In this document: positions 1 to 40,400 of the stretch, in pieces
Position numbering within the stretch: position 1 is the first letter of the stretch
Layout: the number at the start of each line of letters is the position of its first letter
Virus record (IMG/VR): IMGVR_UViG_3300045141_000480
Span: 1 to 40,400 of that record
Origin: a virus
Strand: one strand, 5' to 3'
DNA: 40,400 bases
Notes under the pieces: model-generated
Told to the model about the DNA's origin: nothing
Databases searched by the model: none
What the model saw: the letters and a program-made list of their open reading frames with translations, nothing else
Made by a program: the position numbers and the translations under genes

Positions 1-127
1 AGGCACAGGTGGCGCAACTCATGCGAGAACGTCCTGCTGTGGTAGGGAATCCCTTCACGCCGAGTCCGCTGCTAGGTGGACCACGATGACTGACATGACC
101 ACGCCGGGAGCGGGTGAGGGGGAGCGG
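1..127. repeat. Terminal redundancy, left copy (circular assembly overlap)
   Basis: Bases 1-127 are identical to bases 40274-40400. The repeat is in direct orientation and sits at the very ends of the sequence, so the sequence closes to a circle of about 40,273 bp. A length of exactly 127 equals a commonly used maximum assembler k-mer. It is therefore more likely an assembly overlap of a circular or circularly permuted molecule than a biological terminal repeat. Bases 1-89 are the 3' part of the small gene whose complete copy is at 40222-40362. Confidence 0.95.
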
Positions 128-649
128 TGGGAGACGGTCGAGTACAAGAACGGGGCTTACTCGTTCTGGTCTGTCGTGTCGATGCCCATGAATCGTCAGG
201 TAGCGCAGTGCCTCACAGAGGCAGACGCCGACCTCATCGTGAGGCTGCACAACGAGCGGGCAACTACCGAGGATTCCTCGGTAGTTCAGGCGCGCGAGGC
301 CGACCAGCAGACCATCGCAGACTTGAGGGAAGAGCGAGTAGCTCATCTCCAAATAATCAAGGACGAGTTGCAGAATCGGGAGTGGTTTGAGCAGACCATC
401 GCAGAGCTACGGAAGGCGCTGGATGCTGTGGTGGCTGTGGCTGACAAAGGCCCTGGCGTACTGGCTGAGATTCAGTTGATGCCCCGGAAGCTTCAGGATG
501 CGCGGCTCAAGGAACATAACCACGAGAGTGACGCGGCCATAGCATTAGCGCGCAAGGCTCTCGCCGCCATCGCCGCAACAGAGGAGCCACACGACCGCGT
601 TGGTGGGCTGATGAGCATCCCGGCCTACAAGGCACCAGAGGCGAAGTAA
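86..649 (+). CDS. Hypothetical protein with helical coiled-coil segment
   Basis: 187 residues, no family recognised. The N-terminal ~60 residues are mixed (aromatic-rich, with VEYKNGAYSFWSVVSMP). Residues ~65-120 are charged and helical with two similar stretches, QQTIADLREERV and EQTIAELRKALD, giving a coiled-coil look; the C-terminus is Ala-rich. The ATG at 86 overlaps the TGA of the upstream small gene as ATGA, and the stop shares one base with the next start, so it is translationally coupled in the run leading to xis/int. Its first 42 bases are repeated at 40359-40400 because of the circular overlap. Confidence 0.75.
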   Translation: MTDMTTPGAGEGERWETVEYKNGAYSFWSVVSMPMNRQVAQCLTEADADLIVRLHNERATTEDSSVVQAREADQQTIADLREERVAHLQIIKDELQNREWFEQTIAELRKALDAVVAVADKGPGVLAEIQLMPRKLQDARLKEHNHESDAAIALARKALAAIAATEEPHDRVGGLMSIPAYKAPEAK

Positions 650-891
650 TGTTCAGACGATTAAAGACTGCTATTCATGTGCTTCGTGGTCGGCCAATCA
701 TTCAGGGAGTGAAACTATATCCAGGCCCAGGTCTAATAACCATGAGCTTTGTGGAGAACATGCACTTTGTAGACTGTTCTCTCGATTGTGGAGATGGGGC
801 GGACTATCTCAATCCGGAAACGGGTGAGTTCACGCCTGCCGCTGGATTCCAGTATGGGATTTTCATTAAGGCACCGGAGGCAGGACAGTGA
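649..891 (+). CDS. Small hypothetical protein
   Basis: 80 residues, not recognised. It begins with a basic N-terminus (MFRRLKTAIHVLRGR), followed by a mostly beta-type sequence with two Cys (residues 43 and 47) and a Gly/Asp-rich loop. The start overlaps the previous stop by one base (TAATG). Codon use and G+C are lower than in the following int gene, which hints at a separate origin for this pair of small genes. Function unknown; possibly a nonessential accessory gene near the integration module. Confidence 0.65.
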   Translation: MFRRLKTAIHVLRGRPIIQGVKLYPGPGLITMSFVENMHFVDCSLDCGDGADYLNPETGEFTPAAGFQYGIFIKAPEAGQ

Positions 892-1100
892 GCGTTAACC
901 CCATGGATTGGCCTGCGCGCCCAGACTTAGAGGCCACCATCGCTGACCTGGAGGACCAGAGGGCAGCGGTACTAGCTGCATGTGACGAGTTCTCGCAGCC
1001 AGGAGACAACGGCACATCGGGCTGGTCGTTAGCCCAAATCATCCGCGCCCTGCTCTCCCCCGCGCCGGCAGACGCAGCACACGAGGAGGGGACGCCATGA
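888..1100 (+). CDS. Small hypothetical protein
   Basis: 70 residues from a GTG that overlaps the preceding TGA (GTGA). A helical middle (LEATIADLEDQRAAVLAACDE) is followed by a Pro/Ala-rich acidic tail. The ATIADLEDQ stretch resembles the TIADLRE and TIAELRK heptads of the 86-649 protein, so the two may be distantly related or may interact through helices; this is inference. The stop overlaps the next start as ATGA, so it is part of the same transcript as xis and int. Confidence 0.65.
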   Translation: MSVNPMDWPARPDLEATIADLEDQRAAVLAACDEFSQPGDNGTSGWSLAQIIRALLSPAPADAAHEEGTP

Positions 1101-1360
1101 GGACGAGCGAGCCCAGGGGTCCGGTGGGTGTCTCGCCGGAGGAGTACGCCCGCGAGCACGGCCTTCAACCGGACCACGTCCGCAGTCTGCTGCGCCGCGG
1201 CCAAATCTCCGGCCGGCAGTTCGGGAGGATCTGGCGGGTACTGCCCGACGCTCCCGCCCACGACGACCACGACGCCGTAGCGGAGGCCAGGGCCGAGGCC
1301 GCCCGTCTGCGCGAGGAGCTGGCCGCAATCAAGGCGCGCATCGAAGCGGTCCTGCGTTAA
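1097..1360 (+). CDS. xis: Excisionase-like helix-turn-helix protein
   Basis: 87 residues. Residues ~12-48 read as a MerR/Xis-type winged helix (SPEEYAREHGLQPDHVRSLL, then RRGQISGRQFGRIWRV): a first helix, a turn, a recognition helix ending in Arg residues and a short beta wing ending in WRV, as in HTH_17/excisionase proteins. The C-terminal ~30 residues form an Ala/Glu/Arg-rich helix that could dimerise. It lies directly upstream of the integrase, one base apart, which is the usual place for a recombination directionality factor. The gene symbol is by family and position only; an ordinary regulator is possible. Confidence 0.7.
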   Translation: MRTSEPRGPVGVSPEEYAREHGLQPDHVRSLLRRGQISGRQFGRIWRVLPDAPAHDDHDAVAEARAEAARLREELAAIKARIEAVLR

Positions 1361-1361
1361 T

Positions 1362-2495
1362 ATGCTCGCGATGACCCCGATCCGCCGCTCCTCGGTCAAG
1401 GGACACCCTGGCATCCAGGTCTACGACGCCAAACGCGCCCTCCCCTCCCAGGCCAAGCGCTACATCCCCACCGCCTTCTACAAGGGCGAGCGCCGGCAGG
1501 GACCCACCTTCGTCACGATCCGCGAAGCCGAGGCCTGGAAGCACGAGGAGGAGCGGGCCATGAAGGGCGGCCAGGACAACCTCTCGCGCCTCACCCTGGC
1601 CGAGTTCATCGACCAGCGCTGGTGGCCCGACATCGTGAACAACCCCAAACCCGACGGCAGCATGCGCGCCGCCGAAACGCTCAAGTCGTTCGGCACGAGC
1701 ATCAAGCACGTCAAGCGCCTCCTCGGACGCAAGCAGATGCGCGCGCTTCAGCCCTCCGACGTCGATGACTTCAAGACGGCGATGCGGGCCGAGGGCATGG
1801 GGCGCGACGCCCAGCGCCACGCCTTCGCGCGCCTGCGCCAGGTCCTGGTCTGGGCCGTAGAGCGCCGCGTCCTCGGCTACAACCCGGCAGCACCCGTAGA
1901 CCCGCCGGCGGCCTCACCCAGCCGCGAGCCCCAGTTCACCCCCGAGCTCCTGACGCAAATCGTCAGGGAGGCGGACACGACCTGGTACGGCACCTTCATC
2001 AAGCTCGCGATGTGCACCGGCCTGACCTTTTCCGAGCAGACAAACCTCCTCTGGGCCGACATCGACTTCGCCGAGCGGAAGGTTGCCGTCACCAAGGGCA
2101 AGACCCGGGCCCGCGTCGCCAGCATCGGCATCGGCGCCGCGACCATCGCCATGCTCCAGCAGCACCGCTACGAGCAGGCGCGCTACTTCGTCGATATGGG
2201 CCAGGCGCCGCCTCAGCAGGTCTTCACCCGCCTCGACGGTGCCTCCGTGACCTTCATCACCTTCCGCCGCCACGTCTGGGTGCCCCTGCGCGAGCGCCTT
2301 GACGTACCCTGGCTCCACTTCCACGACCTGCGCCACGTCACCGCTTCGCTTATGGCTAAGGCCGGCATCCCCGACGCGGTGAGGCAGGACCGCATGCGCC
2401 ACGCTACGGCGCGTATGACCCGTCTCTACACCCAGACCGACCTCAGCCAGCAGCAGGAGGCCGCAGAGGCCGTGGAGAGGCTCCTGGGGCTGTGA
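1362..2495 (+). CDS. int: Tyrosine integrase (unusual box I)
   Basis: 377 residues, the usual length for a phage tyrosine recombinase. The order is an N-terminal arm-binding part (~10-75), a SAM-like core-binding domain (~85-185) and a catalytic domain (~195-377). Visible catalytic residues are H321-D-L-R324-H325, H347 and the nucleophile Y356 (TRLYTQ), with the H-to-Y spacing of nine that is normal. The beta-hairpin Lys is probably K245 or K247. Box I, normally TGLR.SE, reads CTGLTFSEQ, so the first catalytic Arg is Thr at residue 222. The protein should mediate attP/attB recombination if active. It is co-transcribed with the Xis-like gene. A second start codon (ATG, residue 4) is possible. 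Confidence 0.92.
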   Translation: MLAMTPIRRSSVKGHPGIQVYDAKRALPSQAKRYIPTAFYKGERRQGPTFVTIREAEAWKHEEERAMKGGQDNLSRLTLAEFIDQRWWPDIVNNPKPDGSMRAAETLKSFGTSIKHVKRLLGRKQMRALQPSDVDDFKTAMRAEGMGRDAQRHAFARLRQVLVWAVERRVLGYNPAAPVDPPAASPSREPQFTPELLTQIVREADTTWYGTFIKLAMCTGLTFSEQTNLLWADIDFAERKVAVTKGKTRARVASIGIGAATIAMLQQHRYEQARYFVDMGQAPPQQVFTRLDGASVTFITFRRHVWVPLRERLDVPWLHFHDLRHVTASLMAKAGIPDAVRQDRMRHATARMTRLYTQTDLSQQQEAAEAVERLLGL

Positions 2496-2713
2496 GCGAG
2501 CAATTCGCTGAGGGATATGCCTCCCGAAGCGGCACCACCGTCGAGGCTCTGCGCGCCCTGGGCCGTGAACCTTGTCCCTGCGACTGCGGCGAGGATGGCT
2601 GCGAGGGCTGGCAGATGGCCCACGTGAAAGAGCTCGAACGGGCCGAAGCGCAGGGAATCCTCTCACCGCGAGAAAAGGCCGACCTGCTCTGGGTCAGGGC
2701 TCACAGGGAATGA
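2492..2713 (+). CDS. Small Cys-rich hypothetical protein
   Basis: 73 residues from a GTG that overlaps the int stop (GTGA). The central PCPCDCGEDGCEGW motif has four Cys within ten residues and could bind a metal; the rest is helical and charged. It overlaps the next start as ATGA. No family recognised. The tight coupling to int suggests it belongs to the same transcript. Confidence 0.65.
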   Translation: MSEQFAEGYASRSGTTVEALRALGREPCPCDCGEDGCEGWQMAHVKELERAEAQGILSPREKADLLWVRAHRE

Positions 2714-3036
2714 AGCACTACATCCTCGACCCCGGCAACCCTCACGAGGTCAAAGAGGTCGGCTTCGACGAGTGGCTGGAGTGGGCCAGGGTGCGCTTTG
2801 AGGACCAGCAGGTGTGCCGGGTCGATAAGACGGTCATCGACGGCGACTGCATGGTCTCCACCGTCTTCCTCGGCCTCGACCACAACTTCCTCCCCGACGG
2901 TCTGCCCATCCTCTTCGAGACGCTGGTCTTCGGCGGTGAGCATGACGGCCTGATGCAGCGTTACGCGACCTGGGACGAGGCCGCTATTGGGCACAAAGAG
3001 GTGGTCGAGAAGGTCATGGCCCAGACCCCGTTTTAA
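2710..3036 (+). CDS. Conserved phage-type hypothetical protein
   Basis: 108 residues. The ATG at 2710 was chosen because it overlaps the upstream TGA (ATGA); the longer in-frame extension runs through the previous gene and is a shadow. The sequence VSTVFLGLDHNF, LFETLVFGG and RYATWDEAAIGH is a pattern I recall from small uncharacterised phage and prophage proteins. It is a compact alpha/beta protein of unknown function. It is the last gene before the 274-bp gap that looks like attP. Confidence 0.8.
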   Translation: MKHYILDPGNPHEVKEVGFDEWLEWARVRFEDQQVCRVDKTVIDGDCMVSTVFLGLDHNFLPDGLPILFETLVFGGEHDGLMQRYATWDEAAIGHKEVVEKVMAQTPF

Positions 3037-3062
3037 GGCTAAAAAAGGCGTCCGGATTTCGT

Positions 3063-3087
3063 ACACTCAGTAAATACGCTGTAATTT
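3063..3087 (+). repeat. 25-bp direct repeat, copy A (arm-type site candidate)
   Basis: Starts ACACTCAGTAAATAC and ends CTGTAATTT. It matches copy B (3249-3273) at 23 of 25 positions. Inside each copy an octamer like CTCTGTAA appears twice with 11-base spacing, about one helical turn. Confidence 0.75.
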
Positions 3088-3248
3088 GCGCTAGAATGCC
3101 TCCGTGCAGACTCGAATCCGGACTTTTGTACAATACCCCACATGTATTGGTCGCCTTGGAGTTGGCGTAATCTCAGCCCCTTTGCGCGCCCATTTCGTAT
3201 CTGAAATCGCCCGAACATACGTCCTGACGGCGTTTACGCGGCGTAGGG

Positions 3249-3273
3249 ACACTCTGTAAATACTCTGTAATTT
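3249..3273 (+). repeat. 25-bp direct repeat, copy B (arm-type site candidate)
   Basis: Starts ACACTCTGTAAATAC and ends CTGTAATTT. It contains two exact CTCTGTAA octamers 11 bases apart and lies 186 bases downstream of copy A. Function inferred: integrase or Xis arm binding, or an operator. Confidence 0.75.
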
Positions 3274-3310
3274 CCCGGGCCATTTCTTACCTACTAGTAG
3301 AGAGGCAGCC

Positions 3311-3661
3311 GTGGAGGCACTCACCACCCAATCCGACGAATGGCTGCCCGCCCTCGACGGTGATGCCCGTGCCCTCGGCCTGATGAAGCGTCACTATTCC
3401 TGGCGTGACTACCGTGACCGACGCCCCCACCGCCTCTTCGTCGGCCCCGGCGAGAAGATGGTCCTGCTCTCGCGCGACTGCCGGGCGTTGTTCGTCTGGC
3501 GTCGCTTTATCGACAAGAGCGGCCAGCAAGGCGTTAACTGCGCTGTGTTCCGCAACGAAGGCGAGGCTCTGTCCAGCCAGCTTATTCGTCAGGCTGTCGC
3601 TCTCGCCTGGCACCGCTGGCCCGCCCTGAGGAAGAGGACGAGCCTGAAGAGGCGGAAGTAG
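3311..3661 (+). CDS. Conserved hypothetical phage protein with apparently altered C-terminus
   Basis: 116 residues from a GTG. The middle (LFVGPGEKMVLLS, ALFVWRRFIDKSGQQGVNCA, FRNEGEALSS) recalls a family of uncharacterised phage proteins near terminase genes, which in my memory continues after the AWxRWP motif into a longer acetyltransferase-like C-terminus. Here the frame ends soon after AWHRWP with a short Lys/Arg tail. The -1 frame continues with a Glu/Asp/Pro/Ala-rich tail ending at the TGA 3700-3702. The gene may be truncated, frameshifted or simply short. No function assigned. It is the first gene of the late block. Confidence 0.7.
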   Translation: MEALTTQSDEWLPALDGDARALGLMKRHYSWRDYRDRRPHRLFVGPGEKMVLLSRDCRALFVWRRFIDKSGQQGVNCAVFRNEGEALSSQLIRQAVALAWHRWPALRKRTSLKRRK

Positions 3662-3733
3662 AAGAGGCAGACGCCCCCGAGGAAGCCTCTCCGGCGGCAT
3701 GACCACGACCCAGGCTTGGAGGTTTAACAGCGC

Positions 3734-4282
3734 TTGACGACGCAACCAAACACCCTTGAACAGCCCGTCGTACGAGAGCAAATCAAGGCGGCAATCCTTG
3801 ATGGCAAGTCGGATTCTGCTATCGCGAAGGTCCACGGCGTCACCCGCCAGGCGATTCACTTCTTTCGTCGCCGCCACGCAGCCGAACTCGCCCCGGTCAT
3901 CAAGGCCATCGAAAAGAGCATCGAAGACTACGCCATCGCTTCGAAGTTGCGGCGGGTGGCTGCGATGGATGACCGTTGGCAGCGAGGGATTGCGCTGATC
4001 CAGGCTCGTGCCGCTGACACCCGCTACCAAAGCGAACCGGGCTACTCAACCGGCATCATGGTTCATCGGCTCAAGTCTGTTGGGAGCGGTGACAGCGCGG
4101 AAATCGTAGACGAATTCGCCTTTGACTCTAGTCTTTATGCCTCCTTGCTGGCGCTGGAAACTGCTGTGTCAGACCAGATGGGCCAGACTCCGCGACCGGA
4201 CACCCACGTCGGCGACCAGAACATCTTTATCTTTGAGGTAATTGCCCCTCGTGACCACGGCGGCATCCCCCAACTCGGCTAA
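3734..4282 (+). CDS. terS: Terminase small subunit (putative)
   Basis: 182 residues from a TTG preceded by GGAGG at a spacing of about eleven. Residues ~12-50 form a helix-turn-helix (IKAAILDGKSDSAIAKVHGV then TRQAIHFFRRRH), the kind of DNA-binding head found in small terminase subunits. Helices follow that could oligomerise. It lies immediately upstream of the large terminase and overlaps it by about 40 bases. Small terminases are poorly conserved, so the call rests on the HTH plus position. It would recognise the packaging site and regulate the large subunit. Confidence 0.72.
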   Translation: MTTQPNTLEQPVVREQIKAAILDGKSDSAIAKVHGVTRQAIHFFRRRHAAELAPVIKAIEKSIEDYAIASKLRRVAAMDDRWQRGIALIQARAADTRYQSEPGYSTGIMVHRLKSVGSGDSAEIVDEFAFDSSLYASLLALETAVSDQMGQTPRPDTHVGDQNIFIFEVIAPRDHGGIPQLG

Positions 4283-5723
4283 TGAGGCGCGCGTTAGTCT
4301 CAAGCTGCGCGGTGGCAACTGGGAGTTGTGGTGCGCCCGCGAGCGCGAGATCCTGGTTGAGGGTCCGCGTGGCACCGGCAAGACGCGGACCATCCTCGAA
4401 CTGCTGGACGCCCTGTGCCGGCAGTTCTCCGGTCTGGCAGTGCTCATCGTCCGCAAGTACCAGCGCACTCTTGCCACTACCTGCCTCAAGACATTCAACG
4501 AACAGGTTTTGCCTTCTCGGGGTGGCGGCGTTAGTTATTTCGGTGGCTCGGACTTCGAGCCTGCCGCTTATCGCTACTCGAACGGTTCCCGCATCGTTGT
4601 GGGCGGCATGGACAACGCTGACAAGGTCAAGTCGTCTGAGTACGACATCGTCTACGAGAACGAGGTAACAGAACTCTCTGAAGACGACCACGAGGCGCTG
4701 CTACCCCTGCTGCGCCACCAACTCAACGGCTCCCGCGTGCTGGAAGCGCAGCGCATCATCGGCGACTGTAACCCGGCTAACGCCGGTAACTGGGTTAACC
4801 AGCGCTGTGAGCGTGGACAGACGCGCCGTATCCGTACCACGCTCAAAGACAACCCGTCGTACTACGACGATGACGGCCACCTCACCGACATGGGGTCTGC
4901 TTATCTTGCGACCCTGACCAGTCTCACCGGCGCGCGCCGTGAACGCTGGCTCCTGGGCCTATGGACGGGCATGGAAGACGCCTGCTATCCCGTCTTTGAC
5001 CGTCAGGTGCACATCCGGCCGCTTGAGCCGGCCTTGCTCTTCAAGGCGACGATCATCTGGGTCGATTACGGCAGCCAGCACAAGTGCTCAGTCGGCGCCC
5101 TGAGCATCGACCAGTACAACCGCCGTTGGGCGCGTGAGTGCTGGGGCCAGCCTGACAAGGACCAGGGCAAGACCCTCAACCTCATCGTGGGTCAGTTCAA
5201 GCAGCGCTATGCCACCCGGCGAGGCCGCGTCGACCCTAACCAGTCGTTCCTTGCGGGGCAATACGGCTTTAACGTTGCCAAGGGCGGTAGTGGTGGCGCT
5301 GCTGGTGCCCCTCGTCTACACCGCGTCGACATCATGGAACCGTTGTTTTACAGCTACCCTGGCGGTCGCGTCCCGTCATTTCGTGAAGAGAAGAACCTCA
5401 TCGTCCCGCGGGGGCCATTTGCCGAGCCCGACTCTCCCGGCATCTTTCTGGTCGAAGGCGCTCCCGGTATTGACGAGCTCGCCGACCAGATTGAGGGCTA
5501 TCACTACGTTTTCTTTGACACCCCCCGCGGCAAGAGCAAAGACGTCTACCGTGACAACGAAGACCACGTTGCAGGCCTGGAATACGCCAACGAGGACTGG
5601 GAAGAGGGGCTAATCGTGGAGTACCTCGACCCGCAAGGGCGCAGCATCTACAAGACCGACCCGAGGCCGGTGCCCTACCGAGGCGCTAACGTACGCAACA
5701 AGGTGCGCGGAGGTGCGGCGTGA
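4242..5723 (+). CDS. terL: Terminase large subunit (ATPase-nuclease)
   Basis: 493 residues. It powers genome packaging and cuts concatemers. ATPase: Walker A GPRGTGKT (41-48), Walker B YDIVYENE (134-141) with catalytic Glu, motif III GDCNP (174-178). RNase H-like nuclease: D275 in WVDYG, D331 in VDPN, and an acidic cluster DNEDHVAGLEYA near residue 440. All expected motifs are present and the length is normal. Start uncertain: TTG 4242 has GAGG only three bases upstream, while GTG 4251 in the same frame is twelve bases away. Its stop overlaps the next GTG. Confidence 0.95.
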   Translation: MPLVTTAASPNSANEARVSLKLRGGNWELWCAREREILVEGPRGTGKTRTILELLDALCRQFSGLAVLIVRKYQRTLATTCLKTFNEQVLPSRGGGVSYFGGSDFEPAAYRYSNGSRIVVGGMDNADKVKSSEYDIVYENEVTELSEDDHEALLPLLRHQLNGSRVLEAQRIIGDCNPANAGNWVNQRCERGQTRRIRTTLKDNPSYYDDDGHLTDMGSAYLATLTSLTGARRERWLLGLWTGMEDACYPVFDRQVHIRPLEPALLFKATIIWVDYGSQHKCSVGALSIDQYNRRWARECWGQPDKDQGKTLNLIVGQFKQRYATRRGRVDPNQSFLAGQYGFNVAKGGSGGAAGAPRLHRVDIMEPLFYSYPGGRVPSFREEKNLIVPRGPFAEPDSPGIFLVEGAPGIDELADQIEGYHYVFFDTPRGKSKDVYRDNEDHVAGLEYANEDWEEGLIVEYLDPQGRSIYKTDPRPVPYRGANVRNKVRGGAA

Positions 5724-5893
5724 ACCCGAAACCGGTGCGTGAGGCCCGAGGCGGCTCGGCCGAGTGGTGCTCCAAATGCAGCCTCAAGGTCCTGCCGGTG
5801 GTGAGCCAGACCGGTGGCACCCGCGATAGCTGGCGCTGGGTCTGCCCTAACTGCTTCGTGCAGACCGAGCCTGCGGTGAGGGTGACGCTGTGA
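5720..5893 (+). CDS. Small zinc-ribbon protein
   Basis: 57 residues from a GTG that overlaps the terL stop (GTGA). Two CxxC knuckles, WCSKC (residues 17-20 for the Cys pair) and VCPNC, are separated by about 23 residues, giving a classic zinc-ribbon layout. Function unknown; similar tiny zinc proteins often lie near phage packaging genes. It ends nine bases before the 3' end of the antisense HNH gene, which separates it from the portal. Confidence 0.7.
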   Translation: MNPKPVREARGGSAEWCSKCSLKVLPVVSQTGGTRDSWRWVCPNCFVQTEPAVRVTL

Positions 5894-5901
5894 GCGAAGA
5901 G

Positions 5902-6339
5902 CTAAGCATGTCTTGCGCGCCATCGGTCACGGTTACATGCCCTGCACTGCCGCCAGCCGGTCTTCGGATTGACCCATGTATTGAAGAGGTTATAAGGGTG
6001 GCCCTGAGGGCAGTGTGTCTTCGCTTTCATTTGTGCACCGCTAATGCGTCCGGCATCACCGCGTCTGATATTCACCTTATGCGGCACAGCTTCGAGGTGG
6101 TTTGGTCTTACGCAGTTATGCACTCGACAAAGGTGGTCAAGTTCACAACCATCTGGAACCGGGCCAAAAGCGAAGGTATGAGCGCGGATTGTGCGGTCGC
6201 CTTCGTTGAACGACCCGTAACCGCGTTGGTCATGAGCGCCAGTCCAGAGCCAGCATGTCTCAGTCTTGATGACATGCTGCCAAAAGCGATCTTCTGGGGG
6301 AATGCGCGTAGAGCGGCCAGTCGTATATTGGTTGGGCAT
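5902..6339 (-). CDS. HNH endonuclease 1 (antisense, homing-type)
   Basis: 145 residues on the - strand. An N-terminal ETCWLWTG and RGYGSF motif leads into the HNH core: LDH (D68-H69), HNC (74-76) and NH (N80-H81), then HLEAV. A C-terminal zinc site follows: CPQGH (C110, H114) and CRAC (C132, C135). This is the architecture of free-standing phage HNH endonucleases that nick or cut DNA. GGAGG lies seven bases before the ATG. It is oriented against all neighbours, sits between packaging genes and has lower G+C than they do, so it is probably a mobile insertion. The overlapping + strand frame is a shadow. It is a clear paralogue of the gene at 24538-24996. Confidence 0.9.
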   Translation of the reverse strand: MPNQYTTGRSTRIPPEDRFWQHVIKTETCWLWTGAHDQRGYGSFNEGDRTIRAHTFAFGPVPDGCELDHLCRVHNCVRPNHLEAVPHKVNIRRGDAGRISGAQMKAKTHCPQGHPYNLFNTWVNPKTGWRQCRACNRDRWRARHA

Positions 6340-6402
6340 CGGGTAACCTCCGGTGTCTTGGGCCGAGCGTTTACAGCGCTGCGGCCCTTTAATTTTACCA
6401 CG
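6340..6402 (-). promoter_or_regulatory. Leader/promoter candidate of HNH endonuclease 1
   Basis: Read on the - strand, this gives GTAAAAT (6392-6398), GCAGCG (6377-6382) and GACACC (6352-6357) before the ribosome site GGAGG and the ATG. The same words in the same order and at nearly the same spacing (34 versus 36 bases from first to last) precede HNH 2. GTAAAAT could serve as a -10 element. Whether it is a promoter or part of the mobile unit is inference. Confidence 0.45.
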
Positions 6403-6416
6403 CTGGGGGTCTATTA

Positions 6417-8318
6417 ATGGCCGAACAGTTAACGGCGAATGATGTGATTGCTCGTTGCCGATGGTTAGAGCAAGATCAACTTTTGAGGGAGATGCGGGAT
6501 AGGGCCCGCAGCCGCCACGACCTCATCAGCATGTATGCGACCTCAGACATCCCGCCGCACATGACCAGGGGCGACGCCGTAGCCACGCCCTCGCCCGCGC
6601 TCATCGCCCTGCTCAACAGCATCCTCGCCGACATGGCCTCTTACCCCACGACGACCACGGTCATCCCCGAGGGCAAGATCTCGGTGGACTTCAATGAGAA
6701 CGCGGACGAGGTAGAGAAGGCCTACGCGATCATCCGCAGCCGTCTGGACGAGGGTGGCCAGAACAGCAGCGACCGGCGCTGGCACCAGGGCGGCACCGGC
6801 TGGGTGGTGGAGATAATCCACTGCGCCGCGGCGGGCGAGACCTTTGACAACGGCCTGCCCTGGCGCAAGGAGATCCCCGACCCGCTGACCTGCTTCTTCC
6901 CCATGGAGGGCGGGCCCAGGCGCCCGAGCATTATGGGACGGCGCTACGTGATGCAGTTCGCCGACGCCAAGGCCAGATACGACGGCCAGAAGCGCACCAG
7001 GTACGCGGGCCAGGAGCTGGGCATCACCAAGGACGGCATCGTCGGCTGGGCGCCCATCTCAGAGGACATGCCGGTCGAGGCCTCGGACGTGGGCAGCTTC
7101 ACGGCGCCCAGGGTGGGCCTGCCTGGCTACTCGACCTCAATCGAGATCATGGAGCTTTACACCCCTGACAAGGTCTACCACGTCGCCTTGCACGGCACCT
7201 TGTCGGGTCAGGGCGCGCTCGCCGGGGACGGCCTCGGCGGGGTGGACGGCATGCTGGGGCAGATGGTCTACGAGGCCGACACGATGACCGGAGGCATCCC
7301 CGTGGTGGTGGTGCCGGGTCACGTGACGCCGCTGCGCAACCCGGTCGAGCGCTTCCAGCCGGCCATCCTCCCGGCGATGCAGTGCGTGATGATGATCCAG
7401 CTAATCCGCGACATGATGATGACCCGGGCCTTCAACTGGCGCCCTGACTTTCTCGTCGAGCAGAGCCCCGAGATGGTCATGGCCCTGCGTGACGCAGGCG
7501 CCTTATCAGAGCCGACCAACCTCCAGCTAGAGCAGGGTGGGCCCAACATCATCAACGTCAACGGCAGGCCCATGCTCTGGACCATGCCGGCCGACGACAC
7601 CCTGCAACTGCTGCTCCAGTCCTGGACGGTGGAGCTCAACGGCTACATCAACACCGCGACCTCGGTGACCACGGCAGAGGTGGCGAAGCAGAGCACCCTC
7701 GGCGGCATCCAGCTAGCCATCGGCGTACGCAAGCGCCAGCAGGGCCCCTGGCTGGCCCACGGCGACTGGGCCGACGCCGAAGAGCTGAAGATGGTCCGGG
7801 CCTCGATGCTGCTCTACAAGAAGGACGTGCCGCTGTACTCGCGCGGCGGCGAGCGCTACCACAAGGGCAGCTTGAGCCCCAACACCTCGGTGACGCTTAC
7901 GCCCCAGATGGTGGACTTCCCGCACGAGATCGTTGTCACCACCGCGAGCATGACCGAGGAAGAGCGCCAGATGATGGTCGAGGCCTGGGCCCAGCGCCGC
8001 GCCCTCGGCCTCGCCACCCTCGAGCAGGGGCTTGAGGCCGCGGGCGAGCAGGACATCGAGCAGGCGATAGAAGACCTGGCGGTTGACCTGATGGAGGCGC
8101 ACAACACCAGCGCCTGGACCCAGATAGGCGACGCCGAGCTCGCGGACTACCTGCGCACCTCGGGCGGGATTATCGTCACCATCGGAGGCAACGCCGGCGG
8201 GGCGCAGTTACCGCCGGGGCAGACCCAGCCGGCGCCTCCCGGGTCCGGGGGGCAGAACCGGATCCCGGCGACGGCGACGGTGGCGGGCGGCAGCCTGGGC
8301 GCGCAGGCGCAGCCGTGA
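6417..8318 (+). CDS. Portal protein (putative)
   Basis: 633 residues, the right size for a podovirus-type portal, and the next structural gene after terminase. The sequence is a mixed alpha/beta body with no enzymatic motif. It has a charged helical N-terminus, a long Gly/Pro-containing middle, and a helical region around residues 530-570 (MTEEERQMMVEAWAQRR, EQAIEDLAVDLMEAH) that would suit the portal crown and stem, followed by a Gly/Pro-rich tail of about 55 residues. Its GGGGG ribosome site lies right after the HNH 1 leader. Function: dodecameric ring at the capsid vertex through which DNA passes. The call rests on size and position. Confidence 0.75.
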   Translation: MAEQLTANDVIARCRWLEQDQLLREMRDRARSRHDLISMYATSDIPPHMTRGDAVATPSPALIALLNSILADMASYPTTTTVIPEGKISVDFNENADEVEKAYAIIRSRLDEGGQNSSDRRWHQGGTGWVVEIIHCAAAGETFDNGLPWRKEIPDPLTCFFPMEGGPRRPSIMGRRYVMQFADAKARYDGQKRTRYAGQELGITKDGIVGWAPISEDMPVEASDVGSFTAPRVGLPGYSTSIEIMELYTPDKVYHVALHGTLSGQGALAGDGLGGVDGMLGQMVYEADTMTGGIPVVVVPGHVTPLRNPVERFQPAILPAMQCVMMIQLIRDMMMTRAFNWRPDFLVEQSPEMVMALRDAGALSEPTNLQLEQGGPNIINVNGRPMLWTMPADDTLQLLLQSWTVELNGYINTATSVTTAEVAKQSTLGGIQLAIGVRKRQQGPWLAHGDWADAEELKMVRASMLLYKKDVPLYSRGGERYHKGSLSPNTSVTLTPQMVDFPHEIVVTTASMTEEERQMMVEAWAQRRALGLATLEQGLEAAGEQDIEQAIEDLAVDLMEAHNTSAWTQIGDAELADYLRTSGGIIVTIGGNAGGAQLPPGQTQPAPPGSGGQNRIPATATVAGGSLGAQAQP

Positions 8319-8716
8319 TGGTCGAGGGCGGACGTGAGGTGGACGAGCATGTAGGTATGCGCCAGGTTACTGACGCCGCCGTCGCCATCATGCACGACTG
8401 GGGCCATGAGTTCATGCGCACCGACCGTCACGACAGACGTCGCAACCGCGAGATCAAGCGCAGCCTGAGTCCGCATACCGTCGAGGCGGTCAGGCGCTTC
8501 GCCATGCGGCGTATGCGGCGTCTGGCACTTATGCAGGTCCCGCGTCCCGGCTGGGTCTACTCATCGCCGAAGATTGAACTTGCGCGCGATGCGGCGCTGA
8601 GGGCGAACATGGTCTACGTCTGGGCCGAGTACGGAACCGTGCCCGAGTTGCCGGACCTTGAGATGCGCCTGCCTGATTATCTCAACGTGCTGGGCGAGGG
8701 CTGGACGGGAGCATGA
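8318..8716 (+). CDS. Hypothetical late protein, basic helical
   Basis: 132 residues from the ATG at 8318, which shares one base with the portal stop (a GTG three bases upstream is also possible). The centre is strongly basic (RHDRRRNREIKRS, RRFAMRRMRRLA) and helical; the C-terminus is hydrophobic-acidic. No family recognised. Lying just after the portal, it could be a head or connector accessory, but there is no motif to show it. Confidence 0.7.
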   Translation: MVEGGREVDEHVGMRQVTDAAVAIMHDWGHEFMRTDRHDRRRNREIKRSLSPHTVEAVRRFAMRRMRRLALMQVPRPGWVYSSPKIELARDAALRANMVYVWAEYGTVPELPDLEMRLPDYLNVLGEGWTGA

Positions 8717-8901
8717 CCAACCAGTGCCGGCTGCTTCACGACTGGGCCAAGTGGCAGATGGTTAAGGACGAGTTGGAATTGCCCCCTGAGCTCATAGGTC
8801 CCTGGCATCGGGCGCTTCAGGAACGGGTCTGCCTGCGCTGCGGCCGCCGTCAGGCCAAGCCAATCATGACGGTCAAGGCCTTCTGGCAGGTGTTGCCATG
8901 A
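8713..8901 (+). CDS. Small hypothetical protein with CxxC
   Basis: 62 residues, ATG overlapping the previous stop. A Trp-rich N-terminal half (LLHDWAKWQM) and one CLRCGRR knuckle near residue 40. With a single CxxC, it may bind zinc only with the upstream Cys or as a dimer. The stop overlaps the next ATG (ATGA). Function unknown. Confidence 0.65.
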   Translation: MTNQCRLLHDWAKWQMVKDELELPPELIGPWHRALQERVCLRCGRRQAKPIMTVKAFWQVLP

Positions 8902-9362
8902 GGCGTTACGAGTTACCCGTGATGACCGGCTGCGTCGGCTGTGGCGAGTGCTGCACCCTGGTCAACGCCCGGCACGACGAGCTCAAGCGCATCCGGCACT
9001 ACATGCGTGACAACGGCGTCAGGTGGCAACCGCCGGAAGTGCGCCCCTCAGGCAGGACTGATGGCGTCAATCCTTACTGCGGCTTCCTCCGCGCCCAGGA
9101 CGATGGCACCTGGGCCTGCGGCATCTACCCCGTGAGGCCGTGGGTTTGCCGCGCCTTCGGCGTCTTCGCCGAAATGGTCTGCTCGTACTCGCCGGAGGAA
9201 GCGCGGTTCGAGTTGTCTGCTGATGAAGTGAGGGGCCGGCGACTCGGCAGCGGCTTCGACAAGACCCTGGGCGAGGTCTTCGAGCCGGGCTACCGCGAGC
9301 GTCTCGCGCCGTACTTCGAGGCCGTCGCAGCCATGCGGAAGCTCAAGGGGCTGCTGGCATGA
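8898..9362 (+). CDS. YkgJ-like cysteine-cluster protein
   Basis: 154 residues. Starts with a dense Cys cluster GCVGCGECCT (C12, C15, C18, C19), then NPYCGFL (C61), WACGIYPVRPWVCRAFG (C74, C84). The CxxCxxCC plus CxIYxxRPxxCR pattern is the signature of the YkgJ/CxxCxxCC family, which binds a metal or Fe-S cluster. The molecular role of the family is not established. It is embedded by 4-base overlaps among late head genes, so it is probably expressed with them. An enzyme modifying virion or host proteins is possible but not shown. Confidence 0.85.
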   Translation: MRRYELPVMTGCVGCGECCTLVNARHDELKRIRHYMRDNGVRWQPPEVRPSGRTDGVNPYCGFLRAQDDGTWACGIYPVRPWVCRAFGVFAEMVCSYSPEEARFELSADEVRGRRLGSGFDKTLGEVFEPGYRERLAPYFEAVAAMRKLKGLLA

Positions 9363-9838
9363 CCAACCAGGTGCAGGCTCCCGGCCCCGGCGTCGCAGGC
9401 ATGCCCTCAGCGCCCTTCAGCGCCCGTCTGCGGCCCCAGAGCGTTACTCAGACCCCCAACGTGCTTATCGATGAAGCACGCCTGTATTCCCCACCGACAT
9501 TGGGCTCGTATTGGTCCTGGCTGGCGCGCCGGGCGCCGGAGCGGGTCAAGCCGGCGCTCAAGCGCGCTACTGAGAATAGCGGCAGGCGCTGCCTCATCGC
9601 CTGGGACGCGGCCCTGGCCGGGCTCGGGGTGACCACGCCCGAGCCCCAGGTGCGCTTGCAGTTGTACCGCCGCAAGCCTATGGAGCTGTGGGTGGAGCAG
9701 CGCGGAAAGTTCCCGTGGAGATTTCAGGCTGATTGGCTCGATTGGGAAAAGTTAGAGGGTAGGCTGATCCCGATGCCGCCCATGCCCGTGCCGCAGGGCG
9801 CGGTGGGGCCACAGATACCTCAGATGGCAGCAGCATGA
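9359..9838 (+). CDS. Hypothetical late protein
   Basis: 159 residues, coupled by ATGA. A Pro/Ala-rich, probably disordered N-terminus is followed by a compact Trp/Arg-rich centre (SYWSWLARRAPERV, FPWRFQADWLDWEK) and a Pro/Met-rich tail. No family recognised. It resembles a small structural or connector-associated protein by position only. Confidence 0.7.
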   Translation: MTNQVQAPGPGVAGMPSAPFSARLRPQSVTQTPNVLIDEARLYSPPTLGSYWSWLARRAPERVKPALKRATENSGRRCLIAWDAALAGLGVTTPEPQVRLQLYRRKPMELWVEQRGKFPWRFQADWLDWEKLEGRLIPMPPMPVPQGAVGPQIPQMAAA

Positions 9839-9861
9839 CCACCCGCGCCAGGAGGCGAAAG

Positions 9862-10143
9862 ATGCAAGAGCTAAACGGCAACGTACCCATCCTGGGCCAG
9901 CGCACGATGCGGGTCGTACCGCAGTCGCTGGTCTCGCTGGTGCGCTCCCTGGACGCCAACGGGACTTTCGAGCCTGAGTCGGTCATGAACGTGGGCGGCG
10001 TGCCTCAGGGCGTCGCAGGCCGGTCCAACATCATGTCGGGCGAAGACCTCATCGACGAAATCGTGGAGGCGCTCAAGCCGGCGATAAGGGAGGTCGTGCG
10101 CGACGAGCTCAATCGGCACGAGCGCGAGGGCTACAGCGGATGA
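9862..10143 (+). CDS. Hypothetical late protein
   Basis: 93 residues from the ATG at 9862, chosen because a strong GGAGG lies at 9851-9855, six bases upstream. The longer frame from 9835 has an ATGA overlap with the previous stop and remains possible. The C-terminal half is an acidic-basic amphipathic helix (LIDEIVEALKPAIREVVRDEL). No family recognised. Confidence 0.65.
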   Translation: MQELNGNVPILGQRTMRVVPQSLVSLVRSLDANGTFEPESVMNVGGVPQGVAGRSNIMSGEDLIDEIVEALKPAIREVVRDELNRHEREGYSG

Positions 10144-10496
10144 CCGACGAATACCTCGAGCCCGCGATTGTCACCCACTCGGGCGGCCCCGGCGTCGTGC
10201 ACGACCTTAACGTCTCGCACGGGCAGAGCTACGCCGCCTACTCGTTCTACGGCCTCTCGAAGGACGAGGGCCTCGCGGTGCTGGAGGCGCAGCTACGCTT
10301 CGACGAGAGCCGCGCGCCCTACGTCGCGCTCACCATGCCCTGCGGTGAGCAGGCCGTGTACGAGACCAAGGCCGACTTCCCCGCCGTTACCACGGCCTGC
10401 ACCTGCGGCGACCCCAACCACTGGTTCGTTTATTACCTGGCGAAGACAAAGGCCAAGGCGAAGCCCAAAGTGGCGAGGGCCAAGAAGAAGAGATGA
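10140..10496 (+). CDS. Hypothetical late protein with Lys/Ala tail
   Basis: 118 residues, ATG overlapping the previous stop (ATGA). Mixed beta-type body with three Cys, including ACTCGD near residue 87, and a strongly basic C-terminal tail (KTKAKAKPKVARAKKKR) that could bind nucleic acid. Function unknown. It is coupled to the downstream metallopeptidase by ATGA. Confidence 0.68.
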   Translation: MTDEYLEPAIVTHSGGPGVVHDLNVSHGQSYAAYSFYGLSKDEGLAVLEAQLRFDESRAPYVALTMPCGEQAVYETKADFPAVTTACTCGDPNHWFVYYLAKTKAKAKPKVARAKKKR

Positions 10497-10906
10497 CGGA
10501 CGCCGAGTACGAGGTTGCGAAAGGCCGCGTAGAGAAACTGTGCAAGAAGTGGCACTACGCTGCTGGCCTTGGCTGGTGGATGCTGACCTACGAATGGTGT
10601 CGCGAGACCCGAGACTATACGCCTAACTCGGGCAACAAGGCCGAGGCTGCGGCGACGCACACGATGTGGCAGTACCGGCAGGCAACCATCGACTGGAACC
10701 TCGACGTGCTCCAGAACCTGAACGAGGCCGAACTAGAGGGCGTTGTCGTGCACGAGTTTGCCCACGTCCTCATCGACTGCCTGATGGCTCACGTTCCGGC
10801 AAAGGCCCGCGACCTCATGGAGTACACCACCGAGAACGTCGCACGAGCCATCAAGGCTGCTTATGACTCTGGCCGCGAGTACGACCCTGTAACAGGCGAG
10901 TACTAG
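10493..10906 (+). CDS. Zinc metallopeptidase-like protein (HExxH)
   Basis: 137 residues. VVVHEFAHVLID carries the HExxH zinc-protease motif (H87, E88, H91). A helix with Glu residues (EYTTEN; E110 or E114) follows at a distance suited to the third ligand of a gluzincin. The N-terminus is helical with several Trp and Cys. Size and motif fit the small metallopeptidase domains seen in phages. It ends directly at the start of the giant virion protein, so processing of a virion protein or cleavage of a host target after ejection are both possible; neither is shown. Confidence 0.75.
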   Translation: MTDAEYEVAKGRVEKLCKKWHYAAGLGWWMLTYEWCRETRDYTPNSGNKAEAAATHTMWQYRQATIDWNLDVLQNLNEAELEGVVVHEFAHVLIDCLMAHVPAKARDLMEYTTENVARAIKAAYDSGREYDPVTGEY

Positions 10907-13900
10907 GTGCTCGTCTTAAGCGCCGGTCCCGCCTCCACCGACAGCTTGCAGCCGCTTGCCGCAGGCGTGGACGACGAGCCGCCGCCCGAGCCCCGAGGCC
11001 CTGACGCACCGCCGGTACTGAGCCGCTACGACCCCTCGGTCGAGCAGTGGCGCCAGCAGATATGGCAGGGGATGCCGGACTCGCTCAAGAGCCGTCCCGA
11101 CGCTGCCACCCTGCTGGACAAGACCCTGCACGCGGTCCAGGGCGAGTCCTCGGGCGACCCGGGCGCGGTCGGCGACAATGGTGTCGCGCACGGATTGTTC
11201 CAATCGCATTACGTGGGCGCAGGAGCAAGTCCGCAGGCCCAGATTGCCGACGCCTGGCGCCTGGTCCAGGGGGACATCCAGCAGGGTGGCACCGGCTTCG
11301 GCGACTGGGGCGAGGGACGCTCTTACCAGGGACAGCCCTTCGGCGCCTTCGGGCGCACGCCCTACGGTGCCGGCGACCCCCTGGCGCAGCACCTCAGCAC
11401 GGGCCAGACCTCGTCTTTCATCCCCGGGCCGTCCATTGCGCCTCAGCCCTTCTCGCCCTACGTGCCCCAGCCCGACCCGTTTGCGGACGTGACTACGGGT
11501 GCTGAAGGTCAGATGCAGGCCCCGGCAGCACCACCGTCCTACGACCCCTCGGCCAACGATTACGGGCCGGGCAACCCCTACTCAAGTGGTGCGGCCCTGT
11601 CGAACTTCAACCCTGGCTCGTCCTCTGCGGTTACGACTCCCTACACCTGGGGCATGGGCCAGCCGGACGACTTGCAGCCTTCCGGCGTATCGCCTCTCAG
11701 TGGCCCAGCCATAGGGCGCGAGGACATTCCGCTAAGGACTGAGGGGACGCTGCGAGGCGCGCTTCTGGGTCAGCCTCAGCAGGGAACCCCGCCGGCTAAT
11801 GTCCAGCCGCTCCAAGACCCGAGGACGTCGCAGGACATGTCGGGGCCCGTAGCCGGGTCGTTTGACTATGCCCCTAGCGCGCCCCGGGTAGGGCCTTCGA
11901 TTCCGGTTCGTCCCCTGGGCGGGCCTCCCGGCCTGCTCGTCCCCGGCAACATCGACCTCTCTAACAGGCCCCGGGTGCGCAATGCCGACGGCAGCATCAG
12001 CACCGTGCGCAGCATTGGCATCGAGGAGGACGGGCACGAGGTGCTCATCCCCACCGTCTCGGACGACGGCCGCATCCTGACCAACGCGCAGGCCATCGCG
12101 CTCTACCACGCTACGGGTCGGCACCTGGGGATCTTTGCTAGCCAGGCCCAGGCTGACGCCTATGCGCAGCAACTGCACGAGCAGGAAGCGGCGAAGCTGG
12201 ACCAGGCGTCTGCCACCACCGGGGCCGAGCAGCAGATGCAGACGGCGCAGCCGCAGCAGGACACAACGCCCTACCAGCCCTACGTGGGCTCAGACCTCCA
12301 GCAGCACCTGAGCACGGGCGGGCCGCGTCTCCTGGACGTGACCAACCCATCCGATTACCAGACCTTGCAGGAGCAGGTAGAGGGCGCTACGGCGCCGCCG
12401 CAGGAGGGCTACACCTACGACCCCAACGTGATGCAGAGCCGCGCTAACGCCGTCCTGGGGCCCTCAGACAACCCTCTGGGGACTGCCCTTGGTCCGGTGC
12501 AGAGCCTGTATAACCGGGCCAACCCCAACATTCCTGTCGTGGGGCCTGCAATCAGGAACTACGTGAGGCCTGCGATAGGGGCGATTGCCGACATTGGCGT
12601 CAATGGGGCCGGAGGCGTCGTTAGCCAGGCCTCTCAGGCGCTTGGCGGTCCGGCGCTGCCTACGGGCGAAAGCCTCATCAGGGGCGGCATCCGGCGGGCA
12701 ACGGGTCTTATTGGCAGTCAGTTAGCGACCGACGTCCAGCAGGCGACGGGGCTGGGCCCCAGGGGCATTAACCTGCCCTCCGTTTCGAGCGTGGCCTCAG
12801 CGCCTCTAACTGGTCGCGCTCTTGATACGGCGCTGCTGCTTTACGGTCCAGGCAGGGAGGCGCTTGAGCGGGCAGCGCTCTCGGGTCTGCCGGAGGAGCT
12901 GCCTCGCGCGCCCCAGGCCTTCAGCCAGTACGCCCGCTCCGACCGCGACGCCGCCATGCAGGCCGCAGCGGTAGCCGAGCGCCAGGGCATACCGAGGGCG
13001 GTTGAGACGGCTGCCGGTGCAGAGCCCCGGCCCGGCCCTACCGACGTGGGCCGTCCTGCCCGTCCTGGGATGACGATGCAGCCCGTGGGCGGCGGTGCGC
13101 CTACCCCGGCTGAGGAGGCTGCTCAGGGCGCGGGGCGGGCGCTGCCTGCGGGCGGCGGGACAAGCGCATTGCCTTCCCGCGGCGAGGTACTGCCCTACGA
13201 CGCGACCGTCCCTCAATCCACCGTGCGCGGCGAGCCAACAGACCATGTCTTCAGCGAGGGTGCGCTGGCGGCAGCAGCCTCCCGAAACCGTCTGAACGAG
13301 GTGACGCCGCCTTCCGTGCCCAACATACCCGTGGGTTCCTGGAGGGCAGAAGCCGTACACGACGACGGGTCTATTGACCTTGCGCAATTGCAGCGATTCC
13401 CCCTTGATGACCCGCGCCTTCAGTTCACCGAGTCGGGCCCCGACTTCCAGAAGAGTCAGGCAGTAGTCGATAAGTACGCCTCCTGGATCAAAGATGGGTC
13501 GATGCCGCCGCCGGTAAAGGGCGTCGAGGTTCTTAACGACGACGGCACCCTGAACCACATCGCAGTCACAGACGGGCAGCACCGTGCACTCGCGCTGAAG
13601 CAAGCACTGGGCGATAAAGCATCGATTGACGTCTGGGTCGCGAAGTCTGACCCCGGCAATCCAGCCCAGCCCTTGATGCTGCGAAGCGGTGCCACAGGCA
13701 TCCCTACGGCGCCGCAGGAGGCTGCTGGCGGTGTGCCACAACCACCTGCGCCCTCAGCACCGGCTGGGGTAACATCCTCGGTACAGCAGCCGACGCCACA
13801 GCCTCCCACACCAGCGTCGGGCGGGCCGGGAGCAGCCGGAGGAGGAGCAGCAGGCGGCGGGGCCGGCCAACCTCCCCCGGCCGCTCCTGCACCGGGCACG

Positions 13901-16900
13901 CTACCGCCCCTGGGCGACTCCGGTATCCAAGACGCCCTCGCCCGCAAGGAAGAGGCCACCCTCACCCCGGGCCAGGTCTTCGGCCCCGAGGGCAGCATCC
14001 AGCGCAAGGTGGCCGGCGCTATCAACCCCTCCGTAGACCTGCCCCGAAGCGTGCACGTCGCCAACCAGGCCCGCACCGCGGTGCAGGCGACCCTGCGCAC
14101 CGAGTTCTCCCGGGCCGAGATGCCGGCCTTAAAGAATGTCGCTGAGGTCTTTGACGCGGAGAAGCCGACCTATACCGGTCCGGCGACCAATCCCCTCAAG
14201 AACCACTACGCGGATTATCTCGAGTACCCCAGCGAGTACGACGCGAGCCCCAAGCTTGAGGCAGCAAAAGCCGCCTGGGATGCTACTGGCGTGAAGGTCC
14301 TGTCCAAAGCCCGTGGCGAGTACGGCGTGGACATCGAGCTCCTGCACCCCGGCCAGGACCCCAAGGCTTCTTACGTGCCCCACATGCAGGCCCGTGATGA
14401 CCTGGAGAAGGCGGTCGAGAGCACCTCCAAGAGCCTCTCGTCCAAGCAGGGCATCGCCAAGGAGCGGGGCTACCCCACCCTGCGCGAGCGGATGCTCCGC
14501 AACCCCGACTGGAAGCCGGAGCTCGACCCGGCGGTGCTCGCTGACCTGCATGCTTCATCCCTGGCCTCGATGGCGGCCAACAACACCTTCAAGGCCGGGG
14601 TCGGCGGCAAGACCCTGACCGAGGTGATGGAGGAGCAGCACCCCGGCCTAGACAAGGCGCGGCAGGCGGCGCAGGGCAAGATCTCCGGCGCCAAGCAGAG
14701 CATCGCCCGGGCCGAGGCGGCGGCGAAGACTGCCGGCGTCACCCAGGAAGCGCTCGACCGTGAGATTGCGGGTGTGAGGCGTCGTCAGGGCGCGGCTGCC
14801 GGCCGCATGCAGGACGTCGAGGACCAGTTGCCGGAGCTGACCGCGATGCGTAACGAGGTGGCCGAGCTCCAGGCCCGGGCCCGTGCTATTGCCCGTCTGA
14901 CCGCCAAGGCCGGCAGCTTGAACACGGCTGCGACCGCGGGTGGCGAGGCGGCACGCACAGCCCTTGAGGCCGAGGCCAAGAGGATTGCCGGCCTGTTCGA
15001 GGGCGCGCACGACGCTAGCCTGAGGCGCATTGCCCCCGACGTGCTCCTGAGCAACAAGCTCTCGCCGGTGGAACGCACCAAGCTGCGCGAGGTCTGGTCG
15101 CGGCTCAAGGCGATGGACGACCTGGCGGCGCGGGCCGGTAACCAGGGTGCTGCGGCAGCGCGGGCTGGTGCTACTGAGACCCGGGGCAACGCTCAGGTGC
15201 AGAAGCTCATGGACGACGTGGCCGAGATTGCCCAGGAGGCGGTAGGTTCGACCAACCCGGCCGACGTTGACCACGCTATTACCGGGCTTGACGGCCGCAT
15301 CCGCCGGCTTGAGGACCAACTACTGGCCCGCGCTTCCGGCGCCGCCGAGTCGCAGCGGGCCCTGCGCGGGGTCGAGGGCAGTCTTCACAACGCTTCGGAG
15401 GCACAGCGCATACGCCAGGCGGCACAAGAGGCGAAGGCCGCTATCGGCCAGGCGCGTCTGCCGGCGCTCCAGACCACTGTGGAGAACGCCCGGGCCCGTT
15501 ACCGCACCGCGGCAATTGAGGGTTACGAGCTAAACCGAAACACCTACAGGTATCACGAGCCGGTGGTGAACCGGGCAATTAATAGCGTGCTCAAGACCGG
15601 CTTCGACAACGCCTTCATCGACACCGCCCTCAAGGCCGGCAACCTGATGCGGGCCGTGGGCCTTGGCCCCGACTTCTCGCCCCTGACGATTCAGGGCCTG
15701 CTGGGAGCGCTCTCCCACCCCGATGTGCTGGTCAAGAACGCAGCCAACTTCGTCAAGATTTTCAATTCGGACGAGGCGCTACAGAGGCTGTTCGACCCCG
15801 CGCTGGTGCGCCGCTACGAGTTCGCCTCGGGCCGGCCCCTGGGCTCTGCCTCAGAGGACCTGCTCAAGTCAACGGTGGGGCCGCAGATAGGCCTCGGCAA
15901 CCGGCCGGTCAAGCGCTTCAACGACGCCCTCGAGCGCGTGCTCGACTACGGCTCGCTCAGGGCCTTTGAAGCCGACAGCAAGATCCTCCAGAGCGGCCGT
16001 AACGGCCTGCCTCAGAACGTGGCCGACCATGAGGCCGAGAGCGCCCTGAGCAAGGTCGTGCCGCGGATCAACAACGCGGCCCAGGGACGCAGCGCCCAGC
16101 GGGTCTCGCTTGAGGGAGCACTGCCGACCTCGCGCTCGTTCACGGTCCAGCCCTTCGCCCTCGCCAAGGACTTTGCCTCAGGCGCAGCCAAGCTAACCCG
16201 TGGAGCTGCGGGCAAGATCCCCGGCGTGAGCCCCGGCCCCGAACTGTCCGGCCGGGAGGACCTCGCAATCATCCGCGGCATAGCACTCCTGGGCTCGCTC
16301 ATGACCATCTCCATAACCAGCGCCCTGCTCTCGGCCGAGGCCAACAAGAAGGACCCGATCTCTGCGGTCAAGGAAGTCATGGACCCCTCCAGCGGCAAGT
16401 TCATGAACCTCATCCTCGGCAGCGCCGGCTCTATAGGTCTGGGCGGTCCCATGCGCTCTGCCTTCCTCGGCGTATGGCGCACCATGACCCAGGGGCCGCA
16501 GGGCGGGATTAACTACGCCCGTAACCGCCTCGAGCCCGTGCTGGGCGCGGGCGTGGACGTACTGACCAACACCGACTTCAGGGGTAACCCGGTGCGCACG
16601 GGCTCGCCCTGGAACCAGATGCTCCAGAGCGCGGTGCACATCGCCCAGGGCGCCAACCTGCTCGGCGGCGGCATCACTCAGGGCTACGGCGAGTCTGGGG
16701 TGCAGGGAGCGGCCGAGCAGGCAGCCTCAGGACTGGGCGGGGTCAACTACCAGGAGCGCAGCCAGTACGAGAAGCGCGACCTCATCGCGAGACAGGGCAT
16801 CCAGGTCAAGCAGCCGGACGGCTCGACCAAGCTCATGAAGGCCGACTCTTACCAGAGCGCCTCGCCGGCCTTAAAGGACGCAATCAACAAAATGAACGTC

Positions 16901-17956
16901 ACCGACCTGAGTGACTACCGCAAGGCCTCCGACGCGTCGCACCAGACCAGCAAGGCCACGACCGCGCGCGAGGAGGACCTCTTCAACAAGGGCCAGAACG
17001 ACCAGGCCCTGCGCGACGCCTACCACGACGAGGGACAGCGCAACCTGGGCATCTCAGCCGCACTGGAGAACCAGTTCGCGGCCCAGTTCGCGGGTTTCGA
17101 CAAGAGCAAGTTCGACAAGGCGGTCGAGGGCTACTACGCGCTCGACAAGGCGCCGGAGAACCTCATACCCGAGGGTGCGCCCACCGGCGCCGGTTCCATC
17201 GACTTCGACAAGGTGGCCTCAGCCCAGAAGGACTACCTGGCAAACCTGCCCGCAGACCAGCGCCAGTGGGTCTCCGAGGCCCTACAGGTCGCCGAAGCCA
17301 ACAAGACGCCTCTGCACCAGGAGTACGACAAGTACATCGACGCCAAGAAGCAGGCCGGCTACTTCGAGACCCACATCGACCCCGTGACCAAGCGGCCTAC
17401 CGGGATCACGCCGCAAGAGCGCCAGGCCCTGGACATAGCCCACCCCGACCTCGACGTCGCTTCCTGGCGCTTCGGTTCGGTGGGTGGCAAGGCGGGCTCA
17501 GCCCTCAACAGCACCAAAGCGGTGCAGATGGCCCTGGCGACGCCGGACGCGCAGAACAAGGAGATTACCTACGCCGGCCTGCCGCGGCCGGTCAACCAGA
17601 GCCCAGACACCATCGCGATGTGGAACTACGCCAAGGGCCCGCTCGACTGGTATCTCACTCAGCTGCCCAACGGCCAGGACGCGGTCAACGAGGGCAAGAG
17701 GCTTGCGGTCGACAAGCAGGACAAGGAGTACCTCAAGCCGTTAGACCAGATGGACACCCAGCACCGCTCGACCATTACGGGCAACCTGCACCGTGCGGCG
17801 CTCAAGTCCGACCTGGGCGACGAGCTCGAGGCCTATCTGTATGCTTTCGGGGAGCGGACGAGCCTCACGACTCAGGCTGCGGCCGACAAGGCGGGCGAGA
17901 TTATCAAGAAGTACCACCTCGACCAGGTCAAGGCTCCAATGAAGAAGGCTGCGTAG
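10907..17956 (+). CDS. Giant internal virion / polyvalent protein with muralytic and ParB-like domains
   Basis: 2349 residues from a GTG. Order: a lytic transglycosylase/lysozyme-like domain (~45-140) with catalytic E80 in [14 protein letters not shown] and HGLFQ; Pro/Gln-rich linker; a small domain (~345-430) with [11 protein letters not shown] and [10 protein letters not shown] that I recall from phage virion proteins; a ParB/sulfiredoxin-like domain (~806-912) with DGQHRALAL; Pro/Gly linker (~930-1000); alpha-helical parts with coiled coil (~1180-1530); a conserved-looking region (~1540-1830) with a membrane segment near 1787-1810 ([17 protein letters not shown]); helical C-terminus. This matches large ejected proteins such as T7 gp16-type muramidases and Aravind-type polyvalent proteins. 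It probably opens the peptidoglycan and acts in the host on entry. Individual domain calls beyond the muramidase are weaker. Confidence 0.85.
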
Positions 17957-19684
17957 ATGGCGACCCAGAGCATGTTCAAGCCGCCACCCGGGCCCAAGAT
18001 CAGCCGGCCTCAGCCCGTCGTTCCAATCGGTCAGCCCATGCCCGCGATGCAGCAGATTCCGGAGCCGGTGGACGGCATCGGGCGCTACACCGGCATCAAG
18101 CACTTCGCCCTCGGCGACGGCGGTGCGCCGGAGGTGGTGCATGTCACCCCGACCCGGCCGCGCCTGCCACAGCCCACGGGCGACGCTCCCGGCGAGGTGC
18201 CTTACGCGCAGGGGGGCAGCTTCATGGTTGGGCCCCAAATCGCCTCAGACCCTGCCACGCCCCAGGCCCCTGCCTTCGGCGACTACGCCCCGCCCACCTT
18301 CGACCCCACCAACCCCTCGAGCTTTGGCGGCGACGAGAGTAACTATTACGGCGATTCGGCCACTCAGTACGGCAACGACAACAACCGACCGTCTGCGCCA
18401 GCGCCACAGCCGCAGAACCCAGCGCCTGCCTCAGCGCCTCAGCCCACCTACTCGCCCACCGGCTACCAGGCCCCGCCGGCCTCGTACAACAACGGCTACG
18501 TGGCGCCGGTGATGCCGCCGCCAATGGCCGCGCCGCGCATCGGCCCCGACCCTAACCAGCAACTCTATGATGCACGGCAACGTCAGATTGCCGCCGAGCG
18601 CAACGTCTACACCACCCAGGCCGGGGTGCGTAACGGGCCCCAGCAGGACGTCTACAGAGCCACTGGCGCGGTCAACGCCGCTACCGGCCAGCAGAACGCG
18701 GCCCAGGCCGATTACCTGCGCCAGCAGCAGGCCGAGGACCAGCGGCGCCTGGGCGAGATCCAGGGCATCAACGCCGCACACCTCAACGGTCCCGACATCC
18801 AGCGCGCCGCCCAGGCCGAGAACGCCTACGCAGCCGAGGACAAGCAGGACCGCGCCCTCGGCGTCTCGGCCCCGGCCACGGTGCAGCTACCGCCCGGCAT
18901 GGCCGCCGTCGCGGGCGTGCGTCCCAAGATCATGACCCAGGAAGCTGCTCTGTCCGACCGGGCCCAGTCGGCCGATGCAGAGGCCAACCAGCGCCTCAAG
19001 CTGGCCCAGAACGTGGTCTCGCTCATGGGCACCAACGTGGCCCAGGCGCGTGAGGCCGCCTCAGAGGCGGGCCTCACCCTTCAGGAGGCCAACGACCTGG
19101 TCTCGCAGGCCCGCGACGCCGCAGGCCAGGCCGGCCTCGATGTCACCCAGCAGCAACTGGGCCAGGAGGGGCAGGTGCTCTACACCGACCCCAACACGGG
19201 TCAGGGCGAGTATGTCTCGCAGGCTGAAGCCGACCGGCGCAAGCAGGACTATCAGCGCCAGTTCGCTCTGGGGCAGCCGGGTGACGTCTTGTACACCGAC
19301 CCGAACACGGGCGAGCGTAGCTACATCAGCCAGGCCGAGGCCGACCAGCGCAAGTACGACTACGAGCAGGGACTCACCCAGCAGCGGATCCCGCAGACCT
19401 ACGCGCAACAGCAGGCCGCCGGAGCATACGCGACCCAGGCGCAGGGCCAGGGCTCGGAACTCGCGGGCTTGAGCGACGCCCAAGTGCTCAACACGATCCC
19501 GGCCAACGCCGGCCTGGCCGCCCAGTACCAGGCCTACGAGGAGCTTTTGCGGCGCTTCCTTGTACGCCACTACTCGCAGGACCAGGCCGCGCAGGCCGCG
19601 GAGGCGCTGATCCAGCAGGAGATGGCCTCACGGACCCGCGGTGGTGGCGCGACGGTTACGCCGCCGGCCTTTGGCGGCGGATAG
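17957..19684 (+). CDS. Pro/Gln/Ala-rich virion protein with tandem 37-residue repeat
   Basis: 575 residues starting next to the giant gene's stop. The N-terminal ~200 residues are low complexity (Pro, Gln, Tyr, Asn), the rest helical and Ala/Gln/Glu rich. A repeat beginning VLYTDPNTG and containing SQAEAD occurs twice back to back (residues 407-443 and 444-480). The C-terminus ends in a Gly-rich tail. No family recognised. Composition and position suggest an internal or ejection protein partnered with the giant protein, as in the gp14-gp15-gp16 set of T7-like phages; this is analogy only. Confidence 0.75.
   Translation: MATQSMFKPPPGPKISRPQPVVPIGQPMPAMQQIPEPVDGIGRYTGIKHFALGDGGAPEVVHVTPTRPRLPQPTGDAPGEVPYAQGGSFMVGPQIASDPATPQAPAFGDYAPPTFDPTNPSSFGGDESNYYGDSATQYGNDNNRPSAPAPQPQNPAPASAPQPTYSPTGYQAPPASYNNGYVAPVMPPPMAAPRIGPDPNQQLYDARQRQIAAERNVYTTQAGVRNGPQQDVYRATGAVNAATGQQNAAQADYLRQQQAEDQRRLGEIQGINAAHLNGPDIQRAAQAENAYAAEDKQDRALGVSAPATVQLPPGMAAVAGVRPKIMTQEAALSDRAQSADAEANQRLKLAQNVVSLMGTNVAQAREAASEAGLTLQEANDLVSQARDAAGQAGLDVTQQQLGQEGQVLYTDPNTGQGEYVSQAEADRRKQDYQRQFALGQPGDVLYTDPNTGERSYISQAEADQRKYDYEQGLTQQRIPQTYAQQQAAGAYATQAQGQGSELAGLSDAQVLNTIPANAGLAAQYQAYEELLRRFLVRHYSQDQAAQAAEALIQQEMASRTRGGGATVTPPAFGGG
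19175..19396 (+). repeat. Two tandem 111-bp in-frame repeats
   Basis: Copies at 19175-19285 and 19286-19396 each encode 37 residues. Both contain VLYTDPNTG, Y(V/I)SQAEAD, RK and DY at matching positions, while synonymous positions differ. The duplication is therefore old and kept at the protein level. Confidence 0.8.
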
Positions 19685-19866
19685 TGACGACGGCGGCGCC
19701 GCAGCAGTTGCACGAGTGCCTGGACCTGCTCTATCAGGCCGTGGTCGTGGGCCGCAACATGGGCTTCGGCACTCAGGTCATCATCTGCGTTGACCGTGAC
19801 GGGAATGTTGGCGACTTAAAGGTCTCAATGAACGGCAAGGCCGCACACGCAAAGAAAGCCGGCTAG
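19684..19866 (+). CDS. Small hypothetical protein
   Basis: 60 residues from a GTG sharing a base with the previous stop. A helical first half (LHECLDLLYQAVVVGRNMG) is followed by a beta strand pair with a DRDGN turn and a basic end. Not recognised. It is the last + strand gene before the antisense gtrA cassette. Confidence 0.6.
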   Translation: MTTAAPQQLHECLDLLYQAVVVGRNMGFGTQVIICVDRDGNVGDLKVSMNGKAAHAKKAG

Positions 19867-19947
19867 ACACCGGCTCCTCCGCAGGCGCTCCCCGCCGAAC
19901 ACCTTGCAGGCAAATTATCAGATATGGTCTGGCCCTGGGTAGATAAC

Positions 19948-20313
19948 CTAGCGCCGGAAGACGACGTACTTCGATACCACAAAGCTCAGGGGCACCGTGA
20001 CGCACATGGCCGCAAGCTGGGCCTCGAGCGGGCCTGCCCCGGCCCCTATCGCCAGGTGCAGCAGGCCCGCGTTGACCACATAAACCCCGGCGGCCAGGGC
20101 CGCATAACGCGGGAAGGCCTCGGCGGGCGAATGGCCGAAGACCAGGCGTCCGGTGCTGAGGAAGTTGAACCCGGTGCCGAGACAGGACGCTATCAGAAGC
20201 GCCAGGAGCGGCGCTGCGCCTGCCAAGTAGCAGAGGGCGTATACGGAGTAGACGAAGCCGGTGTTGAGCAGACCTACGGGAAGGACGGCCGCGAGTTGGC
20301 GCCGTAGGGTCAA
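19948..20313 (-). CDS. gtrA: GtrA-family membrane protein (lysogenic conversion candidate)
   Basis: 121 residues, the usual size of GtrA proteins. Four hydrophobic segments are visible (about 11-30, 33-55, 68-90, 95-117). The N-terminal PVGLLNTGFVYSVYALCY, the NFLSTGRLVF loop and the ending SKYVVFRR match the family pattern (GLLNT, NF...VF, ...VF at the C-terminus). GtrA proteins flip lipid-linked sugars for surface polysaccharide modification and in phages alter receptors after lysogeny. The start is TTG, overlapping the stop of the upstream gene (TTGA), so it depends on coupling. No gtrB or gtrC is present. Opposite to the late genes, as expected for a gene expressed from the prophage. Confidence 0.8.
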   Translation of the reverse strand: MTLRRQLAAVLPVGLLNTGFVYSVYALCYLAGAAPLLALLIASCLGTGFNFLSTGRLVFGHSPAEAFPRYAALAAGVYVVNAGLLHLAIGAGAGPLEAQLAAMCVTVPLSFVVSKYVVFRR

Positions 20314-20531
20314 TACGCGGCTACGGGGTCGCCGGCGTAGGTAACCGAAGCGTTGCCGTCAGAGGCGGTGACCCGGTCGCCCTCGCAGACCACCGAGGTG
20401 ATGCGGCCGAGTGAGAAGCGGTCGGTGATGTCGTACTTAACGCCGTCCCCGTCCTCCAGCACGACCCGGCCCTCGCCGGACCACACCTGACAAGCCCGCC
20501 CGTTGATAGTAGAAATCCCGATAGCAATCAT
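20310..20531 (-). CDS. Small hypothetical protein, first gene of the gtrA cassette
   Basis: 73 residues, beta-rich (MIAIGISTINGRACQVWSGE, GRVVLEDGDGVKYDITD), not recognised. It precedes gtrA and overlaps it by four bases. No Shine-Dalgarno sequence is visible before the ATG, and a TATAAT hexamer ends only seven bases upstream, so translation is probably leaderless. It may modulate GtrA or be a separate prophage-expressed gene. Confidence 0.65.
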   Translation of the reverse strand: MIAIGISTINGRACQVWSGEGRVVLEDGDGVKYDITDRFSLGRITSVVCEGDRVTASDGNASVTYAGDPVAAY

Positions 20532-20538
20532 GAGGCGG

Positions 20539-20566
20539 ATTATAGGCGCCGTTAAGTTACGAGCAA
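20539..20566 (-). promoter_or_regulatory. Promoter of the gtrA cassette (leaderless)
   Basis: On the - strand: TTGCTC (20561-20566), 16-base spacer, then a perfect TATAAT -10 (20539-20544). The ATG at 20531 lies seven bases after the -10 hexamer, so the expected transcription start falls on or next to the start codon. No TTGACA-grade -35 is present, but the -10 is ideal. Confidence 0.7.
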
Positions 20567-20570
20567 TAGT

Positions 20571-20600
20571 TTGCCAAACCGCTCACATAAGCCCTAGAGT
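20571..20600 (+). promoter_or_regulatory. Candidate divergent + strand promoter of the capsid operon leader
   Basis: TTGCCA (20571-20576), an 18-base spacer and TAGAGT (20595-20600). It lies back to back with the gtrA promoter. Transcription would start near 20607 and meet the terminator hairpin at 20632 within about 25 bases. Confidence 0.4.
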
Positions 20601-20631
20601 CTACGCAGATTAGCCGCCGGCTTTGCTTATT

Positions 20632-20664
20632 GGCGCGCACCCTTGTGGGTGACGCGCCTTTTTT
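20632..20664 (+). terminator. Rho-independent terminator before the capsid operon
   Basis: Stem GGCGCGCACCC (20632-20642) and GGGTG-A-CGCGCC (20647-20658) with loop TTGT and one bulged A, followed by six T (20659-20664). It reads on the + strand and ends 27 bases before the scaffold start, so it stops readthrough from upstream or acts as an attenuator. CCGCCGG (20614-20620) and CCGGCGG (20670-20676) are complementary and enclose the hairpin. Confidence 0.85.
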
Positions 20665-20691
20665 GTTGTCCGGCGGACCTAGAGGGTGCAG

Positions 20692-21579
20692 ATGACCAAC
20701 GCCCTGGTGGAAGAGCGCGCCGCCCCTATCACTCAGGAGACCGAGGCGCCTGACGCAGTCGAGACCGAGGCCCTACGGGGTACAGACGACGCGGACTCAG
20801 GCGTACAGACCGGAGATGAGGCCCGTAGCACCACAGAGGCAGTAACTCCACCCGACGGCCGTGCCGCACGACTGAGCGCCCTGGCAGATGCCGAGCGCGA
20901 GGAAGAGCGGCAGCGCGGTCGTGACGAGGCCCTGGCTGAGCTCCAGCAGGGCTCTACCAAGCAGCAGCGGGAGCAGAACCGCCTCCGCCTCAAGCAGTCC
21001 TTCCCCCAGGCGCAGGCGGCAATTGACCGTGTGGTCGCGAATGCGGTGGACGAGTGGGGCAACCCGCGCGCCCTCACCCAGGCCGAGCACACCGCGGTCA
21101 AGAACGCCCTCGCCGGTCACAACCTCGTGGCCTGGGAGTCGGCAGAGGCCGAGATCTCGGACATCGTCCGCGACGCGGTCTACGCCAAGCTCGATAAGGA
21201 CGGCCAGGAGGCCCTGCACAAGCTGGCAGACGGCGACGAGAAGATGCCCCTGCCCCAGTACCTCGACCACTACGCCGAGCTCGCGGCCCTCCACACCAAG
21301 GCCGTCAAGGCACTTGACCTCGAGTCGGCCCTCAAGGTCTCTACCAAAATCAAGCGCGACATCGCCCAGCGCGATGTTGAGCAGTACGACAAGGGCTTCG
21401 CCGACGGACTCGTGGCACCCCCGGGCACCTCGCCCGACGGCGGCCGCGCTGGCTCGCGCTCGGCCCCCGGCCTCAAGCAGTTTGCCGAGCTCCAGCAGGG
21501 CTATGCAGACGGCACCAACACGAAAGAACAAGACGCCGAGTACCGCCGGCAACTGGCTGCTCGTGCGAAAGCCCGTTAG
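20692..21579 (+). CDS. Capsid scaffolding protein (putative)
   Basis: 295 residues from the ATG at 20692, chosen because AGAGGG lies five bases upstream (a GTG at 20686 overlaps that site). The N-terminal ~65 residues are very acidic and disordered, the middle is a charged helix (AEREEERQRGRDEALAELQQ), and the rest is helical and charged. This composition and the place just before the major capsid gene are typical of scaffolds, which direct procapsid assembly and then leave. No protease gene is obvious in front of it. Confidence 0.72.
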   Translation: MTNALVEERAAPITQETEAPDAVETEALRGTDDADSGVQTGDEARSTTEAVTPPDGRAARLSALADAEREEERQRGRDEALAELQQGSTKQQREQNRLRLKQSFPQAQAAIDRVVANAVDEWGNPRALTQAEHTAVKNALAGHNLVAWESAEAEISDIVRDAVYAKLDKDGQEALHKLADGDEKMPLPQYLDHYAELAALHTKAVKALDLESALKVSTKIKRDIAQRDVEQYDKGFADGLVAPPGTSPDGGRAGSRSAPGLKQFAELQQGYADGTNTKEQDAEYRRQLAARAKAR

Positions 21580-21589
21580 GAGCTAACCG

Positions 21590-22465
21590 ATGCCAAGTAC
21601 CGCGACGAGCGGCCAACTCGCCAACGCGCAGCGCGTGGTGGTGGCTAAGGCCAGATACACTATGGAGTTCAACGCACCCAATGTGGAGCTGGTCGAGCAG
21701 ATGGTGCTCGAGCAGGGCGCCAAGACCGTCACCGTCCCCAAGGTGGCGCAGATGAACTTCGCCCCCCTCCAGGACGGGGTGGACATGGTCGCCGAGCAGA
21801 GCATCGGCATGACCACGCTCGACCTCACCTCAGCCGAGGTGGGCGCCAAGATCATCCTCACAGACAAGCTGGTCAGGCAGGAGAACGAGTCGGTCTTCGA
21901 CATCGTGGGCCGCCAGTTCGGCGATGCCGCAGCGCGCAAGAAGGACCAGGACATCATCGCCCTCTTCCCGTCGCTCTCCAACTCCACCAACCAGGGCGGC
22001 ACCACCAAGCTCATGACCATGACCAACCTCGCGGCCTGCATCGCCTTCGCCAAGGCGCAGAAGTTCCCCGAGCCGATTGCGGTGGTGCACAACCCCAACG
22101 CGGTCTACGCCACGGTGCTCTCAGCCGCGGTCACGCCCTCGGCCACCTACCCGATGCCGGACGGCTACGCCGAGGACCTGCTCAAGCGCTTCTATGCCTT
22201 CGAGGTCAACGGTGTGCAGGTCTTCCAGGACGGCAACGTGGCCGGCGGCTCCGGCGGTGTAGCCGGTGACGGCATGGGCGCCATCTTCTCGAAGAACGCG
22301 ATGGTCGTCTTGAACAGCAAGGGCTTCAGTGTCGAGGAGCAGCGCGACGCTTCGCTGCGGGCCTGGGAGCTCAACGCCACGGCCGACTACGGCGCATTCC
22401 AACTTGACACAACTTACGGCGCGCCAATGCTCTACAGCGTCGCTGCACCGGCTTCCAACAACTAA
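21590..22465 (+). CDS. Major capsid protein
   Basis: 291 residues with GGAGC ribosome site before the ATG. The sequence is rich in Ala, Val, Thr and Asn with a long helix in the N-terminal third (ARKKDQDIIALFPSLS region near residue 115-130) and beta segments later (YAFEVNGVQVFQDGNV, AMVVLNSKGFSVEEQRDA), consistent with an HK97-fold shell protein. Position after the scaffold and before small head proteins supports the call. The length is at the compact end for the fold. I cannot assign a subfamily. Confidence 0.85.
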   Translation: MPSTATSGQLANAQRVVVAKARYTMEFNAPNVELVEQMVLEQGAKTVTVPKVAQMNFAPLQDGVDMVAEQSIGMTTLDLTSAEVGAKIILTDKLVRQENESVFDIVGRQFGDAAARKKDQDIIALFPSLSNSTNQGGTTKLMTMTNLAACIAFAKAQKFPEPIAVVHNPNAVYATVLSAAVTPSATYPMPDGYAEDLLKRFYAFEVNGVQVFQDGNVAGGSGGVAGDGMGAIFSKNAMVVLNSKGFSVEEQRDASLRAWELNATADYGAFQLDTTYGAPMLYSVAAPASNN

Positions 22466-22496
22466 GTCAGTCCCTAAGGACTGGGGAGACAAGAAC

Positions 22497-22838
22497 ATGC
22501 CTGAGGTAAACATCGGCGACACCGTGAGCTTCACCCTGGAGAACGGGGACATGGTCCCGGCCGAGGACGGCAACCCGGGCACCATCCCGGCGACCACGGC
22601 CGCGATTGTTACGGGGGTCCACGAGGAGAACGACACGGTTGACCTGGTCATCTTCCTCCACTCGTCCACGGCGCCCATCGCCTACGGACAGTACGGCCGC
22701 ATCTATGACAAGGGCGGCATCTCCTACGGCGCTCAGCCGGGGGAGTGGCAGCTTGCCGGGACGGGGCCCAATGCTCCGAAGCCGCCTGCGGGCGACAAGC
22801 CCAGTCTGCCCGCGGGTGACAAGCCCGGCAGGGGCTAA
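22497..22838 (+). CDS. Small structural protein (possible head decoration)
   Basis: 113 residues from the ATG at 22497, which has GGGGAG ten bases upstream; the longer in-frame extension lies in the capsid gene and is a shadow. Beta-rich, acidic (IGDTVSFTLENGDMVPAE), with a C-terminal tail in which PAGDKP occurs twice. Following the capsid gene directly, it could be a decoration or cement protein. No family recognised. Confidence 0.7.
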   Translation: MPEVNIGDTVSFTLENGDMVPAEDGNPGTIPATTAAIVTGVHEENDTVDLVIFLHSSTAPIAYGQYGRIYDKGGISYGAQPGEWQLAGTGPNAPKPPAGDKPSLPAGDKPGRG

Positions 22839-22843
22839 GGGAG

Positions 22844-23323
22844 ATGGCAAAGCAGGCAGACCCGGTACTGCGGCAGGCCGAACGTGGCAACGGTGGTGCG
22901 GTGGGCGAGGTCACGGACGACCGCGCCTGGCGCATCTACTACAACCAGTACGGCGAGCCCCACCGTCTGCCTGCGGACCCGGCCCAGCTCATGGTGCTGA
23001 TGGAGCAGGGCTGGACCCTGCACAAGCCCCAGCACCCGCGCAAGAAGCCCGTGACGGTGACCCTTGCCAACGGCACGAGCTACGACTTCGGCACCTCGGC
23101 CCAGGACCTCTCCGAAGCCGAGCGCCGGCGCATGAACACCTCGCCGGCCCAGCGCGAGGCCCAAGTCGCCCCGACCGCGACTTATTACACCGCGCAGGGT
23201 TCTCCTGTACCGGGACTGCCCGCCGACCCCGAGAACATGGCCCTGTACCTGGCCTCGGGACTAACGCTTGACCCACCTGCCGCCAAGGCTCCCGGCAAGG
23301 TGACCTTACTCAGAGAAGCCTGA
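22844..23323 (+). CDS. Hypothetical head protein
   Basis: 159 residues, five bases after the previous stop. Two similar segments are visible: HRLPADPAQLMVLMEQGWTL (residues ~40-60) and GLPADPENMALYLASGLTLD (~124-143), so the protein contains a duplicated PADP-x-x-M/L helix module. Otherwise charged and Pro-rich. Function unknown; probably structural from position. Confidence 0.7.
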   Translation: MAKQADPVLRQAERGNGGAVGEVTDDRAWRIYYNQYGEPHRLPADPAQLMVLMEQGWTLHKPQHPRKKPVTVTLANGTSYDFGTSAQDLSEAERRRMNTSPAQREAQVAPTATYYTAQGSPVPGLPADPENMALYLASGLTLDPPAAKAPGKVTLLREA

Positions 23324-23371
23324 CGCGGTAGACACAGGCGTTGCCCCTAGAAGCGCGCCGAGGAGGTACAG

Positions 23372-24175
23372 ATGGCCTTTCCAACCGAAGTATTCCTGCC
23401 CGAGGGCGAGCAGTTCAGGGTCAGGACGAGCACCCAGGGACCGCTGTACCTGCCCGGTACGCGCGGCCTCGCCCCCAACGGCGACGTCTACCGCTACGCC
23501 CAGATGGGCGCGGTAGCGGGCGTGGTCGGCAAGCTCTACCAGGCGCCGATCCCGGTGACCAACCACGTGCTCCAGACCGTGGCTGCGGCGGTCGTGGGCG
23601 CTACGACTATCGCGATGACCATTGGTAACACGGCGATTGTCGCCAACGACTACATCAACGGCAACGTCGTTATCGACCTCGCCTCTAACACCGGCTTCGG
23701 CTACACCTATCTGATCGACGCCCACCCCGCGGTCGCGGGCTCCGGCGTCTTCACCATCCCACTCGCGGGCTCGCCCTCGCGCACGGTGCAGTCCGACGGC
23801 CTCGTGGTCGCGGGCAACGACTCGGTGCAGGTGGCGATTGCCACCACGGCGAACTCGGTCTCGCTTGTGCCCTCGAACTGGAAGAAGGTCATCCTCTCTC
23901 CGGCCTCGGCGGCGACGGCAGAGATCGCCGGCGTCTCCGTTTCGGCCATCGCGATCAGCGGCTGGGGTTGGCTCAAGACCCGCGGCAACTGCATGGTCCT
24001 CACCGACGGCACCGTGATTATCGGCCAGGCGGTAGCGGCTTCGCAGGCTACGGCAGGCGCGGTAGCGGCGCTCTCGACCACGATTGCCACCACGGTTACC
24101 CAGGTGCCGGTCGGCCGCATCGTGCGCGTTGCCACCACGACCAACTACTCCACCATGTTCGCCCAGATTGATTAG
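23372..24175 (+). CDS. Beta-rich structural protein
   Basis: 267 residues with GAGGAGG seven bases before the ATG, one of the strongest ribosome sites here, suggesting high expression. Rich in Ala, Val, Thr, Gly, with alternating beta strands and very few charged residues in the second half (AIAISGWGWLKTRG, TIATTVTQVPVGRIVRVATT). This is typical of head decoration proteins or trimeric spikes. No family named. Confidence 0.72.
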   Translation: MAFPTEVFLPEGEQFRVRTSTQGPLYLPGTRGLAPNGDVYRYAQMGAVAGVVGKLYQAPIPVTNHVLQTVAAAVVGATTIAMTIGNTAIVANDYINGNVVIDLASNTGFGYTYLIDAHPAVAGSGVFTIPLAGSPSRTVQSDGLVVAGNDSVQVAIATTANSVSLVPSNWKKVILSPASAATAEIAGVSVSAIAISGWGWLKTRGNCMVLTDGTVIIGQAVAASQATAGAVAALSTTIATTVTQVPVGRIVRVATTTNYSTMFAQID

Positions 24176-24184
24176 AGGTTTTCG

Positions 24185-24571
24185 ATGGGCGTGCCGATGT
24201 ACCTCTTCCCCTCGACCGTAGCGGCCTACAAGGCCGCTAGGCCGCCCCTGGGGCCCGACCCCTTCCCCAACCCGCAGGACGAGCGGGAGGAGGTCGTGCA
24301 CCAGCTCTGGCAACTCTCCATCGGCGTGGCTGGCTGGTGGCTCGAGGAGACCTCTTACCTGCGCGACCTCTTGCAGAAGTACCTGGTAACCCAGGCGGCG
24401 GAAGCGGTGGCGCTGGAGAAGGCAGCGGTACTGAGGGCCAAGCGTAAGCGGGACGGCCCGCGTCAGGAGCAGCTAGCAGCGGCGTTGAAAGACGTCTTAG
24501 ATTTCCACAAGAGCCGCAAGGCAGGGCGCAGACGCGTCTATGCCGGCTCAGGTACGGAGGCTTTAAGTTGA
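24185..24571 (+). CDS. Hypothetical structural protein
   Basis: 128 residues. The centre is Trp/Leu-rich and helical (VVHQLWQLSIGVAGWWLEE, YLRDLLQKYL), followed by a Lys/Arg-rich helical end. Its last 34 bases overlap the 3' end of the antisense HNH 2 gene. The final residues may have been changed when that gene inserted. Function unknown. Confidence 0.68.
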   Translation: MGVPMYLFPSTVAAYKAARPPLGPDPFPNPQDEREEVVHQLWQLSIGVAGWWLEETSYLRDLLQKYLVTQAAEAVALEKAAVLRAKRKRDGPRQEQLAAALKDVLDFHKSRKAGRRRVYAGSGTEALS

Positions 24572-24996
24572 CGCCTCTTCTTCTGGTTCCGGACACAAAT
24601 GCGGCAGTACCTTTGGTTCATATGCCAGTAGGTATTCGCTTCGTCGTAGGCATGACCTTGAGGGCAATGCGTCTTCTTGATATTGCGTGCCGGAAGGCTA
24701 TCTGCCCGCAGCACATTGACCTGGCTGGTGACGGCTTCAAGATGATCGGGGCAACAGCAGAGCTTGCTCGTGCAGCCTCGCGCCTTGACGTGGTCGATCT
24801 GGAAACCGGCAGGTATCGGTCCGTTCCACAGGATGTAAGCAAATATGTGAGAAGACACATAGCGGCCATCGAACCAGAATTGACCATAGCCGCCCGTATG
24901 CACGGAGCCTTCCCAGATCCAACAGGTTTCGGTAAAGCGAATCTTCGACAGGAACCGCTCGATAGGATCGACGGTCTGCGTAAACTTTGGGGACAT
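24538..24996 (-). CDS. HNH endonuclease 2 (antisense, homing-type)
   Basis: 152 residues on the - strand. Motifs: ETCWIWEG and GGYGQF near the start, IDH (D68-H69), PDH (D84-H85) and HLEAV in the core, then KTHCPQGH (C111, H115) and CRIC (C131, C134) for zinc. The same motifs lie at the same positions as in HNH 1, so the two are paralogues. An AAAGG site precedes the ATG by about eleven bases. G+C is lower than in the flanking head genes. It overlaps the end of the 24185-24571 gene in convergent orientation; the long + strand frame opposite it is a shadow. Confidence 0.9.
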   Translation of the reverse strand: MSPKFTQTVDPIERFLSKIRFTETCWIWEGSVHTGGYGQFWFDGRYVSSHIFAYILWNGPIPAGFQIDHVKARGCTSKLCCCPDHLEAVTSQVNVLRADSLPARNIKKTHCPQGHAYDEANTYWHMNQRYCRICVRNQKKRRQLKASVPEPA

Positions 24997-25064
24997 CTGG
25001 AACCAATCCTTTCAGGTGTCGCGGGGCAGGTCGTTAGCGCGACGCTGCCTCATAGCATTTTACA
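24997..25064 (-). promoter_or_regulatory. Leader/promoter candidate of HNH endonuclease 2
   Basis: On the - strand: GTAAAAT (25057-25063), GCAGCG (25043-25048), GACACC (25015-25020), then the ribosome site and ATG. It mirrors the leader of HNH 1 in word order and spacing. The distal end abuts the ribosome site of the + strand gene at 25076. Confidence 0.45.
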
Positions 25065-25075
25065 GGAGGCCTGAA

Positions 25076-25315
25076 ATGGCTGGTCAGTCTCGTGATATTG
25101 GAATTGGGTCGGACAACGGCGGCGGACCGCTTTCTACGGGAGGGCCCCTGGGCGGTCCCGGCCGGCCCGGCACCCGTCTCGTAACGGCGCAGCAGGACCA
25201 GGGCGACTTCACCGGCCCCGGCGTGCCCACCACGCCCCTGCGCGGCGTACCCGGCTCGCAGTCGCAGCGGGCCAAGGGTTCACCCAAGAACCCGAATATG
25301 GCAGAAGGACGCTGA
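25076..25315 (+). CDS. Small Gly/Pro-rich hypothetical protein
   Basis: 79 residues from the ATG at 25076, with AGGAGG seven bases upstream; the in-frame extension into the HNH leader is not coding. Low complexity, rich in Gly, Pro, Ser and Arg (GGPLGGPGRPG), probably disordered. First of four tiny genes between the head and tail genes. Function unknown. Confidence 0.65.
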   Translation: MAGQSRDIGIGSDNGGGPLSTGGPLGGPGRPGTRLVTAQQDQGDFTGPGVPTTPLRGVPGSQSQRAKGSPKNPNMAEGR

Positions 25316-25587
25316 TGGCGGCCTCACGCATGGGCGCAGCGCCCTCGCTCACGGGTGGTCCCTCACGGCAGGCTAACAAGGCTGCCGTGTCGGGGCCGGC
25401 CATGCCCAAGCGCTCTCCCGGCAAGCCCGGCAAGAGCATCAAGGCCCAGCCGCCGAGCGTCTCGATGAGCGGTGCTAAGCCAAAGGGCAGGGCCAAGGCT
25501 AAGGTCTTGCGCGGCAACGTGAGCAACGCTCCCGGTAAGGGACGCGGCGCAATCAAGGCTACCGACATGGGCATCGGCGGCTTCTAG
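25315..25587 (+). CDS. Small basic hypothetical protein
   Basis: 90 residues, start sharing a base with the previous stop (TGATG). Lys/Ala/Pro/Gly-rich and strongly basic (KRSPGKPGKSIKAQ, KPKGRAKAKVLRGN), probably disordered and able to bind DNA. Part of a chain of small basic genes before the tail genes. Function unknown. Confidence 0.65.
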   Translation: MAASRMGAAPSLTGGPSRQANKAAVSGPAMPKRSPGKPGKSIKAQPPSVSMSGAKPKGRAKAKVLRGNVSNAPGKGRGAIKATDMGIGGF

Positions 25588-25589
25588 CG

Positions 25590-25733
25590 ATGGCCGCGGC
25601 GAAGAAGCTGACCAAGGCTCAGTTCGAGCGCTCGCGCTTCGACGTGGAGAAGAAGGGCGAGAAGGAGGGCTCGGCCGCGGACCGGGCCCGCGATAAGAAG
25701 CAGCTCCGAGCTGCCAACAAAGGACGCAAGTAA
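25590..25733 (+). CDS. Tiny basic hypothetical protein
   Basis: 47 residues, ATG two bases after the previous stop and stop sharing a base with the next ATG (TAATG). Almost entirely charged helix (FDVEKKGEKEG, DRARDKKQLRAANKGRK). The tight coupling on both sides supports it as a real gene. Function unknown. Confidence 0.65.
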   Translation: MAAAKKLTKAQFERSRFDVEKKGEKEGSAADRARDKKQLRAANKGRK

Positions 25734-25939
25734 TGGCACGCCTCACAGCCGCACAACGCCGGGCCCTGCCTGACAGCGCTTTCGCAGGCCCGAACAGGTC
25801 GTACCCCGTTGAGGACAAAAACCATGCCAAAGCGGCACTAAGCCTCATGCATAACGCCCCTGCCTCGGCCCGGCCCAGGATCCGCGCCAAGGCCAATGCC
25901 AAGCTGGGTATTAGCAAGGCCAAAGCGAAGAAGGGCTAA
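25733..25939 (+). CDS. Small conserved phage hypothetical protein
   Basis: 68 residues. The motif ALPDSAFAGPNRSYPVEDKNHAKAAL near the N-terminus (split: ALPDSAFAGP, then RSYPVEDKNHAKAALS) is one I recall from small phage and prophage proteins and from ends of capsid-associated proteins. The C-terminus is Lys/Ala-rich. Function unknown; structural by position. Confidence 0.75.
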   Translation: MARLTAAQRRALPDSAFAGPNRSYPVEDKNHAKAALSLMHNAPASARPRIRAKANAKLGISKAKAKKG

Positions 25940-25943
25940 CTAG

Positions 25944-26966
25944 ATGCCTCCAATGCCCCAGGAGTACGTCGCCATCGTTGGCAACGCCCCTAACGCGCCC
26001 ATCCAGGCCTACGTCGCGGTGGTGGACGCCTCAGGCAACGTCATCTCCGGCTCCTACGGGCCCCCCGGCGGGCGCCTGACCCTGACGACCCTCACGCCGG
26101 TGATGGTGGCTACGGTCTCGGCTGCGGCCTCGGTCCTCTACACGCCCTATAACGACGACATTGTGCCGATCTACAACGGCACCTCCTGGCTGATGACCCA
26201 GTTTGCCGAGCTTTCGAACGTGCTCGCCAATAGCGCCGTGGGCAGCGCCGGGCCGGCAGCCGCCGCCAACAACTCGAACTACGACCTCTTCGTCTGGAAC
26301 AACGCTGGCGTCATGACCCTGACCCGCGGCCCGGCCTGGACCTCGGACACGGCGCGCTCGGCCGGCACCGCCCTCACCCTCCAGAACGGCCTCCTGCTCA
26401 ACAGCGTTGCCATCACCAACGGCCCCGCGGCGCTGCGGGGCACCTACGTCGGGACTATCCGCACCAATGGCACCGCGACGGTGGACATGATCTTTGGTGC
26501 TTCGGGCGCTGCTGCCTTTATGGCAGTGTGGAACGCCTACAACCGGGTGAATATCCTGCCCCGCGGCATAGAAAACACGGCCTCCTGGACCTACACGACC
26601 GGCACAATCCGGGCTGCGAACAACACGGCCCTAACCCGTGTGTCCTTCATCCGCGGCCTTGACGAGGACATGGTCGAGGCCCAGTACCAGTGTGAGGTAA
26701 CCCTTATAGCCCTTGCCGGGGCCTTCTTCTCAAGTTTTGTCCTTCTGGATGGCACGACTGCTCAGGCGGCAACTTCTACTCGGGGCTTTGTCATCTCCCC
26801 CTCGGGTGTGGCTACAGGCGGCACAAACCTGATTGCCCGTTACACGGGATTCCCTGGTGCCGGTTGGCACTTTGTCCAAGGTGGTGAGAGTGGCGATGGC
26901 TCTAACGCCAACACGATCAACGCCAACAACCTCTATCAGATGATCACTGCCACGCTGAGGGCCTAG
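25944..26966 (+). CDS. Tail fibre / receptor-binding structural protein
   Basis: 340 residues, beta-rich, Ala/Asn/Thr-rich and low in charge. The segment YNGTSWLMTQFAELSNVL followed by NYDLFVWNNAGVMTLTRGP and WTSDTARSAGT is a pattern I recall from phage tail-fibre-type proteins. Residues ~160-340 look like a beta-sandwich head domain. The stop is followed at once by the tailspike gene. Probably part of the distal adhesion device. Confidence 0.75.
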   Translation: MPPMPQEYVAIVGNAPNAPIQAYVAVVDASGNVISGSYGPPGGRLTLTTLTPVMVATVSAAASVLYTPYNDDIVPIYNGTSWLMTQFAELSNVLANSAVGSAGPAAAANNSNYDLFVWNNAGVMTLTRGPAWTSDTARSAGTALTLQNGLLLNSVAITNGPAALRGTYVGTIRTNGTATVDMIFGASGAAAFMAVWNAYNRVNILPRGIENTASWTYTTGTIRAANNTALTRVSFIRGLDEDMVEAQYQCEVTLIALAGAFFSSFVLLDGTTAQAATSTRGFVISPSGVATGGTNLIARYTGFPGAGWHFVQGGESGDGSNANTINANNLYQMITATLRA

Positions 26967-28748
26967 ATGGTAGATACCGCTCGCAGCGCAGCCTACCTGC
27001 TCAGCCTGCTCGCAACCGGCCAGCCGGAGCCCTTTGGGCAGACGACGTTTCTGGCCCAGGGGGCGCGAGACCTCATCGTCTCGCTGCCCCAGTTCCCCAG
27101 CTATGCCCCCAACTTCAACTTCCCGGCCGAGTCGCCCGCCGTCATCAGCGGCGGCGTGGCCGACCCCAACCGCAGGCTCACGGCAGGTGTATCTGCGACG
27201 GTCCGCTTCTCCACCGTGCCGGCTGGGGTCAACGGTTCCGACGCCAACCACTACCTCTACATCAATGACGGGGCCAGCTCTGAGGCCGTACTGATTACGG
27301 GCGGCACGGCCAGTCCGACTAACCGCTCAGACGCCACCATCACCTTCACGCCCGCGAATAACCACGCGGGTGCATGGACGATTACCAGCGCCTCCGGCGG
27401 GATTACCGAGGCTAATATCTCCGGCGGTGCCGGCGTCCCTGTCTACCTGGGCGCCGGCACCTACACCATCCAGGCCCCCATAGTCCTGCTTGCCGGCTCG
27501 GGCCTCATAGGCACGCTGGGCGGCACCTTCCTGGTGCAGAACTTCACCACCGGCAACCTGATTACGGTGAGCTCGCTGGGCGCTGCCTTCGTGGAAGTAA
27601 CCAACCTCTACATCCAGGCCACCGTCACCGTGGCCTCGGGCTATTACTTCGTCTATGCCCAGGACGCCAACGTAGACTGGTCGGGGCTCCATACGATTAA
27701 CGGCTATGGCGCCCTCTGGCTCAACGGCAGTCAGGGCCGGATTACCAAGTGCTTCCTCAGCGGCTTCTCCGGCTATGGGATCAGACTGGGTAGCACGGGT
27801 CACGCTGCCGGCCCCGTGATCAGTGACATCGTCATGACCACGAGCGTCGCAGCGGCGGTGAGCCTCTGGTGCGACGTGGGCCTGGTCAACCTGTCCAACT
27901 TCGACTTCCAGAACGGCAATGCCTCTCCCAGTGGCGGGCACATCCTCATCTCCGGCGGCTTCAGTGAGAGCACCTTTGAGGGCGGGATCCTGGACGGCGG
28001 CCTCTACCGCATCTCTGTCGTCCTCAATGCCAACACAACGTTCTCGCTCAAGTTCAGCAACATCCTCTGCACCGGCGGCGCCGCCTCCGATGCCTTCGGG
28101 GTCATTCTTCCCGCCAACGTAACGGCATGTGACTTCACCGACGTGCGTTTCTCCAGCGTGGGCAGTGCGACCAAGCAGCCCATCCTCATTGAGGGGGCCA
28201 ACGCACTCCGTTTCAGCACCTGTACCGCGGGTTCATTCGTAACTGCGAACTGCATCGCGGTGGGCTTTCTCACCTCTGCCAGCAAAGACATATCCTTTGA
28301 CGGCTGCACCTTCGGCTTCACCGCCACGGGCGTCCCAGAAACCAACCTGGACTATGCTTTTGAGTTCTCCAGCCTTAGCCACACCTACATAAAGGTCGTC
28401 GGCACAAGCTGCCTTAGTGCGGTGGCCCCCATGCACCAGCTGCCGGCAGCGCTAACCGGCTGGAAGGTCGCCAACAACCCCGGCATCGGCAACGTAGCCA
28501 AGTCCATTGCCGCAGCAGCAACCTTGACCTTCCCCGTCATGGACGACCAGGACACCCTGGTCGTCACCGGCAACACCAACATCGGCGCGGTGGCCGGCCT
28601 GCGCGAGGGCCAGACCGGCATCCTCATCTGCACCGGCACCCCGGCCTGGACCAACGGCGCCACGGTGGGCAGCCCGACCGTTACCCTCACGGCAAACGTC
28701 CCCGGCAAGTTCGCCTTTACGGGCGGGAAGATTTACGTGAGCGTCTAA
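26967..28748 (+). CDS. Tailspike, parallel beta-helix type
   Basis: 593 residues. VPVYLGAGTYTIQAPIVL near residue 155-170 is the entry motif of pectate-lyase-like beta-helix tailspikes. Then come many short turns of similar length rich in Gly, Ser, Asn and Thr (SNFDFQNGNAS, FEGGILDGG, LKFSNILCTGG), as expected for stacked coils. The last ~65 residues (VVTGNTNIGAVAGLREGQTG to the final beta strands) resemble a C-terminal trimerisation or adhesion tip. It probably binds and possibly cleaves surface polysaccharide; no catalytic residue can be named. Confidence 0.8.
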   Translation: MVDTARSAAYLLSLLATGQPEPFGQTTFLAQGARDLIVSLPQFPSYAPNFNFPAESPAVISGGVADPNRRLTAGVSATVRFSTVPAGVNGSDANHYLYINDGASSEAVLITGGTASPTNRSDATITFTPANNHAGAWTITSASGGITEANISGGAGVPVYLGAGTYTIQAPIVLLAGSGLIGTLGGTFLVQNFTTGNLITVSSLGAAFVEVTNLYIQATVTVASGYYFVYAQDANVDWSGLHTINGYGALWLNGSQGRITKCFLSGFSGYGIRLGSTGHAAGPVISDIVMTTSVAAAVSLWCDVGLVNLSNFDFQNGNASPSGGHILISGGFSESTFEGGILDGGLYRISVVLNANTTFSLKFSNILCTGGAASDAFGVILPANVTACDFTDVRFSSVGSATKQPILIEGANALRFSTCTAGSFVTANCIAVGFLTSASKDISFDGCTFGFTATGVPETNLDYAFEFSSLSHTYIKVVGTSCLSAVAPMHQLPAALTGWKVANNPGIGNVAKSIAAAATLTFPVMDDQDTLVVTGNTNIGAVAGLREGQTGILICTGTPAWTNGATVGSPTVTLTANVPGKFAFTGGKIYVSV

Positions 28749-30119
28749 ATGGCTGTAACGATTACCCGCACCCAGGTCCGCGGCGAGATGCTCACCCGTG
28801 TCCCGTTACTGGGGCGCCGGCTTACGGCAGACTCGATAGGGGCAAACACCCTCACCCACGCGGCCGAGTACGAGCGCCAGCGCGCCGGCCTGACCTCGTT
28901 CGAGGCGCAGTACATCCACCGCTATTTGCAGTCCGACCCCGACCGCTGGCGCCTGATCACGACCCTTAACCAGCCCACGACCGACGGCGTCGTCAACGTG
29001 GACGGGCCGGTCTACCCGGCGCCGGGACGCACGGACCTCGCCTATGAGCGCCTGATGGTGCACCCGGACGACATCAACTTCGCCATTGCCGAGGGTCAAC
29101 GGCGCCAGAAGGTGCTGACCAACATCGCCCTCGTGCGCGGCCACGACCTGGACATGGAGTTGGGCAACACCAACTACTGGGGCACGCCCGTTGCCCTGGG
29201 CAGCTCATCCCTGAATAACGCCAGCCTCACCAAAGTAAGCAACGACGTTTTCTCGGGCACGCAGGCGCTGACTTACGCAGCGACCGGGTCCGGCAGTTTG
29301 GCCCGCGGCGAACTGCTTTTCGTCATGCCCAACCGTCAGATCTTCGTTGCCATCATCGCCCGCGCCGGCCAGGGCACCTTCAACTTCAAGATTTACGACG
29401 CCAGTCACGGCGTCTACATCGGCAACACCCTGAGCATCACCGGCCCCTGCGATTACACCCTGATGTCGCAGCAGCTGATAATCCCCGCTGGCTGCACCGC
29501 GATCCAGTACGAGTTCAGCACGCTTGGCGCGGCGGACACGGCCGCCATCGACACCTGCTTCGGCCCCTATCAGGCGGGACAGACCGAGTACCCCTTGCAG
29601 TCGGCGTTCAATGAGGCCTACAAGCTGCGCTTTGTGCGGCCGGCCCAGTACCTGTTCTCGCTGGGCACGCCCGGCCTCTTCGACGCTTACAGCGCAACCT
29701 GGGCCGGCGACCTCACGAGCCCCGAGGACTGGAACGCTGAGATCTTCCGGCGCGACGTGAACTCCAACCGCATCCGTTTTGTGGCGAACTCCTATAACAA
29801 CCATAACGTGGGCTGGGGCCTGCCCAACGAGGGCGCCTTCATGTCCGCCAACATGCACCCGATCTGGCTCGCGATGGAGGCACAGGTCTCGGACTTCGAG
29901 CCGCTGCTTACAGAGGCCTCCCTAACCTCGCAGCCCCTGGACGAGTGCGCCTGCTTCTCCCTGCGCTCCCTGTTTGAGACCCTGGCCTCGCGCGAGCCCC
30001 AGAACCCGGCCTGGCCGCCGCTCCTGGCCGAGTACGCTGCCTGGGCCGCCGCCGAGCTTGTGGCCCGCCCGCCCCAGCCGATGCTGCGTCCCGTGCGCAT
30101 GCACCTCCAGCGAGTCTGA
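28749..30119 (+). CDS. Tail protein with carbohydrate-binding-like domain
   Basis: 456 residues. N-terminal ~110 residues are helical and Arg-rich. Residues ~135-270 look like a jelly-roll module beginning NTNYWGTP and continuing KVSNDVFSGTQAL, typical of CBM-like inserts. The C-terminal ~190 residues are helical and Trp/Pro/Ala-rich. Within the tail cluster it may connect the tail to the spike or bind glycans. No named family. Confidence 0.7.
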   Translation: MAVTITRTQVRGEMLTRVPLLGRRLTADSIGANTLTHAAEYERQRAGLTSFEAQYIHRYLQSDPDRWRLITTLNQPTTDGVVNVDGPVYPAPGRTDLAYERLMVHPDDINFAIAEGQRRQKVLTNIALVRGHDLDMELGNTNYWGTPVALGSSSLNNASLTKVSNDVFSGTQALTYAATGSGSLARGELLFVMPNRQIFVAIIARAGQGTFNFKIYDASHGVYIGNTLSITGPCDYTLMSQQLIIPAGCTAIQYEFSTLGAADTAAIDTCFGPYQAGQTEYPLQSAFNEAYKLRFVRPAQYLFSLGTPGLFDAYSATWAGDLTSPEDWNAEIFRRDVNSNRIRFVANSYNNHNVGWGLPNEGAFMSANMHPIWLAMEAQVSDFEPLLTEASLTSQPLDECACFSLRSLFETLASREPQNPAWPPLLAEYAAWAAAELVARPPQPMLRPVRMHLQRV

Positions 30120-30604
30120 TGAACGGGCCGCTCAACACCGTCGGCATCGCGTCTAACACCGGCCTGCGTTCCGTAGAGCGCTATGAGATGGTCCAGGCCG
30201 AGACGCGAACAAATACGGTTGTGCTCGCTCCCTCCACTCAGCTCGTCTGTACCATCGCCGCGACCAACCTCATCGTCTGGCAGGCGACCCTGTTCCTCGG
30301 CGGCAACGCTCCCGGCAACGTGAGCGTGCAGTGGACCACCCCGGCCACGCCTGCCTCCGGTGGATTACTTGTAGTCCCTGGAGGTGGGGCCTCAGCCGGA
30401 TACACTCTCGCGGCTGGCTATAACTCACCGCTTGTCCTGGTGCCCTTTGCTGCCGGTACTGATGTCCTGGTTGCGACCTTTGAGGGCTGGCTGCTCAACG
30501 GTGTCAACCCCGGCGAGTTCACCCTGAAATGGAGCCAGAACGTCGCCAACGCTACCCTTTCAAGCCTCCTGCTCGGCAGCTTCATGGAGGTGTGGCGACG
30601 GTGA
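30119..30604 (+). CDS. Small beta-rich tail protein
   Basis: 161 residues, ATG sharing a base with the previous stop. Uncharged beta-rich sequence (TNLIVWQATLFLGGNAPGN, TDVLVATFEGWLLNGV) ending in a short basic tail. Its 3' end carries the GGAGGTG that serves the next GTG start. Probably structural; no family recognised. Confidence 0.7.
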   Translation: MNGPLNTVGIASNTGLRSVERYEMVQAETRTNTVVLAPSTQLVCTIAATNLIVWQATLFLGGNAPGNVSVQWTTPATPASGGLLVVPGGGASAGYTLAAGYNSPLVLVPFAAGTDVLVATFEGWLLNGVNPGEFTLKWSQNVANATLSSLLLGSFMEVWRR

Positions 30605-32517
30605 CCAACCAGGCGGGCAACGACCCGACTACCGGGGCCTTTATACCCCCACCTCCCGGTACCCTGGGCACGGCCGACGTGGGCGCGCTCCTGCGCAACA
30701 CCCTGTTCAACGTCGATACCGACCCCGCGTCCCAGAACCAGCCCCAGGTCATCGACCTCGCGCGCCTCACCGGCAACAAAGGCTACGCCGGCTGCTCCTA
30801 CGTGCGCCTGCCCCTGAGCGATAACCGCAGCGGCCACAGCCAGACCGGCAAGTATTCCGCCGTCAACGTCAAGCGCGCCTCAGGCGGCCTCATTGTTGAC
30901 GACCCGGGCTACCTGCGCCTGCCCTTTATGACCACGGCCCAGGCCATGAACCCGCCCGCGGCGATTGACCGCATGGTCGCGGCCCGCTTCCAGAGCGGTT
31001 ATTACTTCACCGGCTACGAGATCAGCGGCACCAACCACCTCTGGCGCGAGACCTCGCAGACCGACCCCACAGAGGTCGTGGAGGCCACCTACGCGCCCAT
31101 AGCGGGGCCCAGCGTCGGTATCACCTGTATGGAGCCGATTGCGATCAACAGCACACCCTACCTCGCCATCGGCTACGAGCAGGGCGGCGCCGTGTCATGC
31201 CTCCAGGTGGTCTCGAGCATCGGTCCCTGGGTGGCATCGACAGCCCCGACCGGCGCCGCGCTGTCAATCTGGGGCATTATCCAGACCCCCATCGACGGCA
31301 ACGCCCTCTTGATTTACCAGGACCAGCCCGTGGGCGCGACTAACTCCGGCGCCATCACGGCGCTACGGACGGACGTTGGTCTTGGGTCTGTGACGCTTTC
31401 TCCGGCGCGGTCTACGGTCCCGCGCGGCGGTTACGCCGTCGGCCTCTCGGGCTGGGAGGGCGACGTCTACGCTTACTTCGTCGTGCCGACAGACCGTCCG
31501 GTGATGACCTTCAACAACATCAACTCCGACAAGGCCTCAGGCGCGCCCCGCGGCAAGCTCATCCGCACCGACCTGCGCGGCTACCTCGCGACCCCGGTCG
31601 ATGTGCCCCTGCGCTGGGTGACCTTCGTCACCAAGGTGCGCGGCGGCCTCGTGGTCTGTGACACCCAGACCCACTGGTTCCTCGACAAGAAGGGCTATCA
31701 GCACGAGGAACGCAGGATGCCCCTGTTCGACGACCTGCCGGCCAACTCGGACCGGCAGCAGGTCTGCTGCGGTCATTTTGAGAAGGACGGCCGTTTCTTC
31801 ATCGAGGTCAACGACACGATTGCCCAGGGCGGCGCCGGCAACACCCAGCGCTACTGGCTTGAGTGGGACTTCGACCTCTGGGCACCATCGCAGGCCTCCT
31901 CAGCCAAGACCCTCACCACCACCGGGGTGCAGAGCATCGGCGGCGCCTATCAGGCCTGGTCGCCCTTTACCAACTTCCTTCATTCACGCGCCGACGGCTC
32001 CTGGTGGCGCCAGTTCCAGCCCGAGCTCGGGGTCAACGGCTTTAACCTGCGCCACACCGCCGGCGCAGCCGCCGGCACCGGCTACCAGTACGAGCTCACG
32101 GAGAGCCTGACCTGGCCGGTGATGGACATCGACGGCCTCGAGGACCAGGCCAAGATGTGGGTCGGCGTCACCGGCCCCAAGCCGGGCAATGTCATTCAGG
32201 GCGGCCCCGCCGCGACGGTGCTAGTCGAGGAGCTGCTCTCCGGCGTCACCGGCTCGCCGCCCCTGGGTAAGGGAGCCCTCTTCGGTACGACCGAGCCCAC
32301 GGAGCGGGTGCCGCGGCAGGCAATCAAGGCCAACGCCTGGACCTACCAAATCCAGCCCAGGGTGACGGTAACCAGAGACAACGTGGTCGCCGACGCATCC
32401 CTGATGACTCCCAACGCCTTCGGCAACGCCATCTATCTGGAGTTTTTGTCGATTAAGAACCCGCTCATGGCGCCGGCTATGGAGGCGCTCAAGCACTATC
32501 TGGACCCGCAGCGCTAA
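30601..32517 (+). CDS. Large tail protein (putative nozzle/tubular component)
   Basis: 638 residues from the GTG at 30601, chosen for its GGAGGTG site and GTGA overlap; the longer frame runs inside the previous gene. Beta-rich with many Trp/Tyr pairs. Segments such as AGCSYVRLPLSDNRSG, GGLVVCDTQTHWFLDKKG and QRYWLEWDFDLWAP suggest a multi-blade beta fold like the tail tubular/nozzle proteins of podoviruses. Position between adhesins and lysis genes fits. The fold assignment is inference. Confidence 0.65.
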   Translation: MTNQAGNDPTTGAFIPPPPGTLGTADVGALLRNTLFNVDTDPASQNQPQVIDLARLTGNKGYAGCSYVRLPLSDNRSGHSQTGKYSAVNVKRASGGLIVDDPGYLRLPFMTTAQAMNPPAAIDRMVAARFQSGYYFTGYEISGTNHLWRETSQTDPTEVVEATYAPIAGPSVGITCMEPIAINSTPYLAIGYEQGGAVSCLQVVSSIGPWVASTAPTGAALSIWGIIQTPIDGNALLIYQDQPVGATNSGAITALRTDVGLGSVTLSPARSTVPRGGYAVGLSGWEGDVYAYFVVPTDRPVMTFNNINSDKASGAPRGKLIRTDLRGYLATPVDVPLRWVTFVTKVRGGLVVCDTQTHWFLDKKGYQHEERRMPLFDDLPANSDRQQVCCGHFEKDGRFFIEVNDTIAQGGAGNTQRYWLEWDFDLWAPSQASSAKTLTTTGVQSIGGAYQAWSPFTNFLHSRADGSWWRQFQPELGVNGFNLRHTAGAAAGTGYQYELTESLTWPVMDIDGLEDQAKMWVGVTGPKPGNVIQGGPAATVLVEELLSGVTGSPPLGKGALFGTTEPTERVPRQAIKANAWTYQIQPRVTVTRDNVVADASLMTPNAFGNAIYLEFLSIKNPLMAPAMEALKHYLDPQR

Positions 32518-32535
32518 CTAGAAAGGGAATCACAA

Positions 32536-32721
32536 ATGGCAGTATCTGTAGGAAGTTTCTTCTTGCTCATCGCGGCGCTGATCTTCCTGGCCCTGGCGAT
32601 CGACCTCTTCGCCATCAACGCCAAGGGCATCGACTGGAACTTCTTCGCCCACTTCTTCCTCTGTCTAGGGCTAATCTTCGGCGGCTGGGTTATCACGACC
32701 CTGAGACGCGCAGCGCCGTGA
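32536..32721 (+). CDS. Small membrane protein, holin candidate
   Basis: 61 residues with two hydrophobic segments (about 6-26 and 38-55) separated by a short polar loop (NAKGIDWNFF), and a basic C-terminus (TTLRRAAP). Size, two-TM topology and position just before the amidase endolysin are the usual signs of a class II holin. AAAGGG precedes the ATG. Holins time lysis by permeabilising the inner membrane. Confidence 0.7.
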   Translation: MAVSVGSFFLLIAALIFLALAIDLFAINAKGIDWNFFAHFFLCLGLIFGGWVITTLRRAAP

Positions 32722-32789
32722 ACGGACCGACGCTGGTAATTCTCCTGCTCATCGTCCTTCTGATGCTTCTGCTCCTGGGATGGCACTAA
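32718..32789 (+). CDS. Tiny single-TM peptide
   Basis: 23 residues from a GTG that overlaps the holin stop (GTGA); its own TAA overlaps the endolysin ATG (TAATG). Nearly the whole peptide is one hydrophobic helix (TLVILLLIVLLMLLLLGW). Coupling on both sides, between holin and endolysin, suggests a translated lysis accessory such as an antiholin or pinholin-like peptide; the role is inference. Confidence 0.55.
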   Translation: MNGPTLVILLLIVLLMLLLLGWH

Positions 32790-33499
32790 TGGTCTCGCCC
32801 GACATCATCCGGCTCTCACCCAACGTCAACAGCGCGCCCATGCCCGGGACGACGAGGACGGTGATTATTCACTGCACCCGCTCCGGCGTCTCGATGAACC
32901 CGAGCGAGTTTGAGGGCACGCTTAACTACATGGCGACCCCCGGCACGACCTCGAGCCACTGGGTCATCTCCCGCGAGGGGGTCAAGGCCCGGGTGGTCTA
33001 TGACCATCAAATGGCCTGGCACGCCGCGGCCGACAATGACAACTGCTGGGGCATTGAGAACGAACAGGGCGCGGAACAGGACGGCTTCACGGAGGCGCAG
33101 CTAGAGGCCTTGCTGGACGTCTGTAGCGGCTACTGCCTGGACTACGGCGTGCCGGTGGTGCACTGCGACGATTCGCGCGAGCCGGGCTTCATCGGCCATG
33201 AGGAGACCCTACAGGGCCAGTCCTACGGCAAGAGCGACCCCGGCGAATACTTCGACTGGGACTGGTTTATAGAGGCCCTGGAGGCACGTATGGCGTTCAT
33301 AGCTGGTGATGCAAACGGCGGGCTCGAGAAGCGCGGCAAGCAGGTCATCCTCTGGAACGAGGGGGTCGAGGTCTTCGCCTGGGGCGGACCGGACGACGGC
33401 GACACGCCCGGCCAGATGGCGAAGAACTTCGGCGGGGTCTGGCGCTGGCTGCTCAGGGACGAGGACGACTGGGCCCTCTGGGGGCCCAAGGGCGACTAG
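32789..33499 (+). CDS. Endolysin, N-acetylmuramoyl-L-alanine amidase
   Basis: 236 residues from the ATG at 32789 (ATG 32780 in frame would overlap more). Amidase_2 fold: VIIHCTRSG with zinc ligand H28, SSHWVISREG (H57), AWHAAADND (H78), GIENEQ, then GHEETLQGQSYGKSDPG with H137, K148 and D150 at the active site. It cuts the bond between MurNAc and the stem peptide. The C-terminal ~65 residues (VILWNEGVEVFAWGG, GGVWRWLLRDEDDWALWG) are Trp-rich and may bind the cell wall. No signal peptide, so it needs the holin. Confidence 0.92.
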   Translation: MVSPDIIRLSPNVNSAPMPGTTRTVIIHCTRSGVSMNPSEFEGTLNYMATPGTTSSHWVISREGVKARVVYDHQMAWHAAADNDNCWGIENEQGAEQDGFTEAQLEALLDVCSGYCLDYGVPVVHCDDSREPGFIGHEETLQGQSYGKSDPGEYFDWDWFIEALEARMAFIAGDANGGLEKRGKQVILWNEGVEVFAWGGPDDGDTPGQMAKNFGGVWRWLLRDEDDWALWGPKGD

Positions 33500-33696
33500 G
33501 GGTCAAGGTTTGTATACCTAAGATTCGGTACGCCCGGTATATCAATTTGCAATCGGCTTATGTCACGGGAGAGTATAAGAAACTGAGAAAGCCGCCCTAC
33601 AATTCAGCCCGCGACTAAGACCCCGCCTCCATAACCCTGAAATGACTCGGGAGGAGCTGAAATGAATCGGCGGATAGGACGATTGAAGCGTGAGAA
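33500..33696. other. Intergenic region between lysis genes and repressor
   Basis: About 200 bases, AT-richer than its surroundings. No clear terminator with a T run is visible for either strand. On the + strand there is a strong GGGAGGAG (33649-33656) followed by ATG at 33662; that start opens a 52-codon Arg-rich frame antisense to the repressor's 3' end. A 7-codon frame (33642-33665, MTREELK) stops in an ATGA overlap with it. TACAAT (33599-33604) is a weak -10 candidate. Confidence 0.4.
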
Positions 33697-34074
33697 TTAC
33701 CCTGGAATCCGAGCTCGGCCAGGAGTCGTGGCAATTAGAGGCCCCTGGCTTGCCGGCAATGCGCGAAGTAATCGAATCGCTGACTCTTGCAGGATGGGCA
33801 CAGCGCGAAGACGGCGATAAGCCGTCAGAAGCTCCCGCTCGTCCTCAGACAGGCCAACCGGCTCCGGCTCAATCTCAGCCCCCAACGAGCGCAGCAACTG
33901 AGCCACCGTCACCGTCCTCAGGTAATGAGGAATAGCATTGACCACGTCGAGGGTAGGCTGGCCCTTGCCTGATTCCCACTGAGAGAGAAGGGAGTCGGAG
34001 ACACCCAGAAGCTCCCCCAGCCTTACCTGGGTGAAGGGACGGCCCGTCGCAGGGTCCTCACTACGGGCGGGCAT
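33697..34074 (-). CDS. CI/XRE-family repressor
   Basis: 125 residues on the - strand. Residues ~14-50 form the HTH (FTQVRLGELLGVSDSLLSQW, then ESGKGQPTLDVV), a clear Cro/CI-type domain whose recognition helix carries SDSLLSQWE. The C-terminal part (LSEDERELLTAYRRLRAVP) is a helical tail rather than a LexA-type peptidase, so induction may not be by RecA self-cleavage. It is divergent from the early promoter. It probably represses lytic genes from the palindromes at 34100-34151. The overlapping + strand frame is treated as a shadow. Confidence 0.85.
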   Translation of the reverse strand: MPARSEDPATGRPFTQVRLGELLGVSDSLLSQWESGKGQPTLDVVNAIPHYLRTVTVAQLLRSLGAEIEPEPVGLSEDERELLTAYRRLRAVPILQESAIRLLRALPASQGPLIATTPGRARIPG

Positions 34075-34099
34075 CCCGTAGCACGGTCGAGAAGTGCTC

Positions 34100-34116
34100 T
34101 TCCAATATCACTGGAA
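34100..34116. promoter_or_regulatory. Operator-like inverted repeat
   Basis: TTCCA - seven bases - TGGAA, between the repressor start and the early promoter. The 17-bp length is typical of CI/Cro-type operators. Candidate repressor or RHH binding site. Confidence 0.45.
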
Positions 34117-34133
34117 ACATTCGCAGAAAAGCC

Positions 34134-34163
34134 TGGACAGACGTATACGTCGTATTCTATTAT
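34134..34163 (+). promoter_or_regulatory. Early promoter with embedded palindrome
   Basis: TGGACA (34134-34139), 18-base spacer, TATTAT (34158-34163). The spacer starts with a perfect 12-bp palindrome GACGTATACGTC (34140-34151), placed so that a bound protein would block RNA polymerase. The expected transcription start is near 34170, inside the GGGAGGAG ribosome site of the first early gene, so the leader is extremely short. Confidence 0.7.
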
Positions 34164-34180
34164 CTGCGGGAGGAGTTCCA

Positions 34181-34408
34181 GTGAAACAAAAACTAAGCGT
34201 ACCGATACCAGTAAGGCTCCCGCAGGACGTTCGGGACAATCTCCAGGAGGAATCGAATCTGACAGGCATACCCGTCTCCACCTTGATCCGGAGCTCAGTC
34301 ATGCGCGACAGACGTGGTCTCGTCGTGCCTGATGATTCCAGTAATCCTAAAGAAGATTCTCAGATTCTTCAAGGAGCAGATGCAGAAGAGGCCAGCAGGA
34401 ATGGCTGA
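34181..34408 (+). CDS. Ribbon-helix-helix regulator (Cro-like role)
   Basis: 75 residues from the GTG at 34181, with GGGAGGAG about five bases upstream. Residues ~4-38 (KLSVPIPVRLPQDVRDNLQE, ESNLTGIPVSTLIRSSVMR) read as a MetJ/Arc/CopG ribbon-helix-helix: a beta strand, helix A, turn G-I-P, helix B. The C-terminal part is acidic and disordered. As the first gene of the early transcript opposite the repressor, it probably has a Cro-like role in the switch. The longer frame upstream would start inside the promoter and is rejected. Confidence 0.75.
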   Translation: MKQKLSVPIPVRLPQDVRDNLQEESNLTGIPVSTLIRSSVMRDRRGLVVPDDSSNPKEDSQILQGADAEEASRNG

Positions 34409-34586
34409 GCTGCACAACCTCACCATCGCCCTTGCGGAGAGCGAAGGCGTGACCGTGGGCGAGGCCCTGGTCACGATCCGGCGCATTCACGAGCGACGGG
34501 TGCTCGTAGTGGTTTCAGCCCCGCTCCACATCGTCATCGGCCCAGTCCATCTCGTGCCCGAGGACGACGCGGACGACGCGGAATAG
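34401..34586 (+). CDS. Small hypothetical early protein
   Basis: 61 residues from the ATG at 34401, which overlaps the previous stop and has AAGAGG about nine bases upstream; an ATG seven codons earlier is possible. A helical start (ELHNLTIALAESEGVTVGEAL), a hydrophobic beta hairpin (RVLVVVSAPLHIVIGPVHLV) and an Asp-rich end. No family recognised. It is followed by an inverted repeat that may terminate part of the early transcripts. Confidence 0.6.
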   Translation: MAELHNLTIALAESEGVTVGEALVTIRRIHERRVLVVVSAPLHIVIGPVHLVPEDDADDAE

Positions 34587-34588
34587 CG

Positions 34589-34623
34589 AAAGACCCGCTG
34601 TGCCGGGAAGCGCGCGGGTCTTT
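34589..34623. terminator. Inverted repeat, possible bidirectional terminator/attenuator
   Basis: AAAGACCCGC (34589-34598) and GCGGGTCTTT (34614-34623), perfect over ten bases with a 15-base loop. A run of A before and T after the stem suits both strands, though the T run is short. It lies only 16 bases before the next early gene, so it may be a partial terminator within the early operon. Confidence 0.55.
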
Positions 34624-34639
34624 CTAAGGAGAAGTACAC

Positions 34640-34825
34640 ATGGAAGATACACCAACCACACGTAACCCCGAGCAGCAGCTGCTGATGAAGCGCTGGGTCG
34701 CGGGCGAGATTGACCTGGTCGAGTTCATGGCTCTCTGGCCCCGGGCCTGGGACGGGCACCGTCTCCAGGACGAGCAGGACGAGGCCGTCATGACGGCGGT
34801 GCTCTTCCTCCAGGTGCAGCGATGA
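34640..34825 (+). CDS. Small hypothetical early protein
   Basis: 61 residues with AAGGAG before the ATG. Acidic, helical, with Trp-rich middle (LMKRWVAGEIDLVEFMALWP). Ends in a 4-base overlap with the next gene. No family recognised; the composition would suit a small host-interaction or anti-defence protein, but there is no evidence. Confidence 0.62.
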   Translation: MEDTPTTRNPEQQLLMKRWVAGEIDLVEFMALWPRAWDGHRLQDEQDEAVMTAVLFLQVQR

Positions 34826-35088
34826 CCGCCAACGAGCGCCTGCTTGCGGCTGAGGCTGAGACCCGGGAAGAGGCGAGCTACCGCTACTCCAGGGGTAGCG
34901 AGTGGGACCACATCGCGGCCTGCGCCCACATCGCCCTCCCCGGCGGCGTGGTCATCGTGACTTACCAGCCCACCAGGGGCTGGGACTACGCCTACGCCGA
35001 GACCCCGGAGGGGCTCTGGGGCGCCTTTCCCAACCGCGAGATGGTGCTGCTGGCGATTGAGTGCCGGCTCGAGGGGGTGCCAACATGA
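34822..35088 (+). CDS. Small hypothetical early protein
   Basis: 88 residues, ATGA overlap on both sides. A helical N-terminus is followed by a beta-rich body (IALPGGVVIVTYQPTRGWDY). No family recognised. It sits in the early run ahead of the RecT-like gene. Confidence 0.65.
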   Translation: MTANERLLAAEAETREEASYRYSRGSEWDHIAACAHIALPGGVVIVTYQPTRGWDYAYAETPEGLWGAFPNREMVLLAIECRLEGVPT

Positions 35089-35750
35089 CCAACCTGATTA
35101 CGGCCGCCGACAGACTGAGCGCGCTGGGCCTGGAGGCCCTGACCCTGGAGCGCCAGCACCGCCTCGGTTCCCAGGAGCTGCGTACGGTGAGCCTGACGCT
35201 GCCCTTCGCGGTGCTTAAGGTCTGCGCCCGCTACGACGCCAAGACCGAAAATCGCATCCTGCTCTGGACTACGGCGACGCTCGAGAAGGCTCTGGGGGGC
35301 CGCAAGCTGCCGGTGCACCTGGCCTACTGGTGCGACTGGGAGGGACACCGGGTCAACCTGAGCCCCGAGGGCGCCCTGGCCCTGCTCACAAGCGGCGACC
35401 TGCCCGAGGACGTGAAGGCGTATCTGCGCGCTAAAGAGGCCGAGACCGCGGCGCAGGTAGCGCGCGACCGTGAGGACCAGGGGCTGTTCGACAGCCTCAA
35501 CCGCATCGACCGCAGCGCCTCTGACCGCAGCTTCCTGCTGGCCCGCCGCCATGTGCCCCGGCCCAGTGTCGAGCGTCTGTGCAACGCCCGACCGTTGGGC
35601 GCGACGCTCTCGACGGCGCCAGACGAGGCGCGCTGTGTACTCAAGCCGTGGCACCTGGGGACGGAGCCGCACCGCAACGCCCGTGGCGAAACCTGGGGTC
35701 TGGTAGAGCGTCCTATCGACCGCGTAGAGGAGGCGGTCAAGCCGTGGTAG
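35085..35750 (+). CDS. Hypothetical early protein
   Basis: 221 residues from the ATG at 35085 (GAGGGGG upstream, ATGA overlap). The body is alpha/beta with an Arg-rich C-terminal half (DRSASDRSFLLARRHVPRP). No catalytic motif recognised. The neighbouring recombination genes suggest a DNA-metabolism role, but this is only context. Confidence 0.68.
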   Translation: MTNLITAADRLSALGLEALTLERQHRLGSQELRTVSLTLPFAVLKVCARYDAKTENRILLWTTATLEKALGGRKLPVHLAYWCDWEGHRVNLSPEGALALLTSGDLPEDVKAYLRAKEAETAAQVARDREDQGLFDSLNRIDRSASDRSFLLARRHVPRPSVERLCNARPLGATLSTAPDEARCVLKPWHLGTEPHRNARGETWGLVERPIDRVEEAVKPW

Positions 35751-35833
35751 CGCTTCACGTCATCGGCTGGGGCCTCGTCGCCGGCGTCTGCACCGCGTTC
35801 CTGGAGCAGCAGTACCGGATGTGGCGCTCATGA
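35744..35833 (+). CDS. Tiny membrane peptide candidate
   Basis: 29 residues from a GTG seven bases before the previous stop, with AGGAGG upstream. One hydrophobic helix (LHVIGWGLVAGVCTAFLE) and a short polar tail; its TGA overlaps the ATG of the RecT-like gene (ATGA). The strong ribosome site and overlap on both sides favour translation. Confidence 0.5.
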   Translation: MVALHVIGWGLVAGVCTAFLEQQYRMWRS

Positions 35834-36963
35834 CCACCGTACGCGTCCCGTCGCGCACCCACGCCGGCCACTTCTACGACGTGTCTATCGGCATCGACGG
35901 CACGCTTATCTGTACCTGCCCCGCGAGTTTCAACCACTTGGAATGCTGGCATCAGCGTTTCGTGAAAGAGGAAATGATGACTAACGAAGCCTCGAAAGCC
36001 CTGGTCCCCGTCGTGGTCCAGCCGAGCACGGCGCTCTTGCCGACGAGCCGCGAGCTCGACCTGGTAGAGCGCGCCGCGGCGATGATTTATGCCGGCGGCG
36101 TCTCTCTGCCCAAGGAGCTCAACACCAAGGAAAAGGTCGCTGCGGTGATGCTCTACGGCCTCGAGCTCGGGCTCAGGCCGATGACGGCAATCCAGCACCT
36201 CTTCCTGATTAACGGCAAGCTCGGGGCCTCGGCCCAGGTTATGGCCGGGATGTGCATGGCTAAGGAACCGGACATCAGCTTTCCGGTCGAGCGGCTCGAC
36301 GCCCAGGTCTGCACGATGCGGATGATCCGCCCGTCGCGTGGGCTCAACGAGGTCATGACCGTGACCTGGGAGCAGATTAAGCGGGCCGGCCTCGACCGTA
36401 ACCCGATGAACCAGCAGTACCCCGAGGACCGTCTGCGCTATCACGTCGTCAAGCGCCTCTGCCGTCTCGTGGCGCCGGACCTCATCAACAACATGGACGA
36501 GGGCGTGCCGGTCGCGGGCCTGGGCGGTGGCAGCTGGCGCGAGGACAAGGAGCTTGCCGACGCCGACCTCTACAACGAGGGCGATGCGCCGCTGCTGGCC
36601 CCGGCCGTAGCGGCCCCAGCGCCGCCTGAGAAGCCCGTAGCGGCCCCGGACGAGCTCACCGCGGTCTACATGGAGCTGCTCGACGCACGGGGCAAGGACG
36701 CGGGCCTGGCGGTGATGGCCTGGGCCCTGGAGAGCTTCCAGCACGCGGCGGGTAAGAACGGGCACCTCGACCGCTCAAAGCTCACGGCCGAGGAGGGCGC
36801 AGAGGTGCTTGAAGAGATGCGCCGTTACATCCGCACCGGCATCGCCCGCTGCCCCGAGGACGGGCACGAGCCGACGATAAACCCCGATACGGCCCTTATG
36901 GAGTGCAGTCTCTGCGGCTACGCGATGGAGCAGCCGGAGCCCGTAGCCGTGGGCCTCTTCTAG
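35830..36963 (+). CDS. SWIM zinc finger fused to RecT-like recombinase with C-terminal zinc ribbon
   Basis: 377 residues from the ATG at 35830 (ATGA overlap). Residues ~5-45 hold a SWIM motif CTCPASFNHLECWH (C28, C30, C39, H41). Residues ~70-240 carry the RecT/Bet-like annealing core: AAMIYAGGVSLPKEL, MLYGLELGLRPMTAIQHLFL and INGKLGASAQVMAGM are typical of this superfamily. The end has a zinc site CPEDGH (C341, H346) and CSLCGY (C359, C362). RecT proteins anneal single strands in phage recombination. Paired start codons with GAGG just upstream lie between the SWIM and RecT parts (35973-35978), so a RecT-only product is possible. Confidence 0.82.
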   Translation: MTTVRVPSRTHAGHFYDVSIGIDGTLICTCPASFNHLECWHQRFVKEEMMTNEASKALVPVVVQPSTALLPTSRELDLVERAAAMIYAGGVSLPKELNTKEKVAAVMLYGLELGLRPMTAIQHLFLINGKLGASAQVMAGMCMAKEPDISFPVERLDAQVCTMRMIRPSRGLNEVMTVTWEQIKRAGLDRNPMNQQYPEDRLRYHVVKRLCRLVAPDLINNMDEGVPVAGLGGGSWREDKELADADLYNEGDAPLLAPAVAAPAPPEKPVAAPDELTAVYMELLDARGKDAGLAVMAWALESFQHAAGKNGHLDRSKLTAEEGAEVLEEMRRYIRTGIARCPEDGHEPTINPDTALMECSLCGYAMEQPEPVAVGLF

Positions 36964-37113
36964 CTACTGGGGGCGGCACCGGAGGGGCGGGAACCTCCGG
37001 CGCTGCCTGTAGGGGCATTCCGAGGGGAGTATCCGGTGCTTCGACCTCGGCCCCTACGGGTAGCGCTTTAGCAGCTTTAGCAAACGAAGGGACAGACGCG
37101 TGAGGGTACAGGT
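36964..37113. other. Structured non-coding stretch
   Basis: 150 bases without a convincing gene. Two hairpins: CCGGAGG (36979-36985) / CCTCCGG (36994-37000); and a larger one with arms GTAGGGG (37009-37015) + CCGAGG (37020-37025) against CCTCGG (37045-37050) + CCCCTAC (37051-37057). A tandem GCTTTAGCA x2 follows (37065-37082). There is no T run, so these are not simple terminators. They may shape expression of the lysozyme gene behind them. Confidence 0.5.
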
Positions 37114-37506
37114 CTGAGGCTCGCACTCGGTTTCGCAGTTACAGCGCTCATCGTCGTAATCGGAGAGGGTTATGGATTACCTGCTGCTAGGTCTGCTTAC
37201 GCCGCTCGTGCTGGCGTTGCACAAGACGCTCCGCAGCCGTGTGACGAAGCCTGCGTCAGGGCGCTCATCTGCTCACAGCCCTGGCCGTGCCGGGAGGCGC
37301 TTGAGGTCGCCGGCTGCGAATCTCGCTTCGAGCCGCTGGCGTACAACGCGGGCAACTACGGCATTTTCCAAATCGCATCGGTCCATGCAGCCCGGGTCGG
37401 TGGTCAATTGGAACGACTCTTTGACCCAGAAACAAACGTCGCAATTGCCTTTGGTCTCTGGCTTGAAAACGGATGGTCAATCTGGGCCTGTCGTCCCGGA
37501 GGCTAG
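37114..37506 (+). CDS. Lysozyme/transglycosylase-like protein with signal segment, non-ATG start
   Basis: 130 codons open from a CTG at 37114; no ATG, GTG or TTG exists in this frame between the upstream stops (37069, 37078) and the catalytic region. The N-terminus RLALGFAVTALIVVIGEG is a good membrane or signal segment. A Cys-rich middle follows, then the muralytic core: GCESRFEPLAYNAGNYGIFQ with catalytic Glu, FDPETNVAIAFGLWLENGWS and WACRPGG, a clear lysozyme-like pattern. The CTG overlaps the stop of a six-codon GTG frame (CTGA), like other junctions here. A -1 shift from the ATG at 37172, which has its own GGAGAGGG and a hydrophobic start (MDYLLLGLLTPLVLALH), is an alternative. Confidence 0.7.
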   Translation: MRLALGFAVTALIVVIGEGYGLPAARSAYAARAGVAQDAPQPCDEACVRALICSQPWPCREALEVAGCESRFEPLAYNAGNYGIFQIASVHAARVGGQLERLFDPETNVAIAFGLWLENGWSIWACRPGG

Positions 37507-37509
37507 GCC

Positions 37510-37947
37510 GTGACCGACCTTCCTGCGCGTTCGGTGACCCTGAGCCTGCCGTTCCCTTACAGGGAGCTGCACCCCAACGACCGGCCCCATTTCCACAAGA
37601 AGGCTGCTGCTGTCCGCACCTACCGCATGGAGGCGAAGGTCGAGGCCAAACGCGTCATGGGCACGACGTACCGCCCGGGCGAGTACCCGCTGCGCACCCC
37701 GGTGCAGGCCCAGGTGACGTTCACCGTCACGGACGAGAGGCAGCGCGACGAGGACGGCCTCATGGCGAGCCTAAAGCCCATGTGGGACGGCTTCGTGGAC
37801 GCGCGGTTGCTCCTGGAGGACCACAACAAGGTGCTGCACATCGGTGCGCCGCTCATCGTGCACGGGGATAAGGCGGGCGTCGTCGTGGTGCTCACGGAGC
37901 CGGGGATGGCGCTGCACCTGGAGACGGTAGCGGAGTGGGCGCTGTGA
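37510..37947 (+). CDS. rusA: RusA-family Holliday junction resolvase
   Basis: 145 residues from a GTG with GGAGG eight bases upstream. Starts with the family's LSLPFPYRELHPNDR strand-loop and has the acidic pattern RDEDGLMASLKPMWDGF...LLEDHNKV, giving D80, D82 and D104, which correspond in order and spacing to the metal-binding Asp residues of RusA. It resolves branched recombination intermediates before packaging and pairs logically with the RecT-like protein. The stop overlaps the next GTG. Confidence 0.85.
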   Translation: MTDLPARSVTLSLPFPYRELHPNDRPHFHKKAAAVRTYRMEAKVEAKRVMGTTYRPGEYPLRTPVQAQVTFTVTDERQRDEDGLMASLKPMWDGFVDARLLLEDHNKVLHIGAPLIVHGDKAGVVVVLTEPGMALHLETVAEWAL

Positions 37948-38198
37948 GGTGTAACCACGCCCCATGCGCCTGCTGTTGGCTCTGCTCGGACCAGGAGCCG
38001 TGGTGGCGCGAGGCACGCGTGCAGGCCGGCCTGGGCTACGACCCGCCGAACGCAGCGCAGACCATCGTCTGTCCCGTGGTGACGGTGCCCTGCAAGGAGT
38101 GTGGCGAGCAGGTGTGGACCCTGGCTGCGTTTGAGAACGACGACGGCACCTGGGTCTGTGAGTCGTGTATGTGCGCGCTTATCGAGGCGGGGGAATGA
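37944..38198 (+). CDS. Cys-rich zinc-binding small protein
   Basis: 84 residues from the GTG at 37944 (GTGA overlap). Three Cys groups: CNHAPCACCWLC at the N-terminus, CPVVTVPCKEC in the middle and WVCESCMC near the end, enough for two or three zinc sites. No specific family recognised. It probably binds zinc as a small nucleic-acid or protein adaptor in the replication block. Confidence 0.7.
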   Translation: MRCNHAPCACCWLCSDQEPWWREARVQAGLGYDPPNAAQTIVCPVVTVPCKECGEQVWTLAAFENDDGTWVCESCMCALIEAGE

Positions 38199-38470
38199 CG
38201 GGCGACTCCATAGACCGCCTCAAGGCCGACCTGCTTACGGAGCCGGAGGTCAGGGCGCATCTTGCGGCCGAGCTGGACGAGGAGGTGCAGCGCTTCCTCC
38301 TTGACGTCGTGCGGGTGGCGCGCCGGCTGAGCCAGATGGACAACGTCTGGGAAGCGAGACGCATCCTGGCCGACTGGGCCATTGCCGTCACCGACCTTAA
38401 AGAGCGGACCGGCCGGGAGCTGGCCGTAAAGAGCAGGCCTAAACCAACCCTTGAAGGCTTCAAGAGGTGA
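38195..38470 (+). CDS. Small helical hypothetical protein
   Basis: 91 residues from the ATG at 38195, chosen for its ATGA overlap; upstream in-frame codons lie within the previous gene. Helical and charged (ADLLTEPEVRAHLAAELDEE, VARRLSQMDNVWEARRILA). It precedes and overlaps the ATPase gene by four bases, so it may be a helicase loader or partner, but no motif shows this. Confidence 0.65.
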   Translation: MTGDSIDRLKADLLTEPEVRAHLAAELDEEVQRFLLDVVRVARRLSQMDNVWEARRILADWAIAVTDLKERTGRELAVKSRPKPTLEGFKR

Positions 38471-39753
38471 GCCCGCTGGCGAGTGCCAGCCCCTGGGACC
38501 CCTGCTACGTCCGCGAGGACGGTTGGGTCGTGCACCGCTATGGCCTGGCGACGGGCAACACTCTGCGCTTCGCCGCGCGTGACATACGCAAGGAGCGTAC
38601 CGGCGTACACGCCAACATCGGCATAAGCGTCAACTGGATAAGCCTGGCCTGGTCCAACTTCAACATTGAGCGCGACGAGGACCGGGTGCGCCTCGCGAAC
38701 AGCGCCTATAAGCACCTCGACCCGCAGAGCAACGCCCTGGACATCGCCGAGTTCCCCCAGAACGCGATGAAGCACGCCCTCGACCTCTTCTGTTATGGGC
38801 TCTGGGACGAAGAGGTGGCGGTCAACGTCGGCGGCTGGATGGCGGGCGATGCCAACCGGACCCCGGCCAAACGGCTTCTGGGCGACTACGTCCTGGCCGA
38901 CGCCGGCACCATCCTCCATGCCCCGCCGGGGATGGGTAAGTCCTACACCGCCCTGGCCTGGGCGGTGAGTCAGGCCAACGGGGTCGAGAAGATCTGGCGG
39001 GTATACGACGCGGCTCTGCCTCTCTACATCAACCTGGAGCGCTCTGCCGGCTCAATGGCGGGACGCCTGGCGCGGGTAAACGTCGCCCTGGGGTTACCCG
39101 CTGAGACACCGTTGCCCTTCCTCAATGCCCGTGGCCGGACCCTGTCGGACGTCTACGAGGCGGCGAAGAAGACGGTGGAACAGGAGCGGGTCACCGTCTG
39201 CTACCTCGACTCGATAAGCCGGGCCGGGGCCGGCTCGATGAACGCCGACGACGTAGCCAACCGGATCATGGACATGCTCAACGCCCTGACCCCGACCTGG
39301 GTAGCGGTGGCGCACTCGCCCAGGGCCGACGACTCCCACGTCTTCGGCTCGCAAATGTTCGACGGTGCCGCCGACCTGGTCATCCAGCTGCGGGCCCAGC
39401 CCAGCCGGGACAAGCAGGCAACCGGGATCAGTCTCCAGGGCACAAAAGCCAACGACCTGCCGAAGGCGCCTATGTCCATCCATGTCTACGAGTGGGCCGC
39501 TGACGGCCTCCGGTCGATCCGGCGTGGCGCCCCTGGGGAGTTTGCCGAGCTCGACGCCAACCAGCGCCGTTCGTTGGAGGAGGAGATCAGTCTGCTGATT
39601 CAGTACCAGGGGCCAATGACCGGCACCCAGATTGCCGACGCCCTGGGGCGCAACCGGTCAAACATCGCCGCTTTTCTCGCGGGCAACAACACGTTTGAGC
39701 CCGAGCGGAGGGGTCGCGAGATGCTCTACAGATTCAAAACAGGGGGGTTTTAG
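38467..39753 (+). CDS. RecA-fold ATPase, RepA-like replicative helicase
   Basis: 428 residues from a GTG (GTGA overlap). Walker A HAPPGMGKS (151-159), a following LYINLERS strand, Walker B VCYLDSIS (244-251) and a later VAVAHSPRADDSHVFGSQMF sensor region match the AAA_25/RepA type of hexameric helicase. The last ~60 residues form a winged helix (GPMTGTQIADALGRNRSNIA). The N-terminal ~130 residues are an extra domain. No primase, polymerase or DnaB loader was found nearby, so it probably starts replication with host enzymes. The repeat cluster directly behind it is the likely target. Confidence 0.82.
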   Translation: MSPLASASPWDPCYVREDGWVVHRYGLATGNTLRFAARDIRKERTGVHANIGISVNWISLAWSNFNIERDEDRVRLANSAYKHLDPQSNALDIAEFPQNAMKHALDLFCYGLWDEEVAVNVGGWMAGDANRTPAKRLLGDYVLADAGTILHAPPGMGKSYTALAWAVSQANGVEKIWRVYDAALPLYINLERSAGSMAGRLARVNVALGLPAETPLPFLNARGRTLSDVYEAAKKTVEQERVTVCYLDSISRAGAGSMNADDVANRIMDMLNALTPTWVAVAHSPRADDSHVFGSQMFDGAADLVIQLRAQPSRDKQATGISLQGTKANDLPKAPMSIHVYEWAADGLRSIRRGAPGEFAELDANQRRSLEEEISLLIQYQGPMTGTQIADALGRNRSNIAAFLAGNNTFEPERRGREMLYRFKTGGF

Positions 39754-39973
39754 ACGTGTTTTTTGATGTGTTGCCCTCCTATGCGTTGCCCAACAGGTCA
39801 GACGGGCAACACATCGGGCAACACATGGAGGACCGCCGGCCGCTTTTCAGATTCAGAATTGGGCAATTGATGTGTTGTTGCCCATGTGTTGCCTTCCTAG
39901 AGAAAGAAGTGTTGCCTTTTTCTTTCTCTATAGGGCAACAACACATCAGGTTTTTAGAGGAGGGAGGGGACTG
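39754..39973. other. Iteron-like repeat cluster, candidate replication origin
   Basis: About 220 bases, AT-rich relative to the genome, immediately after the ATPase gene. The motif GATGTGTTGCCC or a variant occurs at least eight times: forward at 39765-39776, 39782-39791, 39869-39883 (with an extra TTG), 39883-39894 and 39907-39917; reverse at 39804-39815, 39816-39827 and 39933-39947 (with the extra TTG). The two longer variants are exact reverse complements, 49 bases apart, and enclose a perfect hairpin (39898-39930). Iterons beside a replication ATPase suggest an origin or an autoregulatory operator. No gene is evident; the long - strand frame across it is rejected. Confidence 0.65.
39898..39930. 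repeat. 11-bp perfect inverted repeat with a motif copy in its loop
   Basis: Arms TAGAGAAAGAA (39898-39908) and TTCTTTCTCTA (39920-39930); the 11-base loop carries GTGTTGCC. The arms are purine and pyrimidine runs, and the whole is flanked by the inverted long motif copies at 39869-39883 and 39933-39947, giving a nested dyad. Confidence 0.85.
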
Positions 39974-40225
39974 ATGCAGCTCTATTTCGACGGCTGGTAC
40001 GCCTACGAAGAGGACGCCCGCGGCTGTCTCGACATGGTCGAGGACATGGGTGCTTACCCGGTCGGCCTGGTCGAGTCGGGCTTCAGCAACTGGGGCATCC
40101 TCTACTGGTCGAGCACAACCCTCTTCGCCAACCACGTCCTCGACGCTGACAACGCAATCGCAAGCGTGCTCAGGCGAGGGGCCGCCGGCACACAGCCAGG
40201 CGTAGCGAGGGAGGAGACGCGATGA
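39974..40225 (+). CDS. Small hypothetical protein
   Basis: 83 residues with a long purine ribosome site (GAGGAGGGAGGGG) before the ATG. Acidic, aromatic-rich first half (LYFDGWYAYEEDARG), compact alpha/beta body, basic end. Not recognised. First gene after the repeat cluster, so it may be expressed from a promoter in it. Confidence 0.65.
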   Translation: MQLYFDGWYAYEEDARGCLDMVEDMGAYPVGLVESGFSNWGILYWSSTTLFANHVLDADNAIASVLRRGAAGTQPGVAREETR

Positions 40226-40362
40226 CACAACAGCAGCAGATTGCGGTGCTAACGGCCAAGGTGGCACGTCTGGAGGCACAGGTGGCGCAACTCATGCGAG
40301 AACGTCCTGCTGTGGTAGGGAATCCCTTCACGCCGAGTCCGCTGCTAGGTGGACCACGATGA
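40222..40362 (+). CDS. Tiny coiled-coil protein spanning the circular junction
   Basis: 46 residues, ATG overlapping the previous stop. A leucine/valine heptad stretch (IAVLTAKVARLEAQVAQLM) predicts a short coiled coil; the tail is Pro-rich. Its 3' end is duplicated at bases 1-89 because of the terminal overlap, and its TGA overlaps the start of the 86-649 gene (repeated at 40359). Confidence 0.65.
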   Translation: MTQQQQIAVLTAKVARLEAQVAQLMRERPAVVGNPFTPSPLLGGPR

Positions 40363-40400
40363 CTGACATGACCACGCCGGGAGCGGGTGAGGGGGAGCGG
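40274..40400. repeat. Terminal redundancy, right copy
   Basis: Identical to bases 1-127 in direct orientation; see the left copy. Joining the two gives one continuous run of overlapping genes across the junction. Confidence 0.95.

Follow-up and report, generated by a model that had tools for sequence, protein, structure and literature searches.

DnaB- and RepA-type ring helicases are usually brought to replication origins by other proteins. The RepA helicase of RSF1010 is loaded at an origin that has been melted by the separate protein RepC (PMC8965321). A C-terminal winged helix has been described on RepA-type ATPases in primase fusions, where a role in origin recognition was proposed (PMC5862659). 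In SaPI Rep, the C-terminal domain recognises iterons that lie directly downstream of the rep gene itself, and Cch2 has been shown to bind such repeats (PMC7581432). Here we analyse a phage locus in which a cluster of short repeats follows the gene of a RecA-fold ATPase. Very probably, phage replication starts at this cluster, which the DNA-unwinding enzyme encoded beside it would recognise.

The window, by which we mean the whole 40,400-nucleotide stretch analysed (IMG/VR record IMGVR_UViG_3300045141_000480), carries an exact 127-bp direct terminal repeat (1-127 = 40274-40400), and is therefore a complete, circularly closing genome of a temperate phage. Its recognisable genes are listed in Table 1 with the features of the locus; a 2349-aa ORF at 10907-17956 had no PHROG match. 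Neither a TOPRIM nor a Prim-Pol homologue was identified in the window, so that the phage presumably uses the primase of its host.

Table 1. Positions of genes, repeat copies and structural elements in the window
Feature	Position	Strand	Basis or remark
Integrase gene	1362-2495		
Large terminase gene	4242-5723		
Repressor-like HTH gene	33697-34074	minus	
RecT-like gene	35821-36963		
RusA-like gene	37510-37947		
AAA_25 (RepA/DnaB-type RecA fold) ATPase, 428 aa, initiator-helicase candidate	38467-39753	+	Pfam AAA_25, E 2e-14
Winged-helix domain, aa 370-423	39574-39735	+	DSSP of AlphaFold model
Further motif copy GTGTTGTTGCCC, TTG insertion, within ATPase gene	39681-39692	-	
Iteron copy 1, GATGTGTTGCCC	39765-39776	+	
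Iteron copy 2, TATGCGTTGCCC, degenerate	39780-39791	+	
Iteron copy 3, GATGTGTTGCCC	39804-39815	-	
Iteron copy 4, CATGTGTTGCCC	39816-39827	-	
Iteron copy 5, extra TTG, outer dyad left arm	39868-39883	+	100% complementary to 39933-39948
Iteron copy 6, CATGTGTTGCC	39883-39893	+	
Inner hairpin, 11-bp perfect stem (39898-39908 / 39920-39930), 11-nt loop (39909-39919)	39898-39930	+	
Iteron copy 7, GAAGTGTTGCC, displayed in hairpin loop	39906-39916	+	
Lowest-GC 40-bp window of genome, candidate unwinding element	39917-39956		32.5% GC, tied with 34330
CCCTATA element	39929-39935	-	overlaps CCC end of right-arm iteron
Iteron copy 8, extra TTG, outer dyad right arm	39933-39948	-	

The initial annotation had described at least eight copies of a short motif, in both orientations, in the 220-bp gap behind the ATPase gene (39754-39973), and (G)ATGTGTTGCC(C) was indeed located there at eight places, some in each orientation, spanning 39765-39948. 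It had also noted that the two copies with a TTG insertion are exact reverse complements of one another around an 11-bp hairpin that holds another copy in its loop; this too was borne out, with 16 of 16 positions matching between the arms and the 11-nt loop containing GTGTTGCC. The heptamer TGTTGCC occurs 18 times in the 40.4-kb record against 5.4 expected, an approximately threefold excess that is due in good part to the gap, which holds seven of the 18. None of 20,000 random placements brought seven of 18 sites within 220 bp, and the clustering is not due to chance. When ATGTGTTGCC was sought with up to one mismatch, it was found six times in the gap and once elsewhere in the window. Both a site-specific cluster of short repeats and an AT-rich region beside the repeats (the lowest-GC segment, at 39917), as expected of an iteron-type origin, are therefore present. 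Folded as single-stranded DNA, the dyad reached -24.5 kcal/mol (z -7.4; none of 200 shuffles was as good), and it was the most structured segment of the 12.4 kb scanned (28000-40400).

The neighbouring gene product proved to be, as annotated, a RecA-fold ATPase with a winged helix. It has the AAA_25 domain and the Walker A motif (APPGMGKS) that characterise the RepA/AAA_25 replicative helicases, while a search for the cores seen in SaPI Rep helicases (DUF927, D5/Primase_Cterm) returned AAA_25 only. An AlphaFold model built from 22 aligned sequences (pLDDT 86.9) gave a confident RecA core followed by a C-terminal winged helix, and the closest PDB folds were DnaB, RadA and KaiC. By DSSP the winged helix consists of helices at residues 370-381 and 386-393, a recognition helix at 397-406 and two wing strands. 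The residues NRSN (396-399) covary with the repeat sequence, as described below.

The protein had no match at E 1e-5 among approximately 50,700 phage records, no match at E 0.01 in a PDB sequence search with a six-member profile, no name in NCBIfam, and no relative at E 1e-3 in the bacterial and archaeal genome contigs scanned. Approximately 50 relatives were fetched from viral contigs, and 50 loci, the window included, were analysed. In three of them (L010, L030 and L033) TOPRIM/DnaG-zinc primase domains are fused to the same ATPase core, a fourth (L034) is a fusion of Prim-Pol, PriCT-1 and AAA_25, and in L078 a separate TOPRIM gene lies just upstream of the ATPase gene. These fusions and this neighbour place the ATPase family in replication, and a helicase activity is predicted for it.

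In many of these relatives, as in the window, repeats lie directly downstream of the gene of the candidate initiator-helicase, which is the arrangement of SaPI Rep and its ori. When repeats were scored on both strands and the 330 bases after the ATPase stop codon were ranked against the rest of the same locus, they fell within the top 5% in 17 of the 50 loci (2.5 expected; p 1.5e-10, an approximate value because a few locus pairs are near-copies). Of 32 loci ranked by DNA secondary structure in 280-nt blocks, 21 had the site behind the ATPase among the top 5%; for L036 a distant cluster was scored in place of that site. Many relatives likewise have inverted repeats and stable dyads here, with stems of differing sequence, and the nested dyad, which the initial annotation had called unusual, is not confined to the present phage. 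The repeats themselves differ among the loci. The GTGTTGCC type was found in the window and in L003, L007, L070 and L076, GTTGTTG together with TGTTGCC in L008 and L009, ATGTGTG in L010, and ATGTGTGGT in L024 and L025; other types, among others, were GTGTTCCC (L054), ACGTGTCCCC (L029), ATGTGTAAT (L033) and GATGGGCA (L034). About one third of the 50 relatives have no cluster behind the gene, mainly the branch of L016 and L039-L044 together with L027, L030, L035, L037, L038 and L057, so that the layout is common, not universal. Within that branch, the clusterless L016, L039 and L041-L044 have an altered Walker A motif, ALPKQAKS or ALPKQGKS as against APPGxGKS, and L040 has no winged helix at all. 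Most hits of a DNA-pattern search for the dyad in the viral contigs arose by chance or from coding sequence and had no ATPase with them (L012-L015, L018), and of the 26 places returned by another such search only L007, L017, L019 and L096 were in phages known to carry it.

We then compared the repeat sequence with the start of the recognition helix, where the window has the pattern N-R-x-N. At least three copies of TGTTGCC within the 330 bp were present for all eight N-R-x-N proteins and for one of the 42 others (Fisher 1.7e-8, with the class framed after part of its members had been seen); the sole exception, L071, has TGTTGCC at an unrelated place. On a tree built from the ATPase core, with the winged helix omitted, the eight proteins are not monophyletic (AU p 0.0007), and five changes are required to explain the label. 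Three independent pairs lie on well-supported branches and all are concordant, and with only three such switches a tree-aware sign test (p 0.25) cannot reach significance. Over all classes, the general correlation between helix and repeat was significant and weak (partial Mantel r 0.10, p 0.01). Individual loci are instructive. L010 falls inside a clade beside L003 (62% identical) and L007, yet it has the helix PRHEVA and the repeat ATGTGTG. L036 was checked for TGTTGCC because its helix is NRSN; it has no cluster behind the ATPase and at least 10 GTTGCC-type copies approximately 5 kb away, in a dense GATGTGTTGCCC cluster (L036:11901-12260) between the early region and terminase-like genes, which indicates a link to the helix and not to position alone. 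Two proteins from a later scan, L070 (NRAN) and L076 (NRTN), agree with the rule. Across the dozens of related phages compared, a change of repeat tends to go with a change in the segment of the enzyme expected to read it; this pattern suggests that a single protein may both find and open the origin.

One element is shared across repeat types. CCCTATA, which in the window lies within the lowest-GC 40 bp, was the top enriched 7-mer of the post-ATPase regions, being present in 11 of 31 partly related loci against 0.25 expected (p 8e-16; 5,097 k-mers compared). In many loci it adjoins the end of the repeat, whatever the type of the latter: GTGTTGCC-CCCTATAGA, GTGTT-CCCCTATATA, TTGCGC-CCCTATAGT and CGTGTCC-CCCCTATAG. 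It may mark the start of unwinding; a promoter and a host factor site are the other candidate roles.

The cluster sits between two co-directional genes, just 5' of a good ribosome-binding site, and autoregulation is common among initiators. It could accordingly be an operator through which the ATPase or a phage repressor controls the downstream operon, from 39974 onwards, with no origin function. We consider this unlikely, since no sigma-70-like promoter was found within 38400-40400, the repeat type tracks the helix of the replicative ATPase and not that of a repressor, and the L036 cluster lies some 5 kb from its ATPase gene, with early genes on one side and terminase-like genes on the other. 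The same scan for promoters and terminators found nothing at the cluster, which bears as well on the idea that the dyad serves mainly to terminate transcription of the early operon, or as a hairpin for its processing, with the repeats incidental. Stable dyads are common at gene ends, and the variation in stem sequence among relatives would suit such a role; no T-run follows the stem, there is no terminator-like match on the + strand, and Rfam returned no curated RNA family at threshold, only chance matches below it. Moreover, the arms of the dyad are the repeats themselves, and these covary with a DNA-binding helix. A terminator is thus a very improbable explanation.

Repeat clusters beside ATPase genes are also known as centromere-like sites, and if the ATPase bound the cluster for partition or packaging, with no origin involved, the locus would have a similar appearance. 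This seems very improbable for an ATPase that resembles DnaB and RadA (AAA_25) and is not of the ParA type, and that is fused to primases in relatives; in addition, a phage with an integrase need not partition. The initial annotation had proposed an origin as the candidate reading and had named three observations that would count against it: a motif frequent elsewhere in the genome, relatives that keep the ATPase without the repeats, and a GC-skew minimum far from the site. The candidate came through on the first two, the motif being infrequent elsewhere and many relatives keeping a cluster behind the ATPase. The skew did not support the site: the minimum lies at 32,972, approximately 7 kb from the cluster, although in lambda, treated the same way, the detrended minimum lies 0.8 kb away from the origin known there, and we did not retain GC skew as an origin marker here. 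The minimum lies close to the border with the early genes and with the repressor-like gene.

Taken together, it is likely that 39765-39948 is the origin and that the neighbouring ATPase serves as both initiator and replicative helicase. In the mechanism we propose, the RecA-type ring ATPase would use its C-terminal winged helix to bind GTGTTGCC repeats of either orientation, a step that the covariation of helix and repeat favours. Once gathered on the inverted copies, several subunits might then bend or unwind the AT-rich core on the CCCTATA side, and the ring could load itself by closing on the exposed strand and unwinding away from the origin, with host primase and polymerase following. Extrusion of the hairpin is likewise predicted. 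A more tentative and rather doubtful extension is that phages have a large family of RecA-type (RepA/DnaB-like) ring helicases that need no separate initiator or loader to locate their own origins, open them and load there, that specificity comes from a few residues of the C-terminal recognition helix coevolving with the repeats, and that the extruded nested hairpin, with a repeat in its loop and CCCTATA at its base, is the loading platform. If this were true, a ring that carries the origin-reading domain itself would amount to a minimal initiation system of one protein, the many natural helix-repeat pairs would make a recognition code directly testable, and uncultivated phages would gain an origin handle.

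The initial annotation had likened the locus to lambda O and pSC101 RepA. The comparison holds loosely, in that lambda too has an initiator and repeats beside the early replication genes of a temperate phage. In lambda, however, the repeats are within O, O is without an ATPase, and the helicase is that of the host, loaded by P; in the window the cluster follows the gene and the protein is itself an ATPase. RSF1010 RepA, with RepC and oriV, and gp46 of phage F13 belong to the same class of RecA-type RepA/AAA_25 hexameric helicases, and the RSF1010 origin is also repeat-bearing (PMC8965321). The window ATPase differs in having a winged helix of its own. The RSF1010 replicon has separate genes for the RepC initiator and the RepB' primase; among the genes recognised in the window none is of the RepC type, and none has TOPRIM or Prim-Pol homology. 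PrimQH and related primase-RepA-winged-helix fusions share the RepA-type ATPase and the C-terminal winged helix, and the Prim-Pol, PriCT-1 and AAA_25 fusion among the relatives resembles them, whereas the window protein is without a primase domain and iterons are unmentioned in PMC5862659. Searches of a paper collection with few subscription papers returned no RecA-type helicase that has been characterised as carrying an iteron-binding domain itself. SaPI Rep, and with it SCCmec Cch2, is the closer match: helicase and origin-binding domain are in one protein, the DNA-binding domain is C-terminal, and short repeats lie directly 3' of the gene, with binding predicted in the case of the window. 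Their helicase cores are DUF927 and D5-like, whereas the motor in the window is a RecA-type AAA_25, and its repeats, unlike those of SaPI Rep, point both ways around a nested hairpin. By analogy, the best reading is that the window ATPase works like SaPI Rep on an unrelated motor, a RepA/DnaB-type helicase that would be its own origin-binding initiator.
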